Positions 1 to 64,000 of a stretch of 64,000 nucleotides of DNA are shown piece by piece. How positions within the stretch are numbered: position 1 is the stretch's first letter; every line of letters begins with the position of its first letter. A model generated the notes under the pieces. That model saw nothing but the letters and a program-made list of their open reading frames with translations. It had not been told where the DNA came from and ran no database searches. The stretch lies in NCBI GenBank assembly GCA_001972305.1, contig BDDD01002234.1, positions 62,001 to 126,000 of the forward strand. Reading direction: 5' to 3'. The position numbers and the translations under genes were made by a program. The stretch comes from Cephalotus follicularis. Its lineage: Eukaryota > Streptophyta > Magnoliopsida > Oxalidales > Cephalotaceae.

Positions 1-1226
1 TGCACGTTTGACAGTGCAGGAGGTAAGACAAGCTGGTAGGCTACCTCCCCAACTCTTTCCAAAATCTCAAAAGGACCAATGTAGCGTGGAGCTAATTTGA
101 CCTTTTTCCCAAACCTTTCCACGCCCTTCCATGGTGATACCTTTAAGAACACATGATCACCCACATTGAAGGTCAAAGGCCTCCTTTTGACACTGTCCAC
201 ATAGCTCTTCAGTCGGCTCTGAGCAGCAAGCAGCTTCTCTTTGATCACCTTGATCTTTTCTGAAGTTTCTTCTACCAACTCAGTCCCGAGTAAAGGTCGC
301 TCCCCGACCTCATCCCAACAAATAGGAGATCTACGCTTCCTCCCATACAGTGCTTCAAACGGTGCCATGCCGATACTGGAATGATAGCTGTTATTGTAAG
401 AGAACTCTATCAAAGGAATGTGATCCTCCCATGTACCAACAAAGTCAATAACGCAAGCCCATAACATATCCTCCAAGGTCTGGATGGTACGCTCAGACTG
501 CCCATCGGTCTGAGGGTGGAAGGCAGTACTCAGGTTCAGCTTCGTTCCGAAAGCTGTCTGGAACCTCTTCCAAAAGTTGGAAGTGAAGATGGAATCTCTA
601 TCACATACGATGCTGACTGGAACACCGTGTAACCTCACTATCTCTGTCACATACAAACGAGCTAGCTTGCTCGCATAATCAGTAACGTGTGTAGGTAGAA
701 AGTGCGCTGATTTGGTGAGTCTATCCACGATAACCCACACGGCATTGTGACGGTTCCAATTCAGAGGAAAACCTGAAACAAAATCCATCGTAATATGTTC
801 CCACTTCCATTCTGGAATTGGTAAAGGTTGTAGCAACCCTGCTGGTCTCTGGTGCTCGGCCTTAACTGTCTGGAAAGTCAAACACCTTGCCACATACTCG
901 ACCATCTGTCGTTTCATACCAGGCCACCAGTAATACCCCTTCATGTCTTGGTACATTTTTGTACTACCTGGGTGAATGCTGTATTAAGATCTACGAGCCC
1001 CGTAAAGCAACTCACTCTTAAACCCATGCTCATTCAGAAGACACACCAGTCCCCAAAATCTTAAGACACCATCGGTATGTATTCAAAAATCAGACTCCGG
1101 GTCCAGATTCTCTCAAATCCTTTGCAATTCAGGATCGTGTGCTTGAGCGTTCTTTATTTTTTCAAGCAAAACAGGCTATACTCTCATGCTATCCATAAAG
1201 ACTCCAAGTGACTGATTAAACGGAAA
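1..1226 (-). pseudogene. Integrase, element 1 (runs off the left edge)
   Basis: Ty3/gypsy integrase, which inserts the element cDNA into chromatin. The minus strand shows the zinc-binding N-terminus, the catalytic core and the start of the C-terminal domain. The core has the usual landmarks: the Asp in MDF near 785, a CDRDSIF block near 595, and the DGQSE glutamate near 500. The zinc finger is damaged: the first His region reads GARRS followed by a stop (TAA at 984-986), and the second Cys of CLTC has become Phe near 874. From about 980 to the left edge the frame is open for some 325 codons. The region 1065-1226 linking it to RNase H is degenerate. The gene continues outside the window, so the chromodomain cannot be checked. 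Confidence 0.88.
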
Positions 1227-2520
1227 TCACTCTTGGAAATCTTCTAACATTTTCCATTGCGACACCATCGCACTGGCGACCATAGCCTTGCGACTCAAGG
1301 CATCAGTAACCACATTCGCTTTCCCCGGGTGGTACTGAACACTGCAATCATAATCGTTAAAGAATTCTACCCATCTTCCTGTCTTCATGCCCAGTGTATC
1401 TTGACAAAATAGGTACCTCAAACTCGTATGATCTGTAAAGATCTCAAACTGTGCCCCATAAAGATAATGCCTCCACTTCTGAAGGGCGAAGATAATAGCT
1501 GCGAGTTCAAGGTCATGTGTCGGACAGTTTTCTTCATACGGCTTTAGCTTCCTGGAAGCATAAGAGATGACTCTTCCTCGCTGCATCAGCACGCAGCCCA
1601 AGCCCTTACCCGATGCATCACTGTAGACTACAAATCCCTCATTACCATCAGGTAATGCCAAGATAGGAGCAGAAACTAACCGATCCTTCAGTTCACGGAA
1701 ACTAGCTTCACAATCTTCATCCTAGACAAATAAGGTCTTCTTCTGGGTCAGTCTAGTCAAGGGCACAACTATCCTTGAAAAGTTCTGGATAAACCTCCTG
1801 TAATACCCCGCCAAGCCAAGAAAACTACATACCTCCGTCACATTCTTTGGCTGTGGCCAGTGTCGCACCACTTTAGTCTTTGACGGATCCACCATCAAGC
1901 CTTCCCCAGATGCGATGTGACCGAGAAAGATCACATGATCAAGTCAGAATTCACACTTGCCGAACTTGGCGTACAACCAGTGCTCTCTGAGAACCTGCAA
2001 TACTAGCCTCAGATGATGAGTGTGTTCCTCCTCACTCCTCGAATATACTAGTATGTCATCAATAAACACTACGACAAACTGGTCTAGGTATGGCCGGAAT
2101 ACGTCATTCATCAATGACATGAAAGCTGCTGGCGCATTGGTAACACCGAACGGCATCACCAAGAACTCGTAGTGACCATACCGTGTCCGGAAGGCAGTCT
2201 TCTCAATGTCTTCTTTCCTTACTCTCAATTGGTGATAACCCGATCTCAAATCGAGCTTGGAGAACACCCTTGATCTCTGCAGCTAGTCAAACAAATTCTC
2301 GATGTGGGGTAAAGGATACTTGTTCTTGATAGTTGCCTTGTTCAACATTCTGTAGACGATGCAGAGCCTCATCGAACCATCCTTCTTCTTGACAAACAGT
2401 ACAGGTGCACCCCACGGAGAAACACTGGGTCTAACAAAACCCTTATCCATCAGGTCTTGTAACTGTAACTTCAGCTCTCGTAACTCGGCAGGAGCCATCC
2501 GATAAGGTGATTTAGAGATA
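1227..2520 (-). pseudogene. Reverse transcriptase and RNase H, element 1
   Basis: Copies element RNA into DNA and degrades the RNA strand of the hybrid. RT covers about 1722-2520: the [11 protein letters not shown] block near 2370, [13 protein letters not shown] near 2250, and the catalytic FIDD box at 2055-2066. RNase H covers 1227-1661 with its acidic residues in [17 protein letters not shown] and FTDH. The reading frame is broken by three stops near 1724, 1941 and 2283. By comparison with sister elements these stand at Trp, Trp and Gln codons (TGG to TAG or TGA, CAG to TAG). The rest of the protein is collinear, so the decay is by point mutation and not rearrangement. Confidence 0.9.
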
Positions 2521-3170
2521 GGAGCAGTTCCAGGAACAAGATCAATAACGAACTCCATACTCCTCTTCGGTGGTAAAGACCCCAAGTCATCAGGAAACAC
2601 ATCCTGAAATTCACACACAATCGGAATCTCCTCCATGCTCAAACCTTTCTCTTTCCTTCGATCAATCACATAAGCCAAGTATCCTTCACATCCCTTCTCT
2701 AGGTACTTCGACCCTTGAATAAAGGATATGATCGGTGTCGAGAACCCTTTGTCTCCCTTGAACTGAAATGTCGTTCCATCGGGTAGACAAAAATCCACAG
2801 TTTTATTATAACAATCCATGTGAGCACGGTGTGCTGATAGCCAATCCATCCCCAGTATAACATCGAAGTCATGGATAGGCAGTACTATCAAATATGCATA
2901 CGAGGAAATGTCCGCCATAGACATCTCACAACTCCTATATATCGAGTCAGTGTACATAGAAGTCCCAATCAGCGTACTCACATCGAGCACATATGACATG
3001 CAGTCAGGGGTGACATCCAAGCAAGGTGCAAAACGTGCAGATATAAAAGAATACAATGCTCCAAAATCCATCAATACTCTAGCAGAAAAACCATATATAT
3101 ACATAGTACCTCCAACAACGGAAGTCGACTCTGGAACCTCTATCTGAGCAAGTACAAAAACTCTATCTTT
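2521..3170 (-). pseudogene. Aspartic protease region, element 1
   Basis: Retropepsin-type protease that would cut the Gag-Pol polyprotein. The motif [14 protein letters not shown], typical of plant gypsy proteases, is present near 2850. The catalytic D-S-G-A is altered to D-F-G-A at about 3060-3075, while sister element E keeps D-S-G-A at the matching site. The following linker to RT ([12 protein letters not shown], then [14 protein letters not shown] in sister copies) is present. An open frame runs from 3104 down to 2283, joining protease to the RT N-terminus. The catalytic Ser-to-Phe change predicts an inactive enzyme even without the downstream stops. Confidence 0.87.
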
Positions 3171-4316
3171 TGCGACGCCCTTGCCGGTGTCCTTCCTCTG
3201 TTACGGTCCCGCCGCCGCACCACTAATACTTCCTGGCCCAGTAGGCACTGTAGCTAAACTCTTTGGACAGTCTTTCACCGAATGACCAGGTGCCCCGTAC
3301 CTCAAGCACCATCCATTAAACCTCCAGCAATCTTTCTGTTGGTGTCCCGTGCGACCACAATATTAACAACCCCTATCTCTAGCATTACTCCCTTGGCTGG
3401 GAGAACCCTGTGAAGCTGTCTGCTGAGGTTTGCTCTTGGACGCCTTCGTCGGAGAACCACCATCTTGCCACTTCGACGATGCTGGTCTGGATTGTGTAGG
3501 ACTTTGTTTATTCTGCTGTGCGCGAGCTCTCTCAACCCGATCTTCACTGGATATGGTCTCCAGTAGTCTTTCTTTCTGAGCAACCTCCACAAAAGTCCCC
3601 AGTTCCATAGCACTAATTCTTGATCGAAGGTCTGGCCGCAGACCTCTCAGGAATCTTCGTATCTTCTTCACTTCATCAGCTACCAGATAGGGTGAATGTC
3701 TAGCTAGCTCCATGAACCTTGCTTGATACTCAGTCACCGTTATCTCTCCCTGTCGTAACTCCAAGAGCTCCGTCTCCAGTCGCTCTTGTTCAATCCGTGG
3801 AACATAGGTCTCCAATAACACTGTCTAGAATCTACCCCAAGTGCTATCAAGCCTCTAAGATTCCCACTTTGCTTTGACCATCTCCCACCAATGAGTGGCC
3901 TCACCCCATAGATGGTATATAGTAAACTTCAATTTTTGATTGTCAGTACAGTCAATCACTTCAAAGATTTTCTCCAAATCCTGCAGCCATCTCTCAGCAA
4001 CGATAGCATCAAGTTCCCCCCATAAACTGGGTGGATTCTGTCTCATAAACCTTTCAATGTCCCTACCAAACTGGTTACCATCCTCTCTCGGGCAGTGATC
4101 GGGAGCACTATGTTGCGGCCGATCTTGCGCGCAATACTGACGCATCTCCTCCGCATTGGCCATATTAAAGGCAATCTGTTGCTGAAAATAATCCACAATT
4201 CGGGTCATCGGATCTTTATCATCATGGGGAACATTCAACCCTTGCGGAACGTTCGCTTTCTCAAGGGCATTGGCTCCAACAGCACTAGCCCTAGCACGTT
4301 TTCTCCTCCGGTCCAT
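3171..4316 (-). pseudogene. Gag, element 1
   Basis: Capsid/nucleocapsid precursor. Translation would start at the ATG at 4316 (MDRRRKRAR, a basic N-terminus), 97 bases after the primer-binding site in the sense of transcription. The capsid region holds AERWLQDLEKIFEVIDCTD and GEATHWWEMVK, characteristic of plant chromovirus Gag. Near the C-terminus two CCHC zinc knuckles are recognisable at about 3270-3365, both damaged: a stop lies inside the first and a Cys is replaced by Tyr in the second. Further stops interrupt the frame between 3822 and 3858. No frameshift is needed to follow the capsid part, but the knuckle region changes frame. Confidence 0.87.
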
Positions 4317-4412
4317 TGGTTCCTATAAGAAGGATGACGATTAGTCACAACTTTAGGAGAACAATTCATTAATTGCCAAGGAAAATATCCTAGCTAAGCA
4401 TATATGGAATAT

Positions 4413-4424
4413 GCTCTGATACCA
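4413..4424 (-). other. Primer-binding site, element 1
   Basis: On the minus strand this reads TGGTATCAGAGC, complementary to the 3' end of plant initiator tRNA-Met. It lies three bases inside the end of the 5' LTR and primes minus-strand cDNA synthesis. Confidence 0.9.
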
Positions 4425-4817
4425 TGTTGTCGTGCCCCGGTTTCAGGTAAATACACATAAGGTGGTAAAGGCAATTAACATTAAGATTCAGCTCATGCAA
4501 AACCATAAAACCTAAACTTTTCAAATAGAATATCAGTTACGGAAGCATTAAAACTCATAAGCTGAAAACACGTAACGTGCATCCCATACAGTACGCTACT
4601 CAATACAAATATGTCATTGATAAAAGCCCATAAAACGGAGCATGATCACAATACATTAACCCAAAAATAAAGTACAACAAATAACCATCAGTACAGTACA
4701 TCAGTATCCTTAAAACAAAACAGCTTATTACAACCCAGAAGAACATAAAGCCAATAACAACTAAGATAAGGCTTGTTCTTCATCCATGCTAGTCCAACAC
4801 CTGTCCATTGCCTCAAT

Positions 4818-6255
4818 CTGTAAAGTAGGGGGTTAGCCTTTGTCCTCACTCAGCTAAGTCATAAGGGTACTTTGGGATCAACATTACATGCATGTCATGA
4901 AATGTATGCATAGATGATGCAGTTCAGTAGAAAATACCAGTTTATATATATATCTAAAAATATATATAGTTTAGCAGTACAGTAAAATATCAGTAAGGAC
5001 ATATATATGAAAATATATCTATGCAATAAACGTAGAGTAGTAACCCGACCAGGGCTACATCGACAGGCACAGTAATGTCCGAGAAGGACTAGCAGGCAGT
5101 ACAGTAAGTCCTCAAAGGGACCACAAACAGGCAGGCAGTATGTGCAACGCTGCCAACTCCTGGCCCCACGTTACATTCCCACTTCGGTCCTTTCTCCAGG
5201 CAACCAAGCAAGACAACAGTGCAGTACAGTGAGTTACCCAGCCAACTCATGGCTCCTACGTCAACCCTACCACTAGCCAACGCTAGCAGCCTCCGCCATG
5301 CAACTAGTGGCTCAAGTACAAACACATAAAATTCACAGAGCAAACAGTGAATAGTCACAGTAAATTGTGCAGCAAACAGTATAGTAATGATCGTTAGATC
5401 AACAACAGGCAGTTTATTTCCAAATATTTTCAGAGGTGATAACATTTGAAATATGTATTTCTAATAGATAGAAAATACTTTAAATAGTTCAGTTGTGGAT
5501 ATCTCTTTCCAAATATGTTCAAAAATATAACAATATTCATTTTATATTTTCGTACTCAAAATAGTAGTTTTCAACTCGTATATGCACTTCTAATATAACA
5601 ATACTTAGAAATCATAATCAAGTTATAACTAGTCAATAACAAGCAGTAAACAGTACATATACAATATACAAATGCTTAAATGCATCCTAACAGGAATCGG
5701 GATCGTTTCGTATCGTTAAATAAGAAAACTCCCAAATAGTACAAGAAGGCGTCGATGTCTATTATTAGGCGTCGATGTCTTTGTCCCTCAGCGTCGACGT
5801 TCAAGTCCTTAGTGTCAGCACTTTCCACTGTTTGAAGACTTCGATGTCCATCTTTACACGCATAGACGCTCAAGGTATGGAACCTTAAACGTTAGCGTAT
5901 TGCTTAAGGCTTCAACGCGATAGGGTAGGAACCTTAGGCATCGATGTACAATACGTCAATATCCAAGCAAATAACCCAAAGGCGTCGATGTTCTTCAAAG
6001 ACGTCGATGTGTTTCGAGCACCGGTCGTCTTCTTCCTCACGACGTGACAAACAGTGACCATCAAAATCCACATACATGCCAGACAACATGTAATCAAGGC
6101 AGGAATTTAACATGCAAATACATATCATATACTCGGCATAACATGGCATTGACTCAGTGATCCAAAAACAGTTCAAAAATCATGTAATCTATGCACAAAA
6201 ACCATCGTCCAGGCATGAACATTAATCTCAAGAATATGATTATGGCTTCCCCTAC
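4818..6255 (-). other. Predicted leader intron inside LTR (element 1)
   Basis: On the minus strand the donor reads AAAAG|GTAGGGG at 6255. The acceptor is a pyrimidine-rich tract ending CTTTACAG at 4818. The same pair of sites occurs at equivalent places in the F, B, A, D, C and H LTRs. Splicing is inferred from sequence only. Confidence 0.45.
5749..6010 (-). repeat. GTCGAY-core short repeat array, element 1 LTR
   Basis: Copies of GCGTCGATG/GCGTCGACG begin at 5749, 5769, 5791 and 5812 (spacing 20, 22, 21), with degenerate copies at 5838 and 5860 and further ones at 5938, 5982 and 6001. The spacers are unrelated to each other. This is the same architecture as the clearer arrays in the F, B and 51.6-53.4 kb LTRs. 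Confidence 0.7.
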
Positions 6256-6786
6256 CTTTTTGTTGCAAGTTAGGAACTAGAAAGTACACCCTTTTAGTAT
6301 CTAGAGGGTCACTTTGAGCTCCCAGGTACTACTTGAAAGCTCCCTACTTCGTCCCAACAACTGATGTCCAACTCCAAGCTTCCACTTGCTCAACAATGGT
6401 GGTTTGAGCTTTCCTTCTCTCACTGGTTTATGTTGAAACTCACAGGTTTCACACCCTTTTCTTTTCACAAGCATTTCAACAAGAGAGAGGTGAAGGAGAA
6501 GGTGTTTTTAAGTTGATGGTTCCCTTCTCTTTCTACCTCTCTGCCTTAAATGCACTCTCACACTCACACCCCTATTCTCTTCCCTTTCTGTTTTTTGTTC
6601 TTTTCTTCCTCTGTGGTTTTGCAGGTCACATATGTCTAGGACACTTCCCACCCTTGCATGCAATAGCTAAGCTTGTTTCTCAGCCCTTTGTCTCAGCTCT
6701 AAAGTCAGACAATGCCACACTCCCTCTAACCATCAACTGCATGCACACATGTCCCTCCCTTCTTTGCACTTGTTGCATGCTCACGT

Positions 6787-9338
6787 GAGAGAGAAGAGAG
6801 AGGGCACCGAAGATGACGCCGGAGCCAGCCACCGGACCAGGAGAGGACTGCGAGCAACCCAGGTCCTCTACCCGCCGGTAGGCTCTTCCCTCTTCTCCTC
6901 TTTTCTTTTCTTTTTCTTCTCTTCTCTTCCCAGTCACTGTGCGCCTTTGCCTTCCATTTTTTGACACCGTTAGCATCGCGGGTGGAGTGGGTTTTTTTCT
7001 AGAAGGCCCGCTCTGTCCATTTTGACCACCGTTGATGCGTTTCTCAGCCTGAATCTGCCAGAATAAGGTTACTGAGTCGACCCAAGGAGTTGACTCACTG
7101 CCCCCTGAGACCGTACTTTTGGCACTGAGTCTCGGCTAGTCTTGGATAGTGATGTGTAAAACTGTTGGTCGTGTGGTATTTTTGGGTGTTGATCGGACTT
7201 GATGGAGTCGAGCGAGTCAACTCAGTGAGTTGCAACTCGCTGCCGCTGGTGACACGGCGTTCGGCATCAATTCACGGCGGGTCTTGATCAGTTTTGAGTA
7301 GGTTGTTCAATGTGGAGCCAGTTTTTGGGTGTTTCACAAGCTGAGTGAGTTGGCTGGAATCTGGCCGGAGCTCCGATGATGGCAATGTTGATTTCTATGT
7401 GTTGATCATAATGGAAATGTATTGTATATGCCGTGAGCGAGTTGGTAATTTGGTTCGACAGTGAAGGGAAGTGATAATCGACAGTTGGCAGCAACTTGGA
7501 AATCTTCGGCAGTTGAACCTGCAGCTCGACTGTACTGTTGCTATTGTTAACAGATAGGGTGTATGACATGTTTATGAACATATAGCATGCATATTGTGTT
7601 TGATTAATGATATGCATGTGTGTTTTGGACTAAATCGTATATATTGTTGTGTTGGTTTTTACTGTTTGGTGTGGTTTCGATGAAGAAACCATGTCATGGT
7701 TTCATACATGTCAACCCATTCGTAAGCGACGACGCCCAAACCAGCAAACATGTACAACAGCTAGTTTTCGGTACAGATGGAGACTTTGTTTTTGATTAAT
7801 GGACACATGTCAAGCTAGGGAGTGAGGACTTAAGATATTTTGAGATTGGAATGGACAAGTGTTAGGGAGAGAATTGAGCACATGTGCAACTAGGGAGGCA
7901 AACCACATGGGTGATGTCATTTAGGGGCAAGGTGTCATGGTAACTCATTATGCATGCTTACTCTCCAAGTCTCTCTCTTTCCTATACATATGTGTGTGGC
8001 TTCTGCTGAGAAGGGGTTAGTTTCTGCTGAGTTTTGGCTAGGATGAATCATGGGAGAGAAGGAGATTAAAACAAGGTAAAGATTCTGCTCTTTTCCTAAA
8101 GTATCAAATATTCTATTTTATTCTGATATTTTGCAGTAGGTTGTAAAACTGTTATGTTTTGTATGTTTCGAAATTCTGTCAACTTCTTGACGAAAAACTA
8201 TGTTCAAATTTACTTTTATAGTTTCTCTGGAAATGATTATTTCTATACTAGTTTTTAAAATGCCATACTATGTTGTTTTATGAATGCTTTGAGCTGATCA
8301 CTCAAAGTATTAAGAAATGTTTTATGAAATGATTTTATGAGATGGAAAAAGGTAACGAACTGAGATGAACAACTCTTGGATTGCGATCCAGGGAGGATTA
8401 ATCTAGTAAAGATTAATGTTAATGGAGCATAGAGTGCTCACGGACATGCATGTGATATAAGGATAGTAATCGGGGAGTACACAATGCCCTGGTGAAGAAT
8501 GGTTCAGTTGGGTTCTTTATATTTTTATAACCCCTAGTTATGTATGAAATGTTCTGATTCATGAGATATGATCATAAAAATGAAAGGAATGTGAAATGTT
8601 CTTATTTTACAAAATATACCAGAAAATGATTTTGATGACGTTTTAATGTATGGCTGTGATATATGACAGAAGAATGTATGATTTGGAAAACATTTTTGAT
8701 TGTTTTCAAGTATGGCGGTGTTGTACACCAAAAAATGTATGATTTTGGAAATGTTCTGATTTTATGGAAATTATCAAAAAAATGGATTTCGATGGTCAAA
8801 TGTTCTTGTTTTATAAAATTAGAAGATGATTTTCAATGATGTTTTGAAACGTATGAGTCGGGAATGTTTTGATAAAGATTATCAACAACAATGGATTTCA
8901 ATAACGTTTTACGACTATGATTCTTACCGCGCTATTTGAGCTCACTCCTTTCAATATTGTTTTCAAATAAAATTTCCAGGAAACGGTTGAACGTGTAATT
9001 GCGAGCTTTAGAGGAAGTTCATACAAGAAATGTTCAAAAGTAAGTATGTTATGCTATGATGTTTTGTACAATTGCTTTCAAAGTTATAAGTTTATATTTC
9101 TGATGTGTAATATGTCAAGTTATGAGTAAATGTAAGGTACTATAAGGGATTGTCATTATGAAAGTATGATGTTTAGAGTTGCAAGTTGTAATATATAATT
9201 GAGATTATGAGAAAGAAAAGAAAGATGTTAGCAATTAAGTGAGATTGTTCAAATGTTTAATGGCTCACCCCCACGTAACGCACCGATTCCTCGAGGCTCG
9301 CTTTGAGCATTTGGTGGACTCGGATCGGGGGCGTTACA
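6787..9338 (+). repeat. 5' LTR of element C, 5'-truncated
   Basis: It ends GGGGGCGTTACA at 9338, four bases before the primer-binding site. Its start at 6787 corresponds to about 13015-13020 in the 3' LTR (the shared block GGAGCCAGCCACCGG follows), so some 440 bp of U3 is missing. The intact LTR would be about 3.0 kb. Around 7073-7096 and 7207-7240 it holds gagtcgac/gagttgac elements, a looser form of the GTCGAC motif seen in other LTRs. A predicted intron occupies 8076-8979. Confidence 0.85.
8076..8979 (+). other. Predicted leader intron inside LTR (element C)
   Basis: Donor ACAAG|GTAAAG at 8075/8076 and acceptor AAAATTTCCAG at 8979, after a T-rich tract. The related LTR at 27736-29890 keeps both sites (GTAAGG at 27984 and TTTTCCAG ending 29519). 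No transcript evidence is available. Confidence 0.5.
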
Positions 9339-9342
9339 AGAA

Positions 9343-9353
9343 TGGTATCAGAG
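9343..9353 (+). other. Primer-binding site, element C
   Basis: TGGTATCAGAG, matching the complement of the initiator tRNA-Met 3' end, four bases after the 5' LTR. It fixes the plus-strand orientation of the element. Confidence 0.88.
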
Positions 9354-9452
9354 AATTGATTTTTTTATATTTGAGGATATGAACTGTGTGGAAATATTTG
9401 CTGGTCTGATTTATGTAGATGTCATCAAAGAGTGAGTCAGATCATTCGGAGA

Positions 9453-9755
9453 ATGGTACAAGATTTAATATCTAGGAATCAGAAACTTGTGAAGAGAGAA
9501 TTTTATACTCGCATATGTCAAATGGAAGAACTGTATAGACAGAAGTTAGCAAGAAATGATGAATGCTCTAGAGAAGTTAAGTTAGGTCTGAAAGTTCTTT
9601 TGAGGTATATTTTGGGAGTCGATGGAATAGTTATTCGAAGGGTTAGAGAAAATATAAGGATGCTGATAAGGTATATTCTAGAAGAGATACCAGATAACGT
9701 AGTTTTAAGAAGATGGCTTAAAGGAGTAGAATTGTCTAAGGCTAAGGTTAACTAG
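9453..9755 (+). CDS. Small basic ORF in element C leader
   Basis: An open frame of 100 codons from ATG at 9453, between the primer-binding site and the Gag remnant. The product is rich in Lys, Arg and Glu with leucine/isoleucine spacing (for example LRRWLKGVELSK near the end) and has no zinc knuckle or catalytic motif. I do not recognise it. A second ATG at 9420 opens a different frame of 18 codons (MSSKSESDHSENG), so this leader contains upstream ORFs before Gag. It may simply be a chance open frame in a decayed leader. Confidence 0.3.
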   Translation: MVQDLISRNQKLVKREFYTRICQMEELYRQKLARNDECSREVKLGLKVLLRYILGVDGIVIRRVRENIRMLIRYILEEIPDNVVLRRWLKGVELSKAKVN

Positions 9756-9769
9756 TAAGTAGTAACAAG

Positions 9770-10400
9770 ATGGCTTATGCAAGAAGAGATCGTGGTCAAA
9801 GAGGGAATGGGAATGCACAAGAGGATAGAGAAGATAATTCTCTAAACGCGGTTTTGAATCAATTGGCTCAAGTTATTGCTGATAACAACGGTAATGACCA
9901 TCAAGCGCTTTTCCAGTAAGGCCAACCCTTGAGCAACTCGCGAAACAGATCCGAAGACCTTTTCGGGAGAAGTAGATCTTACGAAAGCGAAAGCATACAT
10001 TCAAGGAAATGAAAAGATCTTTCGATCCTTAAATTGTACGGATCGTTAGGAGGTAGAGTTTTTGATTTACAAGCTAGAAAGAGATGCGGATCAATGGTAG
10101 AACATGATCGAGAGGATGAAGACATGTCGGGAGTTAGAAGCGATGATGTGGAAAGGTTCAAGGAAATATTTATGGACAAATATTTTCCTCAGATTATGAA
10201 GGACAAAATGGAAGAAGATTTTCCTTCGATTGGAACAAGGTAAGTCTGAATCAGTAGCTCAATACGATGCGAATTTTACGAGGTTGTCTCGATACGCTAC
10301 TCACATGGTGTCGACGGAACAAAGAAGAGTGAATAGGTTTTGCCAGGTTTTAAAACCCAATGTTCTAGGATTGTTGAGTAATTGTATTGTTGCTGATTAG
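9770..10400 (+). pseudogene. Gag remnant, element C
   Basis: A degraded Gag starting at about 9770 (MAYARRDRGQRGNGNAQ). Recognisable pieces in different frames are: AYIQGNEKIFRSLNCTD near 9990-10035, matching the plant Gag capsid block where sister elements have LEKIFEV..CTD; QWWNMIERMK near 10090; and SVAQYDANFTRLSRYATHMV near 10250-10305, matching the MSVAQYE..F.ELSR..P block of other elements. At least three frameshifts or stops separate them. No zinc knuckle follows; the sequence stops being Gag-like after about 10400. Confidence 0.72.
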
Positions 10401-10575
10401 AAGTGCCATTACTTGGTTGGATTGGCGGTGATTGTGTTTAGGTGAATGATTGAGGTATGACTGAATGAATGACCGAAGGAATGATTGATTGAACTATTGA
10501 GTGAATGGTTGAATGATTTTTGTAGAAGGTACCATCTTCGTATCTAGCATATTAGTCATGTACTGATCAACCCTA
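10401..10575 (+). other. Short-repeat-rich gap between Gag and protease remnants
   Basis: No coding similarity seen. Positions about 10440-10535 are built of imperfect GAATGA/ATTGA repeats, suggesting microsatellite-like slippage in the place where zinc knuckles should be. Confidence 0.5.
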
Positions 10576-10893
10576 GTGCTACACAGTCATTCATTGCATC
10601 ATGTTTTGTGTGACTTGCATTGTGTTACTGCTTGTTTTCCTCACATGTTGGAAGTGAATACTCCAACGGATAACTGTTTACTGACTGGTACTAGGATACA
10701 TAACTGTGAGATCACGATAGTTGGAGTTCAGTTATTCACTGATCTGATTATGTTGCCGATCCAAGATTTCGATGTTATCTTGGGAATGGACTGGCTCTAC
10801 ACTTATCGAACTTGTGTAGACTGTTACAATAAGGATGGTGTTGATGCCAATAGCCCTGTTTTAGTGAAACTGCCCGGTTTTGTGTGGATTTGA
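10576..10893 (+). pseudogene. Aspartic protease fragment, element C
   Basis: An open frame whose middle matches gypsy protease: LEVNTPTDNCLLTGTRIHNCEI, then [18 protein letters not shown] and VDCYNK, the same block seen in elements 1, A, B and E. The catalytic D-S-G-A segment upstream is out of frame and unrecognisable (only an ATQSFIAS-like scrap in another frame near 10585). Similarity ends after VDCYNK at about 10830, where the sequence passes into non-coding DNA. RT never follows. This is a relic and not a working enzyme. Confidence 0.7.
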
Positions 10894-12382
10894 TTCCGAT
10901 TGAGATCAGACTAGTGGTTGAGCCTCCGAAATGGCGCCTAAGGCTGCCAAGTAGTCTAGACTTGCTAGAAGGCAGACCTCCCAAAATCCTATGGGATATA
11001 CCAAATGAAGTGACAGTGAGGGCTATGAACTGTATAGCGGCTAAGTGACCTACCGAGTAAGCTGAAATGGCTAAGCGATCGATCGAATGGACTAGAAGGC
11101 ATAAGTGTTGTCTGAACAGCTTCCGTATCGAGTAGTGGTTGATCGGGATAGAATATGAATGGTCATTGTGAATGGATAGTGTGTGAATGGCCAGTGTATC
11201 ATCATTGATAGTATCGTATTGTTATCGATCATATCGTATCGTTATAGACCGTTGTTGAATGGTTAGGGATCGGATGGACTGTTATCGAATGGATGGGCAT
11301 TGCATGGATGCTTGAAATAGATTGTAAATGAATTGATAGGATGGTTAACTACTTATATATGCGGGTGTGGACAGTATATGTATTTAGTCAACCACTCGAT
11401 GTCAACTACATATGGAGTTTACCTTTAGGTCCCTAGAGTGCTGAACGAATATGGATTGTAAATGACTATGGATCGTAAACGGATATGAAATGACATCGTT
11501 CATATCTTTTATGTTAGGTATGCATCTCACATGATCGATATTATATATATATCTGTTACACCTCTGTACACACTCATTGTTTATGATAATGGATATGGAT
11601 TTGTTTATATGAGTTGTAAAGAAGGCCTTTTGTTTCTAAACAGAACTGTATAGATTTATGAGACTTGTTATGTAAAAGAGATAACTTAGGAGATATGTGT
11701 ATTCAGTTATTGACCTGCCGACATGTGGCAGTGCTTATGAGATATGTGTGTTGATGTATTGGATATGCATGGGTACATCACTTGAGAGATTGGAATGATA
11801 ATTCAGATTTAAATTATGGTCACTGAGGGCTGAACCCATTTATAACTGTTGGTTCCTCATTCGGGAGTGTGGATATAAATTGTGTTTTCTTTACAGGGGG
11901 CATAGGTCCGATAAACAAATACTACATGCCCAATTTTCAAGAGATTATAAGAGTTAGAACGTATTCAATTGATTATTCCATTGATATGATTATCTTTCAC
12001 ATGCGTATGATATTACTGAATATGATCAAGCCTATCATTGAGAGTATTGAAAGGATTGTCCTTCGCATGCAAATGATATATTTGATTTAGTTGTGCTATA
12101 GTCTAGTACGGGCTGAGCCCCAGCATATAAATTGTGACGAGATATGAGGGTTGATCCCCAACGTATAAACTATGGTTTATCAGGTGGCATGGAGTCCGAT
12201 AAACGAATACTTCATGCCCAATTTTCGGGAAACCTAAGAGTATGATTATTATTGGGAATCCATATTGATTTTATATATTGTTTGAGGTTTCCACTGGGAT
12301 AATCTGATTGATCGGAGTTTTGGATTATAGCGCTTTGAGGAATATGATTTATATGAGTTAAGGACGGATACGAGCTTGATAA
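10894..12382 (+). other. Non-coding internal region of element C
   Basis: No RT, RNase H or integrase motif seen on either strand. The region is AT-rich and contains many GAATGG/GGATGG-like and ATCGTATCGTTAT repeats (about 11140-11300). It also holds a diverged direct repeat with copies at about 11899-11945 and 12187-12233, 288 bp apart, sharing TCCGATAAAC and CATGCCCAATTTTC. It seems to replace the deleted pol core. Confidence 0.6.
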
Positions 12383-12533
12383 GATACCTATCGGGGTGAT
12401 CGTTCGTCGAATCAAACAATTGAGAAAGGACATTATTGATGGAAGTGTGATGACAATGTTATGGGTTTGAGAAAGCCACATGGAATGTGAAGTTGAAGTG
12501 GTTGAAACATTTCCTCATTTATTTGGAATGTGA
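12383..12533 (+). pseudogene. Fossil chromodomain tail of Pol, element C
   Basis: The last codons of a Tekay-type Pol are readable just before the polypurine tract: a basic stretch (VRRIKQLRKDIIDGSV), a KATWE-like scrap after a frameshift, and VEVVETFPHLFGM followed by a stop at 12531-12533. The same ending is ETFPHLFRM in element B, RYSHLF in F and ALYPHLF in A. It shows that C descends from a full chromovirus whose central pol was lost. Confidence 0.65.
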
Positions 12534-12561
12534 AAGCTAATTTCGAGGATGAAATTTCTTT

Positions 12562-12575
12562 GAAGGAGGGGTGAA
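12562..12575 (+). other. Polypurine tract, element C
   Basis: GAAGGAGGGGTGAA immediately before the 3' LTR start (TGTAACGCC). It is the site of plus-strand primer formation. Confidence 0.85.
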
Positions 12576-13169
12576 TGTAACGCCTGGGTTTTTTTCACAA
12601 AATGTAATATTACAATTTTAATGTAATCTTATTATGAAATTAATGAGAATAGTGAAATTCCCGACTTTGATGATATTTTCCCTTTTATAACATCGAGTTT
12701 TGTTAGAGGAATGATAAGGAAATGTTCAAGGCATTACGCATTGAAGCCGCAATTATGTTGCCCAAAACAGTAAATAAAGCCTTTTTTTAATGCGCGCTTG
12801 TAAGGCCCAGTGTTCGCATTATTATTACGATTATTTTAGTGACAGCTGGATTAATTAATATCACAATTCGCGGAATAAACAGGACCCGGTCCTTAATGTT
12901 TTGTTGGTAAATACCAAAAGAGAAAGGGGAAAATCAAATAAAGGAAGGAAGAAAGAGAGACATGGGCGCATAATGCGCCCATGCAAGAAAGAAAGAGACA
13001 GAGGAGAGAGAGAGAGCGCGGGATAGAGAAGAGGGAGGGCACTGGAGATGACGCTGGAGCCAGCCACCGGGCCAAGAGAGGACGGCGAGCAACCCAGGCC
13101 CTCAACCCGCTGGTAAGCTCTTCCCTCTTCTCCTCTTTTCTCTTCTTTTTCTTGTCTTCTCTTCCCCAT
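12576..13169 (+). repeat. 3' LTR of element C, 5' ~594 bp only
   Basis: It starts TGTAACGCCTGGG after the polypurine tract. Positions from about 13020 align with the beginning of the truncated 5' LTR at 6787 (GGAGCCAGCCACCGG and CTCTTCCCTCTTCTCC blocks). At 13170 it is broken by the LTR of element G. The continuation of this LTR was not found in the window, because G itself is truncated. Confidence 0.85.
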
Positions 13170-16154
13170 TGTAACGACCCACATTAATTTTGGATAAATT
13201 GATGTTGGGCCAGGGGGAAATTTTTTTTTCTTTTCTCCTTGGTTGTGTTGGTTTGGGCTTCTCCTTCTTGGTTAAGTGTTTGTTGGCTTTGGGCTTGGTG
13301 GAGGCCCAATGTTTGTATGTGGTTAAGTGATAAGAGTGGTTAGATGGTGTTGGGATATGTGCAAAGCTTGCTTAGGAAGCTTAATAGTTGACTTCGGCAG
13401 ATATCATGTCCATCTATCATGTATGAAGAAGCATTGGGAGAGTGAGCCTTCATCTTTCATCTTCTTCTTTGTCTTTCTTCTGAAGCTTTGAACGCTGTTT
13501 GAGGTTGGAACTTTCTTTCACCTGTCTACACGTCTAGCAGGTGAGTGTCCTCCTCAGTACGTTTTGGTGCGTCGCGTGGTTGGTGCAGGCATGACCTTTG
13601 AGTCCGAAGAAGAGCTTCGCCTTGGTTTTTATGGTTGTTTGTGGTTCTTGCATAGCTTTAGAGATGTTGTTCATGGTAGCTAAGCGTTGTTGTGTGTTGG
13701 TCTTGTAGAGGAAGATCTAGGCACGGAGCCCGCACAGCAAGGGAACTAGCTAAGAAAGCTGTTGATACTAGTGAGTGGGATGTTCTTCTTTCTATCAATT
13801 GATAACTGAGAGTTGTTGATTTTATACCCTTCCATGGTATTATCTTTCGCTAGGATTCCTTTTCCTGTCATCTTGTTGATATTGCATGTGAATACTGCTT
13901 TGCATGGGTTGAACTTGTTATTTCCCCTTTCTTGTTGAGTATTCATGCTTTATTTGATATCATGTGTTGTTGTCCTTGGATACTGGTTACTGGGTGCTGG
14001 TTACTTGGTTATAAATGAGATTGCCGGCACGAGATGGTCTAAGTGGTGATACACTTACCTCTGAGCCAAGGTTCTCCTTTGTTGTCTCTTCAAGGGCGGA
14101 GCTGGGCGGTGATTCGCGAGCCCCTTGTATGATATTAACGCTATGTGATTGCCGACGAGGTAGCTTCTCGATCAAGGTTCACCTAGTGTAGTGCTAAGCT
14201 CATGATTGCCGACGGGGGTGGGCTTGCGTAGCCCCTCATTTGAGGTTCATGTGGTAAGGTGCGCCAACGTATGATTTGCCGGGGGAGGAGTGCTTGCGTA
14301 GCCCTTCTACCGATGTTCATGCGTTGCTCTGGAAGTGGGTATCTATATTGAGTATATGAGGGATGTGTTCAATCCTGTAGCCCATGACCGCGTTAATAGA
14401 ACATCAACGGAGTTTGTTATTTATGCTGCCGAGGTGGTTCTGGCTATGGAAGTGTGTGAGTCGTTTGTGCATGTGTGGAATGTGCTTGTGATTGATACAG
14501 TACCAGTAGTCCCCTTGAGAATTGTTGATCCTTAGAGTTGATCTTTTTTTGATCCTTGGATCCTTGGCATATTCTGATATATAAACTCTTGTTTATCTTC
14601 TTTCCTTGAGGTCAGCCATTGAATTGGTAGCTCTGACGTCTCCTCAGACTTTTCTTTGTTATAGATATCCTTGTGTACTTTCACCTCTGCCTTGTTTTGT
14701 TGAGCAGGGGAGATGGGTTGTCCTCGGCCCAGTTGGGGTAGGGCGCGTTCACCTTGACTCTTGGCACCCCGGTCGAAGTGGGTCGCCCAGGATATTCCTT
14801 GATCTTACTCACTAGTCAGTTGGACTAATCCCCTCTCAGTTTTGTGTGCAGAGGAAGCGGGGCAGCAGTGTTCTTGAGATCCACTAAGGACAGCTTGTTG
14901 AGAGAGGTAGACGCCGGACGCAGCACCTTAGGATGGCTCCTAGGCCTTGGACACCTTAATGCATTTGGGGACATTCATGGGCTTTTGTATAGATATTTGT
15001 TATATCTATGTCTTGTAAAACCTTCTCTGTAAACATGTGTATATACTCTTGGATGTTGGGCGTCCTCGGTTGTTTGCCCGGGACCGCGTATTTAATTCAT
15101 TCTTTTGTTTTATATACTTGTTGTTTGTGCTGTTCTCTCAGCCCTGGCACTGTTTTGCTTAGTGTTTGGGTGTGCAGGGATGACGTGTGAGTTCGGGGGT
15201 TTGACCCTGGGCAAGGTAGCAGGTCTTCCCAGCCCTAGCCTTGGTGAAACTGCAATGTTTCTCCTCAGGCCTTTTGTGCGTGGCACCTCTGCTGAGATAC
15301 CGGGGGAAGGGGTGGCTTTGATCTTGGTTGGTCAAACCTTTAGGTTGACCTTGTAGCTCAGGCTGGTTGACCCTAAACTGAGGTCTGGTGGCGTCCCCGG
15401 GCATACCGTAGCGTTAAGTGGAGGTAAGTAGTTTTCCTTAGTTTTGCCCGACCTCCCGACCTCAGACCAGCTCGGTCCCTGGAAATGTTTTGGTGGGTGA
15501 GCCCTGGTGGATCCCCTGGGCACCTGGCCGGGGTGAGATTCTATCTCCTTAGTGTAGTTCGAGTGTTGGTGGGACCTCGGGTGGTTGTCCCATGCGCTTG
15601 GCGTTTGTCCCCGAGCCCTTGTGTTGATCCCAGGCTTAGCCTTTTGTTAGGTGTTGTCGTCCAATGAGGACATGTCCAAGGATGGTTCATCCTGGGAAGG
15701 CATGTCTTAGGACGGGGAGCAGGTCTGGCTTGTGTTACGTTTGTTGTGTTGGCATCCCTTGCCCAGGACCCCAGGTAAGATGTAGTGTTGCGTTCTCTAC
15801 CCTTGCTCCCTTCCCTGGCATGTTCCCTTTAGTGGAACGGTGCGTTTTCTATGTGGGTGTTGTGCGCGTTTCTTTTAGTTAAACGGTGAGCTTTGGGGAT
15901 GGTTTAAGTAAGGGTTCTTTTACGGTTTTACCCTTCCTTCTTTCCTCCTTCCTGCTCGGGCATTCCTTGTTTTATGCCTTGGGTGCGTTTGGCCTGGGGA
16001 GCACGGCTCTCCTCGGCAGCGCGTTTTTAACGCCTACCCTGGCCTTAGCGTTAGCCTTGTTTGTTGTTGATGTTTGGTTAGGGATCCAGGCGAGGGATCC
16101 TTCCACCTGGCACGGCCGTCCTCGGGCTGGGGTGCTCGGGAACGAGGCGTGTCA
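13170..16154 (+). repeat. 5' LTR of element G
   Basis: It begins TGTAACGACCC at 13170 and ends GGGAACGAGGCGTGTCA at 16154, seven bases before the primer-binding site. At 13540/13541 there is a consensus splice donor, CAG|GTGAGT, with several CAG acceptors downstream (for example 14709, 14851 and 15177). Positions about 15299-16154 match the fragment at 53357-54402. A 46-bp unit starting at 15832 is present once here but three times in that fragment. The second half is GC-richer than its neighbours. Confidence 0.88.
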
Positions 16155-16160
16155 TCTTTT

Positions 16161-16172
16161 TGGTATCAGAGA
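16161..16172 (+). other. Primer-binding site, element G
   Basis: TGGTATCAGAGA, complementary to the initiator tRNA-Met 3' end, seven bases after the LTR. Confidence 0.88.
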
Positions 16173-16283
16173 GACCGGTTTAGTTTCCTTGTGTTTTTCT
16201 TTGGAGACTTTTAGGGGTATGCATGCATTGCATTTCATGTACTACACATGTTAGTAATGTCCTAACCTTCCATGTGAAGGTAG

Positions 16284-17564
16284 ATGGTGCCTCCGCGTCA
16301 AACTAGAGGAAGTGGCGTGGGTATGGGACGAGGGGTCTCCCCAGCTAGAGGACGTGGTCAGGGTAGAGGAAGAGAGACCTCCCCACCACATGTGGATCAA
16401 GAACTGCCTCCTATTGGACCTGGTGTGCAGGTTAACCCTGGAATGGTGGAGCAAGAGACTGGACCAGTTGTGGCAGCTGAGGTCCCGACAGCGCAGTCAG
16501 CAGCGCAGATACCTCCTCTGATTGGTCTTGGTGGTCAGGCAGAGTGGATGCAATTTTTTACTATGCTAGCATAAGCTTTGAGTGGTTCTTGACCTCAAGC
16601 TTTACCAGTTGAACGTCTGCAACATTTAGGTGCTGCAACTTTTGAGGGAACGAATGATCCAGCAGATGCTGAGGCATGGCTGAATCATCTTGAGATGCTT
16701 TTCGTACATATGGGAGTTTCTGATGACTCACGCGTTGGATTTGTTGTCTTCTTGGTAAGGAATAATGCTCTGCGTTGGTGGGAAGCTCTCCAAGCTAGGC
16801 ATACTGATGTCTCTATCATCACTTGGGATGTCTTCAAGAGAGAGTTCCATCAGTACTTCTTCCCGGCTACCTTCGTAAAAGGGAAGAGGAGAGAGTTTTT
16901 GCATCTACGTCAGGGGAGTATGTCTGTGACCCAGTATGAGTATCGCTTTATGGAGTTGTCTCATTTTGCTCCGGTTTTGGTGGCAGACCAAGAGGAGAGG
17001 TGTGAGAAATTCTTGGATGGGTTGAATCCTGAGGTGAGACATACTGTGGCAGCAACCAACTGGACTGTTTTTGGAGATATGGTGGAATCTGCCAAGAGAG
17101 TTGAGCAGAGTATCATGGAACAGAGGAACCGCCAGGAAAGGAGATAGAGGAGAGATGGACAGTAATTTGCTCAAGGGGAGGGTTCATCCCGAGGACAAGG
17201 GAAATGAAGGAAACGGTACTCCAACCAGCAAGTTGACGGTGGAAACCGAGGACAGGACAGGTCTGATGGCCAGGGAACATTTTCTTCGCAGCAGGCAAAT
17301 CCTCCTACAGCCAGTGGTGTGCAGCAGAGCAGACACCAGAGCTCTCCAGTTTCTCAACAGCCTCATAAGTGCCAGAAGTGTGGTCGCTTCCAATTTGGCA
17401 ACTGCAAGACAGATAACCGTGAATGCTTCCAGTGTGGCCAGGTTGGGAACTTCAAGAGGAATTGTCCACAGATCCAACAGACCGCAACGACACATGGATC
17501 AGGTTCTTCTAATAGACAACCTGCGGGAGCCAGAGGTGGATCAACGGCTTCGCAAGCGGGATGA
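16284..17564 (+). pseudogene. Gag, element G
   Basis: Starts at ATG 16284 (MVPPRQTRGSGVGMGRG, an Arg/Gly-rich N-terminus). One frame carries the whole protein to 17564 but is broken by stops at 16572-16574, near 16592 and at about 17145. The capsid block includes FEGTNDPADAEAWLNHLE, ALRWWEALQ, FKREFHQYFFP and MSVTQYEYRFMELSHFAP, all standard plant gypsy Gag. The nucleocapsid has CQKCGRFQFGNC followed by CFQCGQVGNFKRNCP, a CCHC knuckle whose His is replaced by Asn. The stop TGA at 17562-17564 overlaps an ATG at 17561 that opens the pol frame. Confidence 0.87.
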
Positions 17565-18346
17565 TCCAGGGCTGGTGGAAGTCTCAGCAGGGTAGACTAG
17601 CGGCAACAGCTAGAGTCTATGCTCTGAACAGAGAAGATGCTCTTGGATCCGTGGATGTGGCTATAGGTAAGGCTCTTATCTTTGGCAGAGATGCCACGAT
17701 CTTGTTTGACACGGGAGCCTCTTTATCCTTTGTTGCCCATGCATTTTGCATACATGCATGTGAAGTGTTGAGTTCCTTGGACAAAGAGATCACCGTATCT
17801 ATTCCTACGGGCCAGAGTTACCGTGTAGAACGAGCCTACAGGGGTTGTGATGTTGTGATCAAGGAACAGAGTTTTGTGGTCGACCTTATTCCCTTCCAGT
17901 TTGAGGACTTTGATGCCATCCTGGGCATGGATTGGTTGGCAAGGCACCGAGCAGTGGTCGATTGTTCGCGTAGGGTTGTATCCTTTTGTTTGCCCGATGA
18001 GTCAGGCATGGAGCTAGTTTGCGAGCAGCGCTCGGTACCTCTGAAGTTGATCTCAGCTATGGTTGGACGTAAGGCTTTGGATAAAGATGCGCAAGGATTC
18101 TTAGCTCATGTGGTGGATACTCGGATGACTAAGCCAAAGGTAGGGGATATACCCGTGGTTTGTGAGTTTCCTGATGTTTTCCCCGACGAGTTACCAGGTC
18201 TTCCTCCAGACAGGGAAATAGACTTTGAGATTGAGTTGATCTCTGGTGCGGCTCCTATATCCCTTGCTCCTTACCGCATGGAACCTATAGAGTTGAAAGA
18301 GCTAAACGTACAGTTGGAAGACTTATTGGATAAAGGATTTATCTGA
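17561..18346 (+). CDS. Protease and RT N-terminus, element G
   Basis: An uninterrupted 261-codon frame, shifted relative to Gag and starting at an ATG that overlaps the Gag stop (ATGA). The retropepsin active site D-T-G-A is intact in ILFDTGASLSFV near 17700. FDAILGMDWLARHRAVVDC follows near 17910, then the RT-linker motifs VCEFPDVFPDEL and APYRMEPIELKELN. The frame ends at a TGA at 18344-18346 just inside RT. The catalytic protease residues look functional, but there is no intact polyprotein to process. Whether the ATGA overlap is an ancestral recoding arrangement or a later frameshift cannot be told from one copy. Confidence 0.8.
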   Translation: MIQGWWKSQQGRLAATARVYALNREDALGSVDVAIGKALIFGRDATILFDTGASLSFVAHAFCIHACEVLSSLDKEITVSIPTGQSYRVERAYRGCDVVIKEQSFVVDLIPFQFEDFDAILGMDWLARHRAVVDCSRRVVSFCLPDESGMELVCEQRSVPLKLISAMVGRKALDKDAQGFLAHVVDTRMTKPKVGDIPVVCEFPDVFPDELPGLPPDREIDFEIELISGAAPISLAPYRMEPIELKELNVQLEDLLDKGFI

Positions 18347-18769
18347 CCTAGTAGTTCTCCATGGGGTGCTCCAGTCCTGTTTGTGAAGAAAAAGGATGGA
18401 GCTATGCGTTTGTGCATCGACTATAGGCAGCTAAACAAGGTCACTGTGCGTAACAAGTATCCGTTTCCAAGGATAGATGACTTGTTTGATCAGTTACGAG
18501 ACGCTTGTGTGTTCTCCAAGATAGATCTTCGGTCCGGATATCACCAGTTGAAGGTGAAGGAAGAGGATGTTCTGAAGACAGCCTTCAGATCTCGTTATGG
18601 TCTCTGTGAGTTCTCCGTTATGCCGTTTGGTTTAACCAATGCACTGGCAGTTTTCATGGATTTGATGAATCGTGTGTTCCAACCCTTCTTGTACACCTTT
18701 GTGGTGGTGTTCATAGACAACGTGATGGTATACTCATGGAGTATGGCTGAGCACGAGGAACACGTGAGA
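18347..18769 (+). pseudogene. Reverse transcriptase fragment, element G
   Basis: RT fingers and palm: [19 protein letters not shown] near 18360, [18 protein letters not shown] near 18520, and VMPFGLTNA near 18620. The catalytic FIDD box reads FIDN near 18710, so the second Asp, a metal ligand, is replaced by Asn. A stop (TGA, 18344-18346) precedes the fragment. After AEHEEHVR at 18769 the sequence no longer encodes RT: the thumb, RNase H and integrase are missing. The point mutation and truncation are independent disablements. Confidence 0.87.
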
Positions 18770-19243
18770 CCTGGAATCCTGTATTTGATTCGGATCATTG
18801 ATGGGCTAGTCCGTGGTAGTAATCAGCATTGATATAGTGAGTAGAACATCTCCTTCCCTTATCTTACTATTCATATTATTTTTGAGGATGGATATGTATC
18901 CTTGTTGTTATCTTACGTTTGTGATTCATCTGACTTGTTGATAGCCCTTGTTGTGTGATTCCTCCATGTGATATGACTTGTTATATGATGATTCCATTAT
19001 TGTTTCTTGGAATCCTTTATTGACATTCTCGACTGAACCCTAAAATGACTTGTTGATTGTCCGATATGTAATTGAGTCCATAATCGTTTACTCCGGATCC
19101 TTTATTGGTATTTTCATTGAATTTTCTGATTGGTATGGGACGTTATAAGTTGTACATTCATATGACTCTACTATTATATCCGCTTGGCTTCCGCGGATAG
19201 ATATTTGCTTCTTCGGTATTTCTATACACATTCTATTTCCGTA
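18770..19243. other. Unassigned 474 bp between elements G and D
   Basis: No coding similarity, LTR terminus, primer-binding site or polypurine tract seen. It holds loosely repeated pieces (GACTTGTTGAT/GACTTGTTATAT near 18928, 18976 and 19047; GGAATCCTTTATTG near 19010 and a similar GGATCCTTTATTGG near 19095). It could be a 3' untranslated part of G or an older insertion. Both ends are abrupt. Confidence 0.5.
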
Positions 19244-20203
19244 ACATGATGCCGATGGAAACATCAAGAAATACATAAAACAGGGGAGAACACAACAAAG
19301 AAGACAGGGACTAGGCGGCACGATTATACTTAAACAGGGGGACGAAATAACCATACACATGTGACCAAGACCCATGCCAGACACCAGAGAAAACTAAAGA
19401 ACCAGTAACAAAGTGGTGCAGGCTTATACAGAGAGAGGAGGATTAACACATGCATAGCTATATACAGTTTATATCAAACGAATTGGATCACCACAATGAA
19501 GCAAGAAACCGAACTTGAAGTGATGTAGGACTATGGGTTGCTGTGCAAGAAACCTTCCTCTAAGTTGTGCAACAATGGTGGCGTGAAGAGTGAGAGATGG
19601 GATGTCCAGACGAATGAAAGAGATGACAAAAGAAAAGAAAGAAGGTGGCCAAATTATAAGGCAAAAACGCGTGAGGAAAAAAAAGGAAAGAGAGTAATGC
19701 ATGGGAGAGATTTCGGCAGAGAGCGCATAAGTGAGAGGCGAAACGCGGGAGAGAGAGTTAAAGAGAGAGTGTTGATGCGGGAGAGAGTGAGTGAGAGATT
19801 TGGAGAGAAACCAAAATTGGGAAGGGAGAGATTGAGGGAGAGAGGGTGGCGGCAATAAGGGCAAAATAACAAAGGAATAAACTTTTCCTTTTTAAATTGA
19901 TTTTGCATAATTTGGTTTTTAAAACAAAATGGACAATTCCCTTTTTAAAAAGATTTTCTTCTTAAAATGCATAATTTGCCTTTTCTAAAATAAAAGTGAT
20001 AAATGGCTTTAAAAAAATATTTTCTTTAACCATTTACCAAAGATGTTTATTGGTCAAAATTCAAAATTAAATTAGCCCAAACACAATAAAGCAAACCAAA
20101 ATTTTTGGCTTATTCATATCTAAAACAAATAGGCATCCCATAGAAAAAAAAATTAAAAGGGTCCAAATTAAAATAAATTTTATACGGAAAAACGAGTATT
20201 ACA
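19244..20203 (-). repeat. 3' LTR of element D, truncated
   Basis: Aligns with 26780-27735 of the 5' LTR almost base for base (for example GAAACATCAAGAAATACA and CATGGGAGAGATTTCGG). It ends CGAGTATTACA at 20203. The left end at about 19244 is a break: the remaining ~3 kb of this LTR is absent. The two LTR copies differ at a few percent of positions by eye. Confidence 0.87.
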
Positions 20204-20218
20204 TTTCCACCCCCCTTA
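20204..20218 (-). other. Polypurine tract, element D
   Basis: On the minus strand a TTTAAGGGGGG-type purine run followed by TGGAAA abuts the 3' LTR (TGTAATACTCG). Confidence 0.75.
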
Positions 20219-20400
20219 AAAAAAAGATTTCGTCCCGAAATCTAAAACATCTCCCAACCTAAATCGAACAACTGAGAAGGCACCCCAAAATGCCAAACGA
20301 AGGACTCAGCTCCCACGGAAAGACTTGACCCATAAACATACAAAACAAACTCCATACGGTTACCAAAAGCAAGAAAGAACGAAACAATACCTGTAGCATC

Positions 20401-20955
20401 TTAAATCCAATGAGTCACAAACACATTGCCTCCTTCACTCCGCTGCTTAGCATCTCCACCATTTCCCTTTTTATTCTTGGAACAAGGATTCGAACAATCC
20501 TTAAGGATATGACCCATCTGACCACATTTGAAACAAGCTCCCATAGCTCTATAACATGTTCCAACAGGATGCCACTTCCTACAAGTCTCACATTGTGCAA
20601 CAGGAATAAAATTGGGATTATTCCCGTTGACCGATCCTCCACCATGGCTTCTATCCTGATGTCCCAAATTCTGATCCCGACAAGCATCCCTAGTCCGCTT
20701 CCTTCCTCTTTTCTGTCTGGCCTCCTGAAAAACCAGCCTTTCTGTTTCAATATTTTTGGCCGTATTGTCCACATTCCTTTGCTGTTCCTGATCCAACTTC
20801 TGTTGTTGCATTACGCGAACCACTTGGGGAACAACTTGTGCAACCACTCGCCTTACTAACTCCTCTAAAGTTATCTCATTCCGCACACCTTCTCGTGCAA
20901 TAGCTGGCCTGGCTTTTCGATTAACGTTCCTTGATCGTCCACCCTTACGTGCCAT
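20401..20955 (-). CDS. Nucleocapsid-like Gag protein, element D
   Basis: An intact 184-codon ORF, the only complete retrotransposon ORF in the window. The N-terminus is strongly basic (MARKGGRSRNVNRKARP, residues 1-17). Residues about 28-60 are a Val/Gln-rich helix-like segment (LEELVRRVVAQVVPQVV). A basic stretch RQKRGRKRTRD is near 82-92. The C-terminal third has two Cys/His clusters, CETCRKWHPVGTC and CFKCGQMGHILKDC; the second is a canonical CCHC zinc knuckle. The capsid core (WWE, LEKIF, YE.RF blocks) of the other Gags is absent, so this looks like an internally shortened Gag that keeps RNA-binding parts. It lies alone between primer-binding site and polypurine tract. Binding and packaging of element RNA is an inference. 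Confidence 0.75.
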   Translation of the reverse strand: MARKGGRSRNVNRKARPAIAREGVRNEITLEELVRRVVAQVVPQVVRVMQQQKLDQEQQRNVDNTAKNIETERLVFQEARQKRGRKRTRDACRDQNLGHQDRSHGGGSVNGNNPNFIPVAQCETCRKWHPVGTCYRAMGACFKCGQMGHILKDCSNPCSKNKKGNGGDAKQRSEGGNVFVTHWI

Positions 20956-21100
20956 CTATGAACAAGAACCAGAATATAACGAAACAAAAAATAAACTGGT
21001 CAAGGGTAAACCAAAATGACAACTAAGGAATAACCCTAACCCAATTTATACGCATCTCACAGGTCAAACCTAGATAGCCTTTCTAAGAAACTAAACCTAT

Positions 21101-21112
21101 TCTCTGATACCA
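21101..21112 (-). other. Primer-binding site, element D
   Basis: Minus strand TGGTATCAGAGA, four bases from the 5' LTR end (TGTAACACCCCCGG on the plus strand). Confidence 0.88.
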
Positions 21113-22451
21113 TAATTGTAACACCCCCGGTTCGGGATCAGGATGTCACCCTCGATTCAGAACCGGAAATGTCAAGCTAAACCGAACTAATCGAAACATA
21201 TCAATATATTCTAAACTTATGTCATTAAAAACAGTAATAAGTCTCCAATTAAACTGATAAAAGAAAATCTCAGGTTCAAAACTTAAATTATGCTTATAAT
21301 AAATTTTGTCTCCAAATTAACATGTGGTGGTGTAAACATAATCTGATAACACAACTAGAACTGGAAATTATAGTCCTGAAAAACATAGCATTACTAAAAG
21401 AATTTAACTCATTAAAATCCTCAAGTCATAGGTTGCTCTCTTATCACACTTGCCCCCAAAGCTCCAGATAACCTGCCGCATGAAAACAAAAACGCGGCTG
21501 AGCAAACCTCTGTATGGATATAGAAACATAAAACAGTACGAAACAAAGCAGATTACGAAATAGATCAGTTTCGAAAATCATAACAGTTACGAGACGAAGC
21601 CAAAGAAAAAAGTTGCAAATCACAATAAATGCGAAACTCAACAGTGTCTGATACAAAACAGTATTCAAAATTTCATAATACGAAATAAAACATTTTACGA
21701 AACAAAACAAATTACGAAACAGTTTACGAAATGGAACAATATAAATCTTTTCAAAAATAGAACAATTCATAACTAAACCAGTTTTTGCAATTCAAAAGAT
21801 ACTCATGTCAAGTCATATATATATAGATTCACAATTCAGCATAAAGTGAAAGATATATATCAAAGCATATCAGTTTCCAAAACTTTTCTGAAATCCATGT
21901 CTTATACTGAGAGATGCAATATCGAATTAAATACATACATATATGCAAGGGATTCTGCAGAATCCACTTGCCAAACGGAATGACGTGTACGGCACTACAC
22001 AATCAATTCCCACAATCCATAACATATCACATATCCACATACTAGAATCGATTCATACGCCTCTATCATACATAGCAGATCCATAAATCTACCTCATAGG
22101 ATTTATTCATAACATTCAGAGACGCCGTAGACTAATCACACCGCTACAGAGTGTCATGTCCCCGTGCCAGGCCTACTACATGCCCATGGTACCTCCATAG
22201 GTAGGAAACAATATATTCTCAGTATTTCAAAAATAATGATTTATCAAAATCATTTCCAATTATTGGTTTACTCACAAAACCAAATCATATCTTAAAAGTT
22301 TGCATTTTTTCGTAATTGAAAATGTAATATCCCGTTTCTATGCGTATATGTTTATCGTTGGGTGTATACTTTTTTTTGTTATGTGCTATGGTTTGTGGAC
22401 CTCTTTGATTTTATTTTGAATTTTTGTTATTTTATTTTCTGGGCATAAAGC

Positions 22452-23600
22452 GCCAACGCTCTATTTAGAACAGCCGACGCTTTGGGTGCTGTGAGTTACG
22501 TTGACGCCAAAACGTGTGACTTTGACTCGTTTTGTATTTAAGTGTTTAACCGTCGACGCTTTTTGAGAAACCGGCGACGCTTTAGTCGTCTTCCTTAATT
22601 GTTTTGGACGGTGACAATGTTTTTGGAATGTTGGATTCTTTCCTTCTTTTGGCTATTCGATTTTCCTTATGTATCTGACGCGTTTTGGTTAGTTTGGTAA
22701 TGTCTTAAAACACCGATTTTGCCATTAAACACACAGATTTGTGCATTAATCAGACAAATTGTTTTTAAAATTCAAACTCATCTCTGCATTTCTTACAAAC
22801 CAACACAGCAACTTGAGCACATTTTCTCTGCATCGTCTTGACGTCTTCTGGAGGTATTTTCTAAACAAAAGTTATAGTTTTGACTATGTAGTTTCAATAT
22901 CAATCTTTGATTTGTATTAAAACTGGTTAGAATTTATCTTTGAGCATGTTTTTAGAGGCCTGTTGAAATAGATTTCTGCTGTTTGAATTCAATATGCATT
23001 TCTTATTCTTACATGTTTTAATTGATACACCGGTGTTTAAAGCAACGAATTTGTGTTATAAGCATATGTATGTCACTGATTTTAGGATTTGTGCACAGAA
23101 AAAAATCGGATTGTAGATATATTTGCATAAACTGTTTATATATCCAAAAATTTCAATTCAAAATGTGTTTTATACTTCACATGGAATCATAGGTTTATTT
23201 TGGTGTTTTTGAACTGGTATAACATGGCACAGAACCTGCATGTTGTTATTTATACTAATTGTTTATGAAAAGTCGAATTTACTCATGTTTTGCAACTGAT
23301 TTTCTGCAACTGGTATTCTGTGTTCGGCACAAACCATCTACACTTGTCTTTTAAGCGTCGCCGCTTTGTACTGTTTTATACTGTGTTTAGTCGACACTTT
23401 GCTTTGCGCTTTGTTCCTTTTTGCAATGAAACTGTCGACGCCTTGGTTCTTTGTTAGATGTAAGAGTCGACGCTTTCCTTTGTTAAATGACAAGTTTTTG
23501 TCGACACTTTGTTTGGCTTTATGTTAAAATTTTGCCCTAAAGCGCCAACGCTTTGTAATAAAACGTTGACGCTTTGGACTCGAACTGTGACGTTCTAGCA
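22452..23600 (+). repeat. GCCGACGC/GTCGACGC repeats in solo LTR H
   Basis: Two groups. The first has units at 22452 and 22473 (21 bp apart), 22500, then 22552 and 22573 (21 bp apart), with cores GCCAACGC, GCCGACGC, GTTGACGC, GTCGACGC and GGCGACGC. The second group lies at about 23357-23580, looser, with AAGCGTCGCCGCTT, GTCGACACTTT and similar. Each core is usually followed by TTT. Confidence 0.7.
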
Positions 23601-23737
23601 AGTTGTTTAACCTCTGTTTGATTATATTTTTCGGTTTGGTTGATTTGTCTAGGTTTGAATAATTTTTGTGATGAACGTTAGGAGGTTCCAAGTGTGCTTT
23701 TGATTTGTTTTGATTTGTTTAGACTTTGAAGGCTAAG

Positions 23738-24641
23738 GTACGGATTCTTCGATTCTTGGATATTCCTTCGGTTAAAATTAAATAAAGTCAATTTTTATTG
23801 TTACATCGTTCTTGAACGGATTTATGCTATTATGATTATGCTCCTGGTTTTATTCGGAATAAAATTCATATTTTGATACGAATATTCTCGTTTTGATAAT
23901 AATCTTATTGAAATGAATTTTAATGTTGTTACATCGGATATTGATTTTGATATGCGTGATTTTCACTATAAAAAATATATTATATAAACATGGCTTCCAC
24001 TTTTGGAGTATGTTAACTTCAGATACAGATAAGATTTTGTTTTCAGATAAGATCAGAAATTGTTTAGAAATTTATTAAAATTGTTTTAGAATAAAACAAT
24101 ATTTTAGCATAATAACATACAGAGAAAAACCCTACCTATGAGGTATCATAGGCATGTTCTTTGGCACGGAGGACATGACACCTACCGTGGCTGTGTGATC
24201 GGTCTACGGCGTCTCTTTTAAATATGTATCCTGAGGGTAGGATATGGATCCTTTTGAGGGGTATGAGTATACTCTAGTTATTGTCAGAATTCAGAAATTC
24301 AGTATTGGGATTGTTTGTGTAGTACCGTACACGACTTTTCCGTCAGAGCAAGTGGGCCTCGCGAACCCCTTGTACCTATATATGTATGTATGTCAGAATT
24401 CTTTGTTATGGAATTATGAAATCAGATAAAGTTTTGAATTATGATGTTATGCTTTTCGTAAAGTTATGATGATTTTATAACTGCTCGTTTTTAAATATTC
24501 TGCTTTACATTTTAAAGATTGTTTACTATGTTACTTTACTGAAATTTTCAAGTTCAAGATATTCTGTTTACCGTTTACTATTTTACTTCCTTATCCGTAC
24601 TGAGGTTTGCTCAGCCACGTTTTTGTTTCTATGCGTTTCAG
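23738..24641 (+). other. Predicted leader intron inside solo LTR H
   Basis: Donor GCTAAG|GTACGG at 23738 and acceptor TTTCTATGCGTTTCAG ending 24641, preceded by GCTCAGCC, a block that also precedes the acceptor in D. Inferred from sequence only. Confidence 0.5.
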
Positions 24642-25889
24642 AAGGATGGGGGAAACGTGTGATGAGAGTTACCCCTTGTCTGAGGATCATCTAGGAGTTG
24701 ATCCATTGTGTTTTCAGTAGTGTCGGTCGTGTTTGAGACAACATCAGAGTAGTTTTCCTTAAAACAGTTTGGCTATTCAGATTATGGATTTTGTTCTGGT
24801 TATGTTTCAGTTTATGACTTTTTGAAACTTTTAGACTCTGTTTTATATCAGTTTGTTATAAGATATGCTTTCAGACCACCACATCCGTTTTGCATAAGTT
24901 CATGTTTAGTTTTTCTGTCATGTTTTGTTCGGTATTATGACCTGTAAGGGCTCCCACCATCGGGGGTGTTACAGAAAATCATGCTCATAACAAAATTTGT
25001 ATCATAAAAATTGAGCATACTTTCTTAGGTGAAAATCATGCCCAATTTATAAAATCAGTAATATTTAACTTTACACCAAAAGTAATAAAACGGATTTTAT
25101 TTAAACATATCGAATCATAAAAGACAAAATGAAGAACCCATACATAAACATACCAAAATTCATTTCGATAGAGACAAGGGGTAAAACCCAAAAACGAAGA
25201 AATCCAAACATTTTCAAAATCAGAAATCAAGAAAAGAAAATTCGTAACGAAGTTGGACTCATCTTCATAAATATCAAAATAATAAACTAAAAACGAGAAA
25301 CCCGTACATTTTCACATTCAGGAACCAACTCATTTAATTTTCACAATAAAAGAGTTGTTCGTATAGAATTTTTCGTAAACGAATCATAACTCAATTTTAT
25401 AAAGTTAGGAATATTTAATTTTGAAAATATTAGAGCTAGCTTTATTTTCAAAATTGGTAAAAGTAAAGGAACATCGAAAATCCGTACCTAGATTAAAGAT
25501 CTAAATTTTATTCCGAATAAAATCAGGAGAAAAATCATAGAAACATAACATGATTTACTTAATAAACAAAAGGAATATACCAAAGAACAATGTATTCGTA
25601 CGTTGTTCACAAAAGTATAAAACTGAATTTATTTAGATAAAACCGAACGAGATATCCAAGAACGAAGAATAATCCATACATTAATCATAAAAGTGAAATG
25701 GGATCTGAAATTATTTCAAATAAAATCAGAAGGATAGCCAAGAAAGAAGGACATCCGTACCTTGCGTAAACACCAAAATTATCCTCAAGAGAAAATCAAA
25801 CAACCCTACGCAGCACTTCCGTTGGTACAGTTATCTAAAAGATATAAAAACAACAATTCAAATAAGAAATTAGAAATCCTTGCGAAAGT

Positions 25890-26105
25890 GTCAGCGCTTT
25901 ATCTAGAACAAAGACGAAAGCGTCGACTCTTTCTAGCATAAGCGTCAACGTTTATCAGGACACAGGGGACGTTTAAACATTTTAAAAACTCAAACTTTGA
26001 GGACAGAGCATCGACGCTTTACAGAAACAAAGCAGGATTATGTACAATTGAGGGAAGGCATCGACTCTTTGATGAAACAAAGGGGTAAGGCGTCGGCGCT
26101 TTACG
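25890..26105 (-). repeat. GTCGAC/GTCAAC short repeats, element D LTR
   Basis: Cores at 25890 (GTCAGCGC), 25922 (GTCGACTC) and 25944 (GTCAACGT), then degenerate copies at about 26009, 26059 and 26093 (CATCGAC/CGTCGGCGC). Adjacent units are spaced irregularly (32, 22 bp). It is a weaker version of the motif array. Confidence 0.55.
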
Positions 26106-26175
26106 TGAATTTTGCTGTGTTTACAGTGCTACACGAATGACGAAGGAGTGAGGATTAAGACATGTGAGCAGACTA

Positions 26176-26695
26176 ATCTAACTCAACACCCATTAACAGT
26201 GCATGCACAACACACACCGGCTACAGTTAACTCACACACACAGCACAACACAGCCTACACAACACACACACACCAAATGCATAACACATACTCTATCTAC
26301 ACACAACAAAACACACAGACTCGTATAACACTGCACCCTATACTCACACACACTTACTGCATGCAAAACACACCAGCACACAACACATGCACACACAACC
26401 TACAAGACATACATACACGCCTACACAGCACACATACACATATTACATGCAAAACACACACTGCACACATACACATACTACACACACGCACGGCCACACA
26501 ACACACACAGCACACATATGCATATTACATGTAAAACACACACTGCACACATGCACATATTACATGCAACACACATACACCACATGCACAACACACACAA
26601 CATGCAAAACACACCCAACACGCACACAACACATGCATAACATATACTCTATTTTCATAGCACATACTCACAACCAACACACACGCACATGCAGG
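26176..26695. repeat. CA-rich low-complexity tract
   Basis: About 520 bp dominated by ACACAC/CACATA/CATGCA strings. It yields long His/Thr-rich open frames that are an artefact of the repeat. It lies inside D's 5' LTR. Confidence 0.85.
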
Positions 26696-27802
26696 ACGAT
26701 TCTAGTGCTGAGCATGAACCAATGTGATAAATTTATGGCAACAACGGTGTCAACACAACCAGCAACCCAACCCTTACATGATGCCATGGAAACATCAAGA
26801 AATACAGAAAACAGGGGAGAACACAACAAAGAAGACAAGGACAAGGCAGCACGATTATACTTAAACAGGGGGACGAAATAACCATACACATGTGACCAAG
26901 ACCCATGCCAGACACCAGAGAAAACTAAAGAACCAGTAACAAAGTGGTGCAGGCTTATACAGAGAGAGGAGGATTAACACATGCATAGCTATATACAGTT
27001 TATATCAAGCGAATCGGATCACCACAATGAAGCAAGAAACCGAACCTGAAGTGATGTAGGACTGTGGGTTGCTATGCAAGAAACCTTCCTCTAAGCTGTA
27101 CAACAATGGTGGCGTGAAGAGGGGGAGATGGGTTGTCCAGACGAATGAAAGAGTTGAGAAAAGAAAAGAAAGAAGGTGGCCAAATTATAAGGCAAAAACG
27201 CGTGAGGAAAAAAAAGGAAAGAGAGTAATGCATGGGAGAGATTTCGGCCGAGAGCACATAAGTGAGAGGCAAAACGCGGGAGAGAGAGGTAAAGAGAGAG
27301 TGTTGATGCGGGAGAGAGTGAGTGAGAGATTGGGAGAGAAAACAAAATTGGTAAGGGAGAGATTGAGGGAGAGAGGGTAGTGGCAATAAGGGAAAAATAA
27401 CAAAGGAATAAAGTTTTCCTTTTTAAATTAATTTTGCTTGATTTGGTTTCTAAAACAAAAGGGACAATTCCCTTTTTAAAAAGATTTTCTTCTTAAAATG
27501 CATAATTTGTCTTTTCTAAAAGAAAAGTGGTAAATGGCTTTAAAAAAAATATTTTCTTTAACCATTTACCAAATATGTTTATTGGTCAAAATTCAAAATT
27601 TAATTAGCCCAAACACAATAAAGCAAACCAAAATTTTTGGGTTATTCATATCTAAAACAAATAGGCAGCCCATAGAAAAAAAAATTAAAAGGGTCCAAAT
27701 TAAAATAAATTTTATACGGAAAAACGGGTATTACAGGCGGCATCAACGTAGGCGGCTTGACGTGGTGACTGACGAGAGTAAAGAAGTCTGTTTTTACTCC
27801 CC

Positions 27803-27810
27803 TATAAATA
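27803..27810 (+). promoter_or_regulatory. TATA box in C-type LTR
   Basis: TATAAATA in CCCCTATAAATACG, a good plant TATA context, about 180 bp before the predicted splice donor at 27984. The equivalent place in C's 5' LTR (near 7982) has degraded to TATACATA. Confidence 0.6.
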
Positions 27811-28422
27811 CGTGGGTAGTAAAACGTCTTTGCCAAGATTTTACTGAGAAAGAGAAGAAAGAGAGAAAGAAGGAGAGAAAGAAAAAGAGAGAAGAGGAGA
27901 AAAGAGAAAAGAGAGAATTTTGCAAAAATTTCGGTGTAGAAATTACTTCAGTGTAGAAAAGGAGATAAGGAGATTAAAGCAATGTAAGGATTATTTTTAC
28001 TCACTTTTCCAAAGTATTTTACTCTATATTTTTATGCCAAATTACATTATGTTATTTTTTGATTTTTTATGCCAAAGTAATTTATGTTATTTCTGGAAAT
28101 TATGCAGCAAATTGTTATGTTTTACGTATTTCGAATTTCTGCCAAATTCTTGATGAAATTCTATGTTTAAAATTATTGCTCATATTCTGCTGTTATTCTC
28201 ACTGAAAATTATAATTTTATCATTCTGAAATTATTGAAATATCTGCTATAATTTTATTGTTCTTTCAGTTTTTACAAATGTTGTACGAATTTATTTTTAC
28301 GAATGCCTTGAGCTGATCACTCAACGTATGAAGAAATGATTTTATGAAAAGATAATAAACTGAGATGAACAACTATTGGGTTGCGATCCAAGGGAGATTA
28401 ATCCGAAGAGGATTAAAGGAGC

Positions 28423-29256
28423 TGTTGACATTTATGTCTCAATCCTATGTTTTGATGATAACATATTTGTATTTGACAAAGTTTCTTTATGTGCAAGAAA
28501 GATAAAAGATAAACAAATCAGCAAGAATTATGCAGAAAACTGCCCAGACCGTCGACGCTTGCAATTAAAGCGTCTGCGCTTTACCAGACGGTCGAGACAA
28601 GAACAAAGCGTCTACCGGTGAAGCACTTGGAGAATTGGGAATAAAGCTCAAAACGTCGACGCTCAAAATCAAGCGTCTGCGCTTTGAGGCTCAAAGCGCA
28701 TAAGCTTAGTGCAAAGCGTATGCCGTCTCAGGCAGAGAAGAAATGGCAATTGAAATACGCCTAAGCGTCGACGCTCAAGTCTAAACATCCGCGCTTTATC
28801 TGGCGGTCGACATCAGCAATGGAACGCCTACGCTTTAAGCCGAGATTTCAAATTTGGGAGCCCCAACGGTCACATGACCGTCGACGCTTTGAAGGAGTCC
28901 GTCGACGCTTTGATCGCCTGTAGCAAATTTTTGACAGATTTCAGTGGACATTCCATTAAGGAATTAATCCTAAACTAATCCCAACGGATCTATGAGGCAA
29001 GAAGCTATAAATGGACGAATGTTTTCAAGTGAAAAAGAGAGAACAACACAAGAAAATCAAGCATACAAACATCATTCAAGAAAATCACACTCAAGGCATT
29101 CAAATCAAAAAGCTCAATCAAAAGTCATATTTTTACATTCTAAGCCAATTCTTGTTCTCATTGTTTTGAGCAATCCTATATTGTAAAATCCAACCTTGTG
29201 AGAGGTTTAGTTACAAACACAAACTATTTACACTTTGATTGTAATAGGGGAGTGAA
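28423..29256 (+). repeat. Copia LTR fragment 1 with GTCGACGC array
   Basis: It starts TGTTGACATTTATGTCTCA, identical for 19 bases to the copia LTR at 55014, and shares the following ATGATAACATATTTGTATTT block. It is truncated after GGGGAGTGAA at about 29256, so the last ~200 bp are missing. It carries cores GTCGACGC/GTCTGCGC at 28551, 28572, 28591, 28610, 28655, 28675, 28698 and 28718, then 28767, 28787, 28806 and 28826 (mostly 19-21 bp apart). It replaces about 30 bp of the host C-type LTR. Confidence 0.8.
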
Positions 29257-29890
29257 GATGTAAGGATAGTAATCGGGGAGTGCACAATGCCCCGGTGAAG
29301 CAAAAGGTTTCAGTTGAGTTATTTAAGTTTATACAACCCCTCAGTTATTTATGAAATGTTCTTATTCATGAGATATGATCAGAAAAAGAAATGAAATGTT
29401 CTGTTTCATGATATATGAACAGAAAAGAATGAATGTGATGAAATGTTTATTTTGAAACCCTTACTGGGCTATTTAAGCTCATTCCTTTCAATGTTTTGTT
29501 TTTAAATAAAATTTTCCAGGAAATGGATGAACGAAGAGATTTCACGTTTTATAGGGAGCTCATAAATGAAGCTTTTGAAAATGAATTATGTTATACAATA
29601 ATGTTTTGTATAAACTGCTTTTAATGTAATAAGTTAATGTTTTCGCTGTGAAATGTATTATGATAATGTTTTATAAATACATTGACTATGATTGTTATGG
29701 TTTATGATGATTTCAAAGAAAGCATGATATTTTTGGAATGTTGTAAGTTATATTTGAGATTGTGAGAGGTTTGATAAATGTTAGCAATTAGTAAGATTGT
29801 TAAAGGATTAAAGGCTTCACCCACACGAAATGCACCGAATCTTCGTAGCTCGCTTTGAGTATAAAGTGAACTGGGATCGAGGGTGTCACA

Positions 29891-31381
29891 CCAGCAATGA
29901 AACAATAGCAAACAGTTGTAGCACCACCAGTAACACATTCTGAGGTTTCCACCTCTACAACCAAGAACCCTGAAAAGGGACCTTGCTTCTTGTGTGGGCA
30001 ATTGAGGCATTGGAAGAGGAATTGTCCTCTTTTATCTCAAATCAATTGGCAAAGGTATGAGATACTTGTCTTTTATTGAGATTAATATGTATTTACCTAA
30101 TTCTTCTTCCTGGATATTAGACAATGGATGTGCTACTCATATATGTTCTAATATGAAGGCATTACAGGAAAGAAGAGCTCTTAGGTTGGGAGAAGCACAC
30201 CTGTGGCTAGCAGATGGCTCGACTGTCGAAGCCATTGCTGTAGGAAATGTATGCATTTTTTTGCCCTCTGGGCAAAGTTTAAAACTTAAAGATTGTATAT
30301 ATGCTCCCAGAATTTTGCGAAACATTACATCTATTCCGGCACTTGATGCCGATGGTTTTGTAATAAACATAAAGAACAAGTATTGTATTATTATGTTTGA
30401 CAATATAATCTATGCACAGTGTTTCCTACATGATGGTTTGTACATATTAGATAAACATGAGATTGTTTATAATATAATAAAAGATAATAAAAGAAAGAGA
30501 GATAATCTTAATCAAACCTACCTATGGCACTGCATATTAGGTCCTGTAGGCGAAAAGAGAGTTCGCAGGTTGGTTGATGAGGGATATTTTAATATCACTC
30601 ATTTTGAAAATTATCCAACCTATGAACCCTGCCTAAAGAGTAAAATGACCAAACAGCCCTTTACCGGAAAGGGTGAAAGATCTGGAGAACTGCTAGGACT
30701 CATACATAAAGATGTATGTGGTCCTATGATAGTTCCAGTAAGAGGAGGATATCCCTCCTTCATAATCTTTACTAACGGTCACTCACAGTATAGTTATATA
30801 TACCTAATAAGGTACAAATCTTAAGCCTTTGAAAAGTTCAAAGACTACAGATTGGAAGTAGAGAAACAAACTAGTAAAAGTCTTAAAATTCTACAATCAG
30901 ATCATGGTGGAGATGCCTTTCCACAAAATTTTTAGATTATCTTAGAGACAATGGGATTGTCTCACAGTGGACACCTCCAGGCACACCACGGCATAACGGT
31001 GTATCTGAAAGGAGGAACCGTACCTTGTTAGACATGGTATGCATTATGATGAGTCATACTGATCTTCCATTATCGTTCTGGGATATGGACAGGCAAGAAA
31101 CTCCGCTTTGGTTTCTCTAAGATTTTGGATTGTTCTGCTTATGTTAAGCGGACAGTTGCAGACAAATTGCAACCTAGATCCATACATTGTAAATTTGCGG
31201 GATACCCTAAAGAAACTAAAGGCTATTATTTTTACTATGCTCCTGGAGGAAATGTCTTCAAGTTAAGACATGCTGCTTTCCTTGAGAATGAATTCCTGTT
31301 GGGAGAAAGCAGTGGGAGCAAAGTATAGCTTGATGAGAAATCTCAAGCAACACAAATAGAGGATCTACCTGGACCAAATCA
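29891..31381 (+). pseudogene. Ty1/copia polyprotein, Gag knuckle to integrase
   Basis: Plus-strand copia remnant. In order: Gag zinc knuckle CFLCGQLRHWKRNCP near 29980; protease with WILDNGCATHIC near 30115 and LKDCIYAPRILRNI near 30290; a GAG-pre-integrase segment with LWHCILGPVGEKRVRRL near 30520; integrase core with DVCGPM near 30715 and WTPPGTPRHNGVSERRNRTLLDM near 30970. A 255-codon frame covers protease to early integrase; then stops and a deletion appear after 31080. The HHCC finger has lost its second His (LGP for LGH). The end, GPN|Q.., continues in frame at 51425 after the gypsy A insertion. Confidence 0.9.
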
Positions 31382-31778
31382 TGTCACGCCCCAAACCCCA
31401 AGGAAGACCCCAAGGCTCAACATGTGGCAGGTCCGTCCATACAATCCATTACATAGAAGCATCATACTCCAAAATATGCTACCAATTTAAAACTTTAATA
31501 TGCGACATGCATGCGGAAGAAAATCATTCAATAAATGAACCCAACCATAACCGTGACATCAACACATATATCTTAAGCGCTGTCACAAGCCAGCAGGTCA
31601 ATAGCTAAAATAAAAAATGTCTCTTATACATCAAGCCTTTTTATACAAGGTAGGTCAAAACCACAATTCTTATACATGCCCACTCTCAAATAAGGTAGAT
31701 AACAAAAATCTGAGTCGTTGACCAACATCTGCCTAGGAAGTCCAATCCGTCTCGATCAGCCTCACGTCGATGCATCAC

Positions 31779-33395
31779 CTGTACCTGACCCATTACAAGA
31801 ATGGGTCAGCAACCCATGGCTGTGTATGCTATACTATATGCTATGAAATGCAGCATACACTCAAATGTCATAGGCCCGTAGACACTCCATAAAACAATCC
31901 ATAACCATCCATGGGGACAATCAATCCACAGGTTCAAGTACTTCTCTGCCACTCCGACCCGAGATAGTACCCCCACCGTCTATACACCCTCTGTGCCATA
32001 GCCGTGTGGAGCATAGGATAACACCAGCCACATAATCCATACCATACCATAATACTAGTCCCGAAGGTACTAGCCCATAAGAGATCTGTCCGATCTATGC
32101 CATAACCATATCATATCCATCCACAATGTGGTAATCCTTGTAGGTTCACCCAAAAATGGAGGATTACCATATCCATAATATGTGGCCTAGACACATAATT
32201 CTTCATGACAGAAATGAAGAATATGAATGGGTTATCCCGTTAAGTCTCAACCATAATAAACCATCAATCATAGCTGTACCATACCCATAGCCCATAACCA
32301 TGTTTCCATTTAAAGGATATGGACCTAACCATAAAGGATCACATAGGATCCATCCGTCAAAACCATTTTCAAAAACCATTTTCCAAAACAATATTTCCAT
32401 GACCATTTTCCATAACCATTTTCTTGGTCCCTATCGGAGTTGTAAAACAATGGAGAGGAAGTCCAACTAGGATATCCGCGTCCAGACGTCCCAATTGAGC
32501 TATCCTAACCATTTTTGAAAACCATTTGTATAAAACCCCTTTTTGATGAAACTTTCTTTAAAGATTTACTTTGAAGATTGATTTAGAAATCAAAGGTGTT
32601 AAAAGAGGATTCCCATAGGCTAAAACCCCATAGGGAGGCTTCCTATGGAATCCATTTGAAGATAAAATCATTTGGGATTGAAAACCATGTTGAAATCACA
32701 TGTTTGCTGTGTAGATCCCTGTTTGTGCGTCGACGCTTACGCAGCGCATCGACGCGTTAGGCGCTGAGAAAGCATAGCACGTAGAAGTACAAGGCTATGT
32801 GTCGACGTGCAAGCAATACGCCAAGGTTACGCGTCGACGTGCAAGTTGCGCATCGATATTATGCGTTGTACTGCAATGTTGCGCGTCAACGTGCTATGTG
32901 CACGTCGATAATGCGCGTCGCACATCGATGCTTTGGGTCGACGTGTTGCACTAATTAGCGCATAAAAATGCAAGGGATCATATAACGCGTCGAGGTTCAA
33001 GCTGAACGTTAACGTGCTGGGCACTGAAGAACACGTCGACGTGCAATATGAACAAGTCAACGTGTTGGGTCTTCTTAGCACTGTAAAAATTGATCAAAAC
33101 TCTTTTAAACCGTTTAAAATTTGATTGAAATGAAGCTATAAGCTCCAAACATCAACTAAAACTCAAACACAGTTTTTAAACCATTGAAATCCATTCCCAT
33201 AACCCTTAGATCAAGAGAAAGCGTAATTTGGGTAAAAGTCCCAACTCTCCAATTTCTCTCAAATCTCCAATTAAATCCGTTATTTACCACACCCAGTACC
33301 TTAATTCATCCATCTAACATATAATCATCAATCCATAGCCATACCAGCATGCAAATCCATCATAATATGAAAATCAAAGCATATGTAGAACCTAC
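31779..33395 (-). other. Predicted leader intron in 3' LTR of gypsy A
   Basis: Donor CAATTTGAG|GTAGGTTC at 33395; acceptor GGGTCAGGTACAG at 31779. The 5' LTR has the same sites at 51021 and 49113 (there TATAG). Sequence inference only. Confidence 0.4.
32727..33065 (-). repeat. CGTCGACGTGCAAG-type repeat cluster, gypsy A 3' LTR
   Basis: Many copies of a CGTCGACG core, often extended to CGTCGACGTGCAAG or CGTCAACGTGCT (32727, 32746, 32779, 32800, 32832, 32851, 32884, 32903 and onward). Several intervals are 19-21 bp, others 13 or 32-33. A matching cluster is at 50353-50695 in the 5' LTR. Confidence 0.7.
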
Positions 33396-33794
33396 CTCAA
33401 ATTGGTTGAGAACGGAGAATAAGCTACTTGAATCCTTGTTCTGTTTCTCCCTTCAGGTTCTACACTCTACCACGATCCCAATGACTCCTTCCTTGGTCAA
33501 TTTCGCCCACTTTCTCTCTTTAACTCACTCTCTCTCGAGAATTGGAACGAGAAATGAATGAGAATGAAATAGTTGAACCGCCTATATATAGATATAGGTT
33601 CCTTTAGGTGAAAATCTCAAAAGCTATGATCATGTTCGATTGAAGCCCCACTACCCGCAAACAGTCATAAAAGTGGACAATAGTATATATCATATACAAT
33701 CCATGCCATCCATACAAACAATACCGTACAATACTGTATAAGTTCAAACAAAATACATATAATTTCATACATATAAAAAAATTCGGGGTTTACA

Positions 33795-33807
33795 TCCTCC
33801 CCTCCTT
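33795..33807 (-). other. Polypurine tract, gypsy A
   Basis: Minus strand AAGGAGGGGAGGA directly next to the 3' LTR. Confidence 0.85.
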
Positions 33808-33837
33808 AGAGAAATCTCATCCCGAGATTACATCGGA

Positions 33838-35294
33838 TCAAAACAAATGAGGATACAATGCTCTCACGTCATCCTCATTCTCTCATGTTGCTTCCTCGAG
33901 CCCGTGATACTGCCATAATACCTTAACCAAAGCAATTTCCTTGTTCCTTAGCTGTTTGATTCGGCAGTCAAGAATCTAAATAGGTATCTGCTCAAAGCTT
34001 ATATCCGTACTCATATCCAACGGTTCATACTGCAATACATATGAAGGATTTGGGTGATACTTCCTCAGCATTGACACATGAAATACATTATGCACCTCTG
34101 ATAAGCTGGGAGGTAAGGCAAGTCTCTAGGCGACTACACCTACACTCTCAAGGATATCAAAAGGTCCTATAAACCGTGGAGCTAAATTCCCTTTCTTCTC
34201 TAACCTCATAATTCCTTTAGTCAGTGAGATTTTAAGGAAAACATGATCACCCACTGAGAATTCTAGATCCCGTCGACAATGGTCAGCATAACCCTTCGTC
34301 GACTCTGAGACGTTAGAGGCCTTTCCCTGATAATCTTGGCCTTCTCTGTCATTTCTTGCACCAACTTTGGCCCTAGAAGGCTCTATTCACCAACCTCAAA
34401 CCAACAGAGTGGAGTCCTGCATTTTCGTCCATAAAGGGCCTCAAATGGTGCCATACCGATGCTAGCATAATAACTGTTATTATAAGAGAACTCCACTAAA
34501 GGCAGATGTTCATCCCAACTGCCACCCCAATCCATTACACATGCTCGGAGCATATCCTCAAGAGTCTGAATCGTCCGTTCAGACTGGCCATCTGTCTATG
34601 GATGGAAAGTCATGTTGAAACTCAGCTGAGTACCAAAAGTTGTCTGTAGTTTCTTCCAAAATCAGGAAGTGAACTGTGGGTCTCTGTTAGAAACAACTCT
34701 AACTAGTACTCCATGAAGTCTCACAATCTCCCCAACATACAGAGATGCTAACCGTTCCAAAGAATAAGTCTTCTTGATCGCTAGAAAATGAGCAGACTTT
34801 GTGAAGCGATCAACAATAACCCAAATGAAATCACAGTTAACTCTCGTCCGTGGTAACCCCATCACAAAATCCATCGTGATATGCTCCCATTTCCATTGTG
34901 CCACTGGCAATGACTGTAGCAATCCAACTGGCCTCTGGTGTTCCGCCTTGACTTGCTAACCTGTTAAGCAGGCAGAAACATACTCTGCTATCTCCCCTTT
35001 CATATTATTCCACCAATAGATGAGCTTCAGGTCTCTGTACATTTTAGTGCTCCCTAGATGCACTGAGAAACTGGAGCGATGAGCTTGTGACAACAACTCA
35101 TCCTTCAGTTCCTTAATGTTAGGAACACAAACCCTACCCTGAAACCTGATCAAGCCATCACCCTGAATTGAGAATTCAGGCTTCAATCCACCTTGACCAT
35201 CCAATGTAGCCTTAAGCAAACCTTCATCCATCCTCTGAGCCTCTCTGATCCGGTCCATCAACCATGGCCGTGCCTGAATCTGGGAAACCATCAA
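33838..35294 (-). pseudogene. Integrase and chromodomain tail, gypsy A
   Basis: Integrase with a Tekay-type C-terminal chromodomain-like tail that would guide insertion to chromatin. The zinc finger is at about 34960-35100 with HRSSFSVHLG, but CLTC has become CLTG followed by a stop. The core begins [16 protein letters not shown] near 34880; the second catalytic block reads SNRDPQF near 34690 where sisters have SDRD or CDRD, so the catalytic Asp is Asn. A stop follows FTS at 34662-34664 and more stops lie downstream. The tail is readable near 33840-33910 (KVLWQYHGLEEAT, then a stop at the conserved Trp, then ALYPHLF) and ends at 33838-33840. It is thoroughly inactivated. Confidence 0.88.
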
Positions 35295-35303
35295 GCACGC
35301 TAA

Positions 35304-36531
35304 TCAATGACTCAAATCATCTACCACGACATTAGCCTTGGCTGGATGGTACTGTATCTCACAGTTGTAATCATTAAGCAGCTCCATCCACCTCTTTTGC
35401 CTCATATTCAGATACTTTTGGAAGAAAAGATGTTTCAAACTCTTGTGATCTATGAAAACATCAAACTTTATGCCATACAAATAATGTCTCCACTTGTGTA
35501 GCACAAAGACTATCGCTGCCAACTCCAGATCATGAGTGGGTTAACTCTCCTCATGAGGCTTCAACTTCCTTGAGGCATAGGCAATAACCTTCCCATACTG
35601 CATCAAAACACAACCCAAACCATTCCCCGACGCATCGCTGTATACCATGAAACCCTCATTACCTCTGGCAAGGCGAAGATTGGCGCTTCAATTAAGCGAT
35701 GCTTCAACTCATGGAAGCTCTGCTCACAGCTGTCATCCCAAACAAACATTGTCTTCTTCTGTGACAATCTGGTCAATGGTGTAGCAATCCGTGAGAATCC
35801 TTCAGCAAAGCAGAGGTAATAGCCCGCTAAGACTAAGAAACTACAGACCTCAGACACGTTTGTAGGTCGTTTCCAGTCCCTTACTGCTTCTATCTTTTTG
35901 GGGTCCACTGACAAACCAGCACTGGAAATAACATGCCCCAGAAAACCACCTCTGACAACCAGAATTTACGTTTGCTGAACTTGGCATACAACCGATGATC
36001 TCTCAGAATCTGCAATGCCAAGTGCAAATGTTCCTTATGCTCCTCCATATTCCTGGAATACACCAAGATATCATCAATGAAGACCACGATGAACTGGTCG
36101 AGATACGAGCTGAACACCTTGTTCATCAGACTCATGAATGCGGAGGGGCATTGGACACCCCAAACGGCATTACCACAAACTCATAGTGCCCATACCTTGA
36201 CCTGAAAGTTGTCTTTGCAATGTCTTCAGCTCTAACCCTGAGCTGGTGATATCTTGATTTCAAATCCAACTTAGAGAACACCGAAGCACCTTTCAACCGA
36301 TCAAATAATTCATCAATGTGTGGCAACGGGTACTTATTCTTAATAGTAACCCTGTTGAGCTGCCGACAATCGATACACATCCGGAGGGATCCATCCTTTT
36401 TCTTCACAAACAAGACAGGTGCTCCCCAGGGGGAAACACCCGGCCGGATAAAACCTCTATTGAGCAACTCCTGCAATTGAAAGGGGCCATACTATAAGCA
36501 GCTCTCGATATCGGTGTCGTCCTTGGAAGCA
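35304..36531 (-). pseudogene. RT and RNase H, gypsy A (3' part of split pol)
   Basis: RT starts with [19 protein letters not shown] near 36420, then [13 protein letters not shown] near 36260 (the usual SGY is SRY) and the catalytic FIDD near 36080. Frameshifts occur after VSNAPP (about 36135) and near 35900, and again near 35640. RNase H has HDLELAA-equivalent sequence broken by a stop near 35541 and retains [12 protein letters not shown] near 35440. Upstream, residues DLLPRTTP at 36500-36531 join, across gypsy B, to KFVID at 46423-46437. This shows where the insertion cut the gene. Confidence 0.88.
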
Positions 36532-36852
36532 GATCTGTCACACCCCCTTATTCCATTGAGACAACATATACGGTGATATCAGTTATAAATAATGATCCAG
36601 CGTTCAACATTAATGAAACCATAGCGGAAGCATTCCATTTCCCGGATTATAAAAATGAAAGTCATCCGCACGCAGCCAATACTACGTGCTTGTACAATAC
36701 CCATAATTATCCTTTTACATATTGGAAAAGTAAAAACATCAACGGAGTGTGAACGTTCATTTAGGTACAAAACATAAATTAATAACAACCTTAAGAAATA
36801 GAAGCTCTCCAATAAAGCTTCAGAAGCAGTTCCCCGAACGCCTTCACTTAAT

Positions 36853-38082
36853 CTGAAATTGTAGGGGGGTTAGCCGTTGTCCTCACTTGGCTAAGTAGGA
36901 GAAAAGCATGATAAAGAATATATAAATATAACATGCATGTCAGTTAACTGAACTAATATATATGTAAGTATTCTAATATATATAAGCAACCATGCCAAGT
37001 GGCCGTAGACAATACAATTCAGGAATACTGCACAAGGGTAAAATCAATCAATACAGTGGTTTGGGTGTCACATGTCGCTAACTCCTAGCACCAACTGTGC
37101 ACCACCTAACTATCACCCTACACTCCGAAGATGATAATCAGGTCAATTCTACCAGCAAATAGTGGGTAGGTAACAGTCAGGATCTGCATTGCAGATAAGT
37201 GTGGTGGAAACTCTAGCCAACTCCTGGCACCTAGGACCACCCCGTAGCTATTAATGTCTCCAATCACTCAACTCACAGCAATAAGCATAGACAAACAGTT
37301 CAATCAATTCAGAATATTACCTATATCTATAATATGCAATATAATAGTAGTTTTCTTTTTGAAACCTTTAACAATTCAGTGGCCGTACCTCTCTTGGAGG
37401 AAACAGTATTCAGTACATTAATGGTGCCTCTCATTGGAGGAAAATCAGTAATTCGTTTGACAATGAGATTTCATTTGGAAAACGATAAGGAAATCCATAT
37501 GCGTGCTTATAGCACTAGTTGGTTTAATCATTATATTAAGCGTAGCAGTAGTGGTTATGAACACTTAATAAATATACAGTAAGTATAACAGCATCAATAA
37601 ACAGCAGCGGGACAATCACAAGTCAAGGGTTCCAACTAGATGTTAGTATACCCTAGTCATTTGCACAACTCTCATAATGAATGCGAAAGTTGTTTACTTC
37701 CAGCAATGTAACTACATAGGCCAGGATTGACTATCACAATCATCCCATATGGAGGCCAGGGTAATTACACACAACTAAAAGCCTAACTGCAGCTAATCTG
37801 TTTATTCTGTCGCCCAACAGTCGGTTGTTCATAAGAATAGCCGGTTGTTTTCATTTGGCAGTCGACTGTTTGTCCTTAACAGTCGACTATTTACATTGAG
37901 TAGTTGACTATTGGGATTAAACAGTTGACTGTTCTTGCCCAGAGACACCAGGCAGCAGTTTCACAAAACAGGGTATGCATGCTCACAATCAATTTCCAAT
38001 CAATCAACAACATGCAATCATGCAGAAAACATCCAGGCATGAAATACATATTATATCTTCTAAAGCATGTCAAAACCCCTAC
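36853..38082 (-). other. Predicted leader intron in 3' LTR of gypsy B
   Basis: Donor GCAATTGAG|GTAGGGG at 38082; acceptor CTACAATTTCAG at 36853. The 5' LTR has the same sites at 45402 and 44143. The 21-bp array lies inside the intron, about 150 nt from the donor. Confidence 0.48.
37818..37931 (-). repeat. 21-bp-phased CAGTCGACTG array, 3' LTR of B (6 units)
   Basis: Ten-base near-palindromes start at 37818, 37838, 37859, 37880, 37901 and 37922, intervals 20, 21, 21, 21, 21. Cores vary (GTCGGT, GCCGGT, GTCGAC, GTCGAC, GTTGAC, GTTGAC). The ~11-bp spacers are mostly unrelated. Confidence 0.9.
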
Positions 38083-38850
38083 CTCAATTGCTATCCCGGA
38101 ATCAAATTGAGTTGATTCCTCTCTTTGAGTTCCAAGTCCTTCACCCAACTCAATCCTCCAAATTCTAGTAATTAATCTATATGGATGCATGTATACAGGT
38201 TTAGATGTCAACCCAAGTACGTTCATCTAGTTATCTAGTCATGATAACAACAAAATCGGAACCAGGAGCTTACAATCAATTTCCTAAGTTCCATTTTCCA
38301 TTTCCTAACTAAACCAAGTTCAATCTCCAATTTCCAGGCTTATTACTGATGATCATGTTTAATCAGTAAGGTTATAAAACGAATATGCTACTATTTAACT
38401 ATAACCTCAACAATAACAGAACTTGGAGCTTACCAGGAATCAAAGCTTCAACTCCTCCTTTGAACTCCAATCCTTCAACATGCATCCACTTGCCAATGGC
38501 TACTGTCCAATGCGTTTCCTTCTCTCTCAAGTGTTTCCAACACTCCTTTCCATCCCTCAGTAGTTGATATAAAGGTTTCAAACCTTAGAACTCGCCAGAT
38601 TCCATTAATTCAGCCTCCTCCCTTCTCTCTCTCTCTCACATGCACATGTCTTTCTTTGCTATTTCTCACATGTTTTGCAGGTTGCAGGTCTGCAAGTCTT
38701 GCAGAAGGAATAGAGGACATGCAAGGCATCACCCTTGCATGTAGTTACAGCTGGTGGCATGCATCCCTCATGCATGCCATGATTAGAACACTTGTCATCA
38801 CTGTCTCTGCTCTGTTTCACGCATGCACAGACACCTGTTTTGTGTCATTC

Positions 38851-38930
38851 CAGTCGACTGTCGTCCTGTGACAGTTGACTGTCTCTTCCACGAATCAACC
38901 AGTCGACTGTTACCCTGTGGCAGTCGGCTG
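38851..38930 (-). repeat. Promoter-proximal CAGTCGACTG pair-of-pairs, 3' LTR of B
   Basis: Units at 38851, 38872, 38900 and 38921: intervals 21, 28, 21. The same arrangement is at 46170-46249 in the 5' LTR and, with 29-bp gaps, at 62308-62438 in element F. On the minus strand it lies upstream of the likely TATA box. Confidence 0.88.
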
Positions 38931-39103
38931 TTTGAGCTGATTTTAGGGTTCCTTAAGTTTGTTTTACCCATTTGCATTTTCAATTTAACCCAAGCATACA
39001 CTAATCATGATTATTTTGATATTGAACAAATAATCTCAATTAAAATGTATATTTTATTTAAAATTTGAGCAATATACATTAATTGAAAATCGAGGTCATT
39101 ACA

Positions 39104-39117
39104 TTCCCCCCTCCTTA
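39104..39117 (-). other. Polypurine tract, gypsy B
   Basis: Minus strand TAAGGAGGGGGGAA directly next to the 3' LTR. Confidence 0.88.
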
Positions 39118-39142
39118 AAAAAATTCGTCCCCGAATTTAGCT

Positions 39143-40639
39143 TTACATTCTGAATAAGTGAGGAAATGTCTCCATCATTTCGTCTTCACGCTCCCACGTA
39201 GCTTCCTCTGCTCCGTGAAAACGCCATAGTACTTTTACCATAGGAATAGTCTTATTCCTCTGCACCTTTTCCATTCGATCCACGATCCTCGTCGGCCTCT
39301 CTTCATAAGACAATTTATTACTGATGAATCCAGGGTCGTAGCTCAATATGCGAGATGGGTCAGGTACGTATTTTCGTAACATGGAAACATGAAATACGTT
39401 ATGCACACCCGACAAACTGGGCCGTAGTGCAATATGATATGCCACATCCCCCACTCTTTCAAGTATCTCATAAGGTCCAATATACCTTGGAGCCAACTTC
39501 CCCTTGAGGCCAAAATGGTGTATCCCTTTCGAAGGCGAGATCTTCAGAAAAACATGATCTCCCTTCTCAAATTCTAGCTTCCTCCTTTTGACGTTGGCGT
39601 AACTCTTTTGCCCACTCTGTGCAACTAGCAGTCTTTTCTTGATTATTTCCACTTTATCAGTAGTCTCTTGTACCAAGTCTGGTCCCAGCACTTGTTTATC
39701 ACCTACCTCGTCCCATCAAATAGGCGATCTGCATTTTCTCCCATACAAGGATTCATAGGGAGCCATTCCTATGCTGGTGTGAAATCTGTTGTTGTAAGAG
39801 AACTCAATCAGTGCCGAATGATCCTCCCAACTCCCAGTAAAATCAATCATGCAAGCCCGTAGCATATCCTCCAAAGTCTGAATGGTACGTTCGGATTGTC
39901 CGTCGGTCTGTGGGTGGAACGCAGTACTGAAGTTCAATGTAGTTCCCAGCGTCGCTTGGAACTTCTTCCAGAATCTTGAAGTGAATCTAGCATCACTGAC
40001 CGGCACTCCATGCAATCTCACTATCTCCCGGATATACAATCGAGCCAGCTTCTCAATAGAATACGTCACGTTCATTGGAAGAAAGTGAGCAGACTTGGTG
40101 AGTCTGTCCACTATAATCCACACTGCTTCATGCTGATTCCGTGACCTCGGTAACCCCGATACGAAGTCCATGGTCACATGCTCCCATTTCCACTCAACCA
40201 CTGGTAGCGATTATAACAGTCCCACAGGTTTCTGATGTTCAACCTTCACTCTCTGACAGGTCAAATATCTTGCTACATATTCAGCAATCTCTCTTTGCAT
40301 ACCACTCCACCAGTGATTCTTTATCAGGTCATGCCACATCTTGGAACTTCTCGGGTGAACACTGTATTTTGACTTGTGGGCTTGTTCCAGTAGCTCATTC
40401 CTGATGTTCTCGTCATCCAGAACACATATCCTTCCTCGGAACCTCAATATGCCATCAGTATGAATGGAGAATTCAGAATCAGTGTCATGGTTCTCACGAA
40501 TACACCATAACTCGATGTCACTATACTGAGCAGTCAGAATACGCTCCAGAAGTTCTGGTTGTGCTCTAAGATTTTCCACAATAACCCCTCGGGAAACCAT
40601 GAACGGATTCCATCTCTGAAAATCCTCCAATAGCTTCCA
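39143..40639 (-). pseudogene. Integrase and chromodomain tail, gypsy B
   Basis: Zinc finger at about 40270-40420: HKSKYSVHPRSSKM keeps both His, but the first Cys of CLTC is Tyr (ARYLTCQ). The core begins [16 protein letters not shown] near 40190; the [15 protein letters not shown] block is near 39890. Where sister proteins have VPVSIVCDRDSIF or SDRD, B reads [14 protein letters not shown] near 40000, so about five residues containing the catalytic Asp are deleted in frame. Stops interrupt near 40203, 39692 and 40631. The tail is complete: RIVDRMEKVQRNKTIPMV, LWRFHGAEEATWERED and METFPHLFRM, a Tekay-type chromodomain ending at 39143. Confidence 0.9.
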
Positions 40640-41134
40640 CTATAAAACCATTGCGCCAGCAATCATTGCCTTGCGACTCAGCACATCCGCCACTACGTTA
40701 GCCTTTCCTAGGTGGTATTGAATGTTGCAGTTATAATCATTAAAGAATTCCACCCATCGTCTCTGCCTCAAGTTGAGCTCCTTCTGGGAAAACAAATACT
40801 TTAAGCTTTTATGGTCCGTGAAGATCTCAAATTGAGCAGCATAGAGATAGTGCCTCCATTTCTTCAAAGCGAATACTATGGCTACCAACTCAAGATCGTG
40901 TACGGGATAATTTTCTTCGTATGGCTTTAAATTCCTCGATGCGTATGCAATCACTCTAGCATGTTGCATAAGGACGCCTCCCAATCCTTTCCCAGAAGCA
41001 TCAGTATAGACAGTAAAGCCCTCATTACCCTCCGGTAATGCCAACACTGGAACCGAAATCAACCGACTCTTCAACTCTTGGAAACTTGCCTCACAAGAAT
41101 CATCCCACACAAAACTTGACCTCTTCTGAGTCAA
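40640..41134 (-). pseudogene. RNase H, gypsy B
   Basis: A 164-codon open frame covering the RT connection and RNase H. The acidic residues are in [29 protein letters not shown] and [13 protein letters not shown]; the last block, [11 protein letters not shown], is also present (ADALSR in most relatives). The domain itself looks intact. It is bounded by stops on both sides (TAG codons at Gln-like positions near 40638 and 41133), so it can no longer be made as part of a polyprotein. Confidence 0.88.
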
Positions 41135-41959
41135 CTATGTCAATGGTGTAGCAAGCTTCGAAAACCCTTTGATGAACCTTCGGTAGTAGCCAGCCAATCC
41201 CAAGAAGCTCCGAACCTCAGTAACGCTCCTCGGTTGGGGCCAATCAACAATACTCTCTATCTTCGAAGGATCCATCGACAATCCTTCACTCGACACAATG
41301 TGACCTAAGAAAGTCACATGATCCAGCCAAAACTCGCACTTGCTGAATTTGGCGAATAATTGTTCCTTCCGCAATGTCTGCGATACAATTCTCAAATGCT
41401 GCATGTGTTCCTCAATGCTCCTTGAATAAATCAGGATGTCGTCTAGGAATATAACGACAAACTGGTCAAGATAGGGCTGGAACACTTTGTTCATCAAACA
41501 CATGAAGGCTGCAAGAGCATTTGTCAAACCAAATGGCAGTATCAGAAATTCGTAATGCCCATATCTGGTTCGAAATGCGGTCTTCTCCACATCACCTTTT
41601 CGGATCCTCAACTGATGATAACCTGTTCTCAGGTCAAGTTTGGAGAATACAGTTGAGCCTTGCAATTGGTCGAACAATTCCTCAATATGTGGCAGAGCAT
41701 ACTTAATCTTCACAGTTACCTGATTAAGCAGCCTGTAATCGATGCATAGCCGCATAGATCCGTCATTCTTTTTTACAAACAGGACCGGTGCTCTTCACGG
41801 TGACACACTCGGTCTGATGAAGCCCTTATCAAGATAATCCTACAATTGAGTCTTCAACTCCTTTAATTCAGCAGGAGCCATTCGGTACGGAGCCTTTGAT
41901 ATAGGAGCAGTCCCTGGCAATAGTTCAATGCTGAACTCTACATCTCTCTCCGGTGGCAA
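41135..41959 (-). pseudogene. Reverse transcriptase, gypsy B
   Basis: From the [14 protein letters not shown] linker near 41890 to [20 protein letters not shown] near 41150. The palm has [36 protein letters not shown] and [10 protein letters not shown]. The catalytic box is FLDD ([12 protein letters not shown], near 41440), a conservative variant of FIDD. Two stops occur at 41800-41845: one at the Gln of QLQD (CAG to TAG) and one at the Trp of SPWGAP (TGG to TGA). The remaining 206 codons from MRLCIDYR are uninterrupted. Confidence 0.9.
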
Positions 41960-42559
41960 CGAAGTGAGATCATCTGGAAATACATCAGGAAAATCACATA
42001 CAACAAGAACTTGTTCAATACTAGGCGTACCTTTCGTATGATCAATCACATACGCCAAATATCCTTCGCATCCTTGCTTGAGACACTTCTGTGCTCGAGT
42101 ATACGAAATGATCGGAACAGAAACATTCTTCTCCTCGATAAACTTGCACTCAGTCCCATCTTGAAGATAAAATGTCATCATCTTGTTGTAGCAATCAACA
42201 CAAGCATGATGAGCATACAACCAGTCCATTCCCAAGATTACATCGAAATCCCGGATAGGCAACACTGTCAAGTCAGCAGATAACTGAATCCCAGCTACCA
42301 TGATCTCACAATTTTTCATCATAGTGTCAGATAGAAGACAAGTACCAGCTGGAGTACTCGCCTCCAATACATAAGGTAATCTAGATGTAATACCATGCAA
42401 TTTGTGAGCAAATTCAGATGCAATGAATGAATGTGTCGCACCAGGATCAATTAGTACATGAGCTAGTATTCCAAATATAAAAATTGTACCTCCCACAACA
42501 GTAGTAGATTCTGGCACATCATCTCGAGATAAGGTGTAGACCCTACCTTTCACAATCCC
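41960..42559 (-). pseudogene. Aspartic protease, gypsy B
   Basis: Lies in a 436-codon frame shared with the end of Gag (41840-43150), so Gag and Pol are one ORF here. The active-site triplet is D-P-G-A in HVLIDPGATHSFIAS near 42460, where relatives have [23 protein letters not shown] follows near 42230, then FPDDLTSLPPERDVEF. The frame is open throughout this domain; it is called a pseudogene because the polyprotein as a whole is broken. Confidence 0.87.
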
Positions 42560-43717
42560 TTCCCCAGTATCCTTTCGCGGTTGAGCAGCCGCAGCACTAC
42601 CACTAGCACCAACACTTCCCTGTTGGCCGCGTGCTTGATGCCTCATCATTGGACAACCACTCAGTATATGTTCTTGTGAACCATACCTCAAGCATTTCCC
42701 CATCTTTTTCCAACATTCAGTCTCATCATGGTTCTGGCGACCACAAAAAGCACATCCACCCGAATTCTGTTGACCGCTTCGGTTAGGAGTTCTTGATCGC
42801 GAATTCCTGCGTCGAGAACCTCCTTGACCTCTGTTGTCAAACCTTGTCAACTTAGCAGGATTATTACTCCCCTGCACCTGTGACTGTGCGGCCCTCGATT
42901 GATTAGTACGAGACCGTTCCGCTCTCCTTTCATTAGTATCGGCTTCCAAAATCATCGCCCTTTCAGCAATATCTACAAAAGAAGTTAGCTGCAACATTAA
43001 CAGTTTAGATCTGATGTCAGGTCGAAGGCCTTTTAGGAACTTTCGGATCATTCGCGATTCACCCTCCACCAGATAGGGTGTATGTCGTGCCAGCTCCACA
43101 AATCTAGTCTGGTACTGAGCTACCGTCATATCCCCTTGACGTAACTCCATCAGCTCTGTCTCCCTCTGGTCACGTTCTATCTGTGGTACATAAGTTGCAA
43201 GGAACTCTGACTGAAATATGTCCCAGATCCTGTCAAGTCTGCGAGATTCCCACCTTGCTTCAATCCTTTCCCACCAATAGGTAGCTTCGCCCCATAAGCG
43301 CTATACAGCAAAGTTGAGTTTCTGCTCATCAGTACACTCCAGGGCAGCAAATATTTTCTCCAGGTCTCTAATCCACTGTTCAGCCACAGTAGCATTCAGC
43401 TCACCATTGAATATCAGAGGATTATGTCTCATGAACCGCTCCAAATCTTTGCCGAATCCACCAGTATGATAAGCTTCAGGAGCCTGCTAATAGGCCCGGT
43501 TAGCCTCGTACATCTGTCGTATCTGCTCCATGTTCGCCGCATTGGCTTGCATCTACTGTTGGAAGAGGTTAGCCATGCCGTCAAAATTACTCCTCTCTTC
43601 TTGTACTGGAGGAATATTCACTCCTTCATTCGCTGGCGGATCATGTTCGTGCATTGGCGGTGCATTGACTCCTTCATCGGCTCTACGCCTTCCTCTTCTA
43701 CCTCTTCGTAGGTCCAT
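42560..43717 (-). pseudogene. Gag, gypsy B
   Basis: Starts at ATG 43715-43717 with a basic segment (MDLRRGRRGRRRADEG). The capsid has FMRHNPLIFNGELNATVAEQ, DLEKIFAALECTDEQK near 43340, then GEATYWWERIEARW, MELRQGDMTVAQYQTRFVEL and FLKGLRPDIRS. The nucleocapsid near 42660-42770 has CAFCGRQNHDETEC and CLRYGSQEHILSGC, the second with Cys replaced by Tyr. Stops break the frame near 43555, 43490 and 43303. From 43150 down the frame is open and runs into protease without a break. Confidence 0.89.
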
Positions 43718-43807
43718 TCAGTTTCCTATATGGAATGACATAATCATTTGGAAACAATTCACTTATATACCGAGAAACTTATCCCAGCGATAGCTTATTT
43801 AAAATAA

Positions 43808-43819
43808 TCTCTGATACCA
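43808..43819 (-). other. Primer-binding site, gypsy B
   Basis: Minus strand TGGTATCAGAGA, three bases from the 5' LTR. Confidence 0.9.
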
Positions 43820-45116
43820 TGCTGTCACACCCCGTTATTCCATTAAGACAACATATATGGTGATATTAGTTATAAATAATGATCCAGCATTCAACATTAA
43901 TGAAACCATAGCGAAAGCATTCCATTTGCTAGATTATAAAAATGAAAGTCATCCACACGCAGCCCATACTACGTGCTTGTACAATACCCACAGTTACCCT
44001 TTTACATATTGGAAAAGTAAAAACAACAACAACGGAGTGTGAACGTTCATTTCTGTACAAAACATAAATTAATAACAACCTTAACAAATAGAAGCTCTCC
44101 CATAAAGCTTCAGCAGTAGTTCCCCGAACGCCTTCACTTAATCTGAAATTGTATGGGGGTTAGCCGTTGTCCTCACTTGGCTAAGTAGGAGTAAAGCATG
44201 ATAAAGAATATATAAATGTAACATGCATGTCAGTTAACTGAAATAATATATATATATATAACTATTCCAATATATATGAGCAACCATGCCAAGTGGCCAT
44301 AGACAATACAATTCAGGAATACTGCACAAGGGTAAAATAAATCAATACAGTGGTTTGGGTGTTACATGTCGCTAACTCCTAGCACCAACTGTGCACCACC
44401 TAACTATCACCCTACACTCCGAAGATGATAATCAGGTCAATTTTGCCAGCAAATAGCGGGCAGGTGACAGTCAGGATCTGCATTGCAGATAAGTGTGGTG
44501 GAAACTCTAGCCAACTCCTGGCACCTAGGACCACCCCGTAGCAAGTGATGTCTCCTATCACTCGACGCACGGCAATAAGCATAGACAAACAGTTCAATCA
44601 ATTCAGTAATAGTATTACATATATCTATAATGTGCAATATAATAGTAGTTTTCTTTTTGAAACCTTTAACAATTCAGTTACCGTACCTCTCTTGGAGGAA
44701 ACAGTATTCAGTACATTAACGGTGCCTCTCATTGGAGGAAAATCAGAAATTCATTTTGACAATGTGATTTCATTTGGAAAACGATAAGGAAATCCATATG
44801 CGTGCTTATAGCACTAGTTGGTTTAATCATTATATTAAGCGTAGCAGTAGTGGTTATGAACACTTAATAAATATACAGTAAGTATAACAGCATCAATAAA
44901 CAGCAGCGGGACAATCACAAGTCAAGGGTTCCAACTAGATGTTAGTATACCCTAGTCATTTGCACAACTCTCACAATGAATGCAAAAGTTGTTTCCTTCC
45001 AGCAATGTAACTACATAGGCCAGGATTGACTATCACAATAATCCCATATGGAGGCCAGGGTAATTACACATAACAAAAAGCCTAATTGTAGCTAATCTGT
45101 GTATTCTGTCGCCCAA

Positions 45117-45251
45117 TAGTCAGCTATTCATAAGAATAGCTGACTGTTTTCATTAGGCAGTCGATTGTTTGTCCTTAACAGTCGACTGTTTGTCCTTAAC
45201 AGTTGACTGTTTACATTGAGTAGTCGACTGTTGGGATTAAATAGTCGACTG
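45117..45251 (-). repeat. 21-bp-phased CAGTCGACTG array, 5' LTR of B (7 units)
   Basis: Units start at 45117, 45137, 45158, 45179, 45200, 45221 and 45242: intervals 20 then 21 five times. The units at 45158 and 45179 share the same spacer (TTTGTCCTTAA), marking the duplicated unit absent from the 3' LTR. Confidence 0.92.
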
Positions 45252-46169
45252 TTCTTGGCCAGAGACGCCAGACAGCAGTTTCACAAAACAGGGTATGCAT
45301 GCTCACAATCAATTTCCAATCAATCAACAACATGCAATCATACAGAAAACATCCAGGCATGAAATACATATTATATCTTCTAAAGCATGTCAAAACCCCT
45401 ACCTCAATTGCTATCCCGGAATCAAATTGAGTTGATTCCTCTCTTTCAGTTCCAAGTCCTTCACCCAACTCAATCCTCCAAATTCTAGTAATCAATCTAT
45501 ATGGTTGCATGTATACAGGTTTAGATGTCAACCCAAGTACGTTCATCTAATTATCTAGTTATGATAACAACAAAATCGAAACCAGGAGCTTACAATCAAT
45601 TTCCTAAGTTCCATTTTACATTTCCTGACTAAAGCAAGTTCAATCTCCAATTTCGAGGCTTATTACTGATGATTATGTTTAATCAGTAAGGTTATAAAAC
45701 CAATATGCTACTGTTAACTATAACCTCAACAATAACAGAACTTGGAGCTTACCAGGAATCAAAGCTTCAACTCCTCCTTTGAACTCCAATCCTTCAACAT
45801 GCATCCACTTGCCAACAGCTATTGTCCAATGCATTTCCTTCTCTCTCAAGTGTTTCCAACACTCCTTTCCATCCCTCAGTAGTTGATATAGAGGTTTCAA
45901 ACCTTAGAACTCGCTAGATTCCATTAATTTAGCCTCCTCCCTTCTCTCTCTCTCTCACATGCACATGTCTTTCTTTGCTATTTCTCACATGTTTTGCAGG
46001 TTGCAGGTCTGCAAGTCTTGTAGAAGGAATAGAGGACATGCAAGGCATCACCCTTGCATGTAGTTACAGCTGGTGGCATGCATCCCTCATGCATGCCACG
46101 ATTAGAACACTTGTCATCACTGTCTCTGCTCTGTTTCACGCATGCACAGACACATGTTTTGTGTCGTTC

Positions 46170-46249
46170 CAGTCGACTGTCGTCCTGTGATAGTCGACTG
46201 TCTCTTCCACGAATCAACCAGTCGACTGTTACCCTGTGGCAGTCTGCTG
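46170..46249 (-). repeat. Promoter-proximal CAGTCGACTG cluster, 5' LTR of B
   Basis: Units at 46170, 46191, 46219 and 46240, intervals 21, 28, 21, matching 38851-38930 in the other LTR. Confidence 0.88.
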
Positions 46250-46426
46250 TTTGAGCTGATTTTAGGGTTCCTTAAGTTTATTTTACCAATTTGCATTTTC
46301 AATTTAAGCCAAGCATACACTAATCACGATTATTTTGATATTGAACAAATAATCTCAATTAAAATGTATATTTTATTTAAAATTGGAGCAATATACATTA
46401 ATTGAAAATCGAGGTCATTACAGATC

Positions 46427-46990
46427 AATCACAAACTTCGTATCCCTCTCTTGTGGTAAGGATGTCAACTCATCCAGGAACACATCCGGATATTCACAAA
46501 CAATTGGAACATCTTGTAACCTCGGCACCCATTTCCTACTATCGGCCACATGCGCCACGGACCCTCTGCAACCCTGTCTCATAAGCCTATCAACATGAAG
46601 GGTCGATATCATCTGAACCAGTTGGTGCTCTAAAGTCCCACTAAAGTGGAACTGAGACTTTCCTAGCATACTGAAAGTCACAACCTTCCCGTAGCAATCC
46701 ACAAGGGCATAGTGTGATGCTAACCAATCCATCCCAAGGATCACATCTAGTTCTCCCATCAGTAGCACACTAAGATCTGCTAACAAAACACAGTCGGCAA
46801 TCTCTAAGACACAAGACTTCCATACCCATTCTGAAATAACAGACTTTCTCACTGGGGGTACTAACCTCCATCACAAAAGGTAAAGGCTCAGGCACCACAT
46901 TAATATGGCATATAAAATGTGATGCAATGCATGAATAGGACTAGCCCAAATCTATAAGAGTCCGTGCCATATGCTGAGAGATACAAATAG
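46427..46990 (-). pseudogene. Protease region, gypsy A (5' part of split pol)
   Basis: A 144-codon frame with [20 protein letters not shown] near 46720, IVCEYPDVFLDELTSLP near 46480 and ending KFVID at the insertion point of gypsy B. The active site lies upstream of the frame, near 46945, and reads RTLIDLG followed by a stop where D-S-G-A is expected, so it is destroyed. Across B the protein continues as DLLPRTTPI in 36500-36531. Confidence 0.87.
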
Positions 46991-48520
46991 TACCTCCTAT
47001 CACTGATGTAGATCCTCCTGTGGCCCCCTGATCCATGGAATATACCCTACCCTGCACGGTAGGCGTCAACCCTATAGGTTGTTTCCCCCGCTCTCTCCCT
47101 GCTACTGAAGGCGAACTAGTACTGGGGCGGTCCTACTGCTACTGTTCGGAACCACGGCTCTATTGGACACCAATACTCAGGTTCTGCTGGAAACCTCTCT
47201 GAGATCTACCTGAACTCTGCCTTGGCTGACTCCCTGAACCATGACTATCATGAGGGCACTCTCTACCTAAATGATCAGAAGCCCCACAAACCATGCATTT
47301 ACCAGCTCACCCCCAACAATCATCTGATGTGTGGTTAGTGCGTCCATAGTGGATGCACAGCTCAATAGAAGCCTGTCTACCACCACTGGAAAGTCTAGAG
47401 CGACCTTCCCAAGAAGATGTCCTCCTCTGCTCCCTCTACCGAGAGCTATGTCCTCGACCCCTCTGCTGCGCCCTCTGGATTGCCCTCTCTGACCAGCAAA
47501 ACTATATGGATTACAGACACTCTAAAGTGAGCCACCCTGACCAGGACTACTATTCCCGGATCTCTGGGACTTGTTACTACTCCCAGAACTCCTCCCTAAC
47601 AGCCATCCTGAAAAAGCAGGTCTGCTACTGCCAGCCTGAATCCATAAATTATGCAGCTCTTCTGATACAGCCTCAATATCTCTGGCTCTACTAGCCAACT
47701 AAAAGAAGGATCTCAGTCTAAGCGGTACCAGCTTCTGTCGGATATCTGGTCTGATCCCACCAATAAACTTCTTAACCTTCCTTGCTTCTATACCAACCAT
47801 ATGTGGAGCTATCCTTGACAATTCAATAATTTTGGCCTCGTACTGGGCTACAGACATGTTACCTTGGGTTAAGCTAAGAAATCCAGCCTCCCTCTTATCA
47901 ACTTCGGCCTCGGGATAATACTGCTCATTGAACTCTGTTCTAAACATGTCCCATGAATTAGGTATCCCCGATTCTTCCCAAGAGGCAGCAATCATTCTCC
48001 ACAAATGTTTTGCTTCGCCCTGTAGCATATAAGTGGCAAAGACAACTTTCTCAAAGTCTGAACATCTCAAGACTCGAAAGATTTTCTCTATTTGCATCAG
48101 CCATCTCTCAGTAGTAACAGCATCAGGGTCCCCCGTAAAAGCTGGAGGATTTAACTTCAAAAACCTGATTAAGGGATCCTCCTTGGGTGAAGGTAGATCA
48201 ACTGATCTCCTTACTGCTTTGACAAGCCTAGTGAGCCTTACAACTTGGGTTTGCTCTAGTGCCTCTGCTGCACGCCTAACCGGCCTTGTAGCTGGGGACT
48301 GTAGCCGCTTGCCGCTGCATAAATTCATTCATTATGTTCATCATGTCATACATCTTCCTCATAAAACCTCTGGGTTCCCTTTGGCCAGGAGTGACAAATT
48401 CTGCTTCTTGGCTCACATTCTGTTCCGCTTGTTCTTCAACATCTCTACTAGCTCGGGTACGTCCAGTCGACGGCCCTGCCTTAGCTCTTCCTGCTGCTCC
48501 TCTTCGACGACCATCCACGT
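46991..48520 (-). pseudogene. Gag, gypsy A
   Basis: The N-terminal part near 48400-48520 is basic (GRRRGAAGRAKAG) with no clear ATG; the codon expected to be the start appears mutated. A frameshift at about 48300 joins it to a 209-codon frame (47699-48328) with FLKLNPPAFTGDPDAVTTER, KIFRVLRCSDFEKVVF, GEAKHLWRMI and MSVAQYEAKIIELSRIAP, ordinary gypsy capsid. Zinc knuckles are near 47240-47340: CIHYGRTNHTSDDC (second Cys to Tyr) and CMVCGASDHLGREC, separated by a stop. The linker 47350-47700 is Ser/Gln/Arg-rich and frameshifted. Confidence 0.86.
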
Positions 48521-48695
48521 CTACCTTGTATAAGAGACAAAAGTTAGCTATCCAAATTTTATAACCATAATTACAAACAGATACAGCAACCAACAAGCTT
48601 ATCAATATCACTCAATTCCACTAGCAACAATCTTATCCATATCACTTAATTCCAATAGCCAAGAATCCTATCCTGGCATAACCAACATAGTGTGG

Positions 48696-48707
48696 GCTCT
48701 GATACCA
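48696..48707 (-). other. Primer-binding site, gypsy A
   Basis: Minus strand TGGTATCAGAGC, seven bases from the 5' LTR. Confidence 0.88.
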
Positions 48708-49184
48708 CCTAAACTATCACACCCCGAACCCCAAGGAAGACACCAAGGCTGAACCCGTGGCAGGTACGTCCATACGATCCATCACATATGAAGCATCATA
48801 CTCCAAAATAAGATACAAATTTAAAACTTTAATACACGACATGCATGCAGAAGAAAATCATTCAATAAATGAACCTAACCATAATCGTGACATCAACACA
48901 TATATCTTAAGCACTGCCACAAGCCCACAGGTCAATAGCTGAAATACAAAATGTCTCTTATACATCAAGTCTTTTTATACAAGTTATGTCAAAACCACAA
49001 TTCTTATACATTTCCACTCTCGCATAATGTAGATAACAACAATCTGAGCCGTTGACCAAGATCTGCCTGGGAAGTCCGATCTGTCTCGATCTATCGCATG
49101 TCGATGCATTACCTATACCTGACCCATTACGAGAATGGGTCAGCAACCCATGGCTGTGTAGGCTATACTATATGAATGCAACAG

Positions 49185-49185
<1 letters not shown>

Positions 49186-49224
<39 letters not shown>
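49186..49224. repeat. (AT)n microsatellite
   Basis: 39 bp of uninterrupted TA/AT repeat inside gypsy A's 5' LTR, at the left edge of the 200-bp duplication. It is absent from the 3' LTR. Confidence 0.97.
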
Positions 49225-49227
<3 letters not shown>

Positions 49228-49616
49228 TGACATGTGAAAAGCATGAATGCCAATTGTGGACAGCGTCAGTATACCAACCGTCCCTAAGCAGAGGTATAGT
49301 TGGCTAGTACTAAACACATCAAAGGCCATAGGCTTGCAGACACTCCATAAAACAATCCATAACCATCCATAGGGTCAAGTACCTCTCTGCCACTTCGGCC
49401 TGAGATAGTACGGCCAATATATATGCATGACATGTGAAAAGCATGAATGCCAATTGTGGACAGCGTCAGTATACCAACCGTCCCTAAGCAGAGGTATAGT
49501 TGGCTAGTACTAAACACATCAAAGGCCATAGGCTTGCAGACACTCCATAAAACAATCCATAACCATCCATAGGGTCAAGTACCTCTCTGCCACTTCGGCC
49601 TGAGATAGTACGGCCA
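49217..49616. repeat. 200-bp perfect tandem duplication in 5' LTR of A
   Basis: Units 49217-49416 and 49417-49616 appear identical, each starting ATATATATGCATGAC and ending GATAGTACGGCCA. The 3' LTR carries one diverged version of part of the unit (near 31870-31975). The duplication therefore happened after insertion and recently. Confidence 0.95.
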
Positions 49617-50352
49617 CCGTCTATACATCCTCCGTGCCACAGCGGTATGGAGCATAGGATAACACCAGCCACATAATGCATACCATACCATAATACTAGT
49701 CCAGAAGGTACTAGCACATAAAAGATCTGTGCGATCTATGCCATAACCATACCATATCCATCCACAATGAGGTGATAGCCGTAGGTTCACCCAAAAAGGG
49801 AGGATTACCATATCCTTAATATGTGGCCTACACCCATAATTCTTAATAACGAAAATGAAGATTATGAATGGGTTATCCCGTTATGTCTCGGCCATAACAA
49901 ACCATCAATCATAGTTGTACCATACCCGTAGCCCATAACCATATTTTCATTCAAAGGATAGGGACCTAACCATAAAGGATCACATACGATCCACCCGTCA
50001 AAACCATTTTCAAAAACCATTTTCCATAACCATATTTCCATGACCATTTTCCATAACCATTTTCTTGGTCCCTATCAGAGTTGTAAAACTATGGAGAGGA
50101 AGTCCAACTAGGATATCCGTGTCCAGATGTCCCAATTGAGCTATCCTAATCATTTTTTAAAACCATTTGTATGACACCCCTTTTTGATGAAACTTTCTGT
50201 AAAGATTTACTTTGAAGATTGATTTAGAAATCAAAGGTGTTAAAAGAGGATTCCCATAGACTACAAGGCCTTAGGGAGGCTTCCTATGGAATCCATTTGA
50301 AGATAAAATCATTTGGGATAGAAAACCATGTTGAAATCACATGTTCTGTCTG

Positions 50353-50695
50353 TGCATCGATGCTTACGTAGCGCGTCAATGCATTGGGCACTGAGAATGC
50401 ATAGCACGTCGAAGTGCAAGGCTGTGTGTCGACGTGCAAGCAATACGTCAAGGTTACGCGTCGACGTGCAAGTTGCGCGTCAATATTATGCGTTGCACTG
50501 CAATGTTACGCGTCAACATGCTATGTGCACGTTGATACTGTACGTCGCACGTCGGTGCTTCTCATCGATGTGTTGCATTGATTAGCGCATAAAAACGGAA
50601 GGGATCACATAAGGAGTCGACTTTCAAACTGAACGTTGACGTGCTAGGCATTGCAGAACACGTCGACGTGCAATATGAACACATCGACGCGTTGG
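50353..50695 (-). repeat. CGTCGACGTGCAAG-type cluster, gypsy A 5' LTR
   Basis: Counterpart of 32727-33065. It has the cores CATCGATGCTT, ACGTCGAAGTGCAAG, GTGTCGACGTGCAAG, GCGTCGACGTGCAAG and others; several differ between the two LTRs only at the CpG within the core (for example CGTCGA versus CATCGA). Confidence 0.7.
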
Positions 50696-51208
50696 GTTTT
50701 CTTAACACTGTAAAAATCGATCAAAACTCATTTATACCGTTTAAAATTTGATTCAAAGGAGGCTATAAGCTCCAAACATCAATTAAAACTCAAAACAGTT
50801 TTTAAACCATTAAAATCCATTCCCACAACCCTTAGATCGAGAGAAAGCAGAAATTGGGTAAAAGTCCCAACTCTCCAATTTCTCTCAAATCTTCATTTCA
50901 ATCCGTTATTTACCATGCCCAATACCTTAATTCATCCATCTAACATATAATCATCAATCCATAGCCATACCATCATGCAAATCCATCACAATATGAAAAT
51001 CAAAGCATAAGTAGAACCTACCTCAAATTGGTTGAGAACGGAGAATAAGCTGCTTGAATCCTCGTTCTGTTTCTCCCTTCAGGTTCTACACTCTGCCACG
51101 ATCCCAACGACTCCTTCCTTGCTCGATTTCACCCACTTTCTCTCTCTAACTCACTCTCTCTTTAGAATTGGAACGAGAAATGAAATGAGAATGAAAGAGC
51201 TGAATCGC

Positions 51209-51221
51209 CTATATAGATATA
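51209..51221 (-). promoter_or_regulatory. TATA-like element in gypsy A 5' LTR
   Basis: Plus strand TATATAGATATAG; on the minus strand CTATATCTATATA, about 200 bp inside the LTR 5' end and 190 bp before the predicted donor at 51021. The 3' LTR has the same block at 33582-33594. Confidence 0.5.
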
Positions 51222-51419
51222 GGCTCCTTTAGGCGAAAATCTCAAAATCTACGATCATGTTCAATTGAAGCCCCATTACCCGCAAACAGTCATAAAAGTG
51301 GAAAATATTATATATCATATACAATCCATGCCATCCATACATACAATACCGTACAATACTGTATAAGTACAAACAAAATACATACAATTCCGTACTTGTA
51401 GAAAAATATGGGGCTTACA

Positions 51420-51600
51420 AATCAGGTTGATGAACCCCAAATAATCCAACCCACAATAACACAAGAACCTCCTTGAAGGTCAGGCCAAGTATCTTGAGTG
51501 CCTAACAGATACTATTGTAGCTTCCTCATTTAGGGTACTCAAGAGATAAATTTTATGGATGATGATCCATTAAGCTACAAAGAGGCTTGCACCATTCCCA
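51420..51600 (+). pseudogene. Ty1/copia polyprotein, linker to RT start
   Basis: Continuation of the copia gene at 29891-31381. After the target duplication, one frame reads QVDEPQIIQPTITQEPP, then RYYCSFLI and FMDDDPLSYKEACTIP with two stops. This is the region just before copia RT, where relatives have an R..P.RY..FL block and DDDP.TYKEA. The match ends at CACCATTCC (about 51598), where LTR sequence of another element begins. Confidence 0.85.
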
Positions 51601-53356
51601 AAAATATGATTTCATCAAATCATTTGAAAAATAAAACGTTTCCCAAACCATTATCATAAATCGTACTCAAACGATATAGTTTGACATACTTTCATAATAA
51701 AAAAAAAATCAACTCATTTAATTTCACGATAGATGGTTGCATATCATTTCGTAAATACATTGTAACTGATTTCATAAAGTTAGAATATTTACTTCATAAA
51801 ATATCAAATAACTTTATTTCCAAAAACCCAAACATACGGAATTCATAAACCAAAGTAAGCATATTCATAAACTGAGTGATAACAAAACCAGAATCTGTAT
51901 TTAATCTCAACGGAACTGAAACAGTAAGAATATGTCAAGGAACGAAGAATCCGTACCTTGTGCGATCACAATTAAGCTTACGAATAACTTAAAAGTCCCA
52001 CGTAGCACACAAATCTATACAATAGGAAAACATTCATATAAGGGTCTAAATTTCATTTTGGGCATATAACAGAATAATAATGATGTTTACAAATAATTCC
52101 GGATCATCGGAAGAATAAACGGACGAAAACATAAGTTTACAGGACAAACCAGTCGACTGTTTGAAGAATCCAGTCGACTAACAATGGATGGCAGTCGACT
52201 ACACAACAGGGCCAGTCGACTACACAACCTGGACTTGTAGACAGTCGACTGGATCAGGGGTCCAGTCGACTACTCAACTAGACAGTCAACTTGTTCATAC
52301 TGACAGTCGACTGTTCTGGGTATCAGAACAGCAGTTCAGTGCAGTTTGTGCAATTTTGGCAACCAAAACTCGGATTTTTCGATACCAGAAGGTTACCAAC
52401 ATGTAAAACAACTCCATATGACATGTAAAACACTGTTACAACACATAATTCGACAAAGGCATGTTGACAGAAAATTGTTTAAGGTGACAGGGACTCTAAA
52501 CCATAATATACCAATTCATAATTAAATTCTGTCCACTTATGATGATCATATGCATCAACAACATATTATATATCAATTCTTAGATGTCTACAGATTGCTA
52601 TAAACACATGCTCATTCGACAAAAAATCAAGAAGGGCAGAAACCAAAACTACACCTTCAATGACAACTTAAACATGACAAAACAATTCATGGATCATATC
52701 AACACATAACCATCACAGTGGAGTAACAACTAACCTATAATGGTGACAAAGATTGATGAGAAAACAAGCTGCCCGACAAAATCAAAGGGGAAGGATACAC
52801 ATTCAAAACTTTGGCAATGCTATGCAATAACCCATAAAATAAATTCTATATTAATCCTTTGATGAAACTAACCTTTTTAATGGAGCAAAAGACACGAAAA
52901 TTACAGCCCTTGATGCACAACAAATCGGCAGTAGCACACACCAAGAGAGACACGGCAGAAACGATTTTGCATAGCCTCTCATATATATAGCCAGGAGTCC
53001 AAATGGGAAAGAATACAAAGAAAGGAAACCAAATCTGCTAGGATAAGGAATGTGGACTGATTTCTGGGGAGATAAGGAAGAAAAGATTGAGTTGTGAGGG
53101 AGAAGGAGATTGGGAAAGAGTGGAGTACGGGAGAGAGAGGGAGAGTTGGAAGAGAAATAGGAAAGAAATAGAAATAAAAAGGAAATAAAATAAGTATTAA
53201 GGATTTTGTTTTAAAGTAATTCTATAAATATAATTATGTGTTTAATAAAATGGTTTATAATAACAATAATAAATATAATATAACTAATTTTCCCAACACA
53301 AAATCCATACTATCAAGCCCAACTTTAAGGCTGGTATCAGACAGCCCAAATCATGC
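51601..53356 (-). repeat. LTR fragment with CAGTCGACTG array (minus orientation)
   Basis: No coding sequence. The donor GCACAAG|GTACGGATTC at 51956 and its surroundings resemble element D's LTR at 25740-25810, so this is a related but distinct chromovirus LTR in minus orientation. A TATATATA element lies at 52983-52990. Both ends are breaks: copia at 51600 and a G-type LTR at 53357. Confidence 0.65.
52150..52313 (-). repeat. 21-bp-phased CAGTCGACTG array (8 units)
   Basis: Units start at 52150, 52171, 52192, 52213, 52242, 52263, 52283 and 52304: intervals 21, 21, 21, 29, 21, 20, 21. Seven of eight keep GTCGAC exactly; one is GTCAAC. The spacers are unrelated. Confidence 0.92.
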
Positions 53357-54402
53357 CCGGGGAAGGGGTGGCTTTGGTCTTGGTTGGTCTAACCTTAGGT
53401 TGACCTTGCAGCTGGGTTGGTTGACCCTAAGCTAGGGTTTGGTGGCGTCCCCGAGTGTTGTCCCTGGGCATGCCGTAGGCGTTAAGTGGGAGTAAGCAGT
53501 TTTCTTTAGTTTTGAGCGACCTCCTGACCTCGGACCATCTCAGTCCCTGGAGTCGTTTGGGTGGGTGAGCCCTGGTGGATCCTCTGGGTACCTGACCGGG
53601 GTGAGATTTTATCTCCATAGTGTAGTTCGAGTGTTGGTGGGACCTCAGGTGGTTGTGCCATAGGCTTGGCATTTGTCCCCGGGCCCTTTTGTTGATCCCA
53701 GGCTTAGCCTTTTGTTAAGCATTGTCTTTTTCTTGTGCCCGGGCATAACCTTGATTGTATGGATCATGCGCCGGGGAGGATATGCCCGGGGAGGACATGT
53801 CCGAAGTTGGTCGCCCAATGAGGACATGCCCGAGGATGGCTCATCCGAGGAAGGCATGTCTTAGTATGGGGAGCAGGCTTAGTTTATGGTACGTCATGTT
53901 GTGTTGGTATCCCCTGGACGGGACCCCAGGCAAGACGTAGTGTTGCGTTCTTTGCCCTGGCTCCCTCCCCCGGCATGTCCCCCTTAGTGGAACGGTGCCT
54001 TTTGAAAGTGGGTGTGGTGCGCATTCCCTTTTGTTAAACGGTGCGTTTGCTAAGTGGGTGCGGTGTTTGTTCCCTTTAGTTAAACGGTGTGTTTGCTAAG
54101 TGGGTGTTGTGCACGTTTCCTTTAGTTAAACGGTGAACTTTGGGGATAGTTTAAGTAAGGGTTATTTTACGGTTTTACCCTTCCTTCTTTCCTCCTTCCT
54201 TCTTGGGCATTCCTTGTTTTTATGCCTTGGGTGCGTTTGGCCTGGGGAGCGCGGCTCTCCTCGGCAGCGTGTTTTTAACGCCTGTCCTAGCCTGAGCGTT
54301 AGCCTTTGTTGTTGTTGGGGTTTGGTTAGGGATCCAGGTGAGGGATCCTTCCACCTAGCACGACCGTCCTCGGGCGAGGGTGCTGGGGAACGGGGCGTGT
54401 CA
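53357..54402 (+). repeat. 3' third of a G-type LTR
   Basis: Aligns with 15299-16154 of element G's LTR from GGGGAAGGGGTGGCTTTG to GGGGCGTGTCA. The start is a break and the end is a true LTR terminus, but no primer-binding site follows. It holds a 46-bp repeat three times where G has it once, and additional insertions near 53720-53870. Confidence 0.9.
53987..54128 (+). repeat. 46-bp minisatellite in G-type LTR
   Basis: Unit starts (G.GGAACGG/GTTAAACGG) are at 53987, 54033, 54079 and 54125, exactly 46 bp apart; three full units. In element G the same landmarks are at 15832 and 15878, a single unit. Confidence 0.92.
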
Positions 54403-55013
54403 CTACATGTTACCCAATGTTTAACCACAATACAAATAATTCATTGTTAATCGCCCTCAAACGGAGCATGAACTAAAATCCATCAATAAATTAAACATTT
54501 AGAAATTACTCCAAAAGAAATACAACTTTATCTTCTCTTTTGTCTTCCTAGCTTTAGAAATATCCATCCCACAACATTAATCTGAAATTGATACGGTTAG
54601 TCGAATCCACTGGCAAAGTAGGAAAGATATAAAAGCATTTTGGGGTCAACGATAATAAATGTCATGTAATGAATGCATCGTGATGCAATATATAATATAT
54701 AAACAAAACATATATATCAAGTGGAGATATCAATACAATCCATCAATCATGTCACAAAGGACAAATCAATCCATCCATACGTACGAAGCGCATCGCCATC
54801 TCCTGGCACTGATGTCGTACTCCTACTTCAGCACCGTCTCTGGCCGACTCGAAGCAGGTCAACAATCCAATGTTACTCGCACAATGGTTAAGTAACCAGT
54901 GTGTGGATGTCTCTAGCCATCTCCTGACACCTAGAGCCCAACTTGCCATTAACCATCAGTGACAACCTCTGCCACCGCGACTAATATGACATCAATCCCA
55001 ATCACAATCCAAC
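54403..55013 (-). repeat. Chromovirus LTR fragment (U5 side)
   Basis: Resembles the E/F/1 LTRs near their 3' ends: CATTGTTAATCGCCCTCAAACGG, an acceptor-like CAATTTCAG at 54582, and two GCCATCTCCTGRC motifs at 54795-54807 and 54916-54928. It is broken at 55014 by a copia LTR. Confidence 0.7.
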
Positions 55014-56090
55014 TGTTGACATTTATGTCTCAATCTGGATTTTGATGATAACATATTTGTATTTAACAAAGTTTCTTTCTGTGCAAGTTAAGAAAAAATT
55101 TTGCAAAGTCAAAACAGGAAATTACAGATATAGGACTAAGCGTCGACGGTGATAATGATTCCGTCAGCGCTTTGTGAGACCTTCGACGCCCAAGTCCAAA
55201 GCGTCAACAGTTGAAACATTTTGAGCAAAGGAGAAATTGCTTAAACCGTCGACGCTCTGAAGAAAGTACCAGTAATTTGAGCTAAGGCGTCAGCGGTTAA
55301 ACACTCCATATCAGCATTTAAAAACAGAAACTTTTGGGCCAATTAAAATTGCTCAAAATGGCGACGCTCAGCACAAACCGTCAGCACTTTGAGGGAAACC
55401 GTCGACCCCAAATTCAAGACCATCTGCGCTTTGAGAAGAACATTTCAAATTCAAACATCCAACGGACACATAAGCGGCGACGCTTTGAATGACTCCGTCT
55501 ATGCTTTGCACTGCTGGGAACAATTACTAACAACATTTATAATGTGCCATCTTTGAAGGAACAAGTCCCAAGACTGAAGTAACAATTCCCAAGACAGAAA
55601 TAACGAGTTCCAAGACAAAAGCAGCTATTCCCAAGGTTCCAAACATTACCTCTATTAATTCAAATCAGCTAAAAACACAAGAACACAAGAAATAAAAAAG
55701 AGATCTAGATCAAACAAGCAAAGAGATTATCAAGAGAAAATCCTCCACTTTCAAATCAACATCAAAGCAAGAAGAAGATCTTTTCATCTATCTGTGAGCT
55801 ATTATTTTCTTGTAATCATATAGCCATATCAAACCTTTAAGAGCTTACACAAAATAAATCATCCTTGTAATCCACACTTGTAAAGGGGAGTGAATCCTAA
55901 GTGAGAAATAGGAGTGAACCCTAGTGATTGAGGTCAATCACAAAAATTTGTAAGGTGCACCGAATATCCCCTGGTAAAGATATTCGAAGATTGTATTCGG
56001 GTGGAATACTAGTGGAATCTCAAGGAGGACCTTGGGAAAGTGGACGTAGGCATGATCTTTGTCGAAACACTATAAATTCTTGTTTGCTTC
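55014..56090 (+). repeat. Copia LTR fragment 2
   Basis: 1077 bp from TGTTGACATTTATGTCTCA. Near the end it has GGAATCTCAAGGAGG and AAAGTGGACGTAGGC, followed by CGAAACACTATAAATTC, motifs I associate with plant copia LTRs of the SIRE/Angela kind. It is cut at 56090 before a CA terminus. It shares its first part with 28423-29256. Cores at 55142, 55163, 55182 and 55203 are 19-21 bp apart; others continue to about 55505. Confidence 0.82.
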
Positions 56091-56290
56091 TGTAATATCC
56101 CGTTTTCCGTATGGGTTTTTTTATGCTTTTCGATTTGTTTTGTATGGGCTTTTCGATATGTTTCGTGTGGGCTGTCGATTGTTTTTCGGTTTGTGGTCTG
56201 CCCATTTTTCGGTTTGTTTTGCTTTTGGCTCGGCTAAACGGGTTTTAGTCTTAGCCAGTGGGTTTTGATTTTATTTAGTTACAAAACATT
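56091..56290 (+). repeat. H-type LTR start
   Basis: Begins TGTAATATCCCGTTT, as in solo LTR H at 22323, and continues with TTTTTTATGCTTTTCG-like pyrimidine/G-rich sequence for about 200 bp. Similarity fades after about 56290. Confidence 0.6.
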
Positions 56291-57055
56291 AAGAAAAACT
56301 AAAGAAAAGAAAAGGGGCGGCTGCTATTTTTTGTGTTCTACTCTGTTGCTCTTTTATATATGCAACTAAAACAAACCTAAAGCAATGCATGAAATAAAAC
56401 AATTGTCCATAAATAATTTGATCAAAACCGGCAATTAAATTTTTTCCCTTTTCTTCTTCTGCGGCGCATGACTTGCTGATGGCATGCATTGCTGGGCTTT
56501 GGCGTTGAAGACTGCATGCATGCAGATGGTGTGTATTGTAGGCTGAAGATATATGGTCTTTAGCAAATCTGATGGTGACACGTGGCGTGTGATGCATGGT
56601 CATGGCTTTGGCAATTGTATGGATTGTCTCGCATGTATGGGCGCTTGTTGGCTGATTGTGCGCATAATTCATGCGTAAATTGCTGGAGAATACATGCATT
56701 GATAACTAATGGCATAATGGTAATATGCCATGCAATCCAAATGTATCTTTTAACTATATCTCTTCACTTGAACCTCGGAATATGTTGACCCAAGAATTAA
56801 AAGTGCACCAAATGATTTTATGAACGCAATGAATCCAATATTTGATATGTTCCGGTAACTTCACAATGTTTCATAATTACCATTATGCCATTATCTCTTA
56901 TTTTGACTCAAAAATTAGCTTCTTAGCTCTGTTTATTTCTCTTTCACTGAATTAAACCAAAAACCTGAAAATACAACAAAACATACCCGAGTAATCTGAT
57001 CCAAGCATAAAAATATAACAAATAGATCATTAAAAATAACACATTTTTATGCTAA
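56291..57055. other. Unassigned 765 bp, includes an inverted repeat
   Basis: No ORF with recognisable similarity and no LTR landmarks. It contains many CATGCATGC-like strings and an 18-bp perfect inverted repeat (56707-56724 with 56876-56893). It ends abruptly at gypsy RNase H sequence at 57056. Confidence 0.5.
56707..56893. repeat. 18-bp inverted repeat, MITE-like
   Basis: TAATGGCATAATGGTAAT at 56707-56724 has its exact reverse complement at 56876-56893, enclosing 151 bp. No target duplication of 2, 3, 8 or 9 bp was visible, so the miniature-transposon reading is tentative. Confidence 0.45.
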
Positions 57056-57430
57056 ACATAAGGCTTCAACTGTCTTGAAGCATAAGCTATCACATGACCA
57101 TGCTGCATAAGAACACATCCCAAACCCTTCTTGGAACCATCACTGTATATCTGATATCCCCCTGACCCAGACGGTAATCGAAGAATTGGTGCTGACACCA
57201 AACCGTTCTTCAATTTCTCAAAACTTGCTTCCCTTTCTTCATTCCACACAAACTGGACTCCTTTTCTTAGAAGTTGTGTCAGTGGCAAGGCTATGGAGGA
57301 GAAGCCTTCCACAAATCGTCTATAATAGCCAGCCAGACCCAAAAAGCTCCTAACTTCCGTTACCGTAGTAGGCCTCGGCCATTTGGTAATAGCCTCAACC
57401 TTTGCAGGGTCCACACTAATACCATTGGCT
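57056..57430 (-). pseudogene. RT C-terminus and RNase H start, element E
   Basis: From [18 protein letters not shown] near 57420 through [20 protein letters not shown] to RNase H ([22 protein letters not shown]). Wording differs from element 1 in the same region (KTKVVRHWPQPKNVTEV), so it may come from a different chromovirus. It is open for 125 codons but begins abruptly within protease sequence and ends abruptly at 57056. The catalytic FIDD part of RT is absent. Confidence 0.83.
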
Positions 57431-57880
57431 GTAAAAGGATATGATCGGTGTCGAGAACCCTTTGTCTCCCTTGAACCGGAAAGTCGTTCCATCGGGTAGA
57501 CAAAAATCCACAATTTTATTATAACAATCCATACGAGCACGGTGTGCTGATAGCCAATCCATCCCCAGTATAACATCAAAGTCACGGATAGGAAGATCTA
57601 TTAAATCTGCATACAAAGATATGCTTGCCGTAAACATCTCACAACTCCTATATATCAAGTCAGTATACATAGAAGTCCCAGTCGGTGTACTCGCATCGAG
57701 CATATATGACATGCAGTCAGGGGTGACATCTAAGAAAGATGTAAAACGGGCAGATATAAAAGAATTCGATGCTCCAGAATCCATCAATACTCTAGCAGAA
57801 AAGCCATATATATACAGAGTACCTCCAAAAATAGAAGTCGACTCTGGAACCTCTGTCTGGGAAAGTACAAAAACTCTACC
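57431..57880 (-). pseudogene. Aspartic protease, element E
   Basis: In a 202-codon frame (57416-58024) that also holds the second zinc knuckle. The active site D-S-G-A is intact in ARVLMDSGASNSFIS near 57785; [19 protein letters not shown] is near 57560. Similarity to element 1 stops after [11 protein letters not shown] at about 57435, where the frame runs into foreign RT sequence. The enzyme core looks intact but is disconnected from its polyprotein. Confidence 0.87.
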
Positions 57881-59028
57881 TTTTACGATGCCCTTGCCGG
57901 TGTCCTTCCTCTGTGACGGTCCCGCCGCCGCAACACTACTACTCCCTGGCCCAGTAGGCACTGTAGCATAACTCTTCGGACAGTCCTTCACCAAATGACC
58001 AGGGGCCCCGCACCTCAAAAACAAACCATTGAACCCCCAACAATCTTTCTGTTGGTGGCCTGTACGACCACAATAATAGCAACCTCCAGATCCAGCATTA
58101 CTCCCTTCGCTGGGAGTGCCCTGTGAAGCTGTCTACTGAGACTTGTTCTTAGACAACTTCGTCAAAGAACCACCATCTTGCCATTTCGACGATGCCGGAT
58201 GGGACTGTGTAGAACCCTGTTTAGTCTGCTGCGCGCAAGCTCTCTCAGCTTGGTCTTCACTGGATATTGTCTCTAGTAGTCTTGCTTTCTGAGCAACCTC
58301 CACAAACGTCCCCAGTGCCATAGCTCTATCTCTTGATCGAAGATTCGGTCGCAGACCTCCCGGGAATCTCCGTATCTTCTTCACTTCATCAACTACCAGA
58401 TAAGGTGAATGTCTGGCCAGCTCCATGAACCTTTCCTGATACTCAGCCACAGTCATCTCTCCCTGTCTCAACTCCAAGAGCTCCGTCTCTCATCGCTCTT
58501 GTTCAATTCGTGGAACATAAGTCTCCAAGAACTCCGTTTGGAATCTATCCCAAGTGCTATCCGGTCTCTGTGATTCTCATTTTGGTTTGACCATTTCCCA
58601 CCAATGAGTGGCCTCACCCTATAGACGGTACACATCAAACTTCAGCTTTTGAGTGTCAGTACAGTCCATTACTTCAAAGATTTTCTCCAAGTCCTGCAGC
58701 CATCTCTCAGCAACAGTAGCATCAAGTTCCCCCTGGAAACTGGGAGGATTCAACCTCATGAAATTTTCAATGTCCCTCCCAAACTGGTTATTATCCTCTC
58801 CTGGGCAGTGGTCAGGAGATCTATGTTGCGGCCGAGCTTGCACGTAGTACTGGCGCATCTCCTCCGCATTAGCCCTACTAAAGGCCATCTGTTGCTGAAA
58901 ATAGTCCGCAATTTGGGCCATTGGATCTCTGTCATCTTGGGGGACATTCATTCCTTGGGGAACGTTTGCTTCCTCAGGGCATTAGCTCCAACAACTCTAG
59001 CCCTAGCACGTGTTCTCCTCCGGTCCAT
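57881..59028 (-). pseudogene. Gag, element E
   Basis: Starts at ATG 59026-59028 (MDRRRRTRARA), like element 1, with a frameshift near 58975. Capsid landmarks are FMRLNPPSFQGELDATVAERW and DLEKIFEVMDCTD near 58680, then MELRQGEMTVAEYQERFMEL near 58450. Zinc knuckles near 58000-58075: CYYCGRTGHQQKDC is intact, and the second has its first Cys changed to Phe (FLRCGAPGHLVKDC). Stops lie at 58130, 58480 and 58580-58620. It is less damaged than element 1's Gag. Confidence 0.87.
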
Positions 59029-59124
59029 TGGTTCCTATAAGAAGGATGACGGTTAGTCACGACTTTAGGAAAACAATTCATTAATTCCCGGGGAAAGTTT
59101 CCTAGCTAAGCATATTTGGAATAT

Positions 59125-59136
59125 GCTTTGATACCA
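59125..59136 (-). other. Primer-binding site, element E
   Basis: Minus strand TGGTATCAAAGC, one mismatch from the others, four bases from the LTR. Confidence 0.83.
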
Positions 59137-59140
59137 CTCT

Positions 59141-60367
59141 TGTCACGCCCCATTTTTTGAGAAGACAACATTAAAGCAATAAAGGCAATTAACATATAAA
59201 TTCAGCTCATGTAAATACCCTAAAATTTAAACTTTTAAATGAGATATCGATTGCGGAAGCATTAAACTCATAAGCTGAAAACTCCTAACTTGCATCCCAT
59301 ACTGCACACTACTCAAACAAATCTGTCATTGTTAATAGCCCTCAAAACGGTGCGTGATCACACTACAATAGTAAATCTAATCATTAAAAAAAACCATAAG
59401 TATGGTACATTAGTAGTCCTTAAACAAAATCAGGCTTATTACAAATCAGGAGAATTAAAACCAAGAACAACGACAACATAACAACATGTTCTTCTTCCAT
59501 ACCAGTCCAACCGGTCCACTACATCAATCTGTAAAGTAGGGGGTTAGCCTTTGTCCTCACTCGGCTAAGTCATAAAAGTAGCTCGGGATCAATATTAAAT
59601 GCATGTCATGTGATGTATGCATAAATGATGCAGTGTAGGAAATACCAGTTTATATATACATGAAAAATATATATATTTTAGCGGTACAGTAAAAATAACA
59701 GTGGGCATATATATACGAAAATATATGTATGCAAGAACAGTACAATTATAACCCGGCCAGGGCTACATCAACAAGCACAGTAATGTCCAAAAAGGACCAG
59801 CAGTACAGTATGCCAACAAATGACCACAAGAGGAGGCAGTATGTGTAACGCCGCCAACTCCTGGTCCCACGCTACACTCCTACTTCGGTCCCTACTCCAG
59901 GCAACCAAGCGAGGCAACAGTACAGTATAGTGAGTCACCCAACCAACTCCTGGCCCCTAGGTCAACCCTACCACTAGCCGGGGCTGGCAGTCTCCGCCAT
60001 GCAACCAGTGGCTCTAGCACAACCACAATAAATTCACAGAGCAAGCAGTGAATCCAAATACTAAACAGTACAGTATTGATCGTTTAGATCGACAACAGGC
60101 AGTTCATTTTCAAATATTTTGAATAACATTTCAGGAGTAGGAATACTTTTGAACAAATCAGTAGTGTAAATCGCTTTCCAGTTTTTTCAAAAATTCGTTA
60201 TTAACAAATACATATTTTCATACTCAAAATAACGCTTTCCGAGTTCACATATGCATTTCTAAATATCATAACTTTAGAAATCATAAACGATTTACAAACA
60301 GTAAGCAAACAGGCAGTAAACAGTGTATATGCAATGCATACAAATGCTCAAATGCACCAAAACAGGA
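59141..60367 (-). repeat. 5' LTR of element E, interrupted
   Basis: Begins TGTCACGCCCC and aligns with element 1's LTR (4428 onward) up to AAATGCACCAAAACAGGA (compare 5675-5695), where element F's LTR starts. Paired motifs at 59853-59865 and 59942-59954, 89 bp apart as in element 1; acceptor-like CTTTACAG at 59529. The rest is beyond F, outside the window. Confidence 0.88.
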
Positions 60368-60734
60368 TGTCACACCCCGCTTGCATTAACAACACATCAA
60401 TTTAATAGATATCCTGCTTATACAGAGAATGATAAAATTTAAAACTTTTAAACAGACATCATCTGGTGGAAGCACATATGTATATAAGCTGAAACGAACG
60501 GAAACATGCGTCCCATACCGCATGATCCACACAAAACCTCATCATAACAAGTTAAAAGCCCACAAACGGAGCATGATCCAAAGTTAATACAACAACAATA
60601 GCAAAACATTAGTACATAAACCAAAGTACAACATGTTCGCTACATTGCTTAACAAAGCACTTAAAACATAAAACTCCGACACATCACTGTCCAGCACCAC
60701 CGTGCTCGGCGACATCCCAAAACGCAGCATCAAT

Positions 60735-61960
60735 CTGCAACAGTAGGGGGTTAGCCTTTGTCCTCACTCGGCCAAAGTCATAAAAACAACACAATATCAA
60801 TAAAATCAAAGTATGAAAGCAGCATGACGCAGTACATACTATATCTCGATGCATATATATAAATATAGATATGCATATGCCCAAACACGATGTCACAGTT
60901 CACAATGTCACGATATCACGATGCACGGTCTCAACCAAGTCCAAAGGACTACACAATAAATGGTTCACGGTTCACGGTACACGGTAGGTACGAAGAGCAT
61001 CACCAACTCCTGGCCCCGACGTCGTACATCCCGACATCGGCCCCAACTCCCGGCGGCACGAAGCAGGTCACAATACAGTAACTCACCCAGCCAACTCCTG
61101 GCCCCTGAGTCGACCAGACCACTAGTCATCGCTGGCATCTCCGCCACGTAACTAGTACGGCCACAATAAAAAACACAATCAGCAATCATAGTCAAGCTCA
61201 ATCACAATCGCAATCATCTCGATATCACAAAACTCGGTTCACGGTGTTTTTGGAAGTCATTTTCACGGTTCGAAAGTATATATTTCTCAAAACATATAAT
61301 TTCGTGTAAAGTAATGATTTTCATTAAGCTACAATGCACTTCCAGAAATATGTTATAACAGTTCAATCTAAATATCCACAATACTAAAAACAGTTCATAA
61401 AGCTTCACGAAGCAAAACATCACAATACACTATGCATACATATGTTCACGGGTAAAACAGGCCCCCAACAGTCAGCTGCCCACCACTGGCAGTCGACTGT
61501 CCCCCTCAAAGTAGTCGGCTGCCAGTCCCAGGCAGTCGGCTACATGACCAGGCAGTCGGATGTCTACATAGACAGTCGGCTGTCCACTCTCGACAGTCGG
61601 CTGGCCCTCAGGACAGTCGGCTGTCCACACCCCCACAGTCAGCTGTCGACCTACGACAGTCGACTACACAACCCCTGGAGACATATCCTGGACACGAACG
61701 TGGGCAGTCGACTGTCCTCCCTAGGACAGTCGGCTGGACCCCTAGGCAGCCGACTGCCCAGGGTGGGAAGTCGGTTGGATTCTGCAGCAGGTGGAAAAAT
61801 CAGCTGCTAAAACAGCCTCAATCACGCACCAAACACAACCCAAAATGACATATTTATGCACATACACGTTCCAAACTCACAATATAACATAAACATGCAT
61901 TTTATTTCATCAAAAACATTATCAATTGAAATTATGTTGCAAAAACGACTTCCCCCCTAC
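60735..61960 (-). other. Predicted leader intron in F LTR
   Basis: Donor TTCTAAG|GTAGGGG at 61960; acceptor CCCTACTGTTGCAG at 60735. The 21-bp array lies within it, about 180 nt from the donor. Confidence 0.48.
61469..61777 (-). repeat. 21-bp-phased CAGTCGRCTG array, element F (14 units)
   Basis: Unit starts: 61469, 61490, 61512, 61533, 61553, 61573, 61594, 61614, 61636, 61657, 61705, 61727, 61747 and 61768. Intervals are 21, 22, 21, 20, 20, 21, 20, 22, 21, 48, 22, 20, 21. Cores are mostly GTCGGC, also GTCGAC and GTCAGC. The 11-bp spacers show no shared sequence. Confidence 0.95.
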
Positions 61961-62307
61961 CTTAGAACTCCAAGTTAGGAGCTGCAATCCACCCCTTTGT
62001 GTCTAAATCCGAAGCTCTTGCAACCCCAACACGTCCAGCCACCTTATACCGGTCCGGATTCCCACTGTCAAGCCTCCAAGCTTCACGGTTTCAACACACA
62101 AGCTTCTCAAAGCTTCAACACACACACACTTTAACTCTCAACTCTTTAGAAATCTCTTGCAAACACAGGGAATGATGGAGAAAGAAGAGAGAAAGGATGT
62201 ATTTTACGGAGAAACCCCCGCCCCCTCCTCTGCCAAACGCAATAAATCCAAAACACTCTCCCATTTGTCACTTAAGGCAGACAACACGTGGGTTGTCTGG
62301 CGCATGG

Positions 62308-62438
62308 CAGTCGACTGCCTTGGATTGGCAGTCGGCTGTTTCTGCCGACACTCCTACCAGCCGGCTGCCTCCTCTTGGTAGCTGGCTGCCACGCCTCAGC
62401 AAGCGTCCAGTCGGCTGCCTCCCTGTGGCAGTCGGCTG
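62308..62438 (-). repeat. Promoter-proximal CAGTCGRCTG cluster, element F
   Basis: Units at 62308, 62329, 62358, 62379, 62408 and 62429: intervals 21, 29, 21, 29, 21. It lies about 140-270 bp inside the LTR 5' end, the same place as in gypsy B. Confidence 0.92.
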
Positions 62439-62581
62439 CCCCTGCACAAAAAACACACAACAACACACTTCTTGCAACATTCCAACACATGAAAGAGGGA
62501 AAATACGATTCTCATTAACACAAGGTGTAAAATTACATTGGAAAGCGATATTACACATAAATGAAAATCCCGGACGTTACA

Positions 62582-62595
62582 TCCACCCCTCCTTC
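62582..62595 (-). other. Polypurine tract, element F
   Basis: Minus strand TGAAGGAGGGGTGG directly next to the 3' LTR. Confidence 0.88.
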
Positions 62596-62626
62596 AAGGA
62601 ATTTCGTCCCCGAAATAAAGGCGGTA

Positions 62627-64000
62627 CTAGAACAAGTGAGAGTAACGCTCCCTCATCTCCTCTTCACGTTCCCAAGTTGCCTCTTCATAACGGTGAAACG
62701 GCCACTGAACCTTTACCATAGGAATGGTTCGGTTCCTCAGCACCTGCGTCTTCCAATCCAGGATCCGTACAGGCAATTCCTCGCAATATAGGGCATCTCG
62801 CACCGGACCTGAAGTAAAGTCCAGGACATGCGAAGGATCTCGGACATATCCCCGCAACATGGATACATGAAAGACATCATGTACACTTGACAGCACAGGA
62901 GGTAAAGCAAGCTGGTAAGCCACCTCCCCAACTCTTTCCAGAACCTCGAAGGGACCAATGTAGCATGGAGCTAACTTGCCCTTCTTCCCAAACCTCTGAA
63001 CGCCTTTCCACGGTGAAACCTTCAAAAACACGTGATCACCGACGTCGAAGGTTAGGGGTCTTCTTTTTACACTGTCAACGTACCTCTTCTGCCGACTCTG
63101 TGCAGCAATCAGTTTCTCCTTTATAAACTTGACTTTCTCAGAAGTCTCTTCCACCAGATCTGAGCCCAACAAAGGTCGTTCGCAAACCTTGTCCCAACAC
63201 ACAGGGGACCTACAATTCCTCCCATACAAAGCCTCAAACGGTGCCATGCCAATGCTGGAATGATAGCTGTTATTATAAGAAAACTCTATCAAAGGAATAT
63301 GATCCTCCCAGGTACCAGCAAAATGAACAATACAAGCTCAGAGCATATCCTCCAGGGTCTGGATAGTTTGCTCTGACTGGCCATCCGCCTGTGGGTGGAA
63401 AGCTGTGCTCAAGTTCAGCTTCATCCCAAACGCTGTCTGAAACCTCCTCCAAAAGTTGGAAGTGAAGATCGAGTCTCTGTCACAGACTATACTCACCGGA
63501 ACACCATGCAGTCTTACGATCTCCTTCACATACAACCGAGCCAACTTGCTCGCAGAGTCAGAAACATGAGTAGGCAAAAAGTGAGCTGACTTCGTGAGTC
63601 GATCCACAATTACCCACACTGCATTGTGGCAGCTCCGAGTCAAAGGAAAATCCGAAACAAAATCTATCGTAACATGCTCCCACTTCCACTCTGGAATCGG
63701 TAGGGGTTGCAGCAATCCTGCCGATCTCTGGTGCTCGGCCTTCACCGTCTGGCAAGTCAGACACTTTGCCACATACTCGGTAATCTCCAGCTTCATGCCG
63801 GGCCACCAGTAACACTTCTTCATGTCTTGATACATCTTGGTGCTACCAGGATGTATACTGTATGTAGATTTATGGGCCCCGTGAAGCAACCTATCCTTCA
63901 ACCCCGGTTCATTCGGAAGACACACACGTCCCCGATATCTCATAATGCCATCATCATGCACTCTAAAATCAGACTCCGAATCCAGATTCTCTCGAATCTG
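62627..64000 (-). pseudogene. Integrase with chromodomain tail, element F
   Basis: Two frames, 63338-63961 and 62627-63292, separated by one stop (TGA near 63337) at a Trp that element 1 keeps (EDMLWAC). The HHCC finger is intact: HKSTYSIHPG near 63870 and CLTCQ near 63760. The catalytic Asp in TIDFVSDFP is near 63660, CDRDSIF near 63470 and DGQSEQ near 63380. The C-terminal GPFEVLERVGEVAYQLALP block precedes VRILDWKTQVLRNRTIPMV and EEATWEREEEMRERYSHLF, a Tekay-type chromodomain tail ending at 62627. Apart from the single stop it looks functional. It would bind LTR ends and direct insertion, possibly to modified chromatin (known for chromovirus tails, inferred here). Confidence 0.91.

What the first reader, a model, noticed from the sequence alone, without database searches (positions are those of the whole stretch)
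61469..61777. Palindromes repeated every 21 bp with unconserved spacers in the F LTR
Fourteen copies of CAGTCGRCTG are spaced 20-22 bp apart (one gap of 48). The ten-base palindrome is conserved but the ~11-bp spacer sequence is not; only its length is. Ordinary tandem duplication would conserve the spacers, so either the array is very old with selection on palindrome and spacing, or it formed by another process. Twenty-one bases is two helical turns, which would put every site on the same face of DNA. Possible roles are a cooperative protein-binding platform, a chromatin or methylation nucleation site (each core has a CpG), or a source of structured RNA.
Basis: partly seen in the sequence, partly recalled or inferred. 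Interest (0 to 1): 0.88.

Follow-up and report, generated by a model that had tools for sequence, protein, structure and literature searches.

The report
Palindrome arrays shared by plant retrotransposons
In the pitcher plant Cephalotus, unrelated families of jumping genes carry rows of the same ten-letter palindrome spaced about 21 letters apart; the palindromes are preserved while the letters between them drift, so the rows are probably docking platforms for a DNA-binding protein that help the elements.

Summary
The array is real. Window 61469-61777 holds 14 sites within 2 mismatches of CAGTCGRCTG (7 exact); 12 of 13 gaps are 20-22 bp. It lies in the 3' LTR of a Ty3/gypsy element of Cephalotus follicularis. 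Genome-wide, motif pairs at this spacing number 83,969 against 263 for the reversed control. Arrays of this motif occur in several gypsy LTR families and in copia-gag elements. Between subfamilies palindromes are 85-95% identical, spacers 55-64%, LTR flanks 61-66%. After insertion, palindromes are not spared. So selection acts on replicating lineages, on palindromes rather than spacers. Other elements carry other palindromes (GCGTCGACGC, GCGTCAACGC, GACATCGATGTC types) at similar spacing; fetched arrays rarely mix motifs. Copia elements encoding a Transposase_32 (PF20167) protein mostly have such arrays, some just upstream of a TATA box, and the palindrome differs between the two deep protein clades. 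Best reading: LTR platforms for cooperative binding of a protein reading about 10 bp. A new variant of a known kind.

The parts
60368..62581 (-). F element 3' LTR (sense strand -, begins TGTAACGTCC, ends GTGTGACA)
   Evidence: sequence; one search shows the LTR/flank switch; one search prints both LTR ends; other LTR in L007/L008
61469..61777 (.). focal palindrome array, 14 sites, 805-1113 bp into the LTR
62308..62438 (.). second array in the same LTR, 5 sites, 144-274 bp into the LTR
62627..63337 (-). integrase C-terminal part (SH3_Tf2-1) of the F gypsy element
43822..46422 (-). LTR of gypsy element A with arrays 45137-45251 and 46170-46249
36535..39103 (-). partner LTR of element A with arrays 37818-37931 and 38851-38930
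39263..43681 (-). gag-pol region of gypsy element A
52150..52313 (.). 8-site CAGTCGACTG array in a third sequence group (W52); LTR of a gypsy element inferred from neighbouring gag-pol in related loci
32727..33057 (.). second-motif array (GTCGACG-type) in the LTR-like repeat 31384-33794
50373..50684 (.). second-motif array in the partner repeat 48717-51419
5749..6010 (.). array of GGCGTCGATGTC-type palindromes, about 18-29 bp apart, read by eye
55140..55370 (.). GCGTCGACG/GCGTCAACG-type array; the sequence just before it resembles the LTR start of L050 (by eye)

Best explanation
The arrays are cis-regulatory platforms in retrotransposon LTRs. A sequence-specific protein, probably a dimer reading about 10 bp (CAG-Y-CGACT-R), binds side by side at 20-22 bp intervals and promotes transcription or keeps the element out of silencing. 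An ancestral 21-bp unit was amplified by tandem duplication; selection on transposing lineages then kept palindromes and spacing while spacers drifted. Different groups of elements use different palindromes with similar spacing. Shown: the arrays, spacing, spread, conservation contrast, motif versions, and TATA adjacency in some copia elements. Inferred: protein binding, dimerisation, benefit to the element.
For: 83,969 pairs genome-wide against 263 reversed control. Palindromes more conserved than spacers in 72/72, 70/70, 42/42 and 10/10 ordered pairs in four array groups (two of them in gypsy A), and than flanks in 72/72, 70/70, 41/42 and 10/10; spacers about as divergent as flanks. All ten motif positions 0.71-0.97 conserved, neighbours 0.51-0.63. 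With spacing left free, 82 of 100 listed GTCGAC pairs are 19-22 bp apart, including 16 of the 23 that are not CAG-type. Same motif in gypsy and in copia-gag elements. Sites of both motif classes in only 4 of 103 fetched arrays. TATATAA 43-64 bp after the last palindrome in L057-L061 (5 of 5) and 30 bp in L050. In LTR partners palindromes differ at 38 of 640 positions, spacers 19 of 1001, flanks 187 of 6289, so copies are not preserved after insertion and the constraint sits in the active lineages.
Against: No binding, expression or methylation data. Several arrays, probably including the focal one (805-1113 bp into the LTR), seem to lie downstream of the likely promoter (weak TATA-like match near 376), and W52's array lies downstream of its TATA-like match. 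L014 and L016 gave no TATA match after the array with the expression used. The 27-29 and 48-52 bp gaps break helical phase. Homologous arrays were compared because they exist, so lost arrays are not counted; ordered pairs are not independent; the aligner may favour matching palindromes.
Confidence: 0.66

Rival explanations
1. Element-encoded reader: the Transposase_32 (PF20167) protein of copia elements binds the palindromes and activates or de-silences them, like VANC; gypsy LTRs with the same palindrome use it in trans.
For: Two deep Transposase_32 clades (24-27% identity; 100/100 support) go with different palindromes. Clade I: CAGYCGACTG in 5 of 6 loci fetched by gene position, and in L009, L014 and L016, which had been fetched for their arrays. 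Clade II: CGTCRACG- or ACATCGAT-type array downstream in 19 of 22 loci, 1 weak, 2 without. Protein under strong constraint: dN/dS 0.07-0.19 in the 9 of 12 pairs with usable dS. 50 of 111 listed clade I copies have no stop (best-scoring copies only). Basic N-terminal residues. A Transposase_32-like sunflower Athila protein has a predicted nuclear signal (PMC11728184, passages). Array and gene in one element parallel VANC/VANDAL (PMC5735166, passages).
Against: No DNA-binding evidence; both structure models failed (pLDDT 37.5 and 34.4); no credible solved relative. Gene and array are inherited together, so the clade-motif match may be a single event. L054 (clade II) also has a CAGTCGACTG array in the same 2.5 kb, whose owner I did not establish. 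L049, nearly identical in protein to GTCAAC-type neighbours, has its array in the other orientation. Within clade II the tree is poorly resolved.
Confidence: 0.27
2. Host reader: a stress transcription factor of the CBF/DREB type binds the GYCGAC core (CRT/DRE), making the LTRs cold- or drought-inducible.
For: GTCGAC and RYCGAC are listed as CRT/DRE elements (PMC9138379, table passage); MCIRE LTRs carry a CCGAC element and ONSEN LTRs heat elements (PMC5059998, passages). The most variable motif position is Y in GYCGAC.
Against: The outer CAG/CTG letters are about as conserved as the core. Most sites in clade II elements are GTCAAC, which lacks the CGAC core. The asymmetric CAGCCGACTG form sits in opposite orientations in different families.
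Confidence: 0.2
3. RNA function: palindromes fold or dimerise the genomic RNA, or feed small RNAs of about 21 nt.
For: Both strands of the focal array fold better than shuffles (z -2.86 sense, -8.70 antisense); period near small-RNA length.
Against: In copia, gypsy A and gypsy F the commonest sense forms are CAGTCGACTG and CAGCCGACTG; the latter leaves a C-A mismatch in RNA, while gypsy W52 uses the other form, so no consistent sense-RNA pairing is kept.
Confidence: 0.08
4. Neutral minisatellite: recent tandem duplications with no function.
For: A common 21-bp unit is still faintly visible; copia arrays repeat at about 123 bp.
Against: Spacers have diverged like flanks while the CpG-containing palindromes have not; arrays in different superfamilies and with different motifs.
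Confidence: 0.05

Closest known systems
VANC proteins and target tandem repeats of Arabidopsis VANDAL elements (PMC5735166 passages; PMC10398659 abstract)
   Same: Short motif in dense noncoding arrays inside mobile elements; different families use different motifs; an unrelated element shares a motif; arrays arise by tandem repetition; accessory gene in some array-bearing elements.
   Different: Host elements are LTR retrotransposons; motifs are palindromes at near-fixed 21-bp spacing; accessory protein is Transposase_32, not DUF1985; no binding or hypomethylation data here.
Heat-responsive elements in ONSEN and other Brassicaceae COPIA LTRs; CCGAC in MCIRE LTRs (PMC5059998, passages)
   Same: Clustered short transcription-factor-type sites in LTRs, recurrently gained, in ONSEN strengthened by duplication.
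   Different: Far longer arrays, two superfamilies in one genome, several palindrome versions; stress response untested.
Athila ORF with Transposase_32 similarity in sunflower (PMC11728184, passages)
   Same: Same Pfam family as an extra ORF in an LTR retrotransposon.
   Different: Here it accompanies a copia gag, with no pol domain found in the few ORFs scanned, and is associated with palindrome arrays.

Membership tests
VANC-type anti-silencing system | dense array of a short motif in noncoding DNA of the element | tested here: met
VANC-type anti-silencing system | accessory protein with DUF1985/DUF287 encoded in array-bearing elements | tested here: not met
   Pfam scans of 8 window ORFs, 9 ORFs of fetched loci and 12 proteins at relaxed cut-offs list no DUF1985 or DUF287. 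Only part of the elements' ORFs was scanned, and a whole-genome search for PF09331 did not complete.
VANC-type anti-silencing system | protein binds the motif and removes DNA methylation | not testable with these tools
   no binding or methylation data
ONSEN-type LTR with host stress-factor sites | LTR array of a known host factor's binding site | tested here: inconclusive
   GTCGAC/GCCGAC forms match listed CRT/DRE cores, GTCAAC forms do not
ONSEN-type LTR with host stress-factor sites | stress-induced transcription | not testable with these tools
   no expression data
Ty3/gypsy LTR retrotransposon (F element) | integrase domain beside TG..CA LTR | tested here: met
   SH3_Tf2-1 in 62627-63337; LTR ends
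tandem satellite/minisatellite | whole unit conserved between copies | tested here: not met
   spacers as diverged as flanks

The most novel reading that the evidence does not exclude
Cephalotus retrotransposons run a VANC-like trans-acting system: copia elements encode Transposase_32 proteins that recognise clade-specific palindromes arrayed at 21-bp steps in their LTRs, and gypsy families such as F have acquired the matching palindromes and exploit the protein, so protein clades and palindromes co-diversify across superfamilies.
Probability: 0.25. Interest if true: 0.92.

Novelty: new variant of a known kind. Interest (0 to 1): 0.74.

Why it matters
It points to one recognition code shared across retrotransposon superfamilies, written in palindromes that can be read straight from sequence, with tens of thousands of natural copies. 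If it is Transposase_32, it gives a function to a large plant transposon protein family and a second sequence-specific system like VANC, in retrotransposons. Either version is testable with one binding experiment.

Tried and rejected
Structure of Transposase_32: two AlphaFold2 jobs (30- and 27-row alignments) gave mean pLDDT 37.5 and 34.4; no fold search was run on them. PDB sequence search: best E 0.22, nothing credible.

CpG protection in the arrays: over six LTR pairs, CpG positions differing are 13 of 122 in palindromes and 49 of 250 in flanks (Fisher p 0.037), transitions 11 and 36 (p 0.18). This is a hint only: one of several contrasts looked at, and in the F pair palindromes differ at 11 of 180 positions, spacers 13 of 239, flanks 26 of 701, all contexts.

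Strict helical phasing: gaps longer than 24 bp show moderate phase coherence at 10.5 bp (R 0.51 and 0.39), no better than at 11 bp (0.60 and 0.39).

Whole-genome searches for CGTCGACG pairs and for PF09331 did not complete. Papers: CAGTCGACTG (29 papers, 20 listed, none a plant transposon paper by title), LTR/palindromic/21 bp (1 paper), Cephalotus with retrotransposon (9 papers), subrepeats/palindromic motif (10 of 35 listed): no description of these arrays was seen in these listings; the papers were not opened.

Sampling: the 18 contig C1 stretches were chosen from places listed for having motif pairs. Clade II loci were picked by me from the 150 best-scoring PF20167 hits (22 of 150); clade I loci from 111 listed (6 of 111, all without stops), plus L009, L014 and L016. 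The de novo scan of the window: 15 of 319 windows score 4 or more at 19-22 bp, 4 of 319 at 12-15 bp, 1 of 319 shuffled.

Full report
Observation. At 61469-61777 there are 14 sites within 2 mismatches of CAGTCGRCTG, 7 exact, with 12 of 13 gaps at 20-22 bp; uniform placement gave at most 9 such gaps in 200,000 trials. The array is in the 3' LTR (60368-62581, sense strand minus) of a Ty3/gypsy element whose integrase C-terminus is at 62627-63337. The element's other LTR, beyond the window, has the same gap series.

Where it is. The window is contig C2234:62001-126000 of a 1.577-Gb genome. A protein annotated in Cephalotus follicularis matches that genome at 100% over 363 residues, so the plant is Cephalotus. 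Genome-wide, CAGTCGRCTG N9-13 CAGTCGRCTG occurs 83,969 times on the forward strand against 263 for the reversed-pattern control; GTCGAC N5-30 GTCGAC 217,466 against 3,494. Of the 100 places listed, all on contig C1, 82 have a 19-22 bp step and 10 a 27-28 bp step, although 11-36 was allowed. In 18 ten-kb stretches of C1 chosen for having a pair, plus the window and L007/L008 (which overlap, so that one array is counted twice), distances peak at 20-22 bp and multiples, with further peaks at 27-29 and 48-50.

Which elements carry it. BLAST groups the arrays into at least gypsy A (two arrays per LTR), gypsy F, W52 (gypsy by neighbouring genes) and a copia group. The copia group has copia gag and Transposase_32 ORFs and the largest arrays, up to 18 sites. 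Not every LTR has one: in the direct-repeat pair 19244-20203/26776-27735 (probably LTRs, type not determined) no scan window reached the threshold.

Conservation. Homologous arrays of different subfamilies were aligned with 120 bp flanks (9, 9, 7 and 4 arrays; the first two groups are the two arrays of gypsy A; pairs with flank identity over 90% or under 60 flank columns dropped, leaving 72, 70, 42 and 10 ordered pairs). Identity of palindrome/spacer/flank: 0.952/0.553/0.619, 0.849/0.570/0.608, 0.866/0.592/0.620, 0.899/0.643/0.655. Each motif position is conserved at 0.71-0.97 against 0.51-0.63 just outside; the loosest are positions 4 (T or C) and 10 (G or A). In a gypsy A LTR alignment of six copies, three of four array palindromes matched by the expression lie above the 96th percentile of 10-column windows, the fourth at the 87th. 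Across six LTR pairs, partners differ at 38 of 640 palindrome, 19 of 1001 spacer and 187 of 6289 flank positions; CpG positions alone at 13 of 122 (palindrome) and 49 of 250 (flank). In the F pair the figures are 11 of 180, 13 of 239 and 26 of 701. Inserted copies are thus not preserved; the constraint is on the replicating lineages. The lower CpG figure hints at less methylation in the arrays but is weak.

Origin. Oriented by CAGCCGACTG, spacers show a faint CCACAGGR preference; CAGGG 16 of 52 and CCCTG 0 of 52 distinct downstream spacers. By group, among distinct 11-base spacers in element sense: copia CAGGG 10 of 37, gypsy A 5 of 28, W52 the reverse CCCTG 6 of 22, with its palindrome also in the reverse form; the opposite form was 0 in each. 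Arrays in different superfamilies thus descend from, or converged on, one asymmetric 21-bp unit.

Other motifs. Other LTRs carry arrays of GCGTCGACGC, GCGTCAACGC or GACATCGATGTC-type palindromes with peaks at 19-22, 29, 41, 50-52 and 61-63 bp (several of these loci are close relatives, so counts are not independent). In all fetched sequence 52 arrays are purely CAGTCGACTG-type, 47 purely of the other types and 4 have sites of both.

Partner gene. A first look found 13,073 candidate places for Transposase_32, of which 150 were scored. Downstream of 22 clade II genes, 19 have a clear array of the second class; one of these, L054, also has a CAGTCGACTG array whose owner I did not establish. L031 is weak. 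L052 and L055 run into other inserted sequence before an own LTR is seen; L052's CAGTCGACTG sites appear to belong to an inserted gypsy A LTR (by eye). Clade I: L009, L014 and L016, fetched for their arrays, and 5 of 6 loci fetched by gene position have CAGYCGACTG arrays; L062 has none in the 701 bp read. The two clades are 24-27% identical and separate with full support. Coding constraint is strong (dN/dS 0.07-0.19 in 9 of 12 pairs; three saturated). In L057-L061 TATATAA lies 43-64 bp past the last palindrome, in L050 30 bp; L014 and L016 gave no match past the array (6 of 8 examined).

Mechanism. A conserved 10-bp palindrome at two-turn spacing with free spacers, in LTRs of many families and close to TATA boxes in some, is best explained by cooperative binding of a dimeric protein. 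Known parallels are VANC target repeats (PMC5735166, passages; PMC10398659, abstract) and heat or cold elements in ONSEN, other COPIA and MCIRE LTRs (PMC5059998, passages). GTCGAC is listed as a CRT/DRE core (PMC9138379, table passage), but the GTCAAC versions lack it and the flanking CAG/CTG is conserved too, which weakens a DREB reader. Transposase_32 is a candidate because its clade matches the palindrome and it is kept under selection; its DNA binding is untested and its structure could not be predicted.

Limits. No expression, methylation or binding data; one species; loci chosen for having arrays or Transposase_32; genome letters were capped; several genome searches did not complete.

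Noticed in passing
L016 700-7850, L014 2600-7300, L009 4376-10000: Copia-type elements with gag plus a Transposase_32 ORF (in L014 only the latter was scanned) and no pol domain in the few ORFs scanned: probably non-autonomous carriers of an accessory gene.
   Followed up: partly
gypsy A LTR, about 260-282 bp from its start (window 46141-46163): A block like ACAGGTGTCTGTGCATG next to the array is conserved across gypsy A subfamilies, perhaps another regulatory element.
   Followed up: no
window 61003-61156, 5153-5308, 59854-60009: A CCAACTCCTGGC-containing stretch about 75% identical between different elements; a similar block is conserved in gypsy A LTRs.
   Followed up: no
window 49217-49416 and 49417-49616: Exact 200-bp tandem duplication inside an LTR-like repeat.
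   Followed up: no
L007 5398-8894: The other F LTR appears interrupted by about 3.5 kb of other sequence.
   Followed up: no
gypsy A LTR 3' part, about 1714-2286 bp from start: Long stretch conserved across subfamilies in an otherwise fast-evolving LTR.
   Followed up: no
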